From NCBI GenBank assembly GCA_900314975.1, contig OMXI01000001.1, positions 1 through 64,000 on the forward strand: a DNA stretch of 64,000 nt, given 5' to 3'. The notes under the pieces were generated by a model. The model did not search any database. It was not told the origin of the DNA and saw nothing but the letters and a program-made list of their open reading frames with translations. How positions within the stretch are numbered: the stretch's first letter is position 1; every line of letters begins with the position of its first letter. Position numbers and translations under genes: made by a program. Below, one piece after another: positions 1 through 64,000 of the stretch. The stretch comes from an uncultured Eubacteriales bacterium. Lineage in GTDB: Bacteria > Bacillota > Clostridia > Oscillospirales > Ruminococcaceae.

Positions 1-1
1 C

Positions 2-133
2 ACTCGCTTTGAGGTCATCAACAAGTGGTACAACAACGAGGTCGAGAAGATGGACCTTGACATTCTTGCGAGGATATGCTATGTGCTTGACTGCAAGCCA
101 AGCAGCCTGATAAAATACGAGGATAACAAATAA
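2..133 (+). CDS. C-terminal end of an XRE-type HTH regulator (partial)
   Basis: The reading frame enters from the left edge and ends at TAA 131-133, giving 43 residues. The end reads like the last helices of a short Cro/C1-type repressor: a lysine-plus-tryptophan helix followed by MDLDILARICYVLDCKPSSL, the usual C-terminal pattern of HTH_26/XRE proteins, where 'LARICxVLDCxPxDLI' is typical. The DNA-recognition helix lies outside the window. It sits next to excisionase-like genes and a tRNA fragment, so it is probably part of the same integrated element. Confidence 0.6.
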   Translation, partial: TRFEVINKWYNNEVEKMDLDILARICYVLDCKPSSLIKYEDNK

Positions 134-314
134 GGAGTTGCTGCTGCGTGCAACAACTCCGTTTATTTTGCCCTCACTTGCGCGAGAATTCCCCGTGCGG
201 CATTTTATCAGCAGAAAAGAGAAATTACCCGCTGCAGATACAAAGTCCCACACAGGCGATATTTCGGCGCACAGCCTGTCGTCATACAAATGATCTTGGA
301 AGTGTAAGTTTTCA

Positions 315-815
315 TCAGCGGATAAATTCCACAACCCACTCTTTGCTTGTTATTCTGCCATTGGGCGTTAGGACGGACCGCAGCTTGCCCTTTTGCATCC
401 AGCGGTTAACAGCGTTGACCGAGTAACCGGTCAACTTGCTTACTGCTTTTGAATCAAGCACATCGTCAAGCACATCGGGAATGGTGTCAAACTTATTAAG
501 GATGCGTTTGCGGAGTTTATCATCAAAGGTGTTATCCTCTTTGATCAGCTTCTTTCTGACATACTTATTATATGTACTGAACTCCCCCGGCGCCGCCGAG
601 AATAGTTCGGGCGACTCTTCAAAGTCTATCAGGAAGCTGATAGCTGTTTCAAGGTCGATCGTATATCTTCGGGTCTTCTTTCCTGTATCGCTATGCGGTA
701 TATGATGCTTTAGCAGCCAGACACATCTGCGTCTGCTTACATGGAGCAGTTTACGGAGCTGCTCGCTTGAAATCGTCGGCGGATAGTTTTCTCTTATCGA
801 TCCAATATCAATCAT
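315..815 (-). CDS. Protein with two excisionase/MerR-like HTH segments
   Basis: A 166-residue protein not recognised as a named family. It shows two helix-turn-helix-like segments: an N-terminal one (about residues 12-55, SSEQLRKLLHVSRRRCVWLL) and a C-terminal one (about residues 125-166, SKAVSKLTGYSVNAVNRWM followed by a basic wing). The start at 815 is chosen because GGAGG lies 10 bases upstream; the longer frame from 851 has no such site. Its first 8 bases overlap the stop of the upstream gene, so the two are probably translationally coupled. A role in element excision or regulation is inferred from fold and context only. Confidence 0.55.
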   Translation of the reverse strand: MIDIGSIRENYPPTISSEQLRKLLHVSRRRCVWLLKHHIPHSDTGKKTRRYTIDLETAISFLIDFEESPELFSAAPGEFSTYNKYVRKKLIKEDNTFDDKLRKRILNKFDTIPDVLDDVLDSKAVSKLTGYSVNAVNRWMQKGKLRSVLTPNGRITSKEWVVEFIR

Positions 816-1065
816 TGTTATCACGCCTCCGTATCTTTCTGCCCGGTTCATCTTCGGCGTGCTCTACAAGGTAATCTATCAGATCATCCTTGCTTACTAC
901 ATATCCGCCCTGATATCTGAATGACCGCAGCTCGCCTGTCCGCAGCAGTTCGTATACTTTGTTCTTTCCGAACGGCGTCCATCTATATACCTTTATAGGT
1001 GTAAGTATATCAGGGCATCTCTTTAATGATTGTTCGATCTGTTTTCTTAATTCTTCTTTATTCAT
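808..1065 (-). CDS. Excisionase-family DNA-binding protein
   Basis: An 85-residue basic protein with a single winged-helix domain of the excisionase type: WTPFGKNKVYELLRTGEL (recognition helix), then RSFRYQGGYVVSKDDLIDYL (wing and following helix), then a very basic tail. The start at 1065 follows AAAGGA at a usable distance; the upstream in-frame Met at 1158 has no site and would extend into the attachment-site region. It overlaps the next gene by 8 bases. It is the last gene before a tRNA-Ser fragment, which suits an Xis or similar directionality factor of an integrative element, but no integrase is visible. Confidence 0.65.
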   Translation of the reverse strand: MNKEELRKQIEQSLKRCPDILTPIKVYRWTPFGKNKVYELLRTGELRSFRYQGGYVVSKDDLIDYLVEHAEDEPGRKIRRRDNND

Positions 1066-1232
1066 AGTCCGATTTCCTTTCTGTTTTAAGGTTGTCGGGC
1101 TTCGGTTTTCTCGCAGTTGTCTCGCAAATTTCTCGCAAATTTCCCGAAAAATCATCATTCAGGCTTATTTTTTGCTCAAATTACCGCTGATTAGAATAGC
1201 AACAGTGACGAAATGGGACGAACTCCAAAAGG

Positions 1233-1292
1233 CTCGAAATGCGGTAGGACGGCAATACCGTCGCGAGAGTTCAAATCTCTCCATCTGCGCCA
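1233..1292 (+). other. 3' fragment of a tRNA-Ser gene, probable attachment site (attR-like)
   Basis: From the anticodon loop to an encoded CCA this matches a class II tRNA. CTCGAAA (1233-1239, anticodon CGA) is followed by a long variable arm (gacgg/ccgtc), a T arm GAGAG-TTCAAAT-CTCTC (1265-1281), acceptor strand CATCTGC, discriminator G and CCA (1290-1292). Bases before 1233 do not pair to form the 5' anticodon stem, so the 5' half is absent. This is what remains where an element integrates into a tRNA 3' end: bases 1-1232 would be element, bases after 1292 the original chromosome. A perfect GTACAC-agc-GTGTAC palindrome follows at 1293-1307. Confidence 0.75.
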
Positions 1293-1316
1293 GTACACAG
1301 CGTGTACCACGCAATG

Positions 1317-1344
1317 CCGCCTTTGGTAAGTATGCCTGAGGCGG
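1317..1344 (+). terminator. Hairpin downstream of the tRNA-Ser fragment
   Basis: CCGCCT (1317-1322) pairs with AGGCGG (1339-1344) around a 16-base loop, followed by a weakly T-rich stretch. It may be the old terminator of the tRNA gene. The rest of 1066-1461 contains the attachment fragment and no convincing gene. Confidence 0.3.
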
Positions 1345-1461
1345 TAAATTTGTTTGACGGCGGAACTGACAAAGTGATATACCAAAGTTTCATTGAATTA
1401 TGTATAGCATTGGTCATTTACGCTCAAAATAGCGATAAGAAGTTTTCGGGAGGTAATTTGA

Positions 1462-2010
1462 ATCAAAAAGTCAGTATTGGCAAAGGCAGCAAGCATTATT
1501 CTTGCAACATCTCTTATGCTCGGTATGACCGCTTGCGGTGACAGCAGCAAGGCAGACGACAACGGTACGTCTTCCACGGCAGCTGATTCTTCGTCAGCAG
1601 CTGAAGACAAGGAGATAACCGGCGAGACAAAGACCTGGGGCGTGTTCACAGTTCTCGTTCCAGAGGGCTGGGAGCTTAAAGGCGGAAATGTTCTTGATGA
1701 GAACGACCAGAATGCTTGCTCCGTAAAAAAGTCTGATTTCTCATACTTTGAACTCAAGAGCGAGAAAGACGATGTTATGAAGCAGCAGTATGACTACAAC
1801 AAGAAGACATACACAAACGGTCAGAAAGACCTCCCGGCTACAAAGGTCGGCGACATCGAGTGGAACGGTTTTGAGTACGGCGGAGACTTAAACAAGGGCT
1901 TTGAGATTTATGCAACCGCTAACGGCAAGAACATCAGAGTTTCATGCTGCGGTTTTGCTTTCGACAGCGCAGAGGCAAAGGCTATCCTTGGCTCTATCAA
2001 GCTTGGCTAA
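1462..2010 (+). CDS. Small secreted lipoprotein, apparent ATC start
   Basis: About 182 residues. The N-terminus is a lipoprotein signal (KKSVLAKAAS, a hydrophobic run, then LGMTAC with lipid Cys at about residue 25), followed by a Ser/Ala/Asp linker and a globular domain of about 130 residues not recognised. Start choice is odd. A clear GGAGGT (1449-1454) is 7 bases before an ATC codon at 1462 that would open a textbook KK... signal peptide; an in-frame TGA lies just upstream at 1459. The nearest standard start is TTG at 1477, which has no ribosome site and trims the basic n-region. It may be a real ATC start, an ATG-to-ATC mutation or a base error. No partner genes adjoin it. Confidence 0.7.
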   Translation: MKKSVLAKAASIILATSLMLGMTACGDSSKADDNGTSSTAADSSSAAEDKEITGETKTWGVFTVLVPEGWELKGGNVLDENDQNACSVKKSDFSYFELKSEKDDVMKQQYDYNKKTYTNGQKDLPATKVGDIEWNGFEYGGDLNKGFEIYATANGKNIRVSCCGFAFDSAEAKAILGSIKLG

Positions 2011-2026
2011 AATTTGCAAACACTAT

Positions 2027-2062
2027 GAGCAGTCCTCAAATTGAAGGGCTGTTCTTTTTTTT
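2027..2062 (+). terminator. Terminator of the lipoprotein gene
   Basis: GAGCAGTCC pairs with GGGCTGTTC (with wobbles) around a short loop and is followed by a run of T. Confidence 0.7.
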
Positions 2063-2067
2063 GTGAT

Positions 2068-2099
2068 AAAAAAGAGACAGCCTCGTATGAGACTGACTC
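2068..2099 (-). terminator. Terminator of the CWB2/beta-helix surface protein
   Basis: Read on the minus strand, GAGTCAGTCTC and GAGGCTGTCTC form an 11-bp stem with one mismatch and an ATAC loop, followed by TTTTTT; it lies just after the stop of the gene at 2107. Confidence 0.85.
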
Positions 2100-2106
2100 T
2101 TGTTAG

Positions 2107-5100
2107 TTATTTGCTTGCAGTTGTAATCTCTGTTACAAGCTTATCGGGCACTGCGCCCGTGCCGCCGAAGACATAGACTGTGTCTGCTTTCTTGGTTTTG
2201 AGATACGTTTTCTGTTCGTCTGTGAGCGCGTTGTCTGCGAGGAACAGTGGTGCTTTTTGCTGTGCTGCGAACACTCCGCCTGCGAGTGCATCAGGGAAAT
2301 CAAGACCCTTTGCCACGTAGACTGCCGAGCCTGTGATAACGTCTTTAAACTTGTTTTTGACCTCAACACAGGTTGCGTATCTGTTCTTGCCTGCAACTCT
2401 TGTTATTGTGTCGAGTCCAAGTGCATTCTTCGCCTTGTTCATCATATCGTCCGAGATAACTCCCTCGCCGCCGATAACATAGGCATTGCTCACGCAATTC
2501 TTTGCTTTGAGTGCTGCAAGGTATGCAGCTGTGTCGGGATTAAGCTCGCCGCTTGTAGTGAGGTAGATTATCGGTGCGTTCTTTATAGCTGCTGCCGTGC
2601 TTACCGAAAGCGCATCTGCGTAGTTCAGACCATAGACAAAGAACACATCTGTCGGTTCGGGGTTAAGCTGCTTTGCAATTGCAGCTGCTGTTGAAAAACG
2701 AGTTTCCCCTGCTATCCTCTCAACTTTCAAATCATTATTTTCAAGCTCGGTCACGACCTCTTTGCTTATCACACCTTCCCCGCCGAGAATAATCACATTT
2801 TCTGCTTTCAGCCTTTTTATCTCGTCAAGGGTCGCACTTGGGAGCTTATCGGTATTTGTAAGCAGTATCGGCGCGCTGTACTTTTGAGCAAGCGGCACGC
2901 CTGCCAGCGCGTCGGCGTAGTTCAAGCCGTATGCAAGAATAACAGTATCTGATGTTTCATATGATTGCTGCGATATTGCCGCAGCCGTTTTATAGCGGTC
3001 TGCACCTGCAAGGCGAACTATATCGGGTGTGTCCTGCTCAAGCGGCTGTGCGCTGACACTTACCTTGATATCTGACTTTATTTTAGTTATGCGGTAGGTG
3101 TATGGCAGAGTATCTGTCGAAATATCCTTGAGGTTTTTGAAGTCGCCCGATACATCATCGGCTGTTAATCCTGCAAAGCTGTATCCGTCTGCAACAACGA
3201 CTGTGAAATTTATCTGCCCGTCGCCTGTGGTATCAGGACTGCCTGTATCGGAATCTCTCGCTACGGCGCTTGTAACACTCTTTTCATCAGCTGTGCCTGT
3301 ATCCTGTGTATAGTAAACATCTACGCTGACACCTTCGCTCAAATCAAAGGAAACGGTGAACGTTTCTTCAATATCGCTTACCTCGACCGAATGGTCGCAC
3401 TCGGCGATAGCAGCGGTCATAGGTATGCTTTGTTCTTCCGTCTCGCCGCAGGTTGTGCAGGTGTATGTGATGACACCCTTGCTTGTACTTGTCGCTGCGG
3501 TTTTGACTGTTCCGTTATTCCAGCTGTGGCTGTGCGAGCCGCCCTTGCAGGAGGTTGTGCTGTTTACGGAATAAAAGGCAGGCGTGCTGCTTGATACGGA
3601 GGTTGGCCACGATGCCATTACATAATTGACATTTTTGGGGAGTGTATAACTGAATATCACATTCCCGCTGCCTGCGGTTGTGTTTATCACAGAACCTGCA
3701 TTTGTGCTTGTTGTGGATGTGTAGTATTTCTGTCCGCTACCGAACCAGCTGCTTTTTGCTGTGCCGTCAACGCCCTTTGTACCTGCGGTAAAGACTGTTG
3801 CTCCCTGTATAAGCACTGTTGTGTCTGCATCTATTGCAGAGTTGTCTCCGCCCGCTTTCATACTGAAAACTGCCTGTCTGCCGCCGTAAAGATATATTCC
3901 GCCGTTGGAATCGATTCCGTCTCCGTCGCAGTTCACATACAGGTCACCGCCGTAAATGCTGATATTATAATTACCTGCTGAACTCTGCTGACCGCCTCCC
4001 GTTTGTCCGCCGGGACGACCTCCGGGTCTGAAATCGTGTCCGCCTCCGCCGCCTTGCTGTGAGCCGTTGGAACTTCCGCCTGCTGCGTTCACTCCGTCGT
4101 CGGAAGCAACAACATAAAAGCGTCCCGAATAGATGTATACATTCTCGCCTTCAAAACCTTCATATGATTTGTTGATTGTAATATCCGGGTCACGCTCCAA
4201 GCCGTTTTGCGTGCCGAGTGTAAGGGTCTTGTCGGCGTGCATACCGTCATCGCCCGTGCTTATGGTAAACGTGCCGCCCGTAATGACTGCATTGCCGTCA
4301 GAATGCAGCGCATCGTCTGCGGTATTCAGGATAAATGTTCCGCCGCTGACTGTTATATTCGGCTCTATATTTGCTTCTTCTGCCCTGTCTCCCGAAGCCT
4401 TAAGACCTTTACAGCTGTTTGAGGCGGCAAGGGTATTGTTCCAGGTACTGCTGCCCTTGTATGTCTGTATATCGAAAGTACCGCCGTTGATAGTCAGTGC
4501 AGTATCTGCACTTATGCCGTCACCGTCTGTATCGATATCAAACGTGCCTGCATTTATAGTTACGGTGCCTGCGGATTCAGTATCTATCGTTGTGCCTTCA
4601 GCTGTGTCTGTCGCATCGGGTGCGCTTTTGATGCCGTCACCTGCTGCTTTGATAACATAGCTTCCCTGGTTGAAAATGATACTTCCGTCACAGGAAATAC
4701 CGTTTTGCACAGCCGCGCCCGTCTTTGTACCCGCGTAATATTTTCCGTTGCCCGAAACTGTGAGCGTTCCTGTCTGGTTAAAAACAAGCTGTGCGCACGA
4801 CGCTCCCTTGATACCGTTTTTAGCGTTTGCGGCAATAATCAGGTCTCCGTCTCCGCAGAATGTGACCTTTGAACCGCTTTTCAGCTTTATAGCAGCACCC
4901 TCAAAGGTATCTGATGTGCTTTCGCTGCCTGCATCCTCATTGTCGGTCAAGGTTGATCTGCCCTCAAGATGAATATTGACAGACGAGGACTTCTTTATGA
5001 CGATAGGTGCGGTATCGGAAGATGACAGTGAAAGGCTGTCAAGCACAAGTGTAACATCTGTAAGCTCTTTTGAAACAACTATACTGCCGTTTGAGCAGCT

Positions 5101-5358
5101 GCCTTTGAGACGGTATGTACCGTTCGCAGTAATTGTCAATGCTGTGCCGTCAATGGAATATCCGCGCCCGGCTTGTGTTTCGGTTATCGAGCTGTTTGTA
5201 AATGTCAAAACTGCGCTTTGCTGCATTTTTACAGTGCTGATGTCCGTGGTGCTGACCGCAGCAGCTGACACATTATCTTGCTGTGCTGATGCGGGTACAC
5301 ACGCTGCAGTCATCATAGCAATTGCAAGCGATATTGGCAGTATCCTTTTTACGAGCAT
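2107..5358 (-). CDS. Secreted Cthe_2159-like carbohydrate-binding protein with three CWB2 repeats
   Basis: About 1083 residues, exported and probably held on the cell wall. After a signal peptide (hydrophobic run ending near PASAQ) come roughly 500 residues rich in repeats such as GGTFDIQT, TDGDGISAD and GGDLYVNCDGDGIDSNG, the pattern of the Cthe_2159 (DUF4353) parallel beta-helix family that binds polysaccharide and calcium. A Gly/Gln-rich low-complexity stretch interrupts the helix. Then come a Cys-pair module (YTCTTCGETEE) and a beta-sandwich-like stretch. The last 300 residues are three cell-wall-binding repeat 2 units (LAGADRYKTA, IAGETRFSTA, VAGKNRYATC). A GGAGGA site directly abuts the Met at 5364, so the Met at 5358 is the better start. 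It is monocistronic with its own terminator. Confidence 0.88.
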   Translation of the reverse strand: MLVKRILPISLAIAMMTAACVPASAQQDNVSAAAVSTTDISTVKMQQSAVLTFTNSSITETQAGRGYSIDGTALTITANGTYRLKGSCSNGSIVVSKELTDVTLVLDSLSLSSSDTAPIVIKKSSSVNIHLEGRSTLTDNEDAGSESTSDTFEGAAIKLKSGSKVTFCGDGDLIIAANAKNGIKGASCAQLVFNQTGTLTVSGNGKYYAGTKTGAAVQNGISCDGSIIFNQGSYVIKAAGDGIKSAPDATDTAEGTTIDTESAGTVTINAGTFDIDTDGDGISADTALTINGGTFDIQTYKGSSTWNNTLAASNSCKGLKASGDRAEEANIEPNITVSGGTFILNTADDALHSDGNAVITGGTFTISTGDDGMHADKTLTLGTQNGLERDPDITINKSYEGFEGENVYIYSGRFYVVASDDGVNAAGGSSNGSQQGGGGGHDFRPGGRPGGQTGGGQQSSAGNYNISIYGGDLYVNCDGDGIDSNGGIYLYGGRQAVFSMKAGGDNSAIDADTTVLIQGATVFTAGTKGVDGTAKSSWFGSGQKYYTSTTSTNAGSVINTTAGSGNVIFSYTLPKNVNYVMASWPTSVSSSTPAFYSVNSTTSCKGGSHSHSWNNGTVKTAATSTSKGVITYTCTTCGETEEQSIPMTAAIAECDHSVEVSDIEETFTVSFDLSEGVSVDVYYTQDTGTADEKSVTSAVARDSDTGSPDTTGDGQINFTVVVADGYSFAGLTADDVSGDFKNLKDISTDTLPYTYRITKIKSDIKVSVSAQPLEQDTPDIVRLAGADRYKTAAAISQQSYETSDTVILAYGLNYADALAGVPLAQKYSAPILLTNTDKLPSATLDEIKRLKAENVIILGGEGVISKEVVTELENNDLKVERIAGETRFSTAAAIAKQLNPEPTDVFFVYGLNYADALSVSTAAAIKNAPIIYLTTSGELNPDTAAYLAALKAKNCVSNAYVIGGEGVISDDMMNKAKNALGLDTITRVAGKNRYATCVEVKNKFKDVITGSAVYVAKGLDFPDALAGGVFAAQQKAPLFLADNALTDEQKTYLKTKKADTVYVFGGTGAVPDKLVTEITTASK

Positions 5359-5465
5359 ATTCATTCCTCCTGTCAGACTTTGGGGTTGAGCCGATAAAAA
5401 ATGCTCCGTATTATATAGTAATACACCTACCTTAAAGATAACTTAAACAATGCTGACCACACAAT

Positions 5466-5503
5466 AAAAACAGACCATAGAGAAAGTGCATCTCTGTGGT
5501 CTG
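5466..5503 (-). terminator. Strong hairpin terminator with no obvious gene upstream
   Basis: A 13-bp stem (CAGACCATAGAGA / TCTCTGTGGTCTG, one wobble) followed on the minus strand by TTTTTATT. It lies between the promoter side of the 2107-5358 gene and the short frame at 5557-5694. The gap 5359-5803 otherwise holds two more hairpins and that short frame. Confidence 0.7.
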
Positions 5504-5556
5504 GTAAATACATATAAATGCTGTTACGCCTTGCTGATGCCGAGCGTTTTCTTGGT

Positions 5557-5694
5557 CTATGTCTTCTCGTTGAATTCCTTTTCCGAACATGCGCTGATAA
5601 AATCCTCTTTGGTGAGGAGAATACTCTTTTTACCGTCGAGCGAGCAGCGCAGCGCGGAAAATCTACAGCCGCTGTCGAATACAAAAAAGGGCAA
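5557..5694 (-). CDS. Possible small Cys-containing ORF or gene remnant
   Basis: A 45-codon frame from a TTG (5694) to TAG (5557). The translation contains FDSGCRFSALRCSLDGKKS and LTKEDFISAC, which has the look of a real protein end rather than random sequence. There is no ATG, no clear ribosome site, and the TTG lies inside a terminator-like hairpin (5682-5726). The strong minus-strand terminator at 5466-5503 lies just downstream. It could be a truncated remnant of a longer gene. Low confidence; not recognised. Confidence 0.2.
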   Translation of the reverse strand: MPFFVFDSGCRFSALRCSLDGKKSILLTKEDFISACSEKEFNEKT

Positions 5695-5726
5695 GCGACA
5701 GATGCAAATTTCAGCCCTGCCCTTTT
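5682..5726 (-). terminator. Second hairpin downstream of the transglutaminase/dockerin gene
   Basis: AAAAGGGCAGG pairs with the GCTTGCCCTTTT side (one bulge) over a loop of about 20 bases, with T-runs on both sides. Confidence 0.45.
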
Positions 5727-5734
5727 ATGCACAC

Positions 5735-5777
5735 GAAAAACAAAGCACCTTCTCCGAGTTTTCAGAAAAAGGTGCTT
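5735..5777 (-). terminator. Terminator of the frameshifted transglutaminase/dockerin gene
   Basis: AAGCACCTT and AAGGTGCTT (5743-5751, 5769-5777) form a 9-bp stem; on the minus strand it is followed by TTTGTTTTT, just past the stop at 5804. Confidence 0.75.
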
Positions 5778-5803
5778 CAAAAGCGTTAGTATTTCAGCTT
5801 AAA

Positions 5804-7797
5804 TCACTGCCTTGTTACTGTGTGGTTTGCATAGCCCTTGAGTGGGTCGACTGAACGGCGGGGAATAAGGTTTTTGGTCGTGAGGACATCACCCATATCT
5901 ATTCCACCTGAGAAATTGGTATCACAGTTTGCAAGCTTGATTGACTTTACTGCATCGCTGTATCTGAGAAGATATCTTTGGATAAGGTCAACATCCGCTT
6001 GAGTTCTTTCCAAATTACCGTTTGCATCGCCGAGCATTATATTACACTTTGGAAGAATGGATTGTGTAGAATAGAATTCATCCTTTACTAATGTGCTGAG
6101 GTGCCACATTCCGTGAGCACCGCCCTCTTTTTTCATAAAATCATCTGACACCATAAACCAGTACATAGAGTTAGCATCTCCATGATTATATCTGCCAGAA
6201 TCCCAGCAAACATCACAGTGATACCATTTGCCGCCTATTTCAACGATATTCCACGCGTGCTTTCCGTTGTATATTTCTTTACCGTTTTTATCAAAAATAC
6301 ATGAGTCTACTACCTCTGCATTAACGCCTGCACTTTCAAGCAGATATGCGTAAAGCTTAGCATACTGCTCGCATACAAAGCCGCTTTTTCCGTCAAGGAA
6401 AGACTGGAAACAATCTTTTGTATCAAAATCGTAGAAATAGTTTGTGGCGATATACTCGTGCAGCTTAAAGGCTATCTGATACTTTTGGTTATTTGATAAG
6501 CCGCTTACGCCGCATTTTCCGTTTTCACCGTAGTAGGTGATGCCCATCAGTTTAAAAATTCCTTTTGTTTTATCTACTTTAAACTTTTTAACATAAGGCG
6601 AATTTTTGAATGTTTCATAATTGTTTGCAATTACTTTTGGTAAAAACTGTGCGTTGTCATCGTAGACAATTTTTCTGCCGTCTACATAGACTGTATTGAT
6701 ATTCTTTGCCCCTGAACCCGAACCTACAAAAGAAGTATCATCAAAATGCTCAACAGATGAACGCAGCTTAAGTGTGGTAGCTTTGCCGCAATTCTTTATA
6801 GCACCATAAGCTACATTCTTTACATTTCTAAAATCATATCCAGAAAGGTCTATTACTGTTCCATCGGTGTGATAGTACAAAAGAACGCTGCCGATCATGC
6901 ACACATTATTCTTTATTTTGTTCTGATACCACTTTGTATCTGTAAAAGCACATTGACCATATACTTTATTTACACTATTTGAACATGACACAGCCTCAAG
7001 GTTGGTATTGGAATAGAATGCTCTATCAGATATTGTAGTAACACCGTACAGGTCGACACTTGTAAGCTTTCTGTTAAGCTCTCCATTACCTGTATCAAAG
7101 CAGTCAGGTCCGAGTTTTTTTATCTTATAATTACCGATATCGTGAATATATACAGCTGATTTGCCGCCTGTGTATCTTATAAGCCAGTCCCCGAAAATGT
7201 AAGCACCTTTGGAATTGGGCTTGATTCCGTAAACATCACGGGCAAAGATACCTGAAAATGCACCAACTCCAAGAGATTCAAGCTTTGTGCCGTTATAAAC
7301 TACATTACCAAGCTTCGGAAAGCCGCTGCAGAAATAACTGCCTATTTCTCTGACATTAGAACATACATAGAGTGTACCTATATTACAGCCGTAAAACACA
7401 TTGTTGCCGATATGTGTGACGGAATTAGGTATGGTTACCGTTTCAGCAGATATGTATTCGCCGAAATTACTACCTAAAGCGTTTACGGTATGATAACTTC
7501 CATCAGCATATACCATGCTTGGTATAGATACGTTTCGGTTGCCGACCTTAACAGATTAAGCGTGAAGGTCTCTACGCCTTTGTCACTGGTGTTGTACTCG
7601 TAGGTATAGGTGTGACCGCCCGAACGGAACGTACCTTTACCGCTTTTGGGAGCATCTGCTGCCGAGGCGACGATATCCGCCGACATCTCATGGTTGGTCA
7701 CGCCAAGTGCGCCGAAAGCACCGAGCATAACGCTCATTCCCATTACTGCTGCTGTGCCGTGCAAGAGAATTTTCTTGCAAATACCTTTGAACTTCAT
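5804..7797 (-). pseudogene. Frameshifted secreted LRR-transglutaminase-dockerin protein
   Basis: Start at 7797 (GGAGGAG upstream) opens a signal peptide and a short domain, but this frame runs off after about 104 codons. The continuation is in the -1 frame: near 7545 the first frame reads ...FTLNLLRSATE while the other reads KVGNRNVSIPSMVYADG, so one missing base around the 'ctgttaagg' stretch explains it. The rest encodes BspA-type LRR_5 repeats (VTIPNSVTHIGNNVFYGC), a transglutaminase-like domain with the Cys-His-Asp triad (GFVCEQYAK, GKHAWNI, YHCDVCWD) and a C-terminal type I dockerin (GDANGNLERTQADVDLIQRY, then DTNFSGGIDMGDVL). The intact form would be an exported protein docking to a cohesin scaffold. 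Either a recent inactivation or a sequence error. Confidence 0.85.
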
Positions 7798-8287
7798 TGG
7801 TTACTCCTCCTACAATTTTTATTATCAAAACCGACCTGCCATTTATCTCGTGCCGACCTGTCGGAATTGTAAACAAACTGCGGTATTATCTCTTTCTATA
7901 TACCTTAAAACCACTCAATGTGAACAAAGAAATAAAAATACATATATACTATGTTTTAAGAATTATTACTGACACATATTTTTCAATATGATAACACGTT
8001 TTGTTTAAAATGTCAACCAAACAATGCCGTATTGGCGCGTGTGATATTAACAAACTATTAAGCAATCGTTTTCGAACAGGCTTGCTGACGGTATTCTGAT
8101 TATCAATGTGCAAAGGCAGCATTGAGCGTATTTCAAATTAAAGCAGTACAATATTTTGGACATATAAGCTTGAATAAGAAAATCGGACTGGTTTTGTCAT
8201 TTTTAACAACACTGGCAGCTTTTCTTTATGCAAAACGCAGAACTGTTGTAATAATTATAAGTAGGAATTTTTTTATCAGAAAAACAG
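7798..8287. other. Intergenic region between divergent genes; no gene seen
   Basis: AT-rich spacer separating the divergent genes at 7797 and 8354. A frame opening at 8122 runs into the following gene but has no ribosome site or recognisable protein content, and is rejected. I see no repeat or structured RNA here. Confidence 0.5.
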
Positions 8288-8316
8288 GTGACAAAACCGA
8301 TAAGGTGTGGTATAAT
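8288..8316 (+). promoter_or_regulatory. Promoter of the epimerase/alcohol dehydrogenase pair
   Basis: GTGACA, 17-base spacer, TATAAT, 37 bases upstream of the start codon. Confidence 0.6.
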
Positions 8317-8353
8317 TGTCTAAAATCAACAGTCACCAATAAGGAGGTAATTT

Positions 8354-9376
8354 ATGAAAGTATTGTTTATCGGCGGAACAGGAACTATCAGCATGGCGAT
8401 AACCCGTCTGCTTGCAAAAAGAGGAGACGAGCTGTATTTGCTCAACCGAGGGAACCGGACTGACAGTCTTCCCGCGGGAGTGAAAACTATCACGGCGGAT
8501 ATCAACGACGAGCAGGACGTACTGCAAAAACTGGAAGATATGACATTTGACTGCGTGGGCGAATTTATCGGCTTTGTACCTGCCCAGCTTGAGCGCGATT
8601 TCAGGCTGTTTGCGGGCAGGACAAAGCAGTATATTTACATAAGCTCGGCATCTGCTTACCAAAAGCCGCCGCAAAGCTGTGTGATCACCGAGGACACGCC
8701 GCTTGAAAATCCATACTGGGAGTATTCGCGCAACAAAAAAGCGTGCGAGGAATATCTGCTGGAAAGATACAGGACGGACGGCTTCCCTGTGACGATAGTA
8801 CGCCCGAGCCACACATATGACGAGCGAAGCGTTCCGCTGGGTGTACACGGCAAAAAAGGCAGTTGGCAGGTGGTCAAGCGCATTATGCAGGGTAAACAGG
8901 TGATTATACACGGTGACGGGACATCTCTATGGACGATAACCCACAACAGCGATTTTGCCAAGGCTTATGCAGGGCTTATCGGAAATCCGAAAGCGATAGG
9001 TCAGGCATTCCACATTACAAGTGATGAAAGTGTGAGCTGGAACGATATTTACAAGGCTATTGCACAGGCTGTGGGCGTTGAGCTGAAGGCGTACCATGTA
9101 TCCTCGGAAATGCTGGCTGCACTGGGTAAGGACTATGACCTGACGGGCAGTCTTATCGGCGACAAGGCAAACTCGGTGATGTTTGACAACTCAAAGGTCA
9201 AGGCACTCGTGCCTGATTTCAGGTGTGAAATAAGCGCCGCAGAGGGCATTAAAATGACGGTGAAAAACATCCTTGCACACCCTGAATATCAGACGGACGA
9301 TGATGAATTTGACAGCTGGTGCGACAATGTTATAAAGGTATGCGAAAAGGCAAAGGAGGAGTTTATCAATGAATAA
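8354..9376 (+). CDS. NAD(P)-dependent epimerase/dehydratase (extended SDR)
   Basis: A 340-residue Rossmann protein. The nucleotide-binding loop IGGTGTISMAI is at residues 6-16; the extended-SDR active site is YSRNK (Tyr124, Lys128) after the SSASAY strand. The C-terminal half carries FHITSDESVSWNDIYKAI, typical of the CSP41/nucleoside-sugar-epimerase-like group. The start has an excellent AAGGAGG. It overlaps the following alcohol dehydrogenase by 8 bases, so the two are one operon and may act on the same sugar- or aldehyde-type substrate; the substrate cannot be told from sequence. Confidence 0.85.
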   Translation: MKVLFIGGTGTISMAITRLLAKRGDELYLLNRGNRTDSLPAGVKTITADINDEQDVLQKLEDMTFDCVGEFIGFVPAQLERDFRLFAGRTKQYIYISSASAYQKPPQSCVITEDTPLENPYWEYSRNKKACEEYLLERYRTDGFPVTIVRPSHTYDERSVPLGVHGKKGSWQVVKRIMQGKQVIIHGDGTSLWTITHNSDFAKAYAGLIGNPKAIGQAFHITSDESVSWNDIYKAIAQAVGVELKAYHVSSEMLAALGKDYDLTGSLIGDKANSVMFDNSKVKALVPDFRCEISAAEGIKMTVKNILAHPEYQTDDDEFDSWCDNVIKVCEKAKEEFINE

Positions 9377-10547
9377 TTTTAATTTTTACAGCCCGACGGA
9401 GTTTGTTTTCGGTAAGGGCAGAGAGAACGATGCAGGCAAGTATGTCAAAAAGTACGGCGGAAAGAAAGTGCTTATACACTTTGGCGGACAGTCGGCACAA
9501 AAGTCGGGGCTGCTTGACAGAGTAAAAAGCTCGCTTGAACAGGCTGGTATAGAATATAAGGAGCTGGGCGGTGTAAAGCCCAATCCGCGCGACACTCTTG
9601 TTTACGAGGGAATCAAGCTTTGCCGCGGCGAGAATATCGACTTTATTCTTGCAGTTGGCGGCGGCTCGGTAATAGACTCGGCAAAGGCTATAGCCATGGG
9701 TGTGGAATATGACGGCGATTTTTGGGATTTCTACAGCGGAAAGCAGCCCGAAAAGGCTTTGCCCGTTGCGACGGTACTGACTATTGCGGCGGCAGGAAGC
9801 GAAGGCAGCGGAGATTCTGTTATCACTAAAGAGGACGGTATGCTAAAGCGCGGTGCAGGTTCTGATTTGCTTCGCCCAAGGTTCTCTATAATGAACCCCG
9901 AGCTTACGCAGACGCTCCCCGCTTATCAGACAGCCTGCGGTGCGACGGACATTATGGCACATGTTTTTGAGAGATATTTCACCAACACAAAAGAGGTCGA
10001 GATAACAGACAGGCTTTGCGAGGCAGTGCTGCTGACGATGATAAAGGAGACTCCACGCGTTATCGCTGACCCGAACAACTACGAGGCGCGTGCAAATATA
10101 ATGTGGGCTGGAACGGTCGCGCACACAAACATTGTGGGTGTCGGCAGAGAGCAGGACTGGAACAGCCACGGTATAGAACACGAGCTTTCTGCGCTGTACG
10201 ACTGCGCACACGGTGCGGGACTTGCGGTGATAATGCCTGCGTGGATGGAGTTTGTATACAAGCACAATGTTATGCGTTTCTGTCAGATGGCAACGAGAGT
10301 TTTCGGCTGTCAGATGGATTTTGAGAACCCCGAAGCTACTGCACTTGCAGGCATAAAGGCGTTCAGAACATTTCTGCACGGTATCGGTATGCCGATAAAC
10401 TTTGACGAGCTTGGTGCAAAAAGAGAAGACATTCCTGCGCTGGTTGAAAAGTTCGGCTTGGGTGACGGCAGAACAGGCGGCTTTGTACATCTGTCAAGTG
10501 ATGATGTTGCGCAGATATACAATATCGCTGCGAATGCTGAAATTTAA
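9369..10547 (+). CDS. Iron-containing alcohol dehydrogenase (BdhA/YqhD-like)
   Basis: A 392-residue family III alcohol dehydrogenase. It has the NAD(P) loop ILAVGGGSVIDSAKAIA and the metal-binding pattern CGATDIMAHVFE together with HGIEHELSALYDCAHGAGLA (Asp and three His ligands). Length and motifs match NADPH-dependent butanol dehydrogenase/YqhD-type enzymes that reduce aldehydes in fermentative clostridia. The start ATG lies inside the end of the epimerase gene (8-base overlap). A strong terminator follows 10 bases after the stop. Confidence 0.9.
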   Translation: MNNFNFYSPTEFVFGKGRENDAGKYVKKYGGKKVLIHFGGQSAQKSGLLDRVKSSLEQAGIEYKELGGVKPNPRDTLVYEGIKLCRGENIDFILAVGGGSVIDSAKAIAMGVEYDGDFWDFYSGKQPEKALPVATVLTIAAAGSEGSGDSVITKEDGMLKRGAGSDLLRPRFSIMNPELTQTLPAYQTACGATDIMAHVFERYFTNTKEVEITDRLCEAVLLTMIKETPRVIADPNNYEARANIMWAGTVAHTNIVGVGREQDWNSHGIEHELSALYDCAHGAGLAVIMPAWMEFVYKHNVMRFCQMATRVFGCQMDFENPEATALAGIKAFRTFLHGIGMPINFDELGAKREDIPALVEKFGLGDGRTGGFVHLSSDDVAQIYNIAANAEI

Positions 10548-10560
10548 ATATAAGCACAAA

Positions 10561-10599
10561 AACTCCCCTGCAATTGCTTTGATTGCAGAGGAGTTTTTT
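10561..10599. terminator. Bidirectional terminator between convergent genes
   Basis: A 14-bp stem with one mismatch (AACTCCcCTGCAAT / ATTGCAGaGGAGTT), loop TGCTTTG, flanked by T-runs on both strands. It ends both the alcohol dehydrogenase and the surface protein at 10602. Confidence 0.9.
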
Positions 10600-10601
10600 C
10601 A

Positions 10602-13052
10602 TTAAATTGAATTATCCACGATATCTGTAACGTGTTTGTTTGGAACAGCGCCTGTGCCGCCGAAAACTGCAGCGGTGCTTGGTTTCTTGGATTTAAGGTA
10701 TGTTTTTTGCTCGCTGTTAAGGTTAGGTTCAGCGGCTTTTCCGTTGACAAGGAAGAGCGGTGATTTGTTCTTTGCGGCATACACACCGCCTGCGAGAGCA
10801 TCGGGGAAATCCATTCCCGTAGCTATGCAAAGCTGATTGCCTGTCAGCAGGTTTTTGAAGGTATCATTTACTGCGGTGCAGGTAGCGTATCTGTTTGCGC
10901 CTGCAATACGAGCAGCTTTTTCAAGTCCGACTGCGGCGGCTGCCTTATTCATCATATCGTCAGAGACAACACCTGTTCCGCCGATAACGTATGCGTTTTT
11001 GACGCAGCCCTTCTTTTTAAGCTGTGCAAGATATGCGGCTGTATCTGTATTGAGTTCGCCGCTGGTTGTGAGATAGATTATCGGAGCGTTCTTAATTGAT
11101 GCGACAGTACTTACGGAAAGTGCGTCGGCATAGTCAAGACCGTAAACGAAGAACACATCTGTCGGGCTTTCATTCACCTTATCGGCGATAGCTGCTGCGG
11201 TGCTGAAACGAGTCTTGCCTGCGATACGCTCTATTGAACTGACGCCGTTTGCTTTGAGCAAGCTTTCAACGTTTTTGCTTATAATGCCCTCGCCGCCAAG
11301 TATCTTGACTTGTTTTGCGCCAAGGCGCTTTATCTCGTCAAGAGTTGCAGCAGGGACTGAATCTGTGGCGGTTAAAAGAATTGGAGTACCCAGCTTTGAG
11401 GCATACGGCACACCTGCAAGCGCATCGGCATAATTAAGTCCGTATGCAAGTACCACAGTACCTGCCTTATCAAACGATGCCTTTGATATTTCTGCCGCAG
11501 TTTCGTATCTGTTTTTGCCTGCAAGGCGTGTAACGCTGTCGTAGATGTAGTCGACCCGTTTATTCTCCTTTGCGTACCTTGCAGCCTCTGAGCCTATTTT
11601 GCACACAACTGTTATATCGCTGAATGCAAATACGCCGTCTCCCTTTATCGTTGTAACAGTTTCGGGAACGTAGAGCGTACCAAGGCTTGTGCACCTATAA
11701 AACGCACAGTCTTCAATTGTAGTAACATTTTTGGGGATAGTGAAATCCTTCAGGCTTTCACAGCCGTAAAGCACAAAGTCTGAAAGCTTGGTCAGCTTTT
11801 CGGGGAAGGTAATGCTTTCAAGAGATTTGCAGCCGTAAAATGCGGCACGCCCGATATCTGTTACACTTTGGGGGATAGATATACTTTTGAGGTTTTCACA
11901 ATCTCTGAAAGCCTGGATACCGATACTTTTAACGCTGCTTGGGATTGTGATGCTTGTTATCTTGTTATTGGTATTAAATGCCCAGTCGTCTATTTTTGTG
12001 ACAGTACTCGGTATTGTGACATTCGCCTTGCCCTCGGGACAGCACACCAGAGTCGTTTTAGCTTTGTTGTAAACCACGCCGTCAACAGATGTATACTTGG
12101 TATTGTCTTTATCAAAGTTTATAGCGGTGAGGTTATCACACCTGAAAGTGCAGCCCTCATCATACACTGTTACATTTTTAGGAATGGTAAGCGTTTTTAA
12201 TGCTTCGCAGTGGCAAAAGCAAAGGTCTTCCAAAGCAGTTACGCTTTCGGGTATCTTTATTTCGGCGAGCTTTGTACAATAGCCGAAAGAATGGTAGCCG
12301 ATAGTTTTAAGGCTGCTTGGGAGCGTCACCGATGTTTTGGCAAGCGGACAGATAACTACTTTGGTCTTGTCCTTATCGTAAAGCACGCCGTCAACTGAAC
12401 TGAATGATGAATTATCAGCAGCAACGCTTATGCTCGCAAGGTTAGCACATTGTTCAAACGCTGACCATACGATAGTTGAAACGTTTTTAGGAATGCTCAC
12501 GCTTTTCAGGGAATTGCAGTAACCGAAAACATCGCCGTTCAGTTTGGTCAAGCCGTTTGAGATAGTGACGCTTTCAAGGCTTATGCAGTGGTCAAAAGCA
12601 TGAACGTCCATATTCGTAACGCTGTCGGGCAAAGTCAGCTTTTTCAAACTCTCGCAGTGAGCGAAAGCATACTCGCCTATCTGAATAACGCTGCTTGGGA
12701 TAGTTACGCTTGTTATGCTCTTACAGTACTCGAACATATGCTTGCCAATAGTTGTAACACCCTGCTTTATAACGACAGACTTGATACCACTTCTGCCGTA
12801 AAACGGCGAATATTTTTCTGACGAATAGCCGTAGTATGTGTCATTCATTGCGCCGCTGCCGCTGATAGTCAGCACGCCGCCCGAGAGCGACCACGATACG
12901 TTATCGCCGCACTTGCCGGAGGTATCGGTGTTCACGTAGTTCGCCGCATATGCCGTTTCGGAAAAGACATTCTTTGGCAGAACTGCCGCAGAGCCTGTTA
13001 CCAGGCACAATGCCAATGCAGCTGAAAAGATACGCTTATTTAGATTTTTCAT
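10602..13052 (-). CDS. BspA-type leucine-rich-repeat surface protein with three CWB2 repeats
   Basis: An 816-residue exported protein. The signal peptide ends near ETAYA. Residues of about 40-500 are LRR_5 repeats of the Treponema/BspA type (for example SITSVTIPSSVIQIGEYAF and LKTLTIPKNV), interrupted by two 'VDGVLYDK'-type insertions. The C-terminal 300 residues are three cell-wall-binding repeat 2 units (LAGKNRYETA, IAGKTRFSTA, IAGANRYATC), closely similar to those of the 2107-5358 protein, so both probably anchor to the same wall polymer. The start has AGGGAG nine bases upstream. Likely host or substrate adhesion; ligand unknown. Confidence 0.9.
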   Translation of the reverse strand: MKNLNKRIFSAALALCLVTGSAAVLPKNVFSETAYAANYVNTDTSGKCGDNVSWSLSGGVLTISGSGAMNDTYYGYSSEKYSPFYGRSGIKSVVIKQGVTTIGKHMFEYCKSITSVTIPSSVIQIGEYAFAHCESLKKLTLPDSVTNMDVHAFDHCISLESVTISNGLTKLNGDVFGYCNSLKSVSIPKNVSTIVWSAFEQCANLASISVAADNSSFSSVDGVLYDKDKTKVVICPLAKTSVTLPSSLKTIGYHSFGYCTKLAEIKIPESVTALEDLCFCHCEALKTLTIPKNVTVYDEGCTFRCDNLTAINFDKDNTKYTSVDGVVYNKAKTTLVCCPEGKANVTIPSTVTKIDDWAFNTNNKITSITIPSSVKSIGIQAFRDCENLKSISIPQSVTDIGRAAFYGCKSLESITFPEKLTKLSDFVLYGCESLKDFTIPKNVTTIEDCAFYRCTSLGTLYVPETVTTIKGDGVFAFSDITVVCKIGSEAARYAKENKRVDYIYDSVTRLAGKNRYETAAEISKASFDKAGTVVLAYGLNYADALAGVPYASKLGTPILLTATDSVPAATLDEIKRLGAKQVKILGGEGIISKNVESLLKANGVSSIERIAGKTRFSTAAAIADKVNESPTDVFFVYGLDYADALSVSTVASIKNAPIIYLTTSGELNTDTAAYLAQLKKKGCVKNAYVIGGTGVVSDDMMNKAAAAVGLEKAARIAGANRYATCTAVNDTFKNLLTGNQLCIATGMDFPDALAGGVYAAKNKSPLFLVNGKAAEPNLNSEQKTYLKSKKPSTAAVFGGTGAVPNKHVTDIVDNSI

Positions 13053-13150
13053 AGTGCCTATCTCCCTTTTAGGTTTTAAAATATTGTAACACTTTGTATA
13101 TCAAAAGTCAAGTAACAGGCGCTGTTTTATGCCAAAGCAGACATTATTGC

Positions 13151-13774
13151 TCACATATCAAAACTCCACTGCGAAAGCTCGGCTTTAACGCTTTGGGCGG
13201 TGCAGATGGATATGTGATAATCACCGATGTCAAACTCGTTAAAGCAAACCGCTGTGCTGTTTTCAGGGCAGAGTGAAATGGTTCTGGTATCAAGCGACAG
13301 ACCTTTGCCGAGCATTTTGACATAGCTCTCTTTGCGTGTCCACAGGAGCGTAAAAGCTTTATCCTTATCGGGTGAGTTTTCTATCCACTCAATTTCGTCA
13401 GGCGTGAACACGCGCGATGCCAACCGCGTATTGTACGTGGTGGTTTTCTGCACGTCAGCACCTACCTGCGTATCGGCAAGTGCGCAAAGCGCAATCGTGC
13501 CGTCGTGGGAGATGCTGAAATGAATATCGCTGTGATTTGAAAGATAGGGTTTTCCAAGCTCTGTTTCACAAATCTGCATATCGCTCACACCTGCTTGCAA
13601 GAGCATATGCTGAACAAGCAGACCTGCACCGAGGCAAAGTCTTTTATCCTTATCAAATCTGTAGCTTTTGACTTTTTCAGCGCGCTGTTTCCAGGCAAGG
13701 CTGCAAAGTGCCTTTTCAAAAAGCTGCGGGCTGCAAAGCTGTGAAACGTCATAATAGCAGCATTTTATATACAT
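13151..13774 (-). CDS. Sfp-type 4'-phosphopantetheinyl transferase
   Basis: A 207-residue enzyme that would transfer phosphopantetheine from CoA to a carrier-protein serine. Motifs in order: GKPYL (residues 74-78), HFSISHDG (85-92), VGADVQKT (104-111; Asp107 and Gln109 at the magnesium-binding positions, where many homologues have Glu as the second) and LWTRKESYVKMLGKGL (144-159; catalytic Lys148-Glu149). AAGGAG precedes the ATG. No carrier protein, NRPS or PKS gene lies nearby, so the target is elsewhere. Confidence 0.9.
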   Translation of the reverse strand: MYIKCCYYDVSQLCSPQLFEKALCSLAWKQRAEKVKSYRFDKDKRLCLGAGLLVQHMLLQAGVSDMQICETELGKPYLSNHSDIHFSISHDGTIALCALADTQVGADVQKTTTYNTRLASRVFTPDEIEWIENSPDKDKAFTLLWTRKESYVKMLGKGLSLDTRTISLCPENSTAVCFNEFDIGDYHISICTAQSVKAELSQWSFDM

Positions 13775-13873
13775 AACTATCTCCTTGTGTTTTTATCATT
13801 TTACCACAGCACAGGGCAAAAATCAACACTTTGCAAAATGCTTATGAAAAGGCGCAGCAAAGTGTTTTCACGA

Positions 13874-13902
13874 TTGACACGCAGTGAATAATGTGGTATA
13901 AT
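13874..13902 (+). promoter_or_regulatory. Promoter of metF-metH operon
   Basis: TTGACA, 17-base spacer, TATAAT, 36 bases before the start codon; a near-consensus sigma-A promoter. No SAM, T-box or cobalamin riboswitch fits in the short leader. Confidence 0.85.
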
Positions 13903-13938
13903 TATTTAGCAAAAATCAATGACAATGGGGTGTTTTTT

Positions 13939-14790
13939 ATGAAGGCAGCTGCTCTTTTTGAAAAGAAACCTGTAATATCGTTTGAGGTGTTTCCGCCAAA
14001 ACCGAATACTCCGATAGAAAGCATTTATCAGACGCTTGATTCACTAAAGGATCTGAAACCCGATTTTATAAGCGTTACATACGGCGCGGGCGGTTCGCAG
14101 GCAGGAGCATCGACCTGTGAGATATGCCAGACAATACAAAGCAAGCACAATATTCCTGCGATAGCGCATTTGCCGTGCATAAACGAGACCAAAGAATCGG
14201 TGCTTGAAAAGCTTGAGGACTTTCGTGAAAAGGGCATTGAGAATATACTTGCCCTGCGCGGTGACAAAAGCCCCGATAAAGAGCCAAAGACCGATTTCAA
14301 GCATGCGTCGGAGCTTATCAGCTTTATAAGGCAAAACGGCAGCTTTGATATCGCTGCGGCGTGCTATCCAGAGGGACATCCCGAGGCTCCCGACCTTGAT
14401 ACAGATATTATGCATCTGAAGGAAAAGGTCGATGCGGGTGCATCGCATCTTATATCGCAGCTTTTCTACAACAATCACGATTTTTACTCGTTCTGCGAAA
14501 AACTTGTACAAAAAGGGATAAACGTTCCTGTTGAGGCGGGCATAATGCCTGTGACCTCGAAAAAGTCCATTGAAAGAATGGTCTCGCTTTGCGGTGCGTC
14601 TATACCGAACAGACTTGCAAAACTGATGGCAAGATACAGCGGCGACCCTGCTTCGCTCAAGGCGGCAGGTCTTGAATACGCTATAATGCAGATAATAGAG
14701 CTTATCGAAAACGGCGCAGACGGCATACACATCTACACGATGAACAACCCCGATGTTGCGCGCTATATTATGGAGCAGATAAAAGAATGA
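13939..14790 (+). CDS. metF: 5,10-methylenetetrahydrofolate reductase
   Basis: A 283-residue flavoprotein of the MetF family that makes 5-methyl-tetrahydrofolate for methionine synthesis. Visible family motifs are SFEVFPPKP near the N-terminus, SVTYGAGGS, ALRGD, HPEAPDLDTD, SQLFYNN and VEAGIMPVTS. The start at 13939 follows GGGGTG; the upstream in-frame Met at 13891 overlaps the promoter. The stop overlaps the next gene by 4 bases (ATGA). First gene of a metF - reactivation domain - metH operon; a second metF is paired with metE at 48537. Confidence 0.95.
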   Translation: MKAAALFEKKPVISFEVFPPKPNTPIESIYQTLDSLKDLKPDFISVTYGAGGSQAGASTCEICQTIQSKHNIPAIAHLPCINETKESVLEKLEDFREKGIENILALRGDKSPDKEPKTDFKHASELISFIRQNGSFDIAAACYPEGHPEAPDLDTDIMHLKEKVDAGASHLISQLFYNNHDFYSFCEKLVQKGINVPVEAGIMPVTSKKSIERMVSLCGASIPNRLAKLMARYSGDPASLKAAGLEYAIMQIIELIENGADGIHIYTMNNPDVARYIMEQIKE

Positions 14791-15440
14791 AACCAAGTGA
14801 CCTTGACAGAAACGAGATACTTATGTATATGGGCACCTCGCAGCTTGACGAGGAGCTTTCAAAGATGCTTGACAGCTGTATCCGGGAGCTTTGCAGGGCT
14901 GCGCAGCCGCGTACGATATACCGCGTTCTGCCTGTTGTGCATAAGGATTCGCAGGTGAGCATAGGCGGACTGGCGCTGCAGGGCAGGGACATTGCTTTGC
15001 ACCTTTCGGGCTGCGAAAATGCTGTGCTTATGGCGGCGACGCTGTCGTCTGCGGTCGATGCGCTGATAAGGCGTGCGCAGGTCACGGATATGACAAAGGC
15101 GCTGATGTACGATGCTGCTGCGGGCGCTGCGATCGAGCGCGTTTGCGGTGAACTGGAAAAAGAAATAAAGGCAAAATATGTTTACCCGTACTACACGGCG
15201 AGGTTTTCCGCGGGGTACGGGGACTTCCCTATCACGCAGCAGGCGGATATAATCAAAACACTTGATGCAAGCAGAAAGATAGGTTTAACGGTTACATCTG
15301 CGCAGACGCTTTTGCCGCTGAAATCGGTAACTGCGGTGATAGGTATGTCGCACCAGCCCGTTAAGGATGCACGAAGGTTCGGCTGTGGGCGCTCGTGCGA
15401 AGAATGCCCGTACAGAGATGGCTGCAAATTGAGAAAATAA
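14787..15440 (+). CDS. Stand-alone methionine synthase reactivation domain protein
   Basis: A 217-residue protein matching the vitamin B12-dependent methionine synthase activation domain, which in most bacteria is the C-terminal part of MetH. It binds S-adenosylmethionine and remethylates oxidised cob(II)alamin. RFSAGYGDFP is the RxxxGYG-type SAM motif, and GMSHQP follows. The C-terminus adds a Cys cluster (CGRSCEECPYRDGC) that could carry Fe-S or zinc. It overlaps metF by 4 bases and lies 24 bases before metH, whose product lacks this domain, so the two polypeptides very probably function together. Confidence 0.88.
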   Translation: MKPSDLDRNEILMYMGTSQLDEELSKMLDSCIRELCRAAQPRTIYRVLPVVHKDSQVSIGGLALQGRDIALHLSGCENAVLMAATLSSAVDALIRRAQVTDMTKALMYDAAAGAAIERVCGELEKEIKAKYVYPYYTARFSAGYGDFPITQQADIIKTLDASRKIGLTVTSAQTLLPLKSVTAVIGMSHQPVKDARRFGCGRSCEECPYRDGCKLRK

Positions 15441-15464
15441 CACCTTTGGGGAGGAAAAGATAAA

Positions 15465-17822
15465 ATGGATCTAAAGGCTTTGCTTTCAAATGAATATGTA
15501 TTTCTTGACGGCGGAATGGGTACTATGCTTCATCTTGCGCCCGGAGAGCTGCCCGAAAGGCTCAATCTTACCCAGCCAGAGCGTGTGGCGGCGGTACACA
15601 AAGCATACGCTCAGGCAGGCTCGCAGATAGTGTATTCAAACACATTCGGTGCTAACCCGTTAAAGCTGGCAGGCACGGGTGTTGACGCAGCGCAGAGCAT
15701 TCGTGCTGCAATAAAACTCGCAAAACAGGCAGTTGGCGACGGCGTATGTGTTGCGCTTGACATCGGTCCTACAGGACAGCTTCTGCCGCCCGCGGGACAG
15801 ATGACATTTGATGAGGCGTACGAATCATTCAAGGTTATGTGCGAGGCAGGCGCAGCGGCGGGTGCTGACCTTATTGTTATCGAAACGATGAGCGACCTGC
15901 TCGAAACAAAGGCGGCTCTGCTTGCGGCAAAGGAAACGACAGACCTGCCTATATTTGTGACAATGACCTTCACCGAGAACGGCAGAACGTTTACGGGCTG
16001 CCCTGTCTCTGCGGCGGCGATAACGCTTGAGGGACTGGGCGCATCTGCGATAGGCATAAACTGCTCGCTGGGACCAGGTGAGATACTGCCGATGATGCAG
16101 GAACTTGCAAAATGGACAAGCCTGCCGCTTATTGCAAAAGCTAATGCAGGTCTGCCCGACCCTGTGACGAGCGAATATCATCTCTCGCCAGAGGATTTTG
16201 CAAGCTATATGCCGCAGTTTGCAGCGTGCGGTGTGCAGATATTCGGCGGCTGCTGCGGTACTACACCTGACTTTATCAAGGCAGTACGCAAGTCGCTTGA
16301 AAGCGTTAAGCGCGGTGAGAGAGTGCTGCAAAAGCGCAGTGCGGTTTGTTCGGGTACAAAGACCGTTGTGATAGATATGCCGCGTATAATCGGTGAGCGT
16401 ATCAACCCGACAGGCAAAAAGAAAATGAAGCAGGCTCTGCTTGACCACGATTTTGATTATCTGCGCAGCGAGGCGATATCGCAGACTGACGCAGGTGCGG
16501 ATATACTTGATGTGAACGTCGGAACGCCCGGAATCGACGAGGCTGCGGTACTGCCTGAAGCGGTTCAGGCGATAATGGAGGTAACAGACCTTCCGCTGCA
16601 GCTTGATTCATCGTCTGTACAGGCGCTTGAGGCGGCACTTCGCATCTATCCGGGAAAACCTATAATCAACTCGGTGAATGGCAAGGAGGAATCGCTCAAA
16701 AGCGTTCTGCCGCTGGTAAAACATTACGGTGCGGCTATTGTCGGGCTGACACTTGACGAGAACGGAATACCGCAGACGGCGCAGGAAAGATTTGAGATAG
16801 GAAAGCGCATACTGCAGCGCGCACAGGCGCTTGGCATACCAAAGGAAGATGTTTTTCTTGACTGTCTGACGCTGACTGCTTCGACGGGTGAAAGCGGTCC
16901 TGTGGAGACTTTGAAGGCGGTTCGCAGGGTGCGCGAGGAGCTTTCGCTGCAAACTGTGCTGGGCGTTTCAAACATCAGCTTCGGTCTGCCGAACAGACCG
17001 CTTATAAACCGAAACTTTCTGTGCATGGCTATGCAGAACGGGCTTACGCTGCCGATAATGAACCCTATGGCAGAGGGTATGACTGATACTGTGAGAGCAT
17101 TCCGTATGCTTGCGGGGTTTGACCCGAACTGTGAGCGATTCATCAAGGCTTACCGCGATGTCGGTAACGCACCTGCAGCTGCTCCAAGTACGCAGAGCAA
17201 GGGCGACCTCACGCTTGAGGGTGCTGTCATTCACGGATTGAGGCAGGATGCGGCACGTCTGACCGAGGAGGCTCTCAAAGATCACGCGGCTCTTGATGTT
17301 GTAAACGAGATGCTGATACCTGCGCTTGATGCTGTGGGCGAGGATTACGAAAAAGGCAGGGTGTTCCTGCCGCAGCTGATACAGGCGGCGACCGCGGCAC
17401 AAAGCGCATTTGGCGTGATAAAGCAGAGTATGGCTTCGCAGGGCGGCGCAGACAAGGGAAAGATAGTTATTGCGACCGTACAGGGCGACGTACACGACAT
17501 AGGTAAAAACATTGTGCGGCTGCTGCTTGAAAACTACGGGTATGATGTTATTGACCTGGGCAAAGACGTACCGCCGCAGAAGATAGTTGACGCGGCTATT
17601 GAAAACAAGGTAAAGCTTGTAGGTCTGTCGGCGCTGATGACAACGACTGTAGGCGCTATGGAGGAGACTATAAAGCTGCTGAATGAGCAGTATCCCGAAT
17701 GCAAAACGGTTGTGGGAGGCGCGGTGCTGACGGCAGACTATGCGCAGCAGATAGGCGCTGACTGCTATGCAAAGGATGCAAAGGCAACTGTTGATTACGC
17801 AAAAACTGTTTACGGTGAATAA
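15465..17822 (+). CDS. metH: Cobalamin-dependent methionine synthase lacking the activation domain
   Basis: 785 residues. The homocysteine-binding domain (about 1-290) has zinc ligands Cys200 (INCSLGP) and Cys263/Cys264 (GGCCGT). The methyl-tetrahydrofolate domain (about 305-570) starts at RIIGERINPTG. The cobalamin cap and Rossmann domains (about 590-785) carry GDVHDIGKN, with His677 as the lower axial ligand. The protein stops after the cobalamin domain; the reactivation domain is encoded separately at 14787. GGGGAGG precedes the ATG. It transfers methyl from 5-methyl-THF to homocysteine via cobalamin. Confidence 0.96.
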   Translation: MDLKALLSNEYVFLDGGMGTMLHLAPGELPERLNLTQPERVAAVHKAYAQAGSQIVYSNTFGANPLKLAGTGVDAAQSIRAAIKLAKQAVGDGVCVALDIGPTGQLLPPAGQMTFDEAYESFKVMCEAGAAAGADLIVIETMSDLLETKAALLAAKETTDLPIFVTMTFTENGRTFTGCPVSAAAITLEGLGASAIGINCSLGPGEILPMMQELAKWTSLPLIAKANAGLPDPVTSEYHLSPEDFASYMPQFAACGVQIFGGCCGTTPDFIKAVRKSLESVKRGERVLQKRSAVCSGTKTVVIDMPRIIGERINPTGKKKMKQALLDHDFDYLRSEAISQTDAGADILDVNVGTPGIDEAAVLPEAVQAIMEVTDLPLQLDSSSVQALEAALRIYPGKPIINSVNGKEESLKSVLPLVKHYGAAIVGLTLDENGIPQTAQERFEIGKRILQRAQALGIPKEDVFLDCLTLTASTGESGPVETLKAVRRVREELSLQTVLGVSNISFGLPNRPLINRNFLCMAMQNGLTLPIMNPMAEGMTDTVRAFRMLAGFDPNCERFIKAYRDVGNAPAAAPSTQSKGDLTLEGAVIHGLRQDAARLTEEALKDHAALDVVNEMLIPALDAVGEDYEKGRVFLPQLIQAATAAQSAFGVIKQSMASQGGADKGKIVIATVQGDVHDIGKNIVRLLLENYGYDVIDLGKDVPPQKIVDAAIENKVKLVGLSALMTTTVGAMEETIKLLNEQYPECKTVVGGAVLTADYAQQIGADCYAKDAKATVDYAKTVYGE

Positions 17823-17861
17823 GAATTGATAGAACAGCGTTTTGATCTGAACAATACAAAA

Positions 17862-17893
17862 CAGCCGTCCGTGAGTGAACTCGCGGGCGGCTG
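17862..17893. terminator. Bidirectional terminator after metH
   Basis: CAGCCGtCC ... GGgCGGCTG stem extended by GAG/CTC, with modest T-runs on both sides, between the convergent metH and Rrf2 genes. Confidence 0.75.
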
Positions 17894-17918
17894 CTGCTTT
17901 TGACAGAACTATAAGTTT

Positions 17919-18332
17919 TCAGCGCTTGCTGTCGTTGACCAGATCGGCAAGAGTGATGTTGTCGACCACGTTTTTGATGGCATCATACAGCTTTTCCCAC
18001 ACGCCGAGTGTTACGCAGCTGTCGGCTCTGGGACAATCGTTATGCTCAAATTCAAGGCACTGCACGGGTGCAAGACTTCCCTCGGTCAAGCGAAGTATCA
18101 TACCGACAGTATATTCCTCGGGTGATTTGGTGAGCATATAGCCGCCGCCCGAACCTCTCACGCTCTTTACGCAGCCTGCGCGTGAAAGCACAGAGATTAT
18201 CTGTTCGAGATACTTTACACTTATCTGCTGCCTTTGTGCCACGTCCTTCAAAGCGACATACTTTCCAGGCTCGCACAATGCGAGGTCGAGCATAAGGCGC
18301 AGAGCATATCTGCCTTTTGTTGATATCTTCAA
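17919..18332 (-). CDS. Rrf2-family regulator with three-Cys motif (IscR/CymR-like)
   Basis: A 137-residue regulator. The winged helix is at residues 1-70 (MKISTKGRYALRLMLDLA, then ISVKYLEQIISVLSRAG and RGSGGGYML). A central loop has three cysteines spaced C-x7-C-x5-C (CLEFEHNDC, then PRADSC), reminiscent of the [2Fe-2S] site of IscR. The start is TTG (18330-18332) ten bases after AAAGGA. It lies directly downstream of metY-cysK, whose promoter carries a palindrome, and within a sulfur region, so a CymR- or IscR-like role in cysteine/Fe-S control is likely; effector unproven. Confidence 0.88.
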   Translation of the reverse strand: MKISTKGRYALRLMLDLALCEPGKYVALKDVAQRQQISVKYLEQIISVLSRAGCVKSVRGSGGGYMLTKSPEEYTVGMILRLTEGSLAPVQCLEFEHNDCPRADSCVTLGVWEKLYDAIKNVVDNITLADLVNDSKR

Positions 18333-18367
18333 AGCAGTTCAATCCTTTCCTTGATCATACTGCTATA

Positions 18368-18396
18368 ATTATATGCTTTTCTATAGGATTTGTCAA
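18368..18396 (-). promoter_or_regulatory. Promoter of the three-Cys Rrf2 regulator
   Basis: On the minus strand TTGACA, 17-base spacer, TATAAT. The spacer contains a single CCTA half-site, not a full CCTA-N9-TAGG repeat. The -35 box abuts the cysK terminator. Confidence 0.75.
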
Positions 18397-18433
18397 GAAA
18401 AAACGGAACATCGGCACAAAACCGACATTCCGT
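18397..18433 (-). terminator. Terminator of metY-cysK
   Basis: ACGGAATGTCGG / CCGATGTTCCGT stem followed by TTTTTTT on the minus strand. Confidence 0.88.
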
Positions 18434-18445
18434 CTTGACAAATCA

Positions 18446-19378
18446 TTATTCGGTAAACAGCGGAGTGGAGAAATATCTGTCGCCGCTGTCGGGCAGGATA
18501 GCCACTATGGTCTTGCCCTTGTTTTCGGGGCGCTTTGCAAGCTCGATAGCTGCATGCAGTGCTGCACCCGAGGAGATACCTACCGAGATACCCTCTTTAT
18601 GCGCGAGCAGCTTTGCCTTTGCAAAGGCATCTTCATTTGAAACGGCAAACACCTCGTCATAGATGCTTGTATCAAGCACCTCAGGTACAAAGCCTGCACC
18701 GATACCCTGGATCTTGTGTGCGCCCGCAGTGCCCTTGGAAAGCACGGGTGAGCTTTCAGGCTCAACGGCTACTACCTTGACATCGGGGTTTTTACCCTTA
18801 AGGAACGAGCCTACGCCGCTGACTGTTCCGCCTGTACCGACACCTGCGATAAAGATATCAACCTTTCCGTCGGTATCGTTCCATATCTCAGGACCTGTTG
18901 TAGTTCTGTGTATTTCGGGGTTTGCGGGGTTTACAAACTGCCCCGGGATAAAGCTGTTCTCAATTTCCTTGGAAAGCTCCTCTGCCTTTGCAATAGCGCC
19001 CTTCATTCCCTGTGAGCCGTCTGTAAGGACTATTTCAGCGCCGTATGAACGCAGGATATTGCGGCGTTCTACGCTCATCGTTTCGGGCATTGTGATTATA
19101 ATGCGGTAGCCTTTGGCCGCTGCGATAGATGCAAGACCGATACCTGTATTGCCAGAGGTCGGCTCAATGATGACAGAGCCTTTTTTAAGCAGACCGTTCT
19201 GTTCTGCCTTTTCTATCATTGCCTTGGCGATTCTGTCCTTAACGCTGCCTGCGGGATTGAAGTATTCAAGCTTTGCAAGCACTGTTGCTTCGAGCTTGAG
19301 CTCCTGCTCAATGTTTACGGTTTCAACAAGCGGAGTGTTGCCGATAAGTCCGAGTGTACCCTTGTAGATGTTAGCCAT
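18446..19378 (-). CDS. cysK: Cysteine synthase (O-acetylserine sulfhydrylase)
   Basis: A 310-residue PLP enzyme making cysteine from O-acetylserine and sulfide. The PLP lysine is Lys47 in NPAGSVKDR; the phosphate/substrate loop is PTSGNTGIG (about residues 73-81); [12 protein letters not shown] binds the cofactor phosphate. GGAGAG precedes the ATG. It lies 15 bases after metY and shares its promoter and operator, so both direct sulfhydrylation enzymes are co-regulated. A second, MccA-type paralogue is at 32593. Confidence 0.95.
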
Positions 19379-19393
19379 AGTTTTCTCTCCTTT

Positions 19394-20674
19394 TTATTTG
19401 ATAGCCGCAAAACCGTTTTCAAGGTCTGCGATAATATCGTCTATATGCTCTGTACCGATAGAAAGTCTGATAGTGTTCTGGTTGATGCCGGCATCGGTCA
19501 GCTCCTGCTCGGAAAGCTGCGAATGTGTTGTAGATGCAGGGTGGATAACGAGCGACTTGACATCGGCTACGTTTGCAAGCAGTGAGAATATCTTGAGTGC
19601 GTCGATAAACTTCCACGCTTCCTCCTTGCCGCCCTTGATGTCAAAGGTGAATATCGAACCGCCGCCGTTTTTAAAGTACTTATTATAGAGGTCGTGCTGC
19701 GGATGGTCGGGCAGTGACGGATGATTCACCTTTTCAACCAAAGGATTTGACGCGAGGTATTCTACGACTTTCTTTGTATTTTCAGCATGGCGCTCAAGTC
19801 TAAGCGAGAGCGTTTCGATACCCTGAAGGAGAAGGAACGCATTGAACGGCGAGATTGCCGCACCTGTATCACGCAGAAGGATGGCTCTGATGTATGTCAC
19901 GAATGCAGCAGGACCTGCCGCAGCGGTGAAAGATACACCGTGGTAGCTCGGGTTTGGTGCAGCGATGCCGGGGAATTTTTCGGGTGACCAGTTGAATTTG
20001 CCCGAATCAACGATAACGCCGCCAAGTGTTGTTCCGTGACCGCCAAGGAACTTTGTTGCAGAGTGTACAACGATGTCTGCACCAAGCTCGATAGGCTTGA
20101 TAAGGAACGGTGTACCGAACGTATTATCGATAACGAGCGGAATGTTGTGAGCGTGTGCAAGCTCGGAAAGAGCCTCGATATCGGGGATATCGCTGTTAGG
20201 GTTACCCAGTGTCTCGATAAAGATCGCCTTTGTCTCGGGCTTGATAGCAGCTTTTACCTCGTCAAGATCGTGGATATCAACGAATGTGGTGTCGATGCCG
20301 TAGATTGGCAGAGTGTGTGCAAGCAGATTGAAGCTGCCGCCGTAGATGGTCTTTTGCGCTACGATATGCTCGCCCTTGCCTGCAAGTGCCTCAATGGTGT
20401 AGCTGATAGCCGCTGCGCCCGATGCTACTGCAAGTGCTGCAACGCCGCCCTCAAGGGCTGCTACTCTCTTTTCAAGAACATCCTGGGTGGAGTTTGTAAG
20501 TCTGCCGTAGATGTTGCCTGCATCTGCAAGTCCGAAGCGTGCTGCTGCGTGCTCGGAATTGTGGAAAACATAAGATGTGGTCTGATAGATAGGCACTGCC
20601 CTTGAATCTGTTGCTGGGTCTGCCTGTTCCTGTCCAACGTGAAGCTGTAATGTTTCAAATCTATAGTTGCTCAT
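19394..20674 (-). CDS. metY: O-acetylhomoserine sulfhydrylase
   Basis: A 426-residue PLP enzyme of the Cys/Met metabolism family; its length and the insert after [17 protein letters not shown] (PLP-binding Lys) are typical of MetY rather than of the 380-residue MetB/MetC types. It would make homocysteine from O-acetylhomoserine and sulfide, or methionine with methanethiol. AAGGAG precedes the ATG. First gene of metY-cysK, with an operator over its -35 box. A second MetY is encoded at 42574. Confidence 0.94.
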
Positions 20675-20894
20675 AATAATTTACTCCTTTTCAAATCAAA
20701 TGTTTATTGTTGATGTAGTTTTGTTTTACAAGATTCAACAGACATACATTCGTCCGAATCGGTAGTTGCTGCGATTAAGTTCTTTAAAATGTATTGTCAT
20801 TTCAAGCACTTCCCTGTTTAATAATGTGGTGGTTTACAGCCTGCTTTTTCAAACCTTTCGGCTGACAAATCCTATTTCCTATCGGTTTGATATG

Positions 20895-20923
20895 ATTATA
20901 GCTCATATTTCCTACAAAGTCAA
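20895..20923 (-). promoter_or_regulatory. metY-cysK promoter
   Basis: On the minus strand TTGACT, 17-base spacer, TATAAT. The -35 hexamer lies inside the palindrome at 20907-20931. Confidence 0.85.
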
Positions 20924-20931
20924 TAGGAAAT
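20907..20931. promoter_or_regulatory. Rrf2-type operator overlapping the metY -35 box
   Basis: A perfect 8-bp inverted repeat ATTTCCTA-N9-TAGGAAAT. It occludes the -35 element, so binding should repress. The same CCTA-N9-TAGG core recurs at 20958, 20996, 53752 and 53798. Confidence 0.8.
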
Positions 20932-20957
20932 ACTGTACAAATCGCACAGCATATTAA

Positions 20958-20974
20958 CCTACTTATATTGTAGG
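20958..20974. promoter_or_regulatory. Second CCTA-N9-TAGG site between metY and sufC promoters
   Basis: CCTACTTATATTGTAGG lies midway in the divergent region, upstream of both promoters, where it could assist cooperative binding. Confidence 0.7.
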
Positions 20975-20995
20975 ATATTATAAATTTGCATAAAT

Positions 20996-21012
20996 CCTAT
21001 TGACTTGGTAGG
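20996..21012. promoter_or_regulatory. Rrf2-type operator overlapping the suf -35 box
   Basis: CCTATTGACTTGGTAGG; the reverse complement has the same GTCAATAGG arm as the metY site. The arm includes the TTGACT -35 hexamer. Confidence 0.78.
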
Positions 21013-21028
21013 CTAATGATGATACAAT
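21000..21028 (+). promoter_or_regulatory. sufCBDSU promoter
   Basis: TTGACT, 17-base spacer, TACAAT; same geometry relative to the operator as at metY, on the other strand. Confidence 0.85.
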
Positions 21029-21140
21029 GTGTCTATATCATAGTGTAATGATAGGAAAAAGAAAATCAAAGACACATTATATTAAAGCGTAATAAAGCCG
21101 CTGACGTAAAATGCGGCAAAATAGATTTGGAGGATATACG

Positions 21141-21887
21141 ATGTCACAGTTACTTTCAATAAAAGAGCTAAAGGTGTCTGCCGAGGACAAGCCTTTGCTG
21201 CACGGTGTTTCGCTGGACATTCAAAGCGGCAGCACTCACGTTCTTATGGGTCCAAACGGTGCGGGAAAATCAACTCTCGGTCTTACTGTAATGGGCAGCC
21301 CCGAATACACTGTTACGGGAGGAAAGATATTCTTTGAGGGCGAGGACATAACCGATGAATCGGCTTATGAAAGGGCAAAGAGAGGTATTTTTCTGTCCTT
21401 TCAGAACCCTGTGGAGATACCCGGCATAACGCTGTCGGAGTTTCTTCGCAACTCGCTGGAGCAGATAAGCGGCAAGCATATGAAGCTATGGGATTTCAAA
21501 AAGAAGCTGAAGGCTGCGATGGAAATACTGAATATGGACAGTTCATATGCGGACAGAGACTTAAACGTTGGATTCTCGGGCGGCGAGAAAAAGAAATCGG
21601 AGATATTGCAGCTTCTGATGCTTGAGCCAAAACTCGCTATACTTGACGAGACAGACTCGGGACTTGATGTTGATGCGGTAAAGACCGTATCACAGGGCAT
21701 AAACGAATACAAGTCTCGCACGGGCGGCTCGCTGCTTATAATCACGCACAACACAAAGATACTTGAGGCGCTCAATGTTGACAGGACACATATTCTTGCA
21801 GCGGGAAAGATAACTGCGCAGGGCGGCGCAGAGCTTGTTGATGACGTTATCACAAACGGCTTTGACAGATACATTAGCGGGGAGTGA
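21141..21887 (+). CDS. sufC: Fe-S cluster assembly ATPase SufC
   Basis: A 248-residue ABC-type ATPase of the SufBCD scaffold. Walker A is MGPNGAGKST, the signature is VGFSGGEKKK and Walker B is LAILDETDSGLD, the exact SufC versions. The start at 21141 follows TTTGGAGG; the upstream in-frame Met at 21111 is not needed. First gene of sufC-B-D-S-U; drives conformational change of SufBD during [4Fe-4S] assembly. Confidence 0.97.
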   Translation: MSQLLSIKELKVSAEDKPLLHGVSLDIQSGSTHVLMGPNGAGKSTLGLTVMGSPEYTVTGGKIFFEGEDITDESAYERAKRGIFLSFQNPVEIPGITLSEFLRNSLEQISGKHMKLWDFKKKLKAAMEILNMDSSYADRDLNVGFSGGEKKKSEILQLLMLEPKLAILDETDSGLDVDAVKTVSQGINEYKSRTGGSLLIITHNTKILEALNVDRTHILAAGKITAQGGAELVDDVITNGFDRYISGE

Positions 21888-21891
21888 GAAG

Positions 21892-23301
21892 ATGAGCGAA
21901 AAAACTATTGTTGCGGACATTGACCGTTCACGCTATGATTTCAGATTTGAAGAGGACGAAAGCAATTATCTGGGCAGCGGACTTACTGCGGAGATAGTCA
22001 CAGAGCTTTCGCAGGAAAAAGGCGACCCCGAATGGATGAGGGATTTAAGGCTGCACTCGCTTGACATATACAACAAGACAAAAATGGTTGAGTGGGGACC
22101 GTCGATAGATGAACTCGATGTGGACAAGATAGTCACATACATCAGGCAGAAAAGCCGTATGAATACTGACTGGAACGATGTACCCGAGGATATAAAAAAG
22201 ACGTTTGAAAACCTGGGTATACCGCAGGCTGAACGTGAGTCGCTCGCGGGTGTGGGCGCGCAGTACGACAGCGAGCTGGTTTATCACAATGTGAGAAAAG
22301 AGGTTGCGCAGTCGGGTGTGGTATACACTGACCTTGAAAGCGCTATGCACGATGAGCGCTACGGCGAAATAATAAAGTCGCATTTTATGAAGCTCGTACC
22401 GCCGACAGACCACAAGTTTGCGGCGCTGCACGGTGCGGTATGGTCGGGCGGCTCGTTTGTATATGTGCCAAAGGGCGTGAGGCTGGAGATACCATTGCAG
22501 TCGTATTTCAGACTTAACGCAAAGGGTGCGGGACAGTTTGAGCACACGCTGATAATTCTTGAGGAAGACTCGTATCTGCACTTTATAGAGGGCTGCTCTG
22601 CCCCGAAATACTACGAGGCAGGTCTGCACGCCGGATGCGTAGAGCTTTACGTGGGCAAGAATGCGACGCTGCGCTACTCTACTATCGAAAACTGGTCAAA
22701 GAATATGTACAACCTCAACACAAAGCGCGCGCTTGTTTCGCAGGGCGGAAAGATAGAATGGGTATCGGGCAGCTTCGGCTCGCACGTTTCATATCTGTAT
22801 CCAATGAGTATACTCAACGGCGAGGGCGCTCGCGCGGAATTTACGGGAATCACCTTTGCAGGCGAGGGACAGAATCTCGACACAGGTGCAAAGATGATAC
22901 ACAATGCGCCGAACACATCATCATATATGAACACAAAGTCTATCAGCAAATCGGGCGGCATAAGCACGTTCAGAAGCGCTGTTGTGGTGAAGGAAAATGC
23001 TGTGGGCAGCAAAAGCTCGGTAAGCTGCGAATCGCTTATGCTTGACAAGATCTCGCGCTCTGACACTGTGCCTGCTATGGACATACGCACAAAGTACGCC
23101 GACATAGGACACGAGGCAAAGATCGGTCGCATAAGTGACGAATCGGTATTTTATCTGATGAGCAGAGGAATGAGCGAGCAGGACGCAAAGGCTATGATAG
23201 TAAGAGGCTTTGCAGACAATGTTTCAAAGGAGCTTCCGCTTGAATATGCGATGGAGATGAACAATCTTATCGGACTTGAAATGCACGGAAGCATAGGGTG
23301 A
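21892..23301 (+). CDS. sufB: Fe-S cluster scaffold protein SufB
   Basis: 469 residues, the usual SufB length. It has the conserved SufB start (DRSRYDFRFEED, GLTAEIVTELS), the beta-helix core (WSGGSFVYVPKGVRLEIPLQ, YFRLNAKGAGQFEHTLII) and the C-terminal SRGMSEQDAKAMIVRGF. The start at 21892 is preceded by GGGGAG; an upstream in-frame Met at 21835 lies inside sufC and is rejected. Works with SufC and SufD to build Fe-S clusters. Confidence 0.97.
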   Translation: MSEKTIVADIDRSRYDFRFEEDESNYLGSGLTAEIVTELSQEKGDPEWMRDLRLHSLDIYNKTKMVEWGPSIDELDVDKIVTYIRQKSRMNTDWNDVPEDIKKTFENLGIPQAERESLAGVGAQYDSELVYHNVRKEVAQSGVVYTDLESAMHDERYGEIIKSHFMKLVPPTDHKFAALHGAVWSGGSFVYVPKGVRLEIPLQSYFRLNAKGAGQFEHTLIILEEDSYLHFIEGCSAPKYYEAGLHAGCVELYVGKNATLRYSTIENWSKNMYNLNTKRALVSQGGKIEWVSGSFGSHVSYLYPMSILNGEGARAEFTGITFAGEGQNLDTGAKMIHNAPNTSSYMNTKSISKSGGISTFRSAVVVKENAVGSKSSVSCESLMLDKISRSDTVPAMDIRTKYADIGHEAKIGRISDESVFYLMSRGMSEQDAKAMIVRGFADNVSKELPLEYAMEMNNLIGLEMHGSIG

Positions 23302-23306
23302 GATAA

Positions 23307-24185
23307 ATGAGTACAGTAAAACTGAACACACTCCCTGCGCCGACTTTTTCGTGGCTGGGAGTAAATGATATACAGGCTGATGTCGGGGCGCTTGACAACG
23401 GGACTTATGCTTTGGACAACGGCAGCTGCACCGAGGTACTGTCGGGCGGCGCTTACGAGATTACTGCGCAGGGCGGTGAAATTCGCGAGGCGGTAATGTT
23501 TATCAGCCCAAATGACAGTGCGCAGGTAAGCACGACCGTCAAAGCAGGCGGCAGCTCGGCAGTCAGGCTTGTACAGGTGTTTGATGGCAAGGCGCAGACG
23601 GTTTCAAGCGTTAAGGCTTTGCTTGAGGACGATACAGGGTTTGAGCTGGTGCAGCTTTACCTTGGAACAGGCAGCACCATAAGCGAAATAGACACGCAGC
23701 TTGGCGGCAGAAAGTCAGAGTTCACCGCGAACATCGGCTATCTGCTCGGCGGTGATGACAAGCTGGACATAAACCTTATTGCAAGGCATCTGGGCAAAAA
23801 AACAAAGTCACAGATAACCGCAAAAGGTGTTATGAATGACAGTGCACAAAAAACCTTCAAAGGCACTATAGACTTTGTGAGCGGCTCCGCAGGTGCATCC
23901 GGCGCTGAAAACGAGGACGTTTTGCTTATCGGCGAAAAGGTCGTAAATAAGACCGTTCCGCTGATACTTTGTGCTGAGGAGGACGTTGAGGGCAGCCACG
24001 GCGCATCTATCGGGCGTGTTGACGAGGAGCATATTTTTTATATGCAATCAAGAGGCTTGCCGCAGGAAAAAATTGTGCAGCTGATGGCGCAGTCCAAGAT
24101 AGCGCAGATAGTGAACACTATTGCAGACGAGCAGGTGCGCGCTCGAATCAACAATAAAATTGGGCGAGGAAAAGACGATGAATAA
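23307..24185 (+). CDS. sufD: SufD-like scaffold subunit (short form)
   Basis: 292 residues, shorter than the roughly 420 of E. coli SufD, as is common in Clostridia. The recognisable part is the C-terminal beta-helix (GVMNDSAQKTFKGTIDFVSG, then SHGASIGRVDEEHIFYMQSRGLP), which includes the SufBD family motif around the histidine in ASIGRVDEE. It lies 5 bases after sufB and overlaps sufS by 8 bases, so expression is coupled. Confidence 0.92.
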   Translation: MSTVKLNTLPAPTFSWLGVNDIQADVGALDNGTYALDNGSCTEVLSGGAYEITAQGGEIREAVMFISPNDSAQVSTTVKAGGSSAVRLVQVFDGKAQTVSSVKALLEDDTGFELVQLYLGTGSTISEIDTQLGGRKSEFTANIGYLLGGDDKLDINLIARHLGKKTKSQITAKGVMNDSAQKTFKGTIDFVSGSAGASGAENEDVLLIGEKVVNKTVPLILCAEEDVEGSHGASIGRVDEEHIFYMQSRGLPQEKIVQLMAQSKIAQIVNTIADEQVRARINNKIGRGKDDE

Positions 24186-25401
24186 CGCACTTCTGGGAAA
24201 AGAAAACTTCCCTGTTTTTGAAAAATATAAAGACCTTGTTTACCTTGACAGCTCTGCGACACAGCAAAAGCCGAGACAGGTCATAGAGGCAGCGCAGAGG
24301 TACTATTTTGAGCAAAATGCAAACCCTTTGCGCGGACTGTACGATCTGAGCGTAAAGGCTACGCAGGCTTATGAAGATGCGCGGGAAAGCGTGAGGAAAT
24401 TTATCGGTGCGAAAAGCACCAAGGAGATAATCTTTACACGAAACGCTACGGAAAGCCTCAACCTTATTGCTTTCAGCTGGGGACAGGCAAACATCACACA
24501 GGGTGATGAGATACTTGTGTGCATTTCAGAGCATCACTCTAACCTTTTGCCGTGGCAGATACTTGCAAAGCAAAAGGGTGCGGTGCTTAGATTTCTTGAA
24601 TGTGACAAAAGCGGTAAATACACAAAGGACGCACTTGAAAAGGCTTTGACGAAAAGAACAAAGCTGTTTGCGACAGCGCAGATATCAAATGTTTTCGGCA
24701 GGCTCAATCCGATAAAAGAGTTTGCGGAAATTGCCCACAAAAACGGCACGCTGATTGTTTGCGATGCGGCACAGAGCGCGGCGCACATACCTATTGATGT
24801 GCAAAATCTCGGTGTGGATTTTCTTGCGTTTTCGGGACACAAGATGCTCGCGCCGATGGGCATAGGCGTGCTTTACGCAAGGCAAGAGCTTCTTGAAAAT
24901 ATGCCGCCGTTTCTTTCGGGTGGTGAAATGATAGAATATGTCACGCGCGACGGAGCGACTTACGCAGAGCTGCCTCACAAATTTGAGGCGGGTACAGTAA
25001 ATGTCGGCGGTGCAGTGGGTCTGGCTGCGGCGATAGACTACATCGGTGAGCTTGGTTTCGAGACGATTCAAAATCGTGAAAACGAGCTTACACGGCTTGC
25101 ATTTGAAGAAATGAAAAAGACGCAGCACATAAACATAATCGGTGCAGACGATGCAGGCGAGCATCACGGGATACTTTCGTTTACGATCGACGGCGTTCAC
25201 CCGCACGATATTGCGGCGATATTTGATGCTGACGGCATAGCTATCCGCGCGGGACATCACTGTGCGCAGCCGCTGCACGAGTATCTGCAAGTGCCGTCAA
25301 GTGCTCGGATGAGCCTTGCATTTTACAATGACGAAAAAGATATTGAGCGTTTTATCAAAACACTTGGTTCGATAAGAAGGAGAATGGGCTATGACAGATG
25401 A
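24178..25401 (+). CDS. sufS: Cysteine desulfurase SufS
   Basis: A 407-residue class II cysteine desulfurase (Csd/SufS type). The PLP lysine is in FLAFSGHKMLAPMGIG; the active-site Cys362 is in RAGHHCAQPLHEY; ARMSLAFYN closes the C-terminus. It releases sulfur from cysteine as a persulfide and passes it to SufU. The start at 24178 overlaps sufD by 8 bases; the stop overlaps sufU by 11 bases. Confidence 0.96.
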   Translation: MNNALLGKENFPVFEKYKDLVYLDSSATQQKPRQVIEAAQRYYFEQNANPLRGLYDLSVKATQAYEDARESVRKFIGAKSTKEIIFTRNATESLNLIAFSWGQANITQGDEILVCISEHHSNLLPWQILAKQKGAVLRFLECDKSGKYTKDALEKALTKRTKLFATAQISNVFGRLNPIKEFAEIAHKNGTLIVCDAAQSAAHIPIDVQNLGVDFLAFSGHKMLAPMGIGVLYARQELLENMPPFLSGGEMIEYVTRDGATYAELPHKFEAGTVNVGGAVGLAAAIDYIGELGFETIQNRENELTRLAFEEMKKTQHINIIGADDAGEHHGILSFTIDGVHPHDIAAIFDADGIAIRAGHHCAQPLHEYLQVPSSARMSLAFYNDEKDIERFIKTLGSIRRRMGYDR

Positions 25402-25819
25402 AAGCTTTTACGGCGAGGTGCTTGCAGACCACAATCTTCATCCGCTGCACAAGCGCGAGCTTGAATGTGCAACACACTGCTGCAAGGGCTTGAACCCTAC
25501 GTGCGGCGATAATATCGAACTGCACCTGAACATTCAGGACGGTATTGTCAAGGACGGCTCGTTCACGGGAATCGGGTGTGCTGTTTCGCAGGCAAGCGCG
25601 GATATAATGCTTGAGCTTATCATTGGAAAGCCGCTTGAGGATGCAAGGCATTACGCACAGCTTTTCAGAAAAATGATAGGCGGCGAGGCAACACAGGACG
25701 AAATAGATGAACTTGAAGAGGCGGGCGCTTTGCACAACGTTTCAAAAATGCCTGCAAGAGTGAAATGTGCACTTCTCAGCTGGAACACTATGGAGAAGCT
25801 GCTCGACGGTGATAATTAA
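25391..25819 (+). CDS. sufU: Sulfur-transfer protein SufU
   Basis: A 142-residue NifU/IscU-like protein of the Gram-positive SufU type, which accepts sulfur from SufS on a zinc-bound cysteine. Ligand cysteines are Cys38 (NPTCGD, with the neighbouring Asp), Cys63 (GIGCAVSQASADIM) and Cys126 (ARVKCALLSW). GGAGAA precedes the ATG, inside the end of sufS. Confidence 0.95.
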   Translation: MTDESFYGEVLADHNLHPLHKRELECATHCCKGLNPTCGDNIELHLNIQDGIVKDGSFTGIGCAVSQASADIMLELIIGKPLEDARHYAQLFRKMIGGEATQDEIDELEEAGALHNVSKMPARVKCALLSWNTMEKLLDGDN

Positions 25820-25838
25820 AAGAGAGGAGAAGCCTGAA

Positions 25839-26288
25839 ATGAAAATCTCAACAAGAGTCGAAATGGGCATTGTGGTGCTGACAGATATAGCTATCCATTC
25901 CGAAAACGGACAGGCTGTGCGTTCTTCGGAAATATCACAAAGACAGAATATTTCACAGAAATATCTTGAGCAGATCCTTCTGGGTCTGCGCCAGGGGAAA
26001 TTTGTTAACGGTCAGAAAGGCATACACGGCGGTTACCAGCTTTCACGTCCTGCTGAAAAGATACAGCTTTTTGACCTGCTCAATGCTCTTGACAACAACA
26101 TTTTAGCAAATACCTATGATGCTGACATGGCTCAGCCCGACGGTATACGCGCATCTGTAAACAACTGTCTGTGGTCAAATCTGAACAGCTATATGCGCCG
26201 CTTTATAGAAAAAATGACTCTTGCAGACCTTATAAAAGAATACAAGGAAAGCTGCTGCAAGCAAAAGGATTATATGTACTACATTTAG
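25839..26288 (+). CDS. Rrf2-family regulator without the three-Cys cluster motif
   Basis: 149 residues. Winged helix at 1-75 (MKISTRVEMGIVVLTDIA, NISQKYLEQILLGLRQGKFV, GIHGGYQLSRP), dimerisation helix near the end (MTLADLIKEYKE). In place of the IscR-like C-x7-C-x5-C of the paralogue at 17919 it has only NNC, with a CC pair close to the C-terminus. It lies 19 bases after sufU and so is autoregulated if the suf promoter is. The start at 25839 follows GAGGAG. Likely a CymR-like sensor; effector unknown. Confidence 0.88.
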   Translation: MKISTRVEMGIVVLTDIAIHSENGQAVRSSEISQRQNISQKYLEQILLGLRQGKFVNGQKGIHGGYQLSRPAEKIQLFDLLNALDNNILANTYDADMAQPDGIRASVNNCLWSNLNSYMRRFIEKMTLADLIKEYKESCCKQKDYMYYI

Positions 26289-26306
26289 TTGCGGGGAGGA
26301 AGGAAA

Positions 26307-27209
26307 ATGCCGTTAAGACTGAAAGAGACCTTACCGGTCATAGAGAAGCTGAAGAAAGAAAATATATTTGCAATGACGGAAGAACGTGCGCAGCATCAGG
26401 ATATCCGTCAGCTCAAAATAGCTGTGCTTAATCTGATGCCTGACAAGGAAAACACCGAACTGCAGCTTTTGCGGCTGCTTTCCAATTCGCCTTTGCAGAT
26501 AGAGGTAACGTTTATCAGGCTGGTAACACATCAATACAAAAACACGCCTGCATCGTATATGCTCAACAACTATCTGCCGTTTTATCAGATAGAGAACAAA
26601 TACTTTGACGGACTTATCATCACGGGTGCGCCTGTGGAGAAGCTGGCTTACGAGGACGTTGATTACTGGGGCGAGCTCAGCTCGATATTTGAATGGACAA
26701 GGCTGCATGTTACCTCTACGCTGTACTTGTGCTGGGCGGCGCAGGCGGGTTTGTACTATCATTACGGAGTGCATAAGTTTGAGCTTGACAATAAGCTGTC
26801 GGGTGTTTTCAGCCACACCGTTACAGATACACAAAGCGAGCTTTTGCGCGGCATAGATAAAAACTTCTATGCACCGCATTCAAGATACACGGGCTTGAAC
26901 AGGGATGACATAATAAGCAACGACAAGCTGACAATAACAGCGGAATCTGACGAGGCAGGTCCTTACATCATAACTGATGACAAGGGAAATGTTTTTGTAA
27001 ACGGACATCCCGAATATGACCTTTACAGGCTGTCAGAGGAATATATCCGTGATACTGACAAAGGGCTTTCGCCGCAGGTGCCAAAGAACTACTTCCCTGA
27101 CGACGACCCCGAAAAAGAGCCTGTGAGCCGCTGGCTGAGTGCGTCAAACGTACTGTTTACGAACTGGCTGAACTACTTTGTATATCAGATAACTCCTTAT
27201 GAATTCTGA
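26307..27209 (+). CDS. metA: Homoserine O-acetyltransferase (MetA family)
   Basis: A 300-residue MetA-family transferase. The nucleophile is Cys142 (YLCWAAQAG); the catalytic His/Glu pair is in NGHPEYDLYRL. Position 111 is Glu (GAPVEKL); in characterised MetA enzymes Glu at this position goes with acetyl-CoA and Gly with succinyl-CoA, so the product is probably O-acetylhomoserine, the substrate of both MetY enzymes here. GGGGAGG precedes the ATG. It follows the Rrf2 gene by 18 bases and probably belongs to the suf transcript. Confidence 0.93.
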   Translation: MPLRLKETLPVIEKLKKENIFAMTEERAQHQDIRQLKIAVLNLMPDKENTELQLLRLLSNSPLQIEVTFIRLVTHQYKNTPASYMLNNYLPFYQIENKYFDGLIITGAPVEKLAYEDVDYWGELSSIFEWTRLHVTSTLYLCWAAQAGLYYHYGVHKFELDNKLSGVFSHTVTDTQSELLRGIDKNFYAPHSRYTGLNRDDIISNDKLTITAESDEAGPYIITDDKGNVFVNGHPEYDLYRLSEEYIRDTDKGLSPQVPKNYFPDDDPEKEPVSRWLSASNVLFTNWLNYFVYQITPYEF

Positions 27210-27217
27210 CAAAAACA

Positions 27218-27250
27218 AGAGCGCTGTTTTTTGTGAACAACGCTCTTTTT
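27218..27250. terminator. Bidirectional terminator after metA
   Basis: AGAGCGcTGTT / AACAaCGCTCT stem, T-run on the plus strand and T-rich on the minus strand. It ends the suf-metA transcript and, from the other side, the nitrogenase-like operon. Confidence 0.85.
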
Positions 27251-27251
27251 G

Positions 27252-27584
27252 TTACAGTATTTTGTCAGAGATAAATTTTTTCAGCACTGCATCAATACTG
27301 CCGCTGACCTCAAAGACTCTGACGTTCTTGGCGATAAGATATGCCGCTGCGCCCTCCCCTATCCTCTGCACGAGCAGCGCATCACAGTCGGAAAGCAGCT
27401 CGATTATCTTATCAAAGCGCGTGGTATCATGTCCGAGGCTATGCTGACAGACGGCGACTGCATCACGCACCTCAAGAAAGTCATAGCCGTTGTCGCCGAG
27501 CAGATACACACGAAAGAATTTAGCATGACCGAAATGCTCGTTGACGGTGAAGCCGTCACTTGTTGCTACTGCTACCTTTGACAT
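27252..27584 (-). CDS. NifX/NifB-C-type dinitrogenase cofactor-binding protein (first copy)
   Basis: A 110-residue protein of the Nitro_FeMo-Co family, an RNase H-like fold that carries or protects nitrogenase-type cofactor precursors. The hallmark is ATSDGFTVNEHFGHAKFF (residues 7-24); VGYG/RIGEG-type strand near LLVQRIGEGAAAYLI. GGAGAG precedes the ATG. Last gene of the operon, 54 bases after the K-like subunit with a hairpin in the gap. A second family member is at 32211. Confidence 0.88.
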   Translation of the reverse strand: MSKVAVATSDGFTVNEHFGHAKFFRVYLLGDNGYDFLEVRDAVAVCQHSLGHDTTRFDKIIELLSDCDALLVQRIGEGAAAYLIAKNVRVFEVSGSIDAVLKKFISDKIL

Positions 27585-27608
27585 AGCATCACTCTCCTTT
27601 TAATACAC

Positions 27609-27633
27609 AAGCTGCCGCGGGGAACGGCAGCTT
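27609..27633. other. Perfect 9-bp hairpin between K-like subunit and nifX-like gene
   Basis: AAGCTGCCG / CGGCAGCTT with a 7-base loop. In the direction of transcription (minus) there is no T-run, so it is more likely an mRNA 3'-end stabiliser or processing point than a terminator; on the plus strand it is followed by TTTTTT but no plus-strand gene needs it. Confidence 0.55.
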
Positions 27634-27638
27634 TTTTA

Positions 27639-28979
27639 TTACTTGTATGTTGCAAGTGCGGTATTGTAGATGTCCTCGATTACTCTCAAGCCTCCTGTAT
27701 AGCCGACATAATTCGTTGTCAGAACGATACGGTAAGGAGTTGGACAAGCGATGGAAAGAAAATCCGCATTTATCTCTGCGGCAAGCTCTTTATCCCAGCC
27801 ACTGCCGAGGATAAGTCCTCTGCCCTTGTGTTTGAGACCACGGATAACATCCTGCATTGCGCCTGCATCGGCATCAAAGTACACAGGTATCTCGCGCTTG
27901 TCGGAAGTCGCCTTGATATCGTCAGCTATCTGCTGCTGATACTTTGCGGGAACGTTATCGACGATGAACTGCTCCTTGGGAACAAGTCCTGTTTCGTGCA
28001 GCAGGAACTTTGTCAAGCCTGTAACGTAGCCTGAATCGTGCAGGATATGCACGTAGCTGGGCAGACCGTAGCGGAACTCCAAAAGGAATGTTGCGAGGTT
28101 GTCAAGCTCCTCGTAATAAGCTTTTTCTTCCTCTGCAATGAATGCTCTTGCCTTTTTCTCGTCTATCTCTGCGCCCTGCTGTAGTGCGAAATCAACAACG
28201 CCGTTTAGGAACTTTGTTGTTTCGTTTGCGCCGATAGGCATATAGCCGAACTTGAAATACGGCTGACCGTAGCGGCGCTGAAGATTCTTGACTATCGGCT
28301 CGCCGTACCATGGCGAAACAAAGACGTTGAAGTTCGCCTTGGGTATGGTTTGCCATTCCTTAACGCCAGCCGAGTGAGGTCCGAAAAGGATATTGACCTT
28401 TAAGCCAAGCCCTTCAAGCAGACGCTTGTACTCTTTGAGATTGCCTTTCCAGAACTGGTCCTGATAAGGTATAGATGCGATAAGGTTAACAAGGTTCTTT
28501 TCAGAGCGAGAGGGATTCTCTTCTTCAAAACGGCTGACATACTGGTCGATTATCGCATTGACGACAGCCGAATGTGAAACATAGTTGTTTGACTTGAAGC
28601 CCGATGTCTCAACGTGTACTATCGGTCTGTCCTCCTCGTAGAGAAACTCGTCTGTTACACTTGCAACATCATCGCCGACGATGCCTGCGGTACAGCCCGT
28701 AACAACGACCTGAAGGTCGGTGTCAAGCACCTTGTAGGTATTTTTGATTATATTGCGCAGTCTGTCAGTGCCGCCGAAAACGACCTCTTTCTCGCTGAAA
28801 TTGGTACACGGTGCCGTCTCGCCGCCCGCATAGCCTGCCGAACGCTCAAAAAAGCCCTTTATCATTACTCCGCAGCCGGGTCCCGAATGCAGTATCGGCA
28901 CCGCGCGCGGTATTGCGACAACTGTCTGCAAAGCGCCTATCGCGCAGGTATAGCGCTCCTGTTCAATCAATCCTGCCAT
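27639..28979 (-). CDS. Nitrogenase-like component, K-type subunit (beta)
   Basis: 446 residues of the nitrogenase component 1 family, NifK/NifN-like. Three cysteines match the beta-side P-cluster ligands: Cys12 (YTCAIGALQ), Cys36 (HSGPGCGV) and Cys96 (VVTGCTAGIVGDD), with spacings of 24 and 60 residues against 25 and 58 in NifK. Paired with the D-like subunit upstream (12-base gap), it would form the alpha2beta2 reductase. The sequence groups with nitrogenase-like (group IV) proteins by context, not with true N2 reductases. By synteny this is the MarK-like subunit of a possible methylthio-alkane reductase; the substrate is inference. Confidence 0.85.
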   Translation of the reverse strand: MAGLIEQERYTCAIGALQTVVAIPRAVPILHSGPGCGVMIKGFFERSAGYAGGETAPCTNFSEKEVVFGGTDRLRNIIKNTYKVLDTDLQVVVTGCTAGIVGDDVASVTDEFLYEEDRPIVHVETSGFKSNNYVSHSAVVNAIIDQYVSRFEEENPSRSEKNLVNLIASIPYQDQFWKGNLKEYKRLLEGLGLKVNILFGPHSAGVKEWQTIPKANFNVFVSPWYGEPIVKNLQRRYGQPYFKFGYMPIGANETTKFLNGVVDFALQQGAEIDEKKARAFIAEEEKAYYEELDNLATFLLEFRYGLPSYVHILHDSGYVTGLTKFLLHETGLVPKEQFIVDNVPAKYQQQIADDIKATSDKREIPVYFDADAGAMQDVIRGLKHKGRGLILGSGWDKELAAEINADFLSIACPTPYRIVLTTNYVGYTGGLRVIEDIYNTALATYK

Positions 28980-28991
28980 GTAGATTCACCT

Positions 28992-30458
28992 TTACTTTCC
29001 CAAGAATGTATACGGCTCCTGCTCAAGCCACCATTTTGTATACGGATTTGACGAATGCTTTGCAAGGTTCTTTACAAACTCGTCATTCTCGATTGTTTCA
29101 AGTATACGCTCGCCGTAGTTGACAAGTCCCTCGTAGCCCATTCCGAAATGCTCATCACCTATAAGCAGTGACGGGATACCGAGCTTTGCGCCCCACAAGG
29201 TCATACCGCCGTGACGCGCAAGCAGAATGTCGGGCTTGATGCGGTTAAGAACATTGACAAGCTCAAATTCCTGCTTGTTGCAGACGTTATAATTCGGAAC
29301 ATCGCCGTAGTCCTCAACGGTGTGTTTGAGTGTATCTGCACGCTCGTCCTCGTTATCGTACCGCGGGTCATGGTGGAATATCGCAGCACCCTGCGGCTGC
29401 ATACCAAGCTCTTTGAGCAGGGCAAGAAGTGAGTGTCCGTGTGATGCACCTGCGGTAACGTATGCGGTCTTGCCTTTTAGCTTTTCGCGCAGGGCTTCTA
29501 TCTTTGGCATATACTCCTGCTTTTTGCGCGCAAGGAAATCCTCTACCTCTTTTTCCTTGCCCAGTATCTGACCGAGTTCTCTGAACCAGCGGTCTGTTTG
29601 TGCAATGCCGTAAGGTGGTGAGTTTCTAATCTCGGGAACGCCGAATGACTGCTCAAGTGCTGCGCCGAGGTAGCTGCCAAGCGTTGAGCAAGCCTGTACG
29701 GTGAGTGCAGCCTCGCTGGAGTAGCTTAAGCTGTCAACGGTTGCAAAGGGGGTGATGTAGTTTGGTTCATAGCCAAACTCTGCAAACCACTCGCGGAAGA
29801 TATCACTGCCCCAGAAATTGATGACGTTGATGATGTTTCTCTTTTGTCTTGCGGGCTTGATTATCTTTCTTGCTATGCCGTGGTAGCCTGCGTCAAAGCC
29901 AGATGTCCACATCTTCGAGCGGAATCCCTCGCAGAAAACTGCCACAACAGGAATGCCAAGCTCTTTTTCTGCGGCATTGGTAACGCTCTCGACATCGTCA
30001 CCGATGATACCTGCTGCGCAGGTGGTGATGACAAAGATAGCCTTTGGCTTTGCTCTTTTGAACACCTCGCGGATAGCGGATTCGAGTTTCTTTGCGCCGC
30101 CGTAAATGGTATCCTTTTCTTCAAGGTTGGTCGAGAATATCTTTCTCTGTGTCGGGTGGTCAAGCTGGCGAAGATATGCATTAACGCGGTATGTAAACGC
30201 AAACTCGTGCAGACAGGTCGAGCAGCCGACAGGTCCGTGTGAGATTATCGCTGCGTCCTGGATAAGCGTGAGGGTACAAGCGGCATTTGATGTGCCGCAG
30301 CCAAGGCACTGGCTGAAAGAACGGTTCTTGTCCTTGAGTTTTGCGCAGCCCGAGCAGGCGGAGACAAGCTCCTTCGCTGTGCCCTGAAAGCCCGTGATAG
30401 AACCCAGACGTATCTCGCGTATTTCGACCTCGGGTATATCTAAATTGACTTTACTCAT
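28992..30458 (-). CDS. Nitrogenase-like component, D-type catalytic subunit (alpha)
   Basis: 488 residues. P-cluster-type cysteines: Cys54 (LGCGTSN), Cys79 (SHGPVGCSTC) and Cys147 (VITTCAAGIIGDD). Cys257 (VQACSTLGSYLG) aligns with the cofactor ligand Cys275 of NifD, and His437 (GDEHFGMGYEG) lies where NifD has His442, so a NifB-derived cofactor is plausible. The CEGFR segment (176-180) is followed by Trp184 and Phe188 where NifD has Gln191 and His195, both important for N2 reduction. Additional Cys35, Cys38, Cys51, Cys61 and Cys82 are unusual. AGGAGAG precedes the ATG. By context the MarD-like subunit of a C-S-cleaving reductase; function inferred. Confidence 0.85.
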   Translation of the reverse strand: MSKVNLDIPEVEIREIRLGSITGFQGTAKELVSACSGCAKLKDKNRSFSQCLGCGTSNAACTLTLIQDAAIISHGPVGCSTCLHEFAFTYRVNAYLRQLDHPTQRKIFSTNLEEKDTIYGGAKKLESAIREVFKRAKPKAIFVITTCAAGIIGDDVESVTNAAEKELGIPVVAVFCEGFRSKMWTSGFDAGYHGIARKIIKPARQKRNIINVINFWGSDIFREWFAEFGYEPNYITPFATVDSLSYSSEAALTVQACSTLGSYLGAALEQSFGVPEIRNSPPYGIAQTDRWFRELGQILGKEKEVEDFLARKKQEYMPKIEALREKLKGKTAYVTAGASHGHSLLALLKELGMQPQGAAIFHHDPRYDNEDERADTLKHTVEDYGDVPNYNVCNKQEFELVNVLNRIKPDILLARHGGMTLWGAKLGIPSLLIGDEHFGMGYEGLVNYGERILETIENDEFVKNLAKHSSNPYTKWWLEQEPYTFLGK

Positions 30459-30473
30459 AAAGCACTCTCCTAA

Positions 30474-32210
<1,737 letters not shown>

Positions 32211-32235
<25 letters not shown>

Positions 32236-32582
32236 TTGTCAACCTCCCATTGTTTTTCCTCCATCAGCAGACATAATGACTGCTCGATCTGAAGCGGCAT
32301 CTGATATAAGGCGATGCCCTTTTGAGTTATATACTCCTGTGCGCCGTATCCCACGCGCTGTGCAACTATCGCAGACACATTGCCCAGTGCATCAAGCACT
32401 GCATCAAAGCCCGAAAGCTCGTGCGAGCCGCCTTGGCAGGCGGGTGAAACATCTTTTTGTGCGATGATGTCGCAATCCTGCTTTTCGGTATCGAGCTGTG
32501 CGATATAAAACTTTTCAGCAGCTCCGAAATGCCTGTCAATATTGACTCCGTCAGAGCTTGCAAATGCTATCAGATAAATCAT
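32211..32582 (-). CDS. NifX-type dinitrogenase cofactor-binding protein (second copy)
   Basis: 123 residues, Nitro_FeMo-Co family: ASSDGVNIDRHFGAAEKFYI (residues 8-27) and AQRVGYGAQEYI. The start at 32582 follows GGTGATAAA; the longer frame to 32648 runs into the mccA-like gene and is rejected. It immediately precedes and overlaps nifB by 25 bases, as if it replaced the NifX domain that is fused to NifB in many diazotrophs. It may carry the NifB product to the D/K apoenzyme. Confidence 0.87.
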
Positions 32583-32592
32583 TTTATCACCG

Positions 32593-33501
32593 TTATCCAA
32601 AAAGTCCCGTGCTGAAATATCTGTCTCCTCGGTCCGGAAAAACAACAACTATGTTTCCGCTGTCAAGAGTTTTTGCAAGCTTTAAGGCTGCAGCCATTGC
32701 AGCGCCTGATGATGAGCCTGCGATTATGCCCTCGTTTCTGGCAAGGTCTCGGACTGTGGAGAAAGCCTCCTCGTCGTTTACCTTGACCACCTTATCCACA
32801 AGACTGATATCCATGGTATCGGGTATAAAGTCATTTCCTATGCCTTCGATATTATAATCAAAATGCTCTCCGCCGCCGATAGTCGAGCCTTCAGGGTCTG
32901 CAAGCACGCCCTGCACGGTCGGGTCCTGCTCTTTGATATATTTTACTATGCCTGTGTAGGTACCGCCGCTGCCTGCGCCTGCGACAATGTGCGTTACCTT
33001 GCCGCCGATATCGTCCCAAATCTCCTTGCCTGTGGTTTCATAATGTGCAAGGGGGTTGTTGGGATTTTTGAACTGCTCAAGCGAAATGGAACCGGGGATC
33101 TGCGCTTTAAGCTCCTCTGCTTTTCTTACAGCGCCGAGCATACCTTCAGAGCGCGGGGTGTTTTTCACCTCTGCACCGAGCGCACGCATAAGCGCCTGCT
33201 TTTCTGCGGAGAACTTTGTGGGGACTGTGAAGATGACTCTGTAGCCTTTTCCAAGTGCTGCGAATGCGATTCCAAGTCCCGTATTGCCTGCGGTAGCTTC
33301 GATTATCGTACCGCCTTTTTTTAATCTTCCCTCTTTTTCAGCAGCAGCTATCATATACTCGCCTATGCGGTCTTTAACGCTGCCTGAGGGATTATACATT
33401 TCAAGTTTAGCATAAATATGTACATTGGGGGAAACCCCCATATTTACGAGCTCTACAAGCGGTGTATTGCCGATGAGCTTATGCATATTTTCATACAGCA
33501 T
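32593..33501 (-). CDS. mccA: MccA/YrhA-type cystathionine beta-synthase or cysteine synthase
   Basis: A 302-residue PLP enzyme of the CysK/CBS family, PLP lysine Lys43 (NPSGSVKDR). It differs from the CysK at 18446: the substrate loop reads ATAGNTGLG, followed by PTKFSAEKQALMRALGA and GMLGAVRKAEEL, and a DPEGSTIGGG loop, features I associate with Bacillus MccA (YrhA), which condenses O-acetylserine with homocysteine to cystathionine. Next to an MccB-like gene (8-base gap) this would give reverse transsulfuration to cysteine. Plain O-acetylserine sulfhydrylase activity cannot be excluded. Confidence 0.72.
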   Translation of the reverse strand: MLYENMHKLIGNTPLVELVNMGVSPNVHIYAKLEMYNPSGSVKDRIGEYMIAAAEKEGRLKKGGTIIEATAGNTGLGIAFAALGKGYRVIFTVPTKFSAEKQALMRALGAEVKNTPRSEGMLGAVRKAEELKAQIPGSISLEQFKNPNNPLAHYETTGKEIWDDIGGKVTHIVAGAGSGGTYTGIVKYIKEQDPTVQGVLADPEGSTIGGGEHFDYNIEGIGNDFIPDTMDISLVDKVVKVNDEEAFSTVRDLARNEGIIAGSSSGAAMAAALKLAKTLDSGNIVVVFPDRGDRYFSTGLFG

Positions 33502-33509
33502 TTTTTTAC

Positions 33510-34670
33510 TTACCTCTCTGTTTTGCTTTTCTCAATAGCCTGCTCAATATCTGCAAGTATATCGTCTATATCCTCAATTCCTATCGAAAGTCTTATCAGT
33601 CCGTCGGTTATGCCGACTTTTTTACGAATCTCTTCGGGGATAGAGGCGTGTGTCATACTTGACGGGTGACATACGAGTGACTCGACTCCGCCAAGGCTCT
33701 CGGCAAGCGTTACAAGCTCAAGGCTTTCAAAGAACTTTTCGATATCGTATCCGTCCGTAAGCTCAAAAGAAATCATCACGCCGCCGTTTTTAGCCTGCGA
33801 CTTGTTTATTTCGTAGCCCTTGTCGGTTTCAAGTCCGGGATAATGAACGCTCTTTACTGCGCTGTGTCCGCTTAAAAACTTTGCGGCTGCCTGCGCGTTT
33901 GCAACGTGTCTGTCAAGCCTTACGCCGAGTGTTTTGATACCTCTGATAAGCAGAAAGCTGTCAAACGGCGGAAGAACTCCGCCTGTGGAATTCTGCACGA
34001 ATGCGATCTTATCGGCAAGCTCTTTCGTCTTTGCTATTGCAAGTCCCGCAACGACATCGCTGTGTCCGCCGAGGTACTTGGTCGCACTGTGAACAACGAT
34101 ATCTGCGCCAAGCTCGATCGGTCTTTGCAGGTAGGGTGTCATAAAGGTGTTATCCACAATGACGAGCAGACCGTGGTCATGTGCGATATCTGCTATCTTT
34201 CTTATGTCCGTTACGGTCATAAGAGGATTTGCGGGGCTTTCAAGGAGAACAGCCTTTACGTCGTCGGTTATATCCTTTTCAAAAGCCTCGGGGTCTTCGG
34301 TATCGGAAATGGTGTAGCTTATATTAAAATGGTCAAATACATTGTTCAGAAGTCTGAACGTTCCGCCGTAGACGTTTGAGGAGATAAGCACTCTGTCTCC
34401 CGAATGCAGAAGGCTCAGAACTGCGGTCTCTGCGGCAAGTCCGCTTGCAAAGGCAAAACCTGCATATCCGCCCTCAAGCTCTGCGATTAGCTTTTCAAGC
34501 GCTTCACGGGTGGGGTTTCCTGTTCTTGAATACTCATAGCCTCTCATTTTTCCAAGACCGTCCTGCTTGAAAGTTGAGGTCTGGTAAATAGGGATATTCA
34601 CTGCGCCCGTGCGCTCGTCAATGGAAATACCGCCGTGTATCAGCGCGGTATCAATGCTTTTATAACTCAT
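33510..34670 (-). CDS. mccB: Cystathionine gamma-lyase/synthase family enzyme (MccB/MetB type)
   Basis: A 386-residue PLP enzyme of the Cys/Met family, in the short length class of MetB, MetC and MccB. PLP-binding segment VVHSATKYLGGHSDVVAG; YEYSRTGNPTREALE near the N-terminus binds the phosphate across the dimer. Two start Mets are present; AAGGA is only 3 bases before the first (34676) and about 9 before the second (34670), which I prefer. First gene of the nitrogenase-like operon and next to an MccA-like gene, so cystathionine gamma-lyase (cysteine release) is the favoured role over gamma-synthase. Confidence 0.75.
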   Translation of the reverse strand: MSYKSIDTALIHGGISIDERTGAVNIPIYQTSTFKQDGLGKMRGYEYSRTGNPTREALEKLIAELEGGYAGFAFASGLAAETAVLSLLHSGDRVLISSNVYGGTFRLLNNVFDHFNISYTISDTEDPEAFEKDITDDVKAVLLESPANPLMTVTDIRKIADIAHDHGLLVIVDNTFMTPYLQRPIELGADIVVHSATKYLGGHSDVVAGLAIAKTKELADKIAFVQNSTGGVLPPFDSFLLIRGIKTLGVRLDRHVANAQAAAKFLSGHSAVKSVHYPGLETDKGYEINKSQAKNGGVMISFELTDGYDIEKFFESLELVTLAESLGGVESLVCHPSSMTHASIPEEIRKKVGITDGLIRLSIGIEDIDDILADIEQAIEKSKTER

Positions 34671-34723
34671 TTTCATCTTTCCTTTCGGCTATCATATATT
34701 TCCTATATGTTTGGTATGGTATT

Positions 34724-34752
34724 ATTCTAAACGAAATCTCCGAACAAGTCAA
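34724..34752 (-). promoter_or_regulatory. Promoter of the mccBA-nitrogenase-like operon
   Basis: On the minus strand TTGACT, 17-base spacer, TAGAAT, about 55 bases upstream of the start. A degenerate Rrf2-like half site (TCCTA then TATGG, 34701-34719) lies just downstream of the predicted start of transcription. Confidence 0.75.
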
Positions 34753-34761
34753 CCGCAATAT

Positions 34762-34777
34762 GTGATAACGTTATCAC
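34762..34777. promoter_or_regulatory. LacI-type operator upstream of the nitrogenase-like operon promoter
   Basis: Perfect 16-bp palindrome GTGATAACGTTATCAC with the central CG typical of LacI/GalR operators. It lies 9 bp upstream of the -35 box, centred near -52, a position that suits activation rather than occlusion. Confidence 0.85.
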
Positions 34778-34875
34778 GAGATGCAAATCATTGATGATTT
34801 ACAACTGTTATTATGGGTGATTATCCGAAGAAAAGGTAACTCATATATTAAATTGTCGTTAAAACGTCTTGTCTT

Positions 34876-34891
34876 GTGACAACGTTATCAC
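34876..34891. promoter_or_regulatory. LacI-type operator, second copy
   Basis: GTGACAACGTTATCAC, one base from the perfect palindrome, centred 114 bp from the first. The rest of 34671-34985 holds no gene. Confidence 0.8.
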
Positions 34892-34953
34892 TTTGTATAC
34901 AGGGGTTTTGCGTGATTTAACGGAGATAGATGTATTCTGAATCGCCTTTACAT

Positions 34954-34969
34954 GTGATAACGTTATCAG
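34954..34969. promoter_or_regulatory. LacI-type operator, third copy
   Basis: GTGATAACGTTATCAG, one end base off the palindrome, 78 bp from the second and 16 bp after the lacI-type gene's stop. Confidence 0.8.
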
Positions 34970-34985
34970 CATTAAGACGCTGCGT

Positions 34986-36059
34986 TCAGATGTAGTATTC
35001 AGGCTCTGCAATTTCGCTGTAACTGCGGCAGCTTTCACGGATTATAAGCGTACCCTCAAGCTCAATGCGCGAAACTATTTTATGCCCTCCCTTTATTCTG
35101 TCAAGCAGAAGCATAAGCGCAAACCTCACCATATCGTACTTGGGGAGTGATATCGTTGTCAGCATTGGCTTGGTGTACTGCCCCGCATCTATATCATCGC
35201 TGGATATGACAGAGGGTATGTACAGCTTTTGCCTGCGCTTTCCAAAGGCGTTTATAATACCTATCGCAAGAATATCATTGGCGCAGTAAATGCCTGTCGG
35301 CGGGTCTGAAAGACCTTTGAAATAATCGTATGCGATAAGTCCGTTCTGCTCGTTGGGTGAGGTATCAAACACATAATCAAGGTCGGGTGCAAGGTGCATA
35401 TCGGCAAGCGCTGCCTGATAGCCTGTAAAGCGCGATTCGTTATGGCAGTCACCGACATATGCTATCTTTGTGTGACCGAGCCGTGCAAGATATGCAACCG
35501 CGTCGCGTGCTATCCTGCTGCCGTCGCAAAGTACTTCATCGACCTCGTAATTTGTCGAGTTCCTGTTTATTGAAACAATGTTCTTTTCTTTCGTTTTAAG
35601 GGCACGCAGCGCACGCCTTGTGACTTTACCGATGATTATCAGTCCGTCATACCTGCGGGTGCTGTCAGCATAGAGAGAATCGATTAGCGCGCCGAGATTG
35701 TCTGCTCTGCTTGCTTTTTCATCGGAGAATTCCGCATTATGCCACACATTTGCAATGATACAGCCGCTGTTTCGCAGCTCTTTCTCCAGCTGCATCAGAA
35801 GCTCGTCATAAAACGGGTCTGCGGTTTCGCTGGAAAACCTTGTGAGCAGGATATTTATACAGTATATCTTGTCACCTCTGCTGTCACCCGATTTGAGATT
35901 TCTTGCATTGGCGTTTGGGATATAATTTATCTTACGCGCTGCTTCAAGCACTCGCCTGCGTATCTCTTCATTTGAACACTTGTGTTTTGGGTCGTTGAGT
36001 ATTCTTCCTACCGTCGACACTGAAACCCCCGTCATTTGCGCTATTTCCTTCAATGACAT
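34986..36059 (-). CDS. LacI/GalR-family transcriptional regulator of the sulfur operons
   Basis: 357 residues: HTH at 1-22 (MSLKEIAQMTGVSVSTVGRI), hinge helix (INYIPNANARNLKSG) and a periplasmic-binding-protein-like sensor domain. It lies between the two operons that carry GTGATAACGTTATCAC palindromes and is the obvious candidate to bind them. The family usually senses sugars or nucleosides; the sensor ligand here is unknown and could be a sulfur compound. GGAGGA precedes the ATG. Its own promoter has a degenerate operator over the -10 box. Confidence 0.9.
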   Translation of the reverse strand: MSLKEIAQMTGVSVSTVGRILNDPKHKCSNEEIRRRVLEAARKINYIPNANARNLKSGDSRGDKIYCINILLTRFSSETADPFYDELLMQLEKELRNSGCIIANVWHNAEFSDEKASRADNLGALIDSLYADSTRRYDGLIIIGKVTRRALRALKTKEKNIVSINRNSTNYEVDEVLCDGSRIARDAVAYLARLGHTKIAYVGDCHNESRFTGYQAALADMHLAPDLDYVFDTSPNEQNGLIAYDYFKGLSDPPTGIYCANDILAIGIINAFGKRRQKLYIPSVISSDDIDAGQYTKPMLTTISLPKYDMVRFALMLLLDRIKGGHKIVSRIELEGTLIIRESCRSYSEIAEPEYYI

Positions 36060-36103
36060 AACTGCGTCCTCCTTTCAACATAGTTTTCATATCAGATTAC
36101 TAT

Positions 36104-36135
36104 GATATGTTATCACAACAATTGTTTATTGTCAA
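36104..36135 (-). promoter_or_regulatory. Promoter and degenerate operator of the lacI-type gene
   Basis: On the minus strand TTGACA, 17-base spacer, TAACAT. The segment GTGATAACATATCAT overlaps the -10 region and matches one operator half plus most of the other with one base missing, suggesting autorepression. Confidence 0.55.
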
Positions 36136-36215
36136 TATTTTAATTGTTAATTTTCTAAGATATAAAGAAAGACTTTCCCGCAAAAATGGCTGAGGAAAAA
36201 TCTTTCAGAATACAT

Positions 36216-36698
36216 CTACAGTCTTATTCGCATCTGATACCACTGTACACCGCCTATGACAGAGTTGTTCGTCACGCCCTCACTTACAAACCCGAACTTT
36301 TCATAGTATCTGATAAGCTCCTGCTTACAGGTAATCACGACACCCTTTCTGCCCTGTATTTTTGCTGTTCTGATAAACTCCTTGAGAAGCCTTTGAGCAA
36401 AGCCTCTCTGTCGGAAATCGGGCAGTGTACACAAGCCAAAGACCATTTGCCACTCGCCGTTTTCATCGTGCAGGTATGCATCTTCATACATTTCATCTGT
36501 CAGGTCGGGCAGATCGGTTGTAAAGCCGTTGATGAACGACACCACCTTGCCGTACTCGTCGCACATAAGCATAAAATGATTCGGGAATGACAAAAGGCGT
36601 GCTTTGAATGCTTCTTTTCCCGCTGCCTGTCCCTGCGGAAAACATATGCTTTCTATGCGTGCTATTTCGTCAAGGTCACTTTGCTTTGCATTTCTTAT
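36216..36698 (-). CDS. GNAT-family N-acetyltransferase
   Basis: A 160-residue GNAT protein. The acetyl-CoA loop is in QRGFAQRLLKEFIRTA, preceded by MVFGLCTLPDF; the C-terminal YYEKFGFVSEG strand is typical. The start at 36698 follows AGAAGGG; the frame to 36755 overlaps the ABC gene and is rejected. It is the last gene of the nine-gene metY/transporter operon, 7 bases after the ABC ATPase. The acceptor substrate is unknown. Confidence 0.85.
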   Translation of the reverse strand: MRNAKQSDLDEIARIESICFPQGQAAGKEAFKARLLSFPNHFMLMCDEYGKVVSFINGFTTDLPDLTDEMYEDAYLHDENGEWQMVFGLCTLPDFRQRGFAQRLLKEFIRTAKIQGRKGVVITCKQELIRYYEKFGFVSEGVTNNSVIGGVQWYQMRIRL

Positions 36699-36705
36699 GA
36701 CCATA

Positions 36706-37383
36706 TCAACCCTTCTCTCTGATAAGTTTGCCCTGCCGCATCTGAAGCAGGACATCTGCTTTATCGCGTCCGAACAGCTCGTGGGTAACTATGACTGCGG
36801 CTGCACCGCTGTCTGCTGCTTTTCGGAGATGTTCAAAAACGAGGTGCGAGGTTTCTTCGTCAAGGTCGTTTGTTGGCTCATCGGCAAAAATGACAGACGG
36901 CGAATTAATAAGCGCGCGTGCGATAGAAAGCCTGCGCAGCTCTCCGCCTGACAGCACGTTTGCGCGCACATCGCAAAGCTGCTGCAAACCAAGCTGTTCA
37001 AGCAGCTTATCTGCTTTGGATATATCCTTGCCCTCACCTATAACAGCAGACGGCAAGAGAACATTTTCTCTGACGGTCAATGTGCCGACTGCGGTATGAA
37101 GCTGCGGAATATAGCCTACCTCTTTGCAGCGCAGCAACGATAGCTCACGGTCATTGATGCTGTATATATCGCTGCCGTCATAGCAAACCTCTCCGCTGCT
37201 TGGCGAAAGAATTCCAGAAAGTATGTTCAGCAGCGTGCTTTTGCCGCTGCCTGAACGTCCGTATATCACATATACCTTGCCGCTTTCGATACTAAGGTCT
37301 ATATCCGAAATCACCTGCACAGAGCCTTGAATACCCTTACCGCGCCGATAGCTTTTGCTGATGTTGTGCGCTGTGATCTGCAT
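36706..37383 (-). CDS. ABC transporter ATPase, LolD/FtsE/MacB type
   Basis: 225 residues. Walker A YGRSGSGKSTL, signature LSGGELRRLSIARAL, Walker B VIFADEPTNDLD and switch His in VIVTHELF. It is adjacent (0-base gap) to an FtsX-like permease and so forms a MacB/LolCDE-type mechanotransmission or export pair, not an importer. Located in the metY operon; cargo unknown. Confidence 0.9.
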   Translation of the reverse strand: MQITAHNISKSYRRGKGIQGSVQVISDIDLSIESGKVYVIYGRSGSGKSTLLNILSGILSPSSGEVCYDGSDIYSINDRELSLLRCKEVGYIPQLHTAVGTLTVRENVLLPSAVIGEGKDISKADKLLEQLGLQQLCDVRANVLSGGELRRLSIARALINSPSVIFADEPTNDLDEETSHLVFEHLRKAADSGAAAVIVTHELFGRDKADVLLQMRQGKLIREKG

Positions 37384-38589
37384 TTACCTGTCACCCTCCC
37401 TGAGAATCCTGCCTGTATCAATGCGGCTGAGTCTGAACGCTGAATAGACCGAAGCAATAGGTCCTGTAACAACTACCGCGGCAATTGCGAGCAGAGCGTA
37501 GCCAAGCACTGAAACAAGATCAGGCGTGAGCATTGGCAGAGCAGCCTTGTTTTCTATAAGACTTCCAAACGGGAACACGACCGCAGAGGCAATCCCTATG
37601 CCAAGCAAAGCACCGCATATGCAGATCACGAAAGCCTCGTTCAACACCTGCCTGCAAAGCCGCGCACGTGAAAAGCCAATCACGCGGAGCAGTGCGAATT
37701 CGCCCTTGCGTTCACCAGCAAGAGCTGTGAAAATTATCAACATTATCGCAGCTGACAGCACACACACAGCAGCTATAAGCACCGTTATGCTTGCGGAGAA
37801 TACGGACAGCTTATCTGCTGTACCTGTTATCATTGATTTAGTGCGTACAGCCTGGACACCGTCCATTCCAAGATTTATATTTGCAGCTACCTCGTCTATA
37901 TCATAGCCGTCCTTGACCTTGATATACACTGATGAAATAACATCATCGGGGCTTTGCTTTGAAAGCACGGAGATACCCTTACCCTCGGCAGCTTTTATAA
38001 GGCCTCTGACAGTATCGCTGCTTGCGTAGATAGCTGTATCAAGACCTGTACCTGTTGATTCGAGCTTGCCGACTGCTTTACACTCCACACCGTACAGTTT
38101 AAGGCTATGCCCTACCTTTGTTGAAAGTCCCGAACCGACTATTATCTCGTTTTGCTCAAGGCTGCCGCTGTAAGCCTCGCGCAGCCACGGCTTTACCGTG
38201 AAATCCGTTTCGTCATCAAAGCCTATTATCTGCACCTGGACTGTACAGCATTCGGCGTTTGCGGAAACAAGGAAATACTGTGCAGACAGCTTATCAACGC
38301 CGTCTGTGCGCTCAAGTTCGTCACGAACGGACTTGTCCATATAAAAGTAGCCCGGAGTGCCCTGAAGCAATATGTTTTCAAGCTCTACCTTTTCACCCGC
38401 ACTTTTGGGGACAACTATTATGTCTGCACCGAGTCGCTGTTCAAGGCTGTTTATGCCGTTTTTAAGGCTGACGGAAAGCACCGCACCGCCGAACATGACA
38501 CCTGACATTATGATACAGATGAACAGCAGGGCAAAGGTTCGCAGCGGTCTTCCCACTATACTTTTATACAGAAGTTTCTTTATGCTCAT
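37384..38589 (-). CDS. FtsX-like ABC transporter permease
   Basis: 401 residues: one N-terminal transmembrane helix (TFALLFICIIMSGVMFGGAV), a large extracellular MacB-type domain (about 50-260) and three C-terminal helices of the FtsX domain. The start at 38589 overlaps the stop of the DUF4418 gene (ATGA); the longer frame to 38715 lacks support. Works with the ATPase at 36706. Family members move lipoproteins, peptides or transduce signals. Confidence 0.88.
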   Translation of the reverse strand: MSIKKLLYKSIVGRPLRTFALLFICIIMSGVMFGGAVLSVSLKNGINSLEQRLGADIIVVPKSAGEKVELENILLQGTPGYFYMDKSVRDELERTDGVDKLSAQYFLVSANAECCTVQVQIIGFDDETDFTVKPWLREAYSGSLEQNEIIVGSGLSTKVGHSLKLYGVECKAVGKLESTGTGLDTAIYASSDTVRGLIKAAEGKGISVLSKQSPDDVISSVYIKVKDGYDIDEVAANINLGMDGVQAVRTKSMITGTADKLSVFSASITVLIAAVCVLSAAIMLIIFTALAGERKGEFALLRVIGFSRARLCRQVLNEAFVICICGALLGIGIASAVVFPFGSLIENKAALPMLTPDLVSVLGYALLAIAAVVVTGPIASVYSAFRLSRIDTGRILREGDR

Positions 38590-38990
38590 TTCGCTTTCTT
38601 CTTCCCGACAAAGCCTGCAATGACATCGATAAGCGCGATAAGCGCAAGCACTGCTGAAACAACAATGACCGCAGGCTTGAATGTACTGTGGCACGCCATA
38701 TCCTTCATCATGCAAAGGCTGATAGCTGTTTCGGGGATAAATATAACAGAAACGGACAGTGCAAAAATACCGATAGAAAGTCCTGTTTTTATCTTATCAT
38801 CGGGGATGACGATACGCGCAAGCGCAAGTACAGTCAGTACTGTTCCGATAAGTACAACAGCATTCTGCGCCCAATGGCAAGCCATATACTTTCCGTCCAT
38901 ACCGTCGCACGCTTTGAAAAACGTGAACGCGCCAATTGTCAGTACCAGAGCTGCTATGCCCTGGGCTATTGCTAATATTAATCTCTTCAT
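38586..38990 (-). CDS. DUF4418 four-helix membrane protein
   Basis: 134 residues with four predicted membrane helices and the short Cys-bearing segments MACHWAQNAV and MKDMACHSTFK, the pattern of DUF4418. GGAGGG precedes the Met at 38990. Such proteins commonly sit next to FtsX/MacB-type ABC genes, as here. Function not known. Confidence 0.78.
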   Translation of the reverse strand: MKRLILAIAQGIAALVLTIGAFTFFKACDGMDGKYMACHWAQNAVVLIGTVLTVLALARIVIPDDKIKTGLSIGIFALSVSVIFIPETAISLCMMKDMACHSTFKPAVIVVSAVLALIALIDVIAGFVGKKKAK

Positions 38991-39013
38991 ATTAAACCCT
39001 CCAAACATTTTTA

Positions 39014-39793
39014 TCATATTATGTACTCAGGCTGCGGCTGTGCCTGTTCAAGCTCAAAGAATTCAAGTATCGACTTTCGCAGCGCCAGGAACTCTGTGCC
39101 GCCTCTGTGACGGGGTCTTGGCAGGTCGACATTTACGATCCTGCTTATCTTACCCGGGCGCGGCGTCATAATCACTATGCGGTCACTAAGGTAGATAGCC
39201 TCATCAATATCGTGAGTGACAAGAATCATCGTTGTGCCTTTTTGCTTCCAAAGCTCTATCAGTTTATCCTGAAGGTCTGCCCTGGTAAAAGAATCGAGCG
39301 CACCCATCGGTTCGTCAAGCAGCAGAGCTTTGGGTTCGTTGATCAGCGCTCTTGCTATTGCGACTCTTTGAGCCATACCGCCTGATATCTGATGCGGATA
39401 TGAACTCTCAAAGCCGTCAAGTCCGACCATTGAGATATAGTCCTTGACCTTTGACCTGGCACGCTTGAAAACACCTCTTGCTTTCAAGCCGTATGCGATG
39501 TTGTTCTCGACTGTCAGCCACGGGAACAGACTGCCCTGCTGAAAAACATACCCACGCTCTGTGGAGACGTCCTTTATTTTATGCTCGTCTATTGTAAGCT
39601 CGCCTGACTGCGGTTTGTCAAGTCCTGCGATAAGGCGCAGAAGTGTTGTTTTTCCGCAGCCTGAAGGACCTATTATTGAAACGAACTCACCCGGTTTTAT
39701 TTCAAGGTTTACATCGTAAAGTGCCTCGACCTTATTGCCGTCGGTGTCGGTGTATACCCTGTTGACATCAGTTATAGTTATACTGCTGCTCAT
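39014..39793 (-). CDS. SsuB/TauB-type ABC transporter ATPase
   Basis: 259 residues. Walker A IGPSGCGKTTLL, signature ISGGMAQRVAIARAL, Walker B ALLLDEPMGALD and DEAIYLSDRI after the switch His, all typical of the nitrate/sulfonate/taurine importer group. The start at 39793 (GGAGGGAG upstream) overlaps the permease stop by 4 bases. Energises import with the permease at 39790 and the lipoprotein at 40931. In this sulfur context the cargo is probably a sulfonate or other organosulfur compound. Confidence 0.88.
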   Translation of the reverse strand: MSSSITITDVNRVYTDTDGNKVEALYDVNLEIKPGEFVSIIGPSGCGKTTLLRLIAGLDKPQSGELTIDEHKIKDVSTERGYVFQQGSLFPWLTVENNIAYGLKARGVFKRARSKVKDYISMVGLDGFESSYPHQISGGMAQRVAIARALINEPKALLLDEPMGALDSFTRADLQDKLIELWKQKGTTMILVTHDIDEAIYLSDRIVIMTPRPGKISRIVNVDLPRPRHRGGTEFLALRKSILEFFELEQAQPQPEYII

Positions 39794-40872
39794 TTTTTCA
39801 AAACTCCCTCCTGCCACCTGAGCGTGCGCTTTTTAATTATGCCGATAATATGGTTTATCAGCGAGAAAAGCACTGCCATTACCACGATAGCCGCAAGAAC
39901 CTTGTAGTATGCACTCCACACCTTTGACTGATTTATATAGTAGCCAAGACCGCCCGGCTGGCCAAGCATCTCGCTCATTACCAAAGTGGTGAAAGCCATT
40001 GCGTTTGCAGAGCTTATGCCTGTAAAGATATCGGGCATAGCGTGGGGTATCGCAACGTGTATGATAAGTCCGAGCTGTCCGCTTCCGAGTATGCGCGCGG
40101 CTTCATAGGTCTGCTTCGGGGTGGACTGTATGCCCTGTGCTGTGAGGAATGCGATCTGAAACCATGCACAGATAACGATAAGAAAAACCGCTGCGGAGAA
40201 CGAATTAGGCAAAAGCGTGAGTGCAAAAGGCATCCAAGCCACAGCGGGAACAACGCCTGTGATTTTAAGTATTGGGAATACCCAATAGTATACCTTCGGG
40301 AACCAGCCGATAAGTATGCCTGTGCCTACGCCGAGCAGCACTCCGCAGGAAAAGCCTGCTGCATAAAGCCGAAGCGAGTACAGTGTGTTTTGCACCACAT
40401 AATCGCCGTCGGCCAGATATGCCTCGATGACCTGTGCGGGACCCGGGAAAAAGGGCTGTGCAAACCACTGCATTTTTGTGCCGCCTATATCCCATAGTGC
40501 AAGTGCAACACCTATCGCAAAGCGAAAGGCTGCGTTTTTGCAGTAAAGCTTTCTTCTTGCACAAACAAAAAACGCTCTGATGCCTGCACCGCCGTATATA
40601 AGCATAAGCACGACCAGCACAAAGATATACGCATCGTTGATTGTCAGGTCGATATTAAGACCCAGCACGGTGAGCGTATAGGTCTTGAACTCCACCGCTG
40701 CCTTTTGCGGAAAAGCGATATTTACGATAATTGCAAGCAAAAAGCCCGACAGTGTGAGTAAAACCTTCAGTGCAAAATAGCCGTTATGCTTATACCCCCA
40801 TCTGACTGTTGGTTTTTCTTTTTCAGCAGCTGTATTCTGAACTTTAAGTTCAATTGCAGCAGCATTGTTCAT
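39790..40872 (-). CDS. SsuC/TauC-type ABC transporter permease, extended N-terminus
   Basis: 360 residues. The C-terminal 230 form a BPD_transp_1 permease with the EAA loop (QTYEAARILGSGQLGLIIHV). The N-terminal 120 residues add two or three extra membrane helices not found in the usual 250-residue SsuC; longer forms occur in some Clostridia. Start at 40872 with GGAGAG upstream. Partners are the ATPase at 39014 and the binding lipoprotein at 40931. Confidence 0.87.
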   Translation of the reverse strand: MNNAAAIELKVQNTAAEKEKPTVRWGYKHNGYFALKVLLTLSGFLLAIIVNIAFPQKAAVEFKTYTLTVLGLNIDLTINDAYIFVLVVLMLIYGGAGIRAFFVCARRKLYCKNAAFRFAIGVALALWDIGGTKMQWFAQPFFPGPAQVIEAYLADGDYVVQNTLYSLRLYAAGFSCGVLLGVGTGILIGWFPKVYYWVFPILKITGVVPAVAWMPFALTLLPNSFSAAVFLIVICAWFQIAFLTAQGIQSTPKQTYEAARILGSGQLGLIIHVAIPHAMPDIFTGISSANAMAFTTLVMSEMLGQPGGLGYYINQSKVWSAYYKVLAAIVVMAVLFSLINHIIGIIKKRTLRWQEGVLKK

Positions 40873-40898
40873 AGTATCTCTCCTCATATTCCAGTTTT

Positions 40899-40922
40899 AA
40901 GGGTGGCATTCATACCGCCCTT
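40899..40922 (-). other. Intercistronic hairpin between binding protein and permease genes
   Basis: AAAGGGCGG / CCACCCTT stem with a short loop and no T-run. Such stems after a substrate-binding-protein gene commonly stabilise its mRNA and lower downstream expression, giving excess binding protein over membrane subunits. Confidence 0.5.
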
Positions 40923-40930
40923 TGAATGAT

Positions 40931-41986
40931 TCACTTTACATCAACTTTTTGATAGATTTTCTTTGAGAATTCCTCGGGGTCAGTCTTAAGATAGCCTATC
41001 TTGTGCAGTCCGTCAACGAAATACTTAACGTCGCTTTCAACGCGTCCGTCCCAGCTGTCGTTGTGCTTGTCTGCCGACGGGTAACCGTAGCTCTTTACAA
41101 GGTCGACTGCAAGCTCTTTATCCTCGATAGATGCATACTTCTTATTGACGATTATATCTACTGACTTCTCGGGATTTTCATATATCCACTCCTGTGCCTT
41201 GCGGTATGCTCTTAGCAGTGCTGCGACTTCATCAGGGTTCTCGTTCAGAACCTTTGTCGAAGCATAGAGGAAGCAGCAGAAATGGTCCTTGAAATAAGTA
41301 TCTGTACCAAGGTCAAAGATTATCTTTACATCACCTGCTTTTTCATGAATAGAGCCGAGCGGATCCCACAGAGCCGCAACATCTATTTCGCCCTTTGAAA
41401 GCGCCTCAAATTCAAGGTTGCCGTCCGAATAAGGCAGGAATGTCACCTCGCCCTTTGCGGGATCTGCGGAGATGCCTGCGTTTTCAAGCCAAAGTGAAGC
41501 CACCTGATGAGGTGTGCCGCCTATCTCGTCAACGCCTATCTTCTTGCCCTTGAGGTCTTGAACTGTTTTGATGTCCGAATCGGGTCTTACTGCAAACTTG
41601 ATGCAGCCCTCGTGCAGACCGTCAACGACCTTTACATCGATTCCGTTCTCTATCGACGGGAAGAACTGGAAGTCACCGTTTACTATCGGAATAGAGCCGT
41701 TGTTAAGACCTATTTTTCTTGTTTCAAAATCCGCAGAAATAAGGTTTACGTCAAAGCCCTCATCAGCAAAGTATCCGTTTTCATATGCTATGTATATGGG
41801 TGCGCCGCAAAGTGCACCGTCTCTGCCGGGAATGTCTATTTTGCCGTACTTATAATCAGCCTTGCCTGTACTTGCCGCAGTGGATTCACCCGATTTTGAT
41901 GAATCTGCTTTGGACTCGCTCACCGAGCAGGATGCAAGCAGAACTGCCGACAAAACAAATGATAATACTTTTAATCTCTTTTTCAT
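40931..41986 (-). CDS. SsuA/NMT1-like substrate-binding lipoprotein
   Basis: 351 residues. Lipoprotein signal with lipid Cys20 (VLLASCSVSES), then a Ser/Lys linker and a periplasmic-binding fold of the NMT1/THI5/SsuA class (GAPIYIAYENGYFADEGFDV, then DLKGKKIGVDEIGGTP). AAGGAGAGG precedes the ATG. It captures the ligand for the adjacent permease and ATPase. The family includes binders of alkanesulfonates, taurine, nitrate and pyrimidine precursors; the neighbouring MetY and ECF genes favour a sulfur ligand. Confidence 0.87.
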   Translation of the reverse strand: MKKRLKVLSFVLSAVLLASCSVSESKADSSKSGESTAASTGKADYKYGKIDIPGRDGALCGAPIYIAYENGYFADEGFDVNLISADFETRKIGLNNGSIPIVNGDFQFFPSIENGIDVKVVDGLHEGCIKFAVRPDSDIKTVQDLKGKKIGVDEIGGTPHQVASLWLENAGISADPAKGEVTFLPYSDGNLEFEALSKGEIDVAALWDPLGSIHEKAGDVKIIFDLGTDTYFKDHFCCFLYASTKVLNENPDEVAALLRAYRKAQEWIYENPEKSVDIIVNKKYASIEDKELAVDLVKSYGYPSADKHNDSWDGRVESDVKYFVDGLHKIGYLKTDPEEFSKKIYQKVDVK

Positions 41987-42007
41987 TACTTTCCTCTCCT
42001 TTTCATC

Positions 42008-42547
42008 CTATTTTCTTGCTGCTGCAAGTCCTTTTGCAGCGGGTATCCATGCGATAACGCCTTCATAAAGCAGCACGCCGAATGATGCTCCGCCTATGCC
42101 CTGTACGATGTTTCCGGGAACTCCTGTGAGTGCTGTTGCGACCGAGCCGTAAAGGAATGCCTCAAATACGGCATATCCGACTATCATAACTATCTCTGCT
42201 GCTATTGCGGAAACTATCCTGCCCACGAAGTTCGGTGCTTTTTTGCTCAAAACCTTGTATAGTGCGAATGCAGCGACCGCCATAAGTCCCTTGATTATAA
42301 ATGTCGGGAGAACATACACGGTGTATCCGCCGAACAGGTCAGACAGCGCCGAGCCTATGCCTGCCGCTGCGCCGCCGTACACACCGCCGAGCAGCCAGCC
42401 TGCGATATTTACAAAGCAGTCACCAAGGTTGATGTAGCCCTTTGTCGGGGTGGGTATGCGTATCATCATAGTCGATACGGTTATGATAGCTGCAAAAAGT
42501 CCTGCAAGAGCAAGAATTATTATCTTATCATTTTTTCTTCTGCCCAT
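42008..42547 (-). CDS. ECF transporter S component
   Basis: A 179-residue membrane protein with about six helices, of the ECF S-component fold: KGYINLGDCFVNIAGWLLGG and YGGAAAGIGSALSDLFGGY are signature stretches. It would deliver a small ligand, often a vitamin, together with a shared EcfAAT module encoded elsewhere. It lies between metY and the SsuABC-like genes, so its ligand could be a sulfur compound or a cofactor of sulfur metabolism; not determinable from sequence. Confidence 0.85.
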   Translation of the reverse strand: MGRRKNDKIIILALAGLFAAIITVSTMMIRIPTPTKGYINLGDCFVNIAGWLLGGVYGGAAAGIGSALSDLFGGYTVYVLPTFIIKGLMAVAAFALYKVLSKKAPNFVGRIVSAIAAEIVMIVGYAVFEAFLYGSVATALTGVPGNIVQGIGGASFGVLLYEGVIAWIPAAKGLAAARK

Positions 42548-42573
42548 TTCACCCTGCTTCCCTTCATTTATTC

Positions 42574-43863
42574 TTACAGCAGACCTGCTGCCTTGAAGGC
42601 TTGCTCAAGGTCGGCGATAAGGTCGTCTGCATCTTCAAGACCTGCGGAAATACGGATAAGATTGTGAGGTATATCCGCAAGCTTTAGTTCGTCTTCGTTA
42701 AGCTCGCTGTGGGTGGTGTTGGGCGAATCAACTATCAGCGAACGGGCATCGCCGAGGTTGACGTGATAGTGGAACAGCTCAATGCTGTTGATGAATTTTG
42801 CTTCCTGCTCGGGTGTACCCTTGATGCCGAATGCAAGCACTCCGCCGCCGCCGTTGGTGAGGTGTTTGTCTGCAAGCGCTTTGAACTTATAGCTTGCAAG
42901 GCTTGGGTGACGCACCCACTCAACTGCGGGTGAACTTTCAAGGTAAGCTGCTATCTTCTCTGCATTTGCGCTTTGCTTGGCTACACGCTCGGAAAGTGTT
43001 TCAAGTCCGATGATGCCAAGGTAAGCATCCTGCGGAGAGAGCGCTGCGCCGAGCAGATTGAGATATACAAGCGTTGCGCGGAAGATAAAGAAATTATCAG
43101 GGAAAATATCAGCAGGTGATTTGCCCTTGAGCATTACTATCGGTTCATAGAACTGCGGATATTTTTCTTTGGTGTAAAGGCTCATATCGCCGTTGTCAAG
43201 GATAAGACCCGCGATGATATTGCCGTGACCTGTAAGTGCTTTTGTTGCGGAATAAACAACTATGTCCGCGCCGTGCTCAAGAGGTCTGTAAAGATAAGGT
43301 GTAGCAAGGGTGTTGTCAACCACAACAGGAACGCCGTGCTTGTGGGCGACCTCGGATATAGCATCGATATCAAGCAGATATGCGTTGGGGTTGCTTATCG
43401 ACTCGACATAGACTGCCTTGACATCATCGGTAAATTCCTTATTAAGCTTTTCGGGGTCAAGCACTGCATCTGTGAGCTTTATTTTTACGCCAAGCTCGGG
43501 GAAAAGTCTGTCGAAGGCATCTATTGTGCCGCCGTAAAGGTAAGGTGATGCAAGTATCGTGCCGCCCTTTGAAGCAAGATTGAGCAGCGTATAGCTGATA
43601 GCCGCCATTCCCGAGCCAACTGCGACTGCGTTCTTTGCACCGTCGAGCGCTTTAACTCTTTCTGCAAAGTAGGTAACTGTTGGGTTGCCTACTCTTGTGT
43701 AGAGATATCCTGCTTCTTTATAGGTGAACAGGTTCTGCGCGTGTTCGGTGCTTTTGAAATCGTAGGCGGTTGTCTGATAGATCGGGGGCGAGATCGCAAG
43801 ATTGTTGTCCTGTGGATCGTAACCTGCCTTTATTTTTTTTGTGTCAAATTTTAATTCTGCCAT
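42574..43863 (-). CDS. metY: O-acetylhomoserine sulfhydrylase, second paralogue
   Basis: 429 residues, MetY length and insert pattern; PLP segment VVYSATKALTGHGNIIAG. It is clearly diverged from the metY at 19394 (KALTGHGN against KFLGGHGT). First gene of a nine-gene operon with the organosulfur-type transporter and under the LacI-type palindrome shared with the nitrogenase-like operon, so it is the best candidate to accept methanethiol or another thiol produced by that system and make methionine. GGGAG precedes the ATG. Confidence 0.9.
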   Translation of the reverse strand: MAELKFDTKKIKAGYDPQDNNLAISPPIYQTTAYDFKSTEHAQNLFTYKEAGYLYTRVGNPTVTYFAERVKALDGAKNAVAVGSGMAAISYTLLNLASKGGTILASPYLYGGTIDAFDRLFPELGVKIKLTDAVLDPEKLNKEFTDDVKAVYVESISNPNAYLLDIDAISEVAHKHGVPVVVDNTLATPYLYRPLEHGADIVVYSATKALTGHGNIIAGLILDNGDMSLYTKEKYPQFYEPIVMLKGKSPADIFPDNFFIFRATLVYLNLLGAALSPQDAYLGIIGLETLSERVAKQSANAEKIAAYLESSPAVEWVRHPSLASYKFKALADKHLTNGGGGVLAFGIKGTPEQEAKFINSIELFHYHVNLGDARSLIVDSPNTTHSELNEDELKLADIPHNLIRISAGLEDADDLIADLEQAFKAAGLL

Positions 43864-43910
43864 AACATTTCTCCCTTTCGGTTTTGGATTTCGTTTTCTG
43901 CGATGTGTTC

Positions 43911-43939
43911 AGTTTAGCCGAAAAGTACGGTTTGGTCAA
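43911..43939 (-). promoter_or_regulatory. Promoter of the metY/transporter operon
   Basis: On the minus strand TTGACC, 17-base spacer, TAAACT, upstream of the 42574-43863 gene. Confidence 0.75.
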
Positions 43940-43948
43940 CAAAAAAAC

Positions 43949-43964
43949 GTGACATCGTTATCAC
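43949..43964. promoter_or_regulatory. LacI-type operator upstream of the metY/transporter promoter
   Basis: GTGACATCGTTATCAC, 9 bp upstream of the -35 box, exactly the arrangement at the nitrogenase-like operon. Confidence 0.82.
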
Positions 43965-44053
43965 CTGCGCTGTCGATATCCGTTCGTTTTATATCATTTT
44001 CATCAATTATATGCACGAAAAATGCGGCGTAATGTGTGCTTGCGCAGAAAAAG

Positions 44054-44069
44054 ATGATAACGTTGTCTC
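44054..44069. promoter_or_regulatory. Degenerate LacI-type operator
   Basis: ATGATAACGTTGTCTC keeps the TGATAACGTT core with three changes from the palindrome; a further half site (TCGTTATCAT) ends near 44160. The rest of 43864-44282 holds no gene. Confidence 0.5.
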
Positions 44070-44218
44070 TCCTTGTAATAAAGCGTTTGAGGCACATTGG
44101 GACACTGTTTGACTGCCTGCTTGTGACGGAAATTGTGATATTATAAGAAATCGTTATCATATTTCGCTTTTGTTATAAAAGAAATTTATATCAAATGATA
44201 AAGAAAGTATATTGCTCT

Positions 44219-44251
44219 GCCCTTGACAACAGGGCTTAAGTATGGTACTAT
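44219..44251 (+). promoter_or_regulatory. Promoter and inverted repeat of the first LysR gene
   Basis: TTGACA (44223-44228), 17-base spacer, TACTAT (44246-44251). The inverted repeat GCCCT-tgacaac-AGGGC (44219-44235) covers the -35 box and may be an autoregulatory site. Confidence 0.65.
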
Positions 44252-44282
44252 TTTCGAGAAATAAAGAAAGGATGCGGTAGGA

Positions 44283-45209
44283 TTGACTATCTTGCAGATA
44301 AATTATGCACTGACTATCAAAGAATACGGTTCGATGAACAAGGCTGCCGAACACCTTGGGATTTCGCAGCCCACGCTGACAAGCGCCGTTCACGAGCTTG
44401 AAAAGGAAATCGGTACGAAGATATTTCTGCGCACGAGCAAGGGTGCTGTGCCGACTTCGGAGGGCGAGGAATTTCTTCAGGGAGCTGCACAGCTTTACAG
44501 GCAGTACGAGCTAGTTTGCGAGAAATATGCAGGCAAAGAAAAAAAGCGGAAATTCGGTGTATCTACGCAGCACTATACGTTTGCGGTCAACGCTTTTATA
44601 AATACTGTAAAGCAGTTTGATACGCTCAAATTTGATTTTGCGATACGCGAGACACAAACGCAAAATGTTATAAAAGATGTCGGGAGTCTTAAAAGTGAGA
44701 TCGGAGTGCTGTACATCAGCAATCTGAACCGCAAGCTGATAAACAAGCTGCTTGACGAATACGAGCTGAGCTTTACGGAGCTTATCAAATGCCGTGCCTA
44801 TGTGTATATGTACAGCGGTCACCCGCTTGCAAAGGAGCCTTCACTCAGCCTTGAACAACTGAGCGAATACCCGTGCCTTTCGTTTGAACAGGACGGTACG
44901 GACGGCTATCTTTTCGCAGAGGAGATACTCAGCGAGAATAACTATCCAAGAACTATCAAGGCAACCGACAGGGCTGCTATGGGCGAACTGATGCGCTCAC
45001 TCAACGGGTACACACTCTGCTCGGGCATACTTACAGGCAGCTCAAGCGGAAACGAGTATGTTGTTGTTCCTTACAGAGAGGACAGCGAAAATCCGAACAG
45101 CATTATGCAGATAGGCTACATCACAAAAAAATACGGTGCGATGAGCGAGATATGCCGCAGGTACATCGAGGAGCTTAAAATAAGCCTTGAGCAAAGCACT
45201 GTGGGCTGA
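44283..45209 (+). CDS. LysR-family transcriptional regulator (first of a tandem pair)
   Basis: 308 residues: winged HTH at 1-60 (YALTIKEYGSMNKAAEHLGI, SQPTLTSAVHELEKEIG) and a type 2 periplasmic-binding-like effector domain. The start is TTG at 44283, about 10 bases after AAAGGA. It is divergent from the metY/transporter operon and followed by a paralogue and metE-metF, so a role in sulfur amino acid control (CysB/CbL-like) is likely. The effector is unknown. Confidence 0.88.
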   Translation: MTILQINYALTIKEYGSMNKAAEHLGISQPTLTSAVHELEKEIGTKIFLRTSKGAVPTSEGEEFLQGAAQLYRQYELVCEKYAGKEKKRKFGVSTQHYTFAVNAFINTVKQFDTLKFDFAIRETQTQNVIKDVGSLKSEIGVLYISNLNRKLINKLLDEYELSFTELIKCRAYVYMYSGHPLAKEPSLSLEQLSEYPCLSFEQDGTDGYLFAEEILSENNYPRTIKATDRAAMGELMRSLNGYTLCSGILTGSSSGNEYVVVPYREDSENPNSIMQIGYITKKYGAMSEICRRYIEELKISLEQSTVG

Positions 45210-45247
45210 TACACAAGGTTATGAAAAGACATCAGGAGATAAGAAAT

Positions 45248-46159
45248 ATGACACTCAATCAACTCAAATACATAATTGAAATTGCCGAAACAGGCTCAAT
45301 GACGACCGCTGCTAAAAATCTGTTCATTGCGCAGCCCAGCCTTTCAAAAGCTGTTTCCGAGCTTGAAAAGGAAATGGGGATAACAATATTTGCGCGCAGC
45401 AACAGAGGAGTTTATCTGACAGAGGACGGCACAAAGTTTCTTTCTTATGCACGGCAGATCACCGAACAGACAGAGCTGCTTGAAAGCGAGTACAAGTCTG
45501 CACCGCCGCCGCGCAGAGTATTCTCGGTATCATCGCAGCACTATGCTTTTGTTGTTAACGCTTTTGTTGAGCTGGTGCGCGAATACGGCAGAGAAAAGTA
45601 CGAGTTTACGCTGCGCGAGCTTAAGACTGCGGAGATAATAGAGGACGTGCGCACACACCGCAGCGATGTCGGGATACTATACCTGAGCAAGTTCAACAAG
45701 GATGTGATAAAGCACATTCTTCAGACAGAGGAGATACGCTATGAAAAGCTGTTCACGGCTAAACCGCACGTTTTTGTAAGCAAGTCAAATCCGCTTGTTA
45801 AGAAAAAAAGTGTTACGCTTGATGACCTCAAAAGCTATCCCCGTCTTACATACGACCAGGGTGTAAGAAATTCTTTTTACTTTGCAGAGGAGCTGCACAT
45901 TACCGAATACTCGCCCAAAAATATTGTTGTTTCGGACAGAGCGACACTTTTCAATCTTCTTATCGGGCTTGACGGGTACACTATTTCATCAGGCGTGCTC
46001 AGCAGTGACCTCAACGGCGACAACATCGTTGCGATACCGCTGAAAAGCGATGAAAGAATGGATATCGGGTATATAGTAAACTCGGACAGACCTGTTGATA
46101 CGATGACAGAAAAATACATTGAACATCTGAAAAACTATATTGCTGCCTACACGGGCTGA
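45248..46159 (+). CDS. LysR-family transcriptional regulator (second of a tandem pair)
   Basis: 303 residues, paralogous to the preceding gene along its whole length: compare STQHYTFAVNAFINTVKQF with SSQHYAFVVNAFVELVREY and DRAAMGELMRSLNGYTLCSG with DRATLFNLLIGLDGYTISSG. HTH at 1-60 (MTLNQLKYIIEIAETGSM). Start at 45248 follows AGGAGA. It stands 117 bases upstream of metE and may regulate it. Confidence 0.9.
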   Translation: MTLNQLKYIIEIAETGSMTTAAKNLFIAQPSLSKAVSELEKEMGITIFARSNRGVYLTEDGTKFLSYARQITEQTELLESEYKSAPPPRRVFSVSSQHYAFVVNAFVELVREYGREKYEFTLRELKTAEIIEDVRTHRSDVGILYLSKFNKDVIKHILQTEEIRYEKLFTAKPHVFVSKSNPLVKKKSVTLDDLKSYPRLTYDQGVRNSFYFAEELHITEYSPKNIVVSDRATLFNLLIGLDGYTISSGVLSSDLNGDNIVAIPLKSDERMDIGYIVNSDRPVDTMTEKYIEHLKNYIAAYTG

Positions 46160-46198
46160 TATAGCTTTTAGCTATGGCAGATGATAAAAATTTTATAT

Positions 46199-46227
46199 TT
46201 TACATTCCCAAAGCTGTATGATATAAT
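46199..46227 (+). promoter_or_regulatory. metE-metF promoter
   Basis: TTTACA, 17-base spacer, TATAAT. The short leader (about 45 bases) contains an ACCTA half site but no cobalamin, SAM or T-box element. Confidence 0.75.
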
Positions 46228-46276
46228 TCTCACATACCAACCTACCAAAATAGTGTGATTATAGGAGGAATGTAAA

Positions 46277-48550
46277 ATGAAATCATCAGTTATAGGCTAC
46301 CCAAGGATCGGAAATCTGCGCGAACTCAAATTCGCAACGGAAAAGTATTTCCGAAAAGAAATATCAGCAGACGAGCTTGAAAAAGAAGCAAAGAAAATAC
46401 GGATATACAATTTTGAGCTGCAAAAGGCAAACGGCATTGACTTTATACCGTCAAACGATTTCTCGTTTTATGACAACGTACTTGACACGGCATTTCTGCT
46501 GAATGCAGTTCCCGAAAGGTACACACAGCTCGGTCTGGATACGCTTGACACTTATTTCGTCGCAGCAAGAGGCTACCAGGGCGAAAAGGGCGATGTTAAG
46601 GCGCTTGCTATGAAAAAATGGTACAACACCAACTACCATTATATCGTTGCGGAAATTGATGATGCAACGCAGATAAAGCTGGCAGGTACAAAGCCTTTTG
46701 ACCTTTATAAAGAGGCTCTTGATGCGGATGTACCGACTAAACCGACTGTGATCGGCGCATACACATTCTTAAAGCTCGCGGTTTACAAGGGCAAAAAGCA
46801 GGCTGCTGATTTTATTGAGCAGACTGCGGCTGCATACAGTGAACTTTTGCAAAAGTTTGGCGCTCTGGGCGCACAGTGGGTGCAGTTTGAAGAGCCGTCG
46901 CTGGTAAAGGATATGACGGCTGATGACATTGCGCTGTTTGTTTCGCTTTACAGTAAAATCCTCTCTGCAAAGGGCAGCACAAAGGTACTTTTGCAGACAT
47001 ATTTCGGAGATGTGCGCGATTGCTATGAGCAGCTTGTTTCTCTCGACTTTGACGGCATTGGTCTTGACTTTACCGAGGGCAAAAAGTCAATTGAGCTTGT
47101 TAAGGCAAACGGTTTCCCGAAGGGTAAGGTGCTTTTTGCAGGCGTAGTGAACGGCAAGAACATCTGGCGCAACAACTTCGAAATGACCGCAAATATCATA
47201 AGCGAGCTGAAAAAGTATGCAGATGATATTGTTATCGGAACATCATGCTCACTGCTGCACGTTCCTTGTACGCTCGATAACGAAACAAAGCTGGGTGAGG
47301 AATACAAAAAGCATTTTGCATTCGCGCAGGAAAAGCTCGGCGAGCTTGAACAGCTCAAGGAGATACTCGGTACTGACGGCTATGAGCAGTCCCCTGCTTT
47401 TGTGTCTAATAAAGCACTGCACAGCGAGAAAAGAGCAGGCACGAACGATGAAGTCAGAGCAAAGATATCTGCACTCGGAAACGATGATTTTGTACGGCTG
47501 CCTGCATTCAGTGAGCGTGAGAAAATTCAGAAGGAAAGATTTTCTCTGCCGCTTTTCCCGACAACGACTATCGGCTCGTTCCCGCAGACAAGTGATGTTA
47601 AATCCGCACGTAAGGCTCACCGCACTGGCGAGCTTTCCGACAGCGATTATGAGAGCTTTATCAAGCAAAAAATCGCACAGTGCGTTGCGCTTCAGGAAGA
47701 TATCGGACTTGACGTGCTTGTTCACGGCGAGTATGAGAGAAACGATATGGTGGAGTATTTCGGCGAATGTCTCGACGGCTGCCTGTTCACAGAAAAGGCG
47801 TGGGTGCAGTCGTACGGTACACGCTGTGTAAAGCCGCCTGTTATCTGGGGCGATATTTCAAGGGCAAAGCCAATGACTGTGAAGTGGTCAATATACGCGC
47901 AGAGCCTTACAGACAAGCTTTTAAAGGGGATGCTCACCGGACCTGTAACGATACTGAACTGGTCGTTCCCGCGCGAAGATATTTCGCTCAAGGAAAGTGC
48001 TTTGCAGATAGCCCTTGCTATACGCGAGGAAGTGCTTGACCTTGAGGCAAACGGAATTAAGATAATACAGGTCGATGAGGCTGCACTGCGCGAAAAGCTG
48101 CCGCTGCGCAAGGCAGATTGGAAAGAGGACTATCTTGACTGGGCTATCCCCGCATTCAGATTTGTTCACAGCGGTGTTAAACCCCAAACGCAGATACACA
48201 CGCATATGTGCTACAGCGAGTTCGCTGACATCATAACCTACATTGATGATATGGACGCAGACGTTATAACCTTTGAGGCATCTCGCTCCGATTTGACGAT
48301 ACTTGATGTACTCAAGCAGAATCATTTCCGCACACAAGTAGGTCCCGGAGTTTACGATATTCATTCGCCAAGAGTTCCGTCAAAGGACGAAATAAAAACC
48401 GCTATCGGCAAGATGACACAGCGTATCCCTGCGCAAAAGCTGTGGATAAATCCCGACTGCGGACTTAAAACAAGAGGTATGCAGGAGACAGTTCCAAGTC
48501 TAAAAAACCTCGTAGATGCGGCAAGAGAGGCAAGAAATGAAAACAGTTGA
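46277..48550 (+). CDS. metE: Cobalamin-independent methionine synthase
   Basis: 757 residues, full-length MetE. N-terminal domain starts SSVIGYPRIGNLRELKFATE; the C-terminal catalytic barrel carries the zinc ligands His643 and Cys645 (THMCYSEF) and Cys728 (NPDCGLKTR). It methylates homocysteine from methyl-tetrahydrofolate polyglutamate without B12. AGGAGG precedes the ATG. Overlaps the second metF by 14 bases. The genome therefore keeps both B12-dependent and B12-independent enzymes. Confidence 0.97.
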   Translation: MKSSVIGYPRIGNLRELKFATEKYFRKEISADELEKEAKKIRIYNFELQKANGIDFIPSNDFSFYDNVLDTAFLLNAVPERYTQLGLDTLDTYFVAARGYQGEKGDVKALAMKKWYNTNYHYIVAEIDDATQIKLAGTKPFDLYKEALDADVPTKPTVIGAYTFLKLAVYKGKKQAADFIEQTAAAYSELLQKFGALGAQWVQFEEPSLVKDMTADDIALFVSLYSKILSAKGSTKVLLQTYFGDVRDCYEQLVSLDFDGIGLDFTEGKKSIELVKANGFPKGKVLFAGVVNGKNIWRNNFEMTANIISELKKYADDIVIGTSCSLLHVPCTLDNETKLGEEYKKHFAFAQEKLGELEQLKEILGTDGYEQSPAFVSNKALHSEKRAGTNDEVRAKISALGNDDFVRLPAFSEREKIQKERFSLPLFPTTTIGSFPQTSDVKSARKAHRTGELSDSDYESFIKQKIAQCVALQEDIGLDVLVHGEYERNDMVEYFGECLDGCLFTEKAWVQSYGTRCVKPPVIWGDISRAKPMTVKWSIYAQSLTDKLLKGMLTGPVTILNWSFPREDISLKESALQIALAIREEVLDLEANGIKIIQVDEAALREKLPLRKADWKEDYLDWAIPAFRFVHSGVKPQTQIHTHMCYSEFADIITYIDDMDADVITFEASRSDLTILDVLKQNHFRTQVGPGVYDIHSPRVPSKDEIKTAIGKMTQRIPAQKLWINPDCGLKTRGMQETVPSLKNLVDAAREARNENS

Positions 48551-49415
48551 TTTATTCAAACAAAAGACCGTTTTTTCACTTGAGGTATTTCCGCCAAAGC
48601 CTGATGCAGATGAAAGCGTAATATATGATACGCTGCATCAGCTTTCGGATATCTCCCCCGATTTCATAAGTGTCACCTACGGTGCGGGCGGCGGAAAGAA
48701 CGGCTGCAAGACTATACAGATTGCATCTGATATTCAAAACAAGTTCGGCGTGCAAAGTGTTGCGCATCTTGCGTGTATCGATCTGACAAAGCAGCAGGCG
48801 GTGCAGATACTTGACAGCATTTCGCAAAACGGGATAAAGAACGTACTTGCCTTGCGCGGTGACATACCGCAGGGACAGAGCGTTACAGGTGATTTTCGCC
48901 ATGCAAGCGAGCTTATCGGGTTTATAAAGGAAAAATACGACCTGAATATCATCGCTGCTTGCTACCCAGAGACTCACCCCGAAAGCACAAGCGCTGTTGA
49001 CGACATAAAATGGCTGCGCCACAAGGTAGACTGCGGTGCAGACCACCTTATCACGCAGCTTTTTCTTGACAACGCCTACTTCTTTGATTTTCTTGAAAAG
49101 GCGCGCATTGCGGGAATAGATGTTCCCATCGAGGCAGGCATAATGCCCGTCACCAACAAGCGGCAGATAGAGAGAATGGTAAAGCTGTGCGGTGTTGCGC
49201 TGCCCAAAAAGTTTATGCGCGTGCTTGAAAAATACGAGCATAACGAGCAGGCTCTGCGCGATGCGGGCATAGCTTATGCTATCGACCAGATAACCGACCT
49301 TATTGCGCAGGGTGCGGACGGCATACATCTTTACACTATGAACAACCCGTACATAGCACACAGGATATACGATGCTGTTCATAATCTGATAGGCGCTTAC
49401 CCAGAGGCGATTTAA
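48537..49415 (+). CDS. metF: 5,10-methylenetetrahydrofolate reductase, second paralogue
   Basis: 292 residues with the same MetF landmarks as the 13939 gene (SLEVFPPKP, SVTYGAGGG, ALRGDIP, TQLFLDN, EAGIMPVTN). It starts inside the end of metE (14-base overlap; the start is at 48537 rather than the in-frame codon at 48516), so methyl-THF supply and the MetE reaction are coupled on one transcript. Confidence 0.94.
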   Translation: MKTVDLFKQKTVFSLEVFPPKPDADESVIYDTLHQLSDISPDFISVTYGAGGGKNGCKTIQIASDIQNKFGVQSVAHLACIDLTKQQAVQILDSISQNGIKNVLALRGDIPQGQSVTGDFRHASELIGFIKEKYDLNIIAACYPETHPESTSAVDDIKWLRHKVDCGADHLITQLFLDNAYFFDFLEKARIAGIDVPIEAGIMPVTNKRQIERMVKLCGVALPKKFMRVLEKYEHNEQALRDAGIAYAIDQITDLIAQGADGIHLYTMNNPYIAHRIYDAVHNLIGAYPEAI

Positions 49416-49423
49416 CAATCAAA

Positions 49424-49470
49424 AAGCGAAGCCTTGCACAAAAGCGTGCAAGACCTCGCTTTGTTTTTTT
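49424..49470 (+). terminator. Terminator of metE-metF
   Basis: AAGCGA-x-GCCTTGCAC / GTGCAAG-x-CGCTT stem followed by TTTTTTT. Confidence 0.85.
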
Positions 49471-49482
49471 ATATGACTGCAT

Positions 49483-49509
49483 AAACAAAGCCCGATATGC
49501 TCGGGCTTT
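49483..49509 (-). terminator. Terminator of the glutamine amidotransferase gene
   Basis: AAAGCCCG / CGGGCTTT stem with a 7-base loop just past the stop at 49512, followed on the minus strand by TTTGTTTAT. Confidence 0.7.
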
Positions 49510-49511
49510 TG

Positions 49512-50261
49512 TCATATATTCATAGCATCGGTAACGGTTATATACTGCAGCTTTGAAACAAAGATGCCGCCGTGTTTTTCTCCCTCAAAAGCAAGCTCAC
49601 CGTCTTTGTAGGCAAGCAGCTGCGCTGTGGGCACATCAAGCCAGATCTGCGAATCAAGAGGCTGTGTTGCAAAGATGTATCCGCCTTTATATTTGCGGTA
49701 TTTCATCGTATCCTCCATATTTTTATGCACATACAAAAGCTCTCCGTCGTAAATCATCAGATTGAGCTTATTGCGGTAGGACATCTCACAGACAAATCTG
49801 TCGATAAGTGAAAAGCGCTGTTTCGCCGACAGGGGATTTTTTGTCTGCCGTGCATTGAGAGTTTCCATCAAAAGCAGAAACATTGCCTCTGAATCGGTGT
49901 CGCCGAGTCTGTCCTTATAGGTATGCACAAGTCTGCCGGAGGTGTAGATAGTGCCGTTGTGGATAAGCGTCCACTGTCTGCCCCAGTTATCCTGTACGGT
50001 GAACGGGTGGCAGTTGAGCGTGCATATCTTTCCGACAGTTGCATAACGGATATGTCCAAGCACTGCTTTTTGCGGAGTTATATTTTCTAGTATTTCAGCA
50101 AGCTTTTTGCTTTTGCTTGCTTTGAGTCTTTCTTTAACGCAGCCGCCGCTGTACATCAGTCCCCAGCCGTGAGGGTTGGTCTCACAATGAGAGAAGAAAT
50201 CCTGAAGCGGTCTGCGTATATCTGTGCAGTCTCTTGCGGAAAACCCGAGAAGCTCGCACAT
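49512..50261 (-). CDS. Class II glutamine amidotransferase (YafJ/EgtC-like)
   Basis: 249 residues. After Met removal the N-terminal nucleophile is Cys2 (MCELLGFSA); NPHGWGLMYSGG, VLGHIRYATVG and LIHNGTIY complete the Ntn-hydrolase glutaminase site. AAGGTG five bases upstream fixes the start at 50261. It overlaps the end of the gshA-type gene by 80 bases in another frame, an unusually long overlap. Stand-alone members include EgtC, which removes a gamma-glutamyl group in ergothioneine synthesis; next to glutamate-cysteine ligases a gamma-glutamyl hydrolase role is plausible. Confidence 0.85.
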   Translation of the reverse strand: MCELLGFSARDCTDIRRPLQDFFSHCETNPHGWGLMYSGGCVKERLKASKSKKLAEILENITPQKAVLGHIRYATVGKICTLNCHPFTVQDNWGRQWTLIHNGTIYTSGRLVHTYKDRLGDTDSEAMFLLLMETLNARQTKNPLSAKQRFSLIDRFVCEMSYRNKLNLMIYDGELLYVHKNMEDTMKYRKYKGGYIFATQPLDSQIWLDVPTAQLLAYKDGELAFEGEKHGGIFVSKLQYITVTDAMNI

Positions 50262-51432
50262 TGGTATCACCTTCTTTGATATTCTGATAAATGTCTTTGG
50301 TATGTATCGCCATACACGGACGGTGGTATAACTTGCAGCGCTCGTATTCAAGCAGTTCAAGAGCCTGTTCGTCGTCATTATAGAACCACATCATTGCGTG
50401 GATCAACTGTTCAGCCTTTTTGATAATGCCCATGCCGTCTATCTCTGCGCCGATAAGATTTGAAAGGGCTGCTGTCTGATGATTCTTCACAGCGTTTCGC
50501 TGAAGCTTTTCGGTATAATCAAAATCGGGCAGAGTTGACAGGTACATCAAAAGCAGGTGAGCAAACTCCAGGTCTTTCTCGTTCACGCCGAGCGGCTGCT
50601 TGGGGTCAAGGTCGAACATTCGCAGTTCGATATGGCTAACGCCGTTTTTGAAGTTCTCAAGCCTGTTCTCCCCTTTTGGTTTGAGGCGCACGGGAAGGTA
50701 CAGCTCGCCCTCGCTGAACAGCTTTCCGCTGTCGACATAGCTTTGTATGCTTGATGTGAAGGTGCCGATATCGGTACAGTCAAGCACGGGAACAAAGCTG
50801 TTCCAATAGCCTCTGCGAGAGCTTCGCAGTGACGAGTACTCACTCCTTATGCCGCCCTTTTCGCCGTCACTGTCAAGTGACTTATCGTACACGGGGCTTG
50901 AGGCTGTGAGCAGCAAAACGAGCCAGCTGTGCATACACGCTTGCTTATAAAGGCGCAGATAAAAGCTGTTTTTGAAGCTGTCAAAGTCGTCGGTATCGCA
51001 AATTGTATGCAGATATTCATCGGAAAAAGAGAAATTGAAATGCACGCCCGAAAAGAGCATAAGGCGCTTTCCGTAGCGCTTTTGCAGCAGCATTCGGTAG
51101 GCGGTCTTTTTGCTGTCGTCACCCGAAAACTGTGCGATAGGTATTTCGCTTTCGCTGCTGATATACGGCGGATTGCTGTACAGCCAAAGGCTTTCGCCGT
51201 TCTGAGATATCTTCTCTCTGACGGTGCGGTCAAGCCTTTCAAGCTCGCTGACTGCGCCGCTGACACTGCTGCTGACGGGGGTAACAAGCTCTATCTGGTT
51301 TTCGCAGAAATCCCTTGTTATCGCGCTGTCAGTAAAGGGGTGCGGGGTTTGTACAAGCCTGCCGTTTTTATCGACACGCAAGGTCTCGCGCTCTATTCCG
51401 AAGCTTCCTTTGTAGAATAATTCATTTTTCAT
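50182..51432 (-). CDS. gshA: Glutamate-cysteine ligase, GshA (gamma-proteobacterial) type
   Basis: 416 residues. GSFGIERETLRV (residues 9-20) is the ATP/glutamate-binding signature of class I glutamate-cysteine ligase; FSGVHFNFSFSDEYL and HIELRMFDLDP are further family blocks. Shorter than the 518 residues of E. coli GshA. It forms gamma-glutamylcysteine from glutamate and cysteine. AGAGGTAAG precedes the ATG. No glutathione synthetase is seen in the window. It lies downstream of a second, unrelated ligase at 52327. Confidence 0.88.
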   Translation of the reverse strand: MKNELFYKGSFGIERETLRVDKNGRLVQTPHPFTDSAITRDFCENQIELVTPVSSSVSGAVSELERLDRTVREKISQNGESLWLYSNPPYISSESEIPIAQFSGDDSKKTAYRMLLQKRYGKRLMLFSGVHFNFSFSDEYLHTICDTDDFDSFKNSFYLRLYKQACMHSWLVLLLTASSPVYDKSLDSDGEKGGIRSEYSSLRSSRRGYWNSFVPVLDCTDIGTFTSSIQSYVDSGKLFSEGELYLPVRLKPKGENRLENFKNGVSHIELRMFDLDPKQPLGVNEKDLEFAHLLLMYLSTLPDFDYTEKLQRNAVKNHQTAALSNLIGAEIDGMGIIKKAEQLIHAMMWFYNDDEQALELLEYERCKLYHRPCMAIHTKDIYQNIKEGDTNVRASRVFRKRLHRYTQTASGFLLSL

Positions 51433-51494
51433 TTTACTTACCTCTTGACTTTCTTCCGATTCGGCTTTATAGTTATGTTAAAGGCGGTGGTCAA

Positions 51495-52349
51495 ATGTTT
51501 GAAAATCTGTGTGAAAAGCTGGGTGATTCCCGATATGGAGTTCACGCGGCAGAAGTCATTTGCGGCGGTGAGGTCGTGCTGCACAAGTGCTTTGACGATG
51601 ACAGGGCGTACCCTGTTTATTCGGCTGCAAAATCTGTGACCTCTATGGCGTTTTCACTTTGCTGTGATGACGGGATATTATCGCCGCAGCACAAGCTTGC
51701 AGATTTTATTGATGATAATTACAAGCCGTTGATGCCCCATGGATTTGAGGAGCTGACGTTTGAGAGATTTCTCACAATGACAGCGGGAGAATATCCGTTC
51801 AGACCGCAGGGTGATGATTGGCTGAAATACATCTTTTCGCTCGGCACTGACTATTCGGACACGAACTTTCACTACTCAAACATTCCCGCTTATCTTGTCG
51901 GGGTTGCCTGCGAAAATGCTGTCGGCGTGCCGCTTATGCAATATCTTGACAAGCGTGTTTTTAAGGCTATGGGTATCGCTGCTCCAGAATATTCGACCTG
52001 TCCGCATGGACATTTTTACGGTGCAACAGGAATGGAAATGACCGTCCACCAGCTTGCGCTGCTTGGGCAGCTGTATTTACAGCAGGGTGAATGGGGCGGC
52101 AGGCAGCTTATCTCACGCGAGGCTGTAAAGGCAGCCGTTTCGCCGCACGTTTTCACGGGCAGTGACCACTACGGGTACTTTTTCCGTGTTGCAAAAGACC
52201 ATTTTTCGATAGTCGGCAAATGGGGTCAGCGGTGTATCTTATACCCACGCAGAATAATCGCTTTGGCTTATCTTTCAGACTGCCCCGATCATTCGCAGGA
52301 GCTGTACGAAACTGTTAACGAATGCATCACACAAGAGAATACAGTGTGA
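51495..52349 (+). CDS. Serine hydrolase of the class C beta-lactamase/DD-peptidase fold
   Basis: 284 residues, no signal peptide, so cytoplasmic. Active-site SAAK (Ser43, Lys46), YSN (Tyr127, Asn129) and a C-terminal VGKWGQRC in the KTG position. It lies on the opposite strand between the two glutamate-cysteine ligase genes and its 3' end overlaps the end of the 52327 gene by 23 bases. Cytoplasmic members act as esterases or amidases; a link to gamma-glutamyl peptides is only a guess from position. Confidence 0.82.
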   Translation: MFENLCEKLGDSRYGVHAAEVICGGEVVLHKCFDDDRAYPVYSAAKSVTSMAFSLCCDDGILSPQHKLADFIDDNYKPLMPHGFEELTFERFLTMTAGEYPFRPQGDDWLKYIFSLGTDYSDTNFHYSNIPAYLVGVACENAVGVPLMQYLDKRVFKAMGIAAPEYSTCPHGHFYGATGMEMTVHQLALLGQLYLQQGEWGGRQLISREAVKAAVSPHVFTGSDHYGYFFRVAKDHFSIVGKWGQRCILYPRRIIALAYLSDCPDHSQELYETVNECITQENTV

Positions 52350-53706
52350 TAAAATCATTGAGCGTTTTACCGTTTTTTATGCCCTCAAGCATTTGCTTTG
52401 CGGGGTTGGTAAGGTTTTCAGCGCGGCGGTAGAGCGCATCGAGATAATGTTCCTCGTGCTTTGCGCGCTCTTTCAAGCCTTGCTTTGCCAAATCAAGAAT
52501 CTTTATCAGCTGCTCTTTCAGCGACTGCGTGTCTATGAAATCGGGCAGCTTTGTTTTTGAAAGCATATCCTGGAGTTCAAGAGACGAATAGCCGTGACCG
52601 TAGATGACATTGTCATTTTCAAGCAGCTCTTTCAGCTGCGGCAGCTTGCCGACAAGCCCTGTATGCAGCGCTGAAACGGTCATAACGTCTTTAATCGGCT
52701 GGCAGCAGGAGCTGCGGTACTCTATGGTTCCTCTGAAGGTGAGGTCCTCAAATTTGAATGTACGCAGGTATTGCAGGTCGCTTTTTTCGGGTGAGAAATC
52801 TACTGTCTTATACTGCTGACCGTCAAACTCCTCGCCCTGCACGGTATCACGGCTGAAATACTCCCGCACCGATATCGGCTCGAAATCTATATATCTGCCG
52901 CCGCGTATTGTGCAGTATATCGACTGCGATTTGATATACTCAAGCAGCTCGTCGATACTGCCGAGCTTTTGCGAGAACATTCCGACATTATGCGGGTTGA
53001 AGCCCTGCATACTGCGCTCCCACAGCATATTTCTCACGCACAAATAGTCGGGGTACTCGGGAAGGTAGGAATTTGCGAACAAAACCGATTTGTACGGTTC
53101 AAGCATACCGAAGGTATTTATGGTGTCGATAAGACAATCATTTTCAACATCAAGCTGTATCTGCGAGGCGCTGGTGAATGTACCGAACTCGGGGAACTCG
53201 TGAAAACGTCTGTCAAGCTCAAACTGATATTTGCGGTAAGAATGCAGATAGTGGTACAGCATTCGGTATCTTTCATTCGGCACAGGGTTATTGTAATTGA
53301 CGGCGTAGTTAGGGTTTATACCCATACCTGTGAGGGTATAACCGTACTTTGCGAACTCCCCTTGCAAAAATGTATAGAACTTTTTGAAGCGCTCGTGTAT
53401 CTCGTTGAGGTCTTTGCCGATACCCATTGAAAGCTCAAGGTTTGAATAGCAACAGTCAAACGACAGGTTATCCCCGCTTGCTTTATCGCTTATCGAATTG
53501 ACATTGCCGTCGTCGTCCCTGCCCTGCACGTCAAACCCAAAGAAGCTGCGGAAAGCCTCGGAGACAGCCAGCACGGTCTTTACCTCGACAGGCTCGCCGC
53601 TTAAATTCACCACGGGCATTTCTATTTCAACACCGATAGAAAGCTCACGCTTTTTTTCGGTCGGGGCGATATATTTATCGTAAATTGCACGGTCAAGCTC
53701 CTTCAT
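52327..53706 (-). CDS. Glutamate-cysteine ligase, GCS2 (plant/EgtA) type
   Basis: 459 residues of the GCS2 family: SIGVEIEMPVVNL near the N-terminus and DCCYSNLELSMG carry the metal/ATP glutamates; FRGTIEYRSSC QPI is a later block. The start at 53706 is set by GGGAGGA eight bases upstream; the frame to 53763 is rejected. Two Rrf2-type palindromes lie in its promoter region. The family includes plant GshA, YbdK and EgtA, which join glutamate to cysteine or related amines. Confidence 0.82.
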   Translation of the reverse strand: MKELDRAIYDKYIAPTEKKRELSIGVEIEMPVVNLSGEPVEVKTVLAVSEAFRSFFGFDVQGRDDDGNVNSISDKASGDNLSFDCCYSNLELSMGIGKDLNEIHERFKKFYTFLQGEFAKYGYTLTGMGINPNYAVNYNNPVPNERYRMLYHYLHSYRKYQFELDRRFHEFPEFGTFTSASQIQLDVENDCLIDTINTFGMLEPYKSVLFANSYLPEYPDYLCVRNMLWERSMQGFNPHNVGMFSQKLGSIDELLEYIKSQSIYCTIRGGRYIDFEPISVREYFSRDTVQGEEFDGQQYKTVDFSPEKSDLQYLRTFKFEDLTFRGTIEYRSSCCQPIKDVMTVSALHTGLVGKLPQLKELLENDNVIYGHGYSSLELQDMLSKTKLPDFIDTQSLKEQLIKILDLAKQGLKERAKHEEHYLDALYRRAENLTNPAKQMLEGIKNGKTLNDFITLYSLV

Positions 53707-53751
53707 ACTGCCGTCCTCCCGTATTTCATTTTCCATTCTTTCAAAAATCAA

Positions 53752-53768
53752 CCTATCAAACAAGTAGG
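53752..53768. promoter_or_regulatory. Rrf2-type operator in the leader of the GCS2 gene
   Basis: CCTATCAAACAAGTAGG, extended to a 6-bp perfect inverted repeat (AACCTA-N9-TAGGTT), lying about 10 bp downstream of the predicted transcription start. Confidence 0.75.
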
Positions 53769-53781
53769 TTATTATGCTTAT

Positions 53782-53810
53782 AGTATAGCACTTATTTCCT
53801 ACCTTGTCAA
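53782..53810 (-). promoter_or_regulatory. Promoter of the glutamate-cysteine ligase gene
   Basis: On the minus strand TTGACA, 17-base spacer, TATACT; the -35 box lies inside the operator 53798-53814. Confidence 0.82.
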
Positions 53811-53814
53811 TAGG
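53798..53814. promoter_or_regulatory. Rrf2-type operator overlapping the -35 box
   Basis: CCTACCTTGTCAATAGG; shares GTCAATAGG and the same position over the -35 box with the metY site at 20911-20927. Confidence 0.8.
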
Positions 53815-53933
53815 TTAATTAAAAAATATACTGCTTGAAAGTGAAAAAATGAACTGTGCATATTGCAATTATCAATGAAAAAAGGTATAATTCAATACAG
53901 AGATTATTTTGCGATGCGCTTTTGGTGGTGTTT

Positions 53934-54989
53934 ATGAAGAAAAAAGCAGTTTTGGCGATTTTGATCGTGCTTGCGGCGGCAGCGCTTATATTCGTGTACA
54001 ACGATGACTTTCTGTACTCGCAGCAGATAATGAAGATAACAAGGATAGAAACTGTCAGCGAAGAGGTCTCACACAATACGCTGGGGCTGAACGAGCAGCA
54101 CTATACAAGGAAAATCTGCGGTGTGATAAAAAACGGCAGCGAAAAGGGTTCTGAAAAGGAAATACTGTACGAGGAGACTTATTCGTCTGTGGTGACTGAC
54201 AGGTTCAGAGTTGGTGATAAGGTGATAGTTGACGGTACAGACATACAGCTGAAAAGAGACTTTTATGTGGTGCTTATTGCTGCGGTGTTTGTGATACTTA
54301 TTTATATCGTAGGCTCTTACAAGGGACTGCTGTCTGTTGCAAGCGTTATTATCAACTCGGTTATATTCTACATAGGACTGAATTTGTACATAAGCGGCTT
54401 TAATCTGCTGTTTGTGTGCACGGTGGAAATGATAGTATTTTCGGTTCTGTCGCTTATTCTTGCAAGCGGTGTGAACAAAAAGACTTTGTCCGCGGTCATT
54501 TCGGTGATCATTTCGACTATTGTAATGCTGGCGCTTTTGCTGATAGTTGTCAAGACTACGGACTACAAGGGAGTAAACTTTACCGAGCTTTCGTTCCTGA
54601 CAGTACCTGCGCAGGACATAATACTGCCGGAGCTTTTGATTGGCTCTGTCGGCGCGGTAATGGACGTGGCGATAACGATAGCCTCGGCTATGAGTGAACT
54701 GATAGACAAGAACAGGGATATTTCCGAAAAGGAGCTGAACAAATCGGCAAAAGAGATAGGAAAAGACATAATGGGCACAATGAGCAATGTTTTGTTCTTT
54801 ACCTATCTGTGTGCGGGACTACCTGTGTTTGTTCTTGCGATGCGCAACGGATTTTTGATGAGGAACTACATTTCAAGCAATTTCTCTCTTGAGCTTGCAA
54901 GATTTCTTGTCGGCAGTATCGGAATAGTGATAACCATTCCGATAAGCGCATTTGTTTCGATAAAAGTACTGAAGCGAGGTGCGAAATGA
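53934..54989 (+). CDS. YibE/F-family membrane protein (first of a pair)
   Basis: 351 residues. N-terminal signal anchor (KKKAVLAILIVLAAAALIFV), an external domain of about 100 residues, then about six or seven membrane helices with the family stretch DVAITIASAMSELIDKN. The start at 53934 follows GGTGGTG; the frame from 53856 is less likely. Overlaps the next gene by 4 bases (ATGA). YibE/F proteins usually occur as such pairs and are thought to be transporters; substrate unknown. Confidence 0.88.
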   Translation: MKKKAVLAILIVLAAAALIFVYNDDFLYSQQIMKITRIETVSEEVSHNTLGLNEQHYTRKICGVIKNGSEKGSEKEILYEETYSSVVTDRFRVGDKVIVDGTDIQLKRDFYVVLIAAVFVILIYIVGSYKGLLSVASVIINSVIFYIGLNLYISGFNLLFVCTVEMIVFSVLSLILASGVNKKTLSAVISVIISTIVMLALLLIVVKTTDYKGVNFTELSFLTVPAQDIILPELLIGSVGAVMDVAITIASAMSELIDKNRDISEKELNKSAKEIGKDIMGTMSNVLFFTYLCAGLPVFVLAMRNGFLMRNYISSNFSLELARFLVGSIGIVITIPISAFVSIKVLKRGAK

Positions 54990-55759
54990 ACATAGTACTT
55001 GCTGTTATACTTTTTTTGCTGATGCTTTATATTGACAAAAAGCGCGGGCTAAAGCTGTTTTTGTCGCTGGGGCTGAACTTTGCTATACTGCTTGTGATAT
55101 TCTATCTTGTTGCGCTCGGTCTGAACGCGGTCGTATGCTCGCTTATCGGGTGCTTTGCGGTAAGCTGCGTGATGCTGTTTATTGTCAACGGCGAAAGCAT
55201 AAAGACAGTTTCGAGCATAAAAGCTATTGCGATAGTTTTGCTGGTGCTGTCGGTGCTGATTTTCTTAATGGCGTATATTTCGCGTATCGCGGGCTTTGGG
55301 TACGAATCATACGAGGAGATAAACATGTTCTCGTACGATGTAAGCATCGACTTTACGGACATTGCTATTTCAATGATACTGATAAGTCTGATAGGCGCAA
55401 CGGTGGATTCGTCGATAGCTATTTCCTCTGCGCTGTTTGAGGTATACGAAAACAACAAGGGGCTGTCAAGGAAAGAGCTTTTCATATCGGGAATGAACAT
55501 TGGCAAGGATATTTTGTGCACGACGACTAACACACTGATGTTTGCGTTTCTGGGCGATTTTATGACGCTGCTTATCTGGTTTTACAAGTGTGATTACACG
55601 TTCTTGCAGGCGGTCAATGCAAAGACATTCGCTGCGGAGATAATAAGGATACTGTTCAGCGCGACAGGGTGCATAATTGTGATACCTGTTACGGCGTACA
55701 TAACTGCGGGCGCGCTGAAAAAAGCGGAAAATAAAAAGCTGACACAAGCTGATACATAA
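54986..55759 (+). CDS. YibE/F-family membrane protein (second of a pair)
   Basis: 257 residues, about seven helices, lacking the external N-terminal domain of its partner. IGATVDSSIAISSALFEVYENN corresponds to the DVAITIASAMSEL stretch of the upstream protein. Together they probably form one membrane complex. A strong terminator follows. Confidence 0.87.
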   Translation: MNIVLAVILFLLMLYIDKKRGLKLFLSLGLNFAILLVIFYLVALGLNAVVCSLIGCFAVSCVMLFIVNGESIKTVSSIKAIAIVLLVLSVLIFLMAYISRIAGFGYESYEEINMFSYDVSIDFTDIAISMILISLIGATVDSSIAISSALFEVYENNKGLSRKELFISGMNIGKDILCTTTNTLMFAFLGDFMTLLIWFYKCDYTFLQAVNAKTFAAEIIRILFSATGCIIVIPVTAYITAGALKKAENKKLTQADT

Positions 55760-55770
55760 GCGGACACACA

Positions 55771-55803
55771 AAAAGGACTGCTGCGATTTGCAACAGTCCT
55801 TTA
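55771..55803. terminator. Terminator of the YibE/F pair
   Basis: AAAGGACTGcTGC / GCAaCAGTCCTTT stem with a short loop, serving the plus strand and possibly the convergent pseudogene. Confidence 0.82.
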
Positions 55804-55814
55804 TAATTATGCTG

Positions 55815-56578
55815 TTATTTTTTAAGGATATTTGTTACGTCTGCGTCACTTACAAGTGTTGTGCCGCCGAGTATCCATGCGTTAGTGACGTTCTTTGAGG
55901 CTGCGTAGGATTTAGCTGCATCTGTTTTTCCTGCTGCGGTGAGTATCATCGGGCAGTTGGTAGAGAACGAAAGCAGACCGCCGCAAAGTCCGTCAGGGAA
56001 ATTGTTTCCGTAGGCAAGAGTTATTGCCGATGGACTTGTGAAGAACTCGTTTGCTATTGCTGCAGAGGTTTCAAATCTGTTATTGCCTGCGATACGGATA
56101 TTTCTTTTAGAAGTCGTCTCATCCTTTGTACCGCCTGTGAGAGTGCCCTTGCAGTTTATGCAGATATACCTTGTAACGCCCGTTGCTGCGGGTGTGGGGC
56201 TTTTATCTCGGTAACATAGCCAAGTGTATTCTTAAAGGTGTGACCTGTGGCTGCTATATCTGACGTGTAGCTGTCGCCGCAATCGGAACAAGTATAAGTC
56301 ATTGTGCCCTTTGCGGTGCAGGTTGCTGCCTTGGTGACGGATGATTTATAGCTATGTGTATGTGTCAGCTTTTTGAGCTGGACAGCAGAGCTGTTTGCTG
56401 TAGCATATCGTATTGCCTCACTGCCGTTTTCGTAGGTAACGATAGTAGTCTTGTAAGGGGTAGTTGTAGTCGCCCATTTATGTCCGCCCCATCCGCCGTT
56501 CAGCGAAGGATCATAAACATATGAATAACCAAAAGCGACTCGCCGAAACAGTTTTGACACATCATACAAAAAAGCCAT
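55815..56578 (-). pseudogene. Truncated and frameshifted CWB2 surface protein
   Basis: On the minus strand, a frame from 56578 gives a Cys-pair module (TCTAKGTMTYTCSDCGDSYT, ATGHTFKNTLGYVTEIKAP) then stops early at 56156. In the -1 frame the protein continues with TPAATGVTRYICINC and one CWB2 repeat (IAGNNRFETSAAIANEFF) to a stop at 55815. The shift maps to a short C-run (gccccac near 56196), consistent with one lost C. There is no signal peptide or ribosome site at the 5' end and the cdd terminator lies just upstream, so the gene is also 5'-truncated. A relic of the same family as 2107-5358. Confidence 0.8.
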
Positions 56579-56592
56579 TCACAATTTGTGCG

Positions 56593-56618
56593 AAAAAAAT
56601 ACCCCGCATTTGCGAGGT
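56593..56618 (-). terminator. Terminator of cdd
   Basis: ACCTCGCA / TGCGGGGT stem followed by ATTTTTTT on the minus strand. Confidence 0.78.
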
Positions 56619-56637
56619 AATGATATGTAATATTATG

Positions 56638-57054
56638 TTATTTACCGAGCATTTGCGGACCGAAGCTCTCGGGAAGCAGCTGCTCAAGAGTCATCAGCTT
56701 GTAGTCATCGGTGCTGCGCGCGATTATCACGGTAAGCTGCGTCGGGTCGCAGAACTCACGCATTACTTGCCTGCAGATGCCGCAGGGAGTGCAGTAATCG
56801 CTTGGAGTAAAGTTTTTGCCGCCGACTATGGCTATTGCTGTTATCGACTTTTCGCCGCACGCAACGGCGTGGGAGATCGCTGTTCTCTCTGCACAGATAC
56901 CCGCGGGGTAAGAGGCATTTTCAACGTTCACGCCCGTATATATCTTCCCCGATGCGCAAAGCACTGCGGCAGATACGTTATACTGCGAATAGGGCGCATA
57001 GGAATTATGCATACAGTCAAGCGCTGCCTGTATAAGCTGTTTATAATCGGTCAT
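56638..57054 (-). CDS. cdd: Cytidine deaminase
   Basis: 138 residues, tetrameric type. Catalytic and zinc motifs Cys54-Ala-Glu56 (AGICAERTAI) and Cys91/Cys94 (TPCGICRQ); NVENASYPAG binds the nucleoside. Deaminates cytidine and deoxycytidine for pyrimidine salvage. The start at 57054 follows AGGTG; the frame to 57087 lacks a site. Confidence 0.95.
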   Translation of the reverse strand: MTDYKQLIQAALDCMHNSYAPYSQYNVSAAVLCASGKIYTGVNVENASYPAGICAERTAISHAVACGEKSITAIAIVGGKNFTPSDYCTPCGICRQVMREFCDPTQLTVIIARSTDDYKLMTLEQLLPESFGPQMLGK

Positions 57055-57120
57055 TGTGTTCACCTGCGTTTCGTCGGTTTTAATCATTGTACCACAAAAT
57101 CAAATCAAGGTCAACAGAAA

Positions 57121-57156
57121 AATCCCGAAGAGCAAGACTGCTTTTCGGGATTTTTG
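57121..57156. terminator. Terminator of the sigma/anti-sigma/DUF4097 operon
   Basis: AATCCCGAA / TTCGGGATT stem, loop about 14 bases, T-runs on both strands. Confidence 0.82.
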
Positions 57157-57165
57157 TATGTCTTA

Positions 57166-58107
57166 TCAATACTCTTTAACGTAAACATCGCCTGACGAGG
57201 TATCAATGGAAATTTTGCCGCCGCCCGAGCCGTTGGTATAGGTATCGCCGCTCTTTGAAAGAGAGATGTCCGACTCGAAATCGCCTGACGAGGTATCTAC
57301 CTCGATTTTGAAATCGCTGTCCTTTGACAGATAAAGGGTGATATCGCCCGATGATGCGTCAATGTCCATTTTTGAAGGTGCTTTTTTCAGTTTGAATGTC
57401 ATATCGCCGCTTGACGAATCTGCGCTGATGCTGTCTGCGTCCTCGAAATCTGCCTTTACCTTGCCTGACGAGGTATCAAACTTTGCGGTCTTGACCTCAC
57501 CTGCGGAAACGGTTACGTTGCCAGATGATGAATCGGCGGAAATCTTTTTGCAGTCGCCTTTAAGGTCGACCTTTACGTCGCCTGACGAGCTGTCGGTGAT
57601 GACCTCGTCTGCCTCGCAGCTGTCAAGTGTGATGTCGCCCGATGAGGTATCAATATCGAATTTGTCTGCTTTGATACCGTCAAAAACGGTGTCGGCAGAT
57701 GAGCCGTCATATGATACTCTTGTGAGCTTGATATTCTCGGGAAGCTTTATCTCCAGCTTTTTATCGTAGTTTTCAAAAAGGAAAGCCTCTCCGGATTTGC
57801 TGTACTGGATATGCAGAGTTTTGCCGTCTATCCAGGTGTGTACTTTTTTGGCGTCTGAAAGATCCTTTTTGCAGGTCTCGGTGACGGTCACGGAGCTGTC
57901 GGTGTGGTGCGAAACATTGACGCTGCCTGCTGACCAGTTGATGTCAAGCTCGGTTATCTCGCCGTCGTAATCGAGGTCGCCTGCCGAATATTTATCGGCA
58001 TTGGCGTAGGTGTTTCCTATGCCCACGCAGCCTGAAAAACAGGTGAGCATAAGCGCAAGCCCCAGTGCGAGAATGATTGGTTTTGCAAGTTTGTTTGCTG
58101 TCTTCAT
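57166..58107 (-). CDS. DUF4097-family beta-repeat lipoprotein
   Basis: 313 residues. Lipoprotein-like signal (LALMLTCFSGC), then about nine short beta repeats carrying (D)TSSGD or DSSSGD (for example FDIDTSSGDITL, KIEVDTSSGDFES), the DUF4097 right-handed beta-helix pattern. Third gene of an operon with an ECF sigma factor and its anti-sigma factor; DUF4097 proteins frequently accompany such envelope-stress sensors. Role inferred: surface component or effector of that system. Confidence 0.87.
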   Translation of the reverse strand: MKTANKLAKPIILALGLALMLTCFSGCVGIGNTYANADKYSAGDLDYDGEITELDINWSAGSVNVSHHTDSSVTVTETCKKDLSDAKKVHTWIDGKTLHIQYSKSGEAFLFENYDKKLEIKLPENIKLTRVSYDGSSADTVFDGIKADKFDIDTSSGDITLDSCEADEVITDSSSGDVKVDLKGDCKKISADSSSGNVTVSAGEVKTAKFDTSSGKVKADFEDADSISADSSSGDMTFKLKKAPSKMDIDASSGDITLYLSKDSDFKIEVDTSSGDFESDISLSKSGDTYTNGSGGGKISIDTSSGDVYVKEY

Positions 58108-58122
58108 GATTTGTTCCCCCTA

Positions 58123-59109
58123 TTATTTGTTGTTTGTCTTTTTTTGTTTGTATATGCCAACAGCTGCAAGTACAGCTGAAAGTATCGTTCCGAAAATGAG
58201 TACTACCCAGTTTACTCCATCGGTCATCATCTCTGCGGTCGTTACATTACCTGCAGGGAACTTTGGTATTCGCAGTCCGTTTCCGATAAGCACAAGGACT
58301 ATTGTATCGCCGAAGAAGAAAAACAGTGAGGATACGAAAACGCATATGGCAGCTTTGAGCCGGCTGTTGAGCTTCACAAATCTGATTATAGCGAACATTG
58401 ACCACATATATGTGAGTGCGGGAATGGAATACCCCAGCGCTATCCTGCTGAACGAATAGGAATTTGCGCTGATGCCGATACATATCATCATAAGCAGATA
58501 TGTGAGTGTGTACGTTCCCACAACAGCGAGTGCCTTGTTGTTCTTAAGGCGCTTTGCTATGGGCTTCGCGTTGACGACAAACGGCATGAACGGTATTGAA
58601 AGCCCGAAAAGGATCGCCGAGGCTGCTATAAAGAACCAGCTGCCGCCCGAGTAGATACAGCACACACCGAGCAGTACAAGAAGGCTTGCGGTGAATGCGC
58701 CCAGTGTACACAGTGCTTTGTTTTCAGGTACCATAAGCGGTACTACGATAAGTGACGCTGGTATGAACATTGCTGTAAGGACTATAAAGAACCAAGTAAG
58801 CCCTGCGCCCGTTGCAAGATTTACTATAAGGCAGATAAGTATTGGTATAGAGAAGATGCCACCGATTATGCTGCCTGCAAGCACGCTGCGGCGCTTGAAG
58901 AATTTTGCCTGCTTAACAAGCACCTCGTCACGTTCTTTTTTTATCTCGCTGTTTATATCTTTCTCGCTTTTTTTCATATCTTCAAGCATTGCTGTGCAAA
59001 CGCTGCACTCGGCTAAATGCTCCTCAACTGCCTGCGCGCTGGCGCTTGTACAAGCATTGTCCATATACAGCGGCAAGAGGTCGCTGATTATATCGCAGTT
59101 ATATTTCAT
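58123..59109 (-). CDS. Membrane anti-sigma factor with zinc-finger-like N-terminus
   Basis: 328 residues. The N-terminal ZAS motif is His31-x3-Cys35-x2-Cys38 (HLAECSVC), the usual sigma-binding domain; then a coiled segment and about eight membrane helices. It overlaps the sigma gene by 11 bases, ensuring balanced synthesis. It would hold the sigma factor at the membrane until an envelope signal arrives. Confidence 0.87.
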   Translation of the reverse strand: MKYNCDIISDLLPLYMDNACTSASAQAVEEHLAECSVCTAMLEDMKKSEKDINSEIKKERDEVLVKQAKFFKRRSVLAGSIIGGIFSIPILICLIVNLATGAGLTWFFIVLTAMFIPASLIVVPLMVPENKALCTLGAFTASLLVLLGVCCIYSGGSWFFIAASAILFGLSIPFMPFVVNAKPIAKRLKNNKALAVVGTYTLTYLLMMICIGISANSYSFSRIALGYSIPALTYMWSMFAIIRFVKLNSRLKAAICVFVSSLFFFFGDTIVLVLIGNGLRIPKFPAGNVTTAEMMTDGVNWVVLIFGTILSAVLAAVGIYKQKKTNNK

Positions 59110-59593
59110 TGTTGTCCATCCTTTCTTTAAGCTTTAATCTGGCACGGTGATAGGTGACTCTCGCCCAGCTTTCTGTTTTACTGAAGATTGCTGATATCTG
59201 CGCAAAAGACAGCTCGCCGAACACCCGCAGTTCAAAGACCTCACGGTACGGCTCCTCCATTGAGTGAAGATACATATGTATCCGAAACGATGCATCAGAA
59301 TCGGTTATGCTCTGCTCAAGGTCGCTGTCCGTGTCTGCAAGTGTTTCATCGGGTTCATCCTGAAACCTTGATGACCTGCGAGTTTCGTCGATAAACAGAT
59401 TTTTGGCTATTGCACAAAGCCATGAATAACACTCTGATTCGCCGCGGAAGGTCTGTTTGGTGGTCATTGCCTTATAAAAGGTCTCTTGTGTTATTTCCTG
59501 CGCTGTATGCTGATTTTTCGCCAGAGTCATCACATATGAATACACCCGCATATAACAGGTATCATACAGTTTTTCAGCTGTCTTTTTGTCCAA
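59099..59593 (-). CDS. ECF-type RNA polymerase sigma factor
   Basis: 164 residues: sigma region 2 (QEITQETFYKAMTT, CYSWLCAIAKNLFIDETRR) and region 4 (YREVFELRVFGELSFAQISA, ARVTYHRARLKLKE). The start is TTG at 59593, eight bases after AAGGAGGT. Co-transcribed with its anti-sigma factor and a DUF4097 lipoprotein. Confidence 0.93.
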   Translation of the reverse strand: MDKKTAEKLYDTCYMRVYSYVMTLAKNQHTAQEITQETFYKAMTTKQTFRGESECYSWLCAIAKNLFIDETRRSSRFQDEPDETLADTDSDLEQSITDSDASFRIHMYLHSMEEPYREVFELRVFGELSFAQISAIFSKTESWARVTYHRARLKLKERMDNNEI

Positions 59594-59687
59594 TCACCGC
59601 ACCTCCTTCCTTGGCTTTCATAGGTTAGACGGACTTATGCTTGTTTCGTTACAAAATCTTTTAAATAATTATTCGTTTCAATATGGC

Positions 59688-59842
59688 AAAAAAAGGCAGA
59701 GCTATCCCGTGAATGCCCTGCCATAGTTTACGATATTATTTCCACGAGCTGCACGTTTTTATTGTCCCTATATTTTTCTTTTGTTTTTGTCTTTCTTTTG
59801 AAATTGTATTATTTTTGTACAAAAAGTTAATTCGTTTCTCCG
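59688..59842 (-). ncRNA. Candidate small RNA or attenuated leader upstream of the sigma gene
   Basis: On the minus strand a complete promoter (TTGACA 59872-59877, 17-base spacer, TAAAAT 59849-59854) is followed about 155 bases later by a terminator hairpin (GGCAGGGC / GCTCTGCC, 59695-59722, with T7). Nothing in between codes for a protein: the only short frame opens inside the hairpin without a ribosome site. The transcript would end about 95 bases before the sigma factor start, so it is either an independent RNA or a regulated leader. It matches no riboswitch I recognise. Confidence 0.5.
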
Positions 59843-59881
59843 AATTGTATTTTATCACAGTGCAAAGGAAATGTCAAGCAT

Positions 59882-59925
59882 AAAACAAAAACACATTGCT
59901 CCATTACGGAACAATGTGCTTTTTA
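59882..59925. terminator. Terminator of the prepilin gene
   Basis: CACATTGtTCC / GGAgCAATGTG stem with T-rich sequence on both sides. Confidence 0.75.
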
Positions 59926-59946
59926 TGGTAAAGTTTTAATGATATG

Positions 59947-60552
59947 TCATCTTGAAGGATTGGTATACTCCTTATCGGGTGAAGGATATACCCTGTACAT
60001 AGGACCGCTTTCACCTGTGCCGTGAGAATCGCCTGCCCATATCTCGATATGTTCGGGGTCATCGTTTCTGTAGCAGATAAGCCACAAATCAGTTTTCTTA
60101 TTGCCCGGGTGGCTTGTGAGCTTCATTGACCTTGACTTCTCTGCCTCGATATAACCGTTGCTTTCGTTCAGTGCTGCGCAAAATGTCTCGACCTCACGGT
60201 TGCCGCCTCTCCAGCCTACCGAGTCATGCACCTTATATTGCACAGAATCGGCAGCATTGCACTTACAAGCTACTACGAGACGGTATGATTCAACATCGTT
60301 TTTTGTTCTTACAACGACATTGGTCTTCATAGTATTATGCTGATAAAATGAATTGTACGCTTCCTGATCCTCGACAAGTACTGCTTTGACTGCGTTATAT
60401 ATCTGCTTTGCATTTGCCATATCGGTCTTTGCCGCAGCCTTGCGGGTATACCTGATGATCGTAGGTACAAGCATAGCAGCTAAAATACCGATTATTGCCA
60501 ATACGACAATCAATTCCAATAGGGTAAAACCCTTTTGATTCTTCTTATTCAT
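59947..60552 (-). CDS. Type IV prepilin-like protein (GspG/ComGC class)
   Basis: 201 residues. Class III signal MNKKNQKG/FTLLELIVVLAI: cleavage after Gly8, Phe9 N-methylated, Glu13 conserved, then a hydrophobic assembly helix. The C-terminal 150 residues form an unrecognised soluble domain with paired Cys (ACKC). AAGGGGA precedes the ATG. It is monocistronic, without other pilus genes nearby, so its assembly machinery must be elsewhere. Confidence 0.9.
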   Translation of the reverse strand: MNKKNQKGFTLLELIVVLAIIGILAAMLVPTIIRYTRKAAAKTDMANAKQIYNAVKAVLVEDQEAYNSFYQHNTMKTNVVVRTKNDVESYRLVVACKCNAADSVQYKVHDSVGWRGGNREVETFCAALNESNGYIEAEKSRSMKLTSHPGNKKTDLWLICYRNDDPEHIEIWAGDSHGTGESGPMYRVYPSPDKEYTNPSR

Positions 60553-60629
60553 GACATCGTCCCCTTACATAATAGCCACAAATAATTCCCAACGAAATTG
60601 CTAAACGCGCATAACTAATTTCTACTATT

Positions 60630-60658
60630 ATAATACAATATAGCGGCTGCATTGTCAA
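60630..60658 (-). promoter_or_regulatory. Promoter of the prepilin gene
   Basis: On the minus strand TTGACA, 17-base spacer, TATTAT. The remaining AT-rich 60553-60776 shows no gene. Confidence 0.7.
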
Positions 60659-60776
60659 GCATGTACATATTAAATATATTTTTAAACAAAGTTTTCTACC
60701 TTTTGTACAAATACGAAAACGTTTTATTTGTTAAATGCAGCAAACAAAATGTTAACAGACAATTACACACAAAGGC

Positions 60777-60806
60777 AAAAAAAGACCGCCACTTATGACG
60801 GTCTTT
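60777..60806 (-). terminator. Terminator of the membrane metallophosphoesterase gene
   Basis: AAAGACCG / CGGTCTTT stem followed by a T-run on the minus strand, just past the stop at 60816. Confidence 0.82.
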
Positions 60807-60815
60807 GAAATCATC

Positions 60816-61916
60816 TTAATTTTGTTCGATATTTATTATCACATACTCGGATTTGGTGCCTGTTTTGAACTTTATCGCCCAGTCGGCAATGCCAGATGTG
60901 ACGATAAAGTCGGTACCGTTTCTTTCTTCATAGCCGTAGGTACGGTCGTTTGCGCCTATCCACTCCCCTACGTACGTTACAGGGAAAAACTGTCCGCCGT
61001 GGGTATGACCCGAAAGCACAAGGTCAGCTTGGGTCTTTGACTCGTTTTCATAATCTGCGGGCTGGTGGTCAAGCACGATGATGTACTTATCTTTATCTAT
61101 ATCCTTGATAACATCTGCAAGCTCGGCACGGTCGCCGTCTGATTTATCCTTTCTGCCGACGATGTAGAATCTGTCATCTACAAGTTCGTACGAATCAGTG
61201 AGTATCTTTATATTGTTCTTTTTCATCTGCTCTTCAAGGTCCTGCGCGGAAAATCCTCTGTGCTCCGAGCCGTAGTAGCCCTTATCGTGATTGCCGTATG
61301 CAAACCACACGCCGTACTTCACATCGAGTTTACCAAGCGCCTCGCAGGCTTTGACCATATTGTCGCGGTCTGTGCCGTCGTCGACGAAGTCACCCGGAAT
61401 AAGCAGAATATCGGGGTTTTGCTCCATAATGGTGTCAAGGTGCTTTGCAAAGCCGTCGGCATCAAAGGTTGCACAAAGGTGTGAATCCGCGATCATTGCC
61501 ACCTTGAGCGTACCTATCTGTTTATCGGTCTTGATGGTATAATCGGTCTGCCAGACGTTGTTGCACAGGTAATATGCCACGCCGAGATAGATGACCGAGG
61601 TCAGAATTGCGAGCCAGCCCTGAAGATATATCTTCGGCTTTTTGCCGCTGGCTGCCTTGATTATTCTGAAGACAAGACCGAACAGCAGGAAGAATATCAG
61701 AACGTGCAGAAATACTATTATGGCATTTATCACGTCCATAATCAGCACCAGAGCTGCAAAGCACACCACTATGCATCCGAACGAAATAAGCAGTTTGAGC
61801 TTTTTGCTGACCGAGAGGCTTTGCACTGCGCCAAAGCGCGCAACAGCAAAGGTCATATATGCACCGCCCGCTATGCAGGCTGCAATTACCGTACCAAGAA
61901 TAATAAGCCACATCAT
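60816..61916 (-). CDS. Membrane-anchored metallophosphoesterase
   Basis: 366 residues. Four N-terminal membrane helices (about 1-125), then a calcineurin-like phosphoesterase domain with the metal motifs IADSHL, PGDFVDD, YGNHD, VLDHQP and SGHTHGGQ. The architecture matches the YkuE/YaeI class with extra helices, whose active site faces outside; several act on lipids or cell-wall precursors. AAGGAGTG precedes the ATG. Substrate unknown. Confidence 0.9.
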   Translation of the reverse strand: MMWLIILGTVIAACIAGGAYMTFAVARFGAVQSLSVSKKLKLLISFGCIVVCFAALVLIMDVINAIIVFLHVLIFFLLFGLVFRIIKAASGKKPKIYLQGWLAILTSVIYLGVAYYLCNNVWQTDYTIKTDKQIGTLKVAMIADSHLCATFDADGFAKHLDTIMEQNPDILLIPGDFVDDGTDRDNMVKACEALGKLDVKYGVWFAYGNHDKGYYGSEHRGFSAQDLEEQMKKNNIKILTDSYELVDDRFYIVGRKDKSDGDRAELADVIKDIDKDKYIIVLDHQPADYENESKTQADLVLSGHTHGGQFFPVTYVGEWIGANDRTYGYEERNGTDFIVTSGIADWAIKFKTGTKSEYVIINIEQN

Positions 61917-62055
61917 AAAGCCTTCACTCCTTCCGATTGTTTTATACTATTTGTATTATAGCACAAAAAAGCTGCGATTACAATTGCTTATATCAAATAA
62001 ATACATATGCTTTCAAGGCATAAATACGAAATTGTTGCCGCAGGCAAAAAAGTAC

Positions 62056-62084
62056 TTGACAGGCTTGAATAAAAATGGTATAAT
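62056..62084 (+). promoter_or_regulatory. tRNA-Pro promoter
   Basis: TTGACA, 17-base spacer, TATAAT, ending 11 bases before the tRNA. Confidence 0.85.
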
Positions 62085-62095
62085 ATTTTGGTAAT

Positions 62096-62169
62096 CGGGG
62101 TGTGGCGCAGATTGGTAGCGCGCTTCCTTGGGGTGGAAGAGGTCGTCGGTTCAAATCCGGTCACTCCGA
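62096..62169 (+). tRNA. tRNA-Pro (GGG anticodon)
   Basis: Full cloverleaf: acceptor CGGGGTG / CACTCCG, D arm GCGCAGATTGGTAGCGC, anticodon stem CTTCC / GGAAG with loop TTGGGGT (anticodon GGG), T arm GTCGG-TTCAAAT-CCGGT with one wobble. CCA is not encoded (ACTC follows). Its own promoter and terminator flank it. Confidence 0.95.
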
Positions 62170-62180
62170 CTCAAAAGAAG

Positions 62181-62211
62181 AGTCCTTCGCTTTATGCGCG
62201 GGACTTTTTTT
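62181..62211 (+). terminator. tRNA-Pro terminator
   Basis: AGTCC-x2-CGC / GCG-x2-GGACT stem followed by TTTTTT. Confidence 0.8.
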
Positions 62212-62273
62212 ATTGCACAAAAAAGAGGCAAGAACTTATATCTTACCTCTTACCTCTTACATCTTACCTCTGT

Positions 62274-62831
62274 TTACCATCTGTCCTCGCAGTCGGCTAT
62301 CATTTTCTGCACTTCCTCGTTATTGTACAGACCCAGATCAAACAGCCTGTCGACCTGTTTTTTTGTTATCTTTCCTGTCAGCGAGTAAACAAACTGTCCG
62401 TGTTCGCGCTGTGTGCCGTCCCACGAATCTATTATTTTCAGCCAGCCAGCCTTGCCAAGCGTTCTCTCGGGCAGCTCTGCCCCGGGAAAAAATTTCTCGC
62501 AAAGCATTACGGCGGCTTTTGTATGGTTGGTATAGTTGCAGGAATATGTGTCTCCGTCGGGTGACATCCAGCCGAGCTTGAAGGTATCCTGATTCTTAAA
62601 GAACATCTCTTCAAGTGTCAGCGGGCAGCCGTCGGACTCGACTATTTTGACAAACATATAATCCTTATCGGTGAATCGGAAATAGCCGCTTTCGCCTGTA
62701 AGCACGACGGGAAGCTGCTCTTTGGAAATCATTTTTTCAAACTTTGTTCCCTTTAATGATTTGAGAGTATCGCAGTAATCATAGTAATAATAGCCCGTTT
62801 CGGACTTATATATTGCGTATTTACGCTTCAA
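62274..62831 (-). CDS. Conserved-looking protein of unknown function
   Basis: A 185-residue cytoplasmic protein not recognised. It is rich in Tyr, Phe and Trp (YKSETGYYYYDY, SCNYTNHTKAAVMLCEKFFPG, WLKIIDSWDG) with an acidic end and no membrane segment. The start is TTG at 62831, about 7 bases after GGAGGGAG, so it is a real translated frame. It is monocistronic between the tRNA and the phosphodiesterase gene. Function unknown. Confidence 0.75.
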   Translation of the reverse strand: MKRKYAIYKSETGYYYYDYCDTLKSLKGTKFEKMISKEQLPVVLTGESGYFRFTDKDYMFVKIVESDGCPLTLEEMFFKNQDTFKLGWMSPDGDTYSCNYTNHTKAAVMLCEKFFPGAELPERTLGKAGWLKIIDSWDGTQREHGQFVYSLTGKITKKQVDRLFDLGLYNNEEVQKMIADCEDRW

Positions 62832-63002
62832 GCGAACTCCCTCCTCTTCAAAAAGAATAAATGATCAAAATGAACAATAATCTCTAATTATTTAATATAA
62901 CATTATTTTTTCACTTATGCAAGTGTTTTTTTGAATTTTTGAGGATTTTTTTCATTTTTCTTACTTAAATTTATGAAATTTTCGTGAAGAGGCAAAAGTG
63001 TA

Positions 63003-63031
63003 TTGTAAAATCCGAAAAAATGTGGTAAAAT
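63003..63031 (+). promoter_or_regulatory. Promoter of the YfcE-like phosphodiesterase gene
   Basis: TTGTAA, 17-base spacer, TAAAAT. The AT-rich gap 62832-63002 holds nothing else I can identify. Confidence 0.6.
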
Positions 63032-63070
63032 GTGAGTGAATTAAGACACGGTCAACGGAGGTTAGTAAAA

Positions 63071-63547
63071 TTGCGAGTTGTAGTTTTTTCCGATACGCAC
63101 GGCAATATGGCTGCTGCGGATAAAATAGTTTCTGACAATATTTCCTGCGACCACTTTATCTTTCTGGGCGACGGAATAAACGATGTGGAGATACTGCGCT
63201 CAAAGTATCCCGATAAGAGCTTTTTCTGTGTTGCGGGCAACTGTGACAAGTGCAGTGCGCCGACATCTATGGTGATTGAGCTTTTCAACACGCGTATTCT
63301 TTTAACGCACGGTCATCTTTTAGGCATCAGCGAGGGTACGGACGAGCTTGTCAAGCTCGCTAAAAAAGAAAAAGTCGCATTTGCGCTTTTCGGGCACACA
63401 CACAAAAGATATTACAAGCAGGAACACGGGATATACCTTCTTAACCCCGGCAGTGCGTCACTGCCAAAGGACGACCTTCCGCCTTCATGTGCATTTATGG
63501 ACATTACGCCATACGGCATAAACTGTATGCTTATTGACCTTACATAA
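63071..63547 (+). CDS. YfcE/MJ0936-type phosphodiesterase
   Basis: 158 residues, a compact calcineurin-like phosphodiesterase: FSDTHGN, LGDGINDVE, VAGNCD, LTHGH and FGHTHKRYY are the five metal motifs. The start is TTG at 63071, nine bases after GGAGG; the upstream GTG at 63032 lacks a site. A cytoplasmic enzyme acting on phosphodiesters; natural substrate unknown. Confidence 0.9.
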   Translation: MRVVVFSDTHGNMAAADKIVSDNISCDHFIFLGDGINDVEILRSKYPDKSFFCVAGNCDKCSAPTSMVIELFNTRILLTHGHLLGISEGTDELVKLAKKEKVAFALFGHTHKRYYKQEHGIYLLNPGSASLPKDDLPPSCAFMDITPYGINCMLIDLT

Positions 63548-63552
63548 CTGCT

Positions 63553-63590
63553 GTCCCCTGCGGTACTGTTCTGCACGGGGACATTTTATT
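63553..63590 (+). terminator. Terminator of the YfcE-like gene
   Basis: TGTCCCC / GGGGACA stem followed by TTTTATTT. Confidence 0.75.
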
Positions 63591-63646
63591 TGAACGGCGA
63601 TATGCTAAATTTTAAAACAAATCAAGTTAACGAGGAGACAGTTCAG

Positions 63647-64000
63647 ATGAAGAAAAAGATACTTGCGGCGCTGCTTGCAATGGGTATGGTATTTATGCAG
63701 GCGGCTTATCTGCCGGATGTTTTTGAACAAGGCGGCAGTGCATATGCGATTGAGGGCGAGCTGGAGGATTATTCTTACAGCACGCTTGAGGACGGCACGC
63801 TGAAGCTTACATACTGCGATGTACAGGACGGGAATGTTGTTATCCCCGCGCAGATAGGCGGTAAGACGGTAAGTGCTTTAGGAAAGGATCTGTTCAGGGA
63901 CAACAAAATAATCAAGGCTGTTACGATACCTGACAGCATAAAGAAAATCGGTGCATTTGCGTTCAGCGGCTGCGATGCGCTTGAAAGCGTAAGTATGCCG
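63647..64000 (+). CDS. BspA-type leucine-rich-repeat surface protein (N-terminal part)
   Basis: The first 118 residues of a protein running off the right edge. Signal peptide (KKKILAALLAMGMVFMQAAYL, cleavage near AYA), a short beta domain (TLKLTYCDVQDGNVVIPAQI) and the first LRR_5 repeats (VTIPDSIKKIGAFAFSGC). GAGGAG nine bases before the ATG. Probably another wall-attached or dockerin-bearing surface protein like those at 5804 and 10602. Confidence 0.88.
   Translation, partial: MKKKILAALLAMGMVFMQAAYLPDVFEQGGSAYAIEGELEDYSYSTLEDGTLKLTYCDVQDGNVVIPAQIGGKTVSALGKDLFRDNKIIKAVTIPDSIKKIGAFAFSGCDALESVSMP

Follow-up and report, generated by a model that had tools for sequence, protein, structure and literature searches.

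The window considered here, a 64,000-nucleotide stretch of DNA from an uncultured Eubacteriales bacterium, carries an operon that is predicted, with a probability of roughly three in four, to encode a nitrogenase-like reductase of subgroup IV-A that cleaves C–S bonds in organosulfur compounds and feeds methionine and cysteine synthesis. For the D and K subunits, chemistry of the methylthio-alkane reductase (MAR) type is well supported at the sequence level, by their cluster ligands, their best structural matches, the sulfur-related genes around them, and the occurrence elsewhere of MAR-clade D and K genes in the same gene order. The equivalence with the enzyme of Endomicrobium proavitum, the exchange of D/K pairs, the operator-like sites, and the subgroup-specific cysteines are new, while the location of IV-A genes near sulfur genes was already known (PMC10418091).

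Organization of the operon and its surroundings

The eight open reading frames lie on the minus strand from 34670 to 27252 in the order mccB-mccA-nifX-nifB-nifH-D-K-nifX (Table 1), separated, from 5' to 3', by 8, 10, −25 (an overlap), 22, 15, 12, and 54 bases. This confirms the preliminary description of eight co-directional genes with gaps of 54 bases or less, and its gene labels agree with the profile families; the "fusion" to sulfur amino acid genes that it proposed amounts to membership of one operon, with no fused proteins. NifH and CysKM are the operon proteins that pass a curated NCBIfam cut-off, the MccA/CysK-like protein with 350.8 bits against 344 on TIGR01136; NifB, D, K, and NifX all score below the nitrogenase-specific cut-offs, and the top NCBIfam match of the MccB-like protein, NF005810, reaches 547.9 bits against a cut-off of 594.

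Table 1. Features of the mcc-nif operon and its neighbourhood (window coordinates)
Feature	Position	Strand	Evidence
MetA, homoserine acetyl/succinyltransferase, convergent with the operon	26307..27209	+	NF047918, 431.9 bits (cut-off 460.5)
NifX-like protein 2	27252..27584	-	PF02579, 76.5 bits (cut-off 26.3)
K subunit, MAR-like	27639..28979	-	384 bits, 42.2% identity to MarK
D subunit, subgroup IV-A (Nfa), MAR-like	28992..30458	-	449 bits, 41.7% identity to MarD
NifH-like reductase	30474..31331	-	TIGR01287, 452.6 bits (above cut-off 394)
NifB-like radical SAM protein, without NifX tail	31354..32235	-	TIGR01290, 248 bits (cut-off 343.65)
NifX-like protein 1	32211..32582	-	PF02579, 48.5 bits (cut-off 26.3)
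MccA/CysK-like PLP enzyme (OAS-dependent cystathionine beta-synthase or cysteine synthase)	32593..33501	-	TIGR01136 cysKM
MccB-like PLP enzyme (cystathionine gamma-lyase/homocysteine lyase family), operon gene 1	33510..34670	-	PF01053
Operator-like palindrome TGATAACGTTATCA, upstream of mccB	34763..34776		exact match
Operator-like site	34877..34890		1 mismatch
Operator-like site	34955..34968		exact match
LacI-family regulator, predicted repressor of the operon	34986..36059	-	LacI-family NCBIfam matches, all below cut-off
ABC ATPase, Sao/Tau-like	39014..39817	-	NF040729, 265.8 bits (cut-off 360)
ABC permease, Ssu/Sao-like	39790..40887	-	NF040733, 98 bits (cut-off 295)
Substrate-binding lipoprotein, SsuA/SaoX-like	40931..41986	-	four invariant cysteines (C60, C128, C237, C238); H125
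Membrane protein near TIGR04002, between MetY2 and binding protein	42008..42547	-	71.4 bits (cut-off 120)
MetY2, O-acetylhomoserine sulfhydrylase-like, predicted thiol-capturing enzyme	42574..43863	-	TIGR01326, 462 bits (cut-off 495)
Operator-like site upstream of MetY2	43950..43963		2 mismatches
Operator-like site upstream of MetY2	44055..44068		2 mismatches

The NifB-like protein contains HPC, CxxxCxxC, RPG, AGPG, TxTxN, and CxxCRxDAxG, which we take to be the hallmark motifs of NifB; among 60 NifB-like rows, two of these motifs are absent from two rows and one row, respectively, and the window row is complete. It is accordingly a predicted maker of the [Fe8S9C] cluster. The arrangement of the operon is real and not due to chance, because the window gene order is repeated in Ruminococcus/R. 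albus loci, up to the contig ends, and the same partners recur in other orders in other phyla.

The functional unit probably extends beyond 27252..34670 to take in the LacI gene, the ABC importer, and MetY2 (34986–43863). In this region, metY2 is the first gene ahead of the importer genes, and the binding protein of the importer has the SsuA/TauA fold; MetA could be the source of O-acetylhomoserine for MetY2. Between 13.9 and 49.4 kb, the window holds MetF, MetH, CysK, MetY, suf, MetA, and MetE genes, many of them named by eye, and the earlier remark that the window contains nothing related to nitrogen fixation holds, outside the operon, for the ORFs looked at, some of which were profile-scanned.

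Residues and phylogeny of the D and K subunits

The best PDB structural matches of D and K are MarD and MarK, at 449 and 384 bits, compared with 138 and 66 bits for the next-best nitrogenase chains and 31 and 41 bits for the best tetrapyrrole chains. Although the top NCBIfam score of K is to BchB (91.6 bits, cut-off 490), D and K lie far below all of these family cut-offs, and tetrapyrrole reductases (BchNB, BchYZ, CfbD) were rejected on these profile and PDB scores.

All six P-cluster cysteines are present in window D and K together. In MarD numbering, in which C270, R428, and H429 were checked to lie at those positions, window D has equivalents of C66, C91, C158, C270, R428, and H429, of which Cys270 and His429 are ligands of the MAR cluster and Arg428 is a hallmark residue; the P-cluster residues C12, C36, and C96 of K line up with cysteines of MarK in all 32 rows, one of them MarK itself. 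All 23 members of the clade retain C66, C73, C91, C158, W195, F199, C270, H375, R428, and H429, and all 31 rows of a second set retain C66, C91, C158, W195, F199, C270, H375, R428, and H429. Window D keeps Trp195, Phe199, and His375 of MarD and has Met in place of His194, which in MarD is close to the proposed substrate site; the position is occupied by Met, Ile, or Val in 31/31 IV-A rows. The NifD residues Gln191, His195, and Gly424 are Trp, Phe, and Arg in window D, as in MAR; conversely, R428, H429, W195, and F199 are missing from Pectinatus NifD and NifE, which score above the alpha-subfamily cut-off and NifE's own cut-off, respectively. Cysteines specific to IV-A are found at D C51 (30/31), D C82 and C393 (31/31 each), and K C58 (31/31); they are absent from MarD and MarK, and those of D also from ten of ten MAR-clade sequences. 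A His at D437, present in MarD as well, does not vary within IV-A and may be the residue behind a published "all ligands" statement.

Window D groups with NfaD of E. proavitum in a IV-A clade that is sister to the MAR clade (IV-C) and lies outside NifD and NifE; clustering inside true NifDK was an outcome that the preliminary description had named as refuting. Support for the IV-A and MAR clades is 98.6/99 and 98/100 with IQ-TREE (42 D sequences) and 0.84 and 0.98 with FastTree; the underlying set of 44 D sequences was chosen by hand, and the IQ-TREE run omitted two highly divergent ones. Canonical nitrogenases (groups I–III) were rejected on the ligands, the D tree, and the lack of NifEN described below. 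The earlier assignment to a candidate MAR-type system is thus well supported for the chemistry, given the ligands, the MarD/MarK match, the sulfur context, and locus L173 (see below), and falls for the family, as D belongs to IV-A and not to IV-C: judged by sequence, D and K are not MAR orthologues. Because D lies in the sister clade, with His194 replaced and four clade-specific cysteines, the substrate of the IV-A enzyme probably differs from that of MAR.

One of the closest known systems is MarBHDK (IV-C) of Rhodospirillum rubrum (PDB 9fmg/9d9u), which has in common with the window a NifB-like maturase together with HDK, as well as the six P-cluster cysteines, Cys270, Arg428, His429, Trp195, Phe199, and His375. 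The two differ in overall sequence (42% identity), in the replacement of H194 in window D, and in the clade-specific cysteines on the window side; unlike MarBHDK, window D/K have genes for MccAB, NifX, an importer, and a LacI protein as partners. As proposed for the window, the thiol released by R. rubrum MAR reportedly reaches methionine through MetY.

Gene context across related loci

Gene context was followed in 82 loci, reduced to 30 representatives at 85%, the list of related loci being the best 80 of 295. Representatives with at least 9 kb on both sides of D were regarded as well flanked (n = 15), and partner thresholds were set by hand. Among the best 80 of 295 loci, all 15 well-flanked representatives have MetY2, MccA, or MccB near D (MetY2 in 12, MccB in 9, and MccA in 8), the binding protein, permease, and ATPase of the importer occur in 10, 9, and 10, respectively, and the TIGR04002-like membrane protein and MetA in one each; when all representatives of this set are counted, MetY2, MccA, or MccB is found in 24 of 30, and all six misses have a flank of less than 9 kb. 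The FtsX-like, LolD-like, and DUF4418 genes between the importer and the LacI gene were rejected as partners, being below threshold in 30/30 representatives. Several observations speak against an organosulfur function: within the same best 80 of 295 loci, the binding protein is missing in five and MccA in seven of the 15 well-flanked representatives, the MAR-clade locus L170 has no MetY, Mcc, or importer within 14.8 kb, and the more distant group IV D/K loci L169, L171, and L172 are without MetY or Mcc.

D/K pairs of the two clades adjoin or replace each other. In L173, from a genome of another family (G092), mccB-mccA-nifX-nifB-nifH is followed by MAR-clade D/K, as in the window order, and single clusters that contain mccBA together with both an IV-A and a MAR-clade pair occur at L039 and in Pectinatus (L061; L071/L164); the placement of L173, L170, L169, L171, and L172 comes from a wider D tree that has no support values. 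It is somewhat unlikely that the window enzyme is a plain MAR whose substrates are simply the established ones, dimethyl sulfide, ethyl methyl sulfide, and 2-(methylthio)ethanol. The cluster ligands and most active-site residues common to MAR would fit such an enzyme, as would the gene order of L173 and the mixed clusters at L039 and L061, but the separate clade with His194 replaced in every row argues for a distinct one; moreover, those substrates are volatile and membrane-permeable, yet 10 of 15 representatives (best 80 of 295 loci) have an importer close to D, and genomes that retain an IV-A and a MAR pair next to each other point to two substrates.

The preliminary description had regarded the combination of genes as undescribed, which holds only in part, since IV-A MarHDK-like genes have been reported near type I mlp gene clusters, MetY, CysK, MccA, and further sulfur genes (PMC10418091). 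Those genes belong to the same subgroup as the window operon, and one organism named there is H. (Acetivibrio) thermocellum, whose D subunit is P0079 of the D set; that study focuses on corrinoid methyltransferases, and E. proavitum is absent from the first part of its results and from its discussion.

An importer of the SsuA/TauA type raises the possibility of an isethionate or sulfonate reductase that releases sulfite, as IsrBHDK of Rhodobacter capsulatus, likewise a nitrogenase-like sulfur-scavenging system, works with SsuCAB (PMC11423573). This identity is very improbable and was rejected on its ligands, radical SAM partner, and lack of sulfite reductase: IsrD has one P-cluster cysteine, no cofactor cysteine, and no FeMo-co-type ligands, whereas window D keeps all of them, and IsrB resembles NifB in the radical SAM motif only (PMC11423573), whereas its window counterpart carries every NifB motif examined. 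The sulfite reductase domain PF01077 was absent from the window's own genome, R. albus AR67, and E. proavitum, matching in 11 of 14 control genomes, and was present in the fourth genome tested, Pectinatus haikarae; with no PF01077 in three of four, sulfite would hardly be a useful product. The four invariant cysteines of the binding protein are also absent, at the aligned positions, from its nearest PDB relative, 3qsl. The binding-protein rows comprise matches above 33% identity and 250 amino acids (31 of 34, plus the window protein), and 27 were used in the alignment.

Relation to Endomicrobium proavitum

The IV-A D subunit of E. proavitum has been published as part of an N2-fixing "Group IV nitrogenase" (Nfa), with 15N2 incorporation reported and NfaDK described as the only nif-like genes of the organism (PMC9147875). 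Its genome has two PF00148 matches, the D/K pair alone. The reported 15N2 incorporation, which would make IV-A a nitrogenase or a dual enzyme, speaks against the organosulfur reading. NfaHDK falls in the same clade as window D (71–72% identity for D and 64% for K) and carries the same four clade-specific cysteines. The locus (L129) is a sulfur cluster of the same kind, with MetY, an Ssu-like importer (substrate-binding protein–permease–ATPase), D, K, MccB, MccA, NifB, and NifH, and NifX among the partners; its gene order is unlike that of the window, and it has no LacI match as retrieved.

A true simple nitrogenase, with IV-A fixing N2 both in E. proavitum and in the present organism and the sulfur genes contributing to cluster assembly, is improbable. 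It would accommodate the isotope incorporation by an organism with NfaDK as its only nif-like genes (PMC9147875) and the NifB- and NifX-like partners in the operon, and it gains from the ability of the L-cluster proteins NifB and NifEN to reduce N2 (PMC13245594). Against it stand the MAR-like replacement of the three Nif residues, the methionine or cysteine genes near D in 15 of 15 well-flanked representatives (best 80 of 295 loci), and the coexistence of IV-A with NifDK in Pectinatus haikarae and one Endomicrobium genome. NifEN is also lacking: the window's own genome has six PF00148 matches, comprising operon D/K and four distant genes on C48, which score at most 88 bits on nifE against a cut-off of 505. 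The homocitrate synthase NifV exceeds its cut-off in none of the present genome, E. proavitum, and Pectinatus, but the same is true of all 14 control genomes, the best score in E. proavitum being 318.9 against 462.9. MAR reduces acetylene and not N2 (PMC12552129), so acetylene reduction is no proof of fixation.

For the whole IV-A/Nfa subgroup, the E. proavitum enzyme included, an organosulfur function can be extended into a proposal whose chances appear evenly balanced: the main role would be that of a third nitrogenase-like sulfur scavenger, which cleaves the C–S bond of a polar organosulfur compound captured by the four-cysteine binding protein. The enzyme would use [Fe8S9C] plus an extra metal site formed by the cysteines unique to IV-A and would supply sulfur for methionine and cysteine in rumen and termite-gut anaerobes, any 15N2 incorporation being a side reaction of the cluster.

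Regulation and proposed pathway

The window holds seven operator-like sites at two or fewer mismatches, compared with 0.18 expected. The sites adjoin the LacI gene, and one motif is common to the upstream regions of the mcc-nif operon and metY2. Among 26 LacI-bearing loci, which come from related Ruminococcus-type genomes and are not independent cases, an operator-like site lies ahead of mccB in 25 and directly ahead of metY2 in 14. A LacI-type repressor would therefore be a candidate to govern both the operon and metY2 through these putative sites. Control by a riboswitch was rejected, as the only match to Rfam at the gathering level was a tRNA in the window, and six relatives gave no match.

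In the proposed organosulfur pathway, the SsuABC-like importer (39014–41986) would import a polar compound that probably contains a thiol or thioether group, and the NifB-like protein, which has complete NifB motifs, would assemble the [Fe8S9C] cluster with the two NifX-like proteins. The C–S bond would then be reductively cleaved by D2K2, freeing a thiol, methanethiol, or possibly sulfide, and MetY2 may combine the thiol with O-acetylhomoserine to give methionine or homocysteine. As their families suggest, MccA and MccB would pass the sulfur of homocysteine to cysteine. In B. subtilis, mccAB is the methionine-to-cysteine route; the MccA and MccB pair is the same as in the window, but is found there with no nitrogenase-like genes.

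Implications

Papers on termite-gut and heliobacterial genomes have assigned IV-A genes to nitrogen fixation (PMC11257099, PMC9147875). If IV-A enzymes scavenge organic sulfur, such calls of diazotrophy need rechecking, which acetylene reduction cannot settle, since MAR also reduces acetylene. The adjoining or mutual replacement of IV-A and MAR subunits within clusters makes substrate choice directly testable. If the prediction is true, Ruminococcus and its relatives would have an added anaerobic route for organosulfur compounds, possibly one that releases hydrocarbons.

Operon and Family Assignment

The eight-gene operon is arranged as the preliminary description had it, and its coordinates are collected in the table together with those of other features. 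Among the matches listed, a curated NCBIfam cut-off is passed by NifH and the CysKM protein alone; the scores of D, K, NifB and NifX stay below the cut-offs of the nitrogenase-specific models, as expected of a nitrogenase-like system, and so do D and K of Endomicrobium proavitum. Against all PDB sequences, the best match of D is MarD of methylthio-alkane reductase (MAR; 9fmg, 9d9u) at 449 bits, versus 138 for the next nitrogenase chain, and that of K is MarK at 384 bits, versus 66 for the next chain, with local identities of 41.7% (D–MarD) and 42.2% (K–MarK). The hairpin behind K perhaps serves in mRNA processing or stabilisation.

Coordinates of the operon and of further features
Feature	Position	Description
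Operon	34670 to 27252, minus strand	MccB-like, MccA/CysK-like, NifX-like, NifB-like, NifH, D, K, NifX-like; gaps of 54 bases or less
Hairpin	27609-27632	after K, before the last NifX-like gene; GC-rich, AGCTGCCG...CGGCAGCT, without a T-run (by eye)
Operator-like site	21839	one of the seven sites
Binding protein	40931-41986	Ssu-like; four invariant cysteines and one histidine, lipobox cysteine not counted
Two LysR genes	44283-46159	transcribed divergently from metY2; located upstream of metE and metF
HydF–HydE run	own genome, contig C48 (L007:4033-17699)	HydF-HydE-(NifH-like, D-like, K-like) twice-HypF-HypD, one gene run; HypE-like by eye

Phylogeny and Ligand Residues of the D Subunit

The D part of the subunit phylogeny proposed in the preliminary description was computed with FastTree (44 sequences) and IQ-TREE (42 sequences) on D sequences, with NifD and NifE compared. 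In both trees, window D belongs to a 23-member clade, and the sister clade, with 15 members, contains Rhodospirillum rubrum MarD; IQ-TREE support is 98.6/99 for the window's clade, 98/100 for the MarD clade and 98.2/100 for the two jointly, and FastTree support of the window's clade is lower (0.84). D of E. proavitum Rsa215, 71–72% identical to window D, is a member of the window's clade, which is therefore the one named Nfa or IV-A in PMC9147875.

The aligned MarD residues match the published numbering (C66, C91, C158, C270, H375, R428 and H429; PMC12552129), so that the ligands can be read from the alignment. The P-cluster cysteines, C270, R428, H429, W195, F199 and H375 are all kept in the window, whereas H194 of MarD is replaced by Met in window D and by Val, Ile or Met in 31/31 rows of the IV-A clade. 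Pectinatus NifD, in contrast, carries Gln, His and Gly at positions where MAR and the window carry Trp, Phe and Arg. The system had been put forward as a candidate of the MAR type; this holds for the ligand residues and the best PDB matches, but D itself belongs to the sister clade, outside that of MarD. The window's clade has four cysteines of its own, namely D C51 (30/31), D C82 and C393 (31/31 each) and K C58 (31/31), where MAR has Gly in MarD and Ser in MarK; those of D occur in 0/10 MAR-clade D sequences. These four cysteines may ligate something extra.

Gene Neighbourhood and Regulation

Window proteins were compared by tblastn and blastp with the best 80 of 295 loci, plus others. D is more than 60% identical in 82 loci, which reduce to 30 representatives at 85%, 15 of them with at least 9 kb on both sides. 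These 15 well-flanked representatives contain K (15), NifH (12), NifB (11) and NifX (11), and also MetY2 (12), the importer's binding protein (10), ATPase (10) and permease (9), MccB (9) and MccA (8). MetY2, MccB or MccA is found in 15/15 of them and in 24/30 of all representatives, and the six without any (L040, L072, L074, L078, L083 and L086) each have a short flank. Methionine-importer-like genes, named by eye, recur as well (MetI-like in 9/33 loci, MetQ-like in 7/33). LysR1 homologues adjoin MetY2 in some relatives. The Ssu-like binding protein shows a relationship, below the cut-off, with SaoX, a family that includes selenocysteine members.

Allowing up to two mismatches, the window contains seven sites that match TGATAACGTTATCA, against 0.18 expected, and 0/100 shuffles reach seven; the stretch between LacI and mccB holds three of them, the region upstream of metY2 two and the LacI gene itself one. 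Among 26 LacI-bearing loci, from genomes closely related to one another, a site is present between LacI and mccB in 25 and directly upstream of metY2 in 14, some others having no metY2 in the stretch. These predicted operators appear to tie MetY2, which the importer genes follow in the window, to the nitrogenase-like operon.

Exchange with MAR and Other Group IV Pairs

In Ruminococcus UBA7013 (L039) and Pectinatus (L061; L071/L164), IV-A and MAR-clade D/K pairs share one cluster with MccB–MccA. A locus from another family of the same phylum (L173) has the window's order, mccB-mccA-nifX-nifB-nifH-D-K, with a D that groups with MarD and has H194; its contig ends soon past K. These arrangements indicate that similar helpers accompany either an IV-A or a MAR-clade pair. 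Counter to this, the MAR-clade locus L170 has none of these partners within its 14.8 kb. Likewise, at three more distant loci (L169, L171 and L172), which represent further D/K subgroups with MAR-type Arg-His residues, neither MetY nor Mcc was found nearby; these subgroups perhaps act on other substrates. R. albus AR67 has more group IV pairs on contig C10 (L131, L132), one of them in the MarD clade (42% identical to window D) and one, about 30% identical, beside a CysK-like and a NifX-like gene. In an even draw across the phylum, 10/398 genomes gave a match at 1e-90, the window's own genome counted.

A separate nitrogenase-like gene run, on contig C48 of the same genome, follows HydF–HydE. 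Neither this draft genome nor R. albus AR67 yielded a HydG match over the cut-off, although the [FeFe]-hydrogenase domain PF02906 was matched three and four times, respectively, in part weakly; on a single contig (C18), R. albus AR67 also carries four D/K-type matches. The run could provide a route to the H-cluster that dispenses with HydG and uses Hyp proteins and nitrogenase-like reductases. No paper on such a run was found in the open-licence literature, and it is possibly more novel than the sulfur operon.

Nitrogenase or C–S Reductase

MAR itself is already known, and IV-A genes are called nitrogenases in the literature. In a less probable rival reading, the IV-A enzyme would be a nitrogenase: 15N2 incorporation is reported for E. 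proavitum (via the citing paper PMC9147875), whose only PF00148 genes are D and K, and L-cluster proteins are able to reduce N2 (PMC13245594). The enzyme may also have a dual function. IV-A genes co-occur with NifDK in the genomes of Pectinatus haikarae and one Endomicrobium, which fits a separate role. In that Endomicrobium genome (contig C155; L088, L096), the NifDK-type D exceeds the nitrogenase alpha-subfamily cut-off. The E. proavitum genes are ordered MetY, SBP, permease, ATPase, D, K, NifX, MccB, MccA, NifB, NifX, NifH, and a sulfite reductase domain is found in none of E. proavitum, R. albus AR67 and the window's genome (0/3).

The preliminary description knew of no account of such an operon with genes that might hand sulfur to cysteine; IV-A MarHDK-like genes together with sulfur genes are already noted in PMC10418091. 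In the open-licence literature, no paper was found that connects a sulfur cluster with the 'nitrogenase' of E. proavitum. Gene content and order, ligand residues, clade, operator-like sites and co-occurrence are direct observations. In the preferred reading, that of an organosulfur C–S reductase, operon proteins would assemble the cluster, the nitrogenase-like enzyme would cleave the C–S bond, MetY2 would capture the thiol, and MccA and MccB would transfer sulfur to cysteine.
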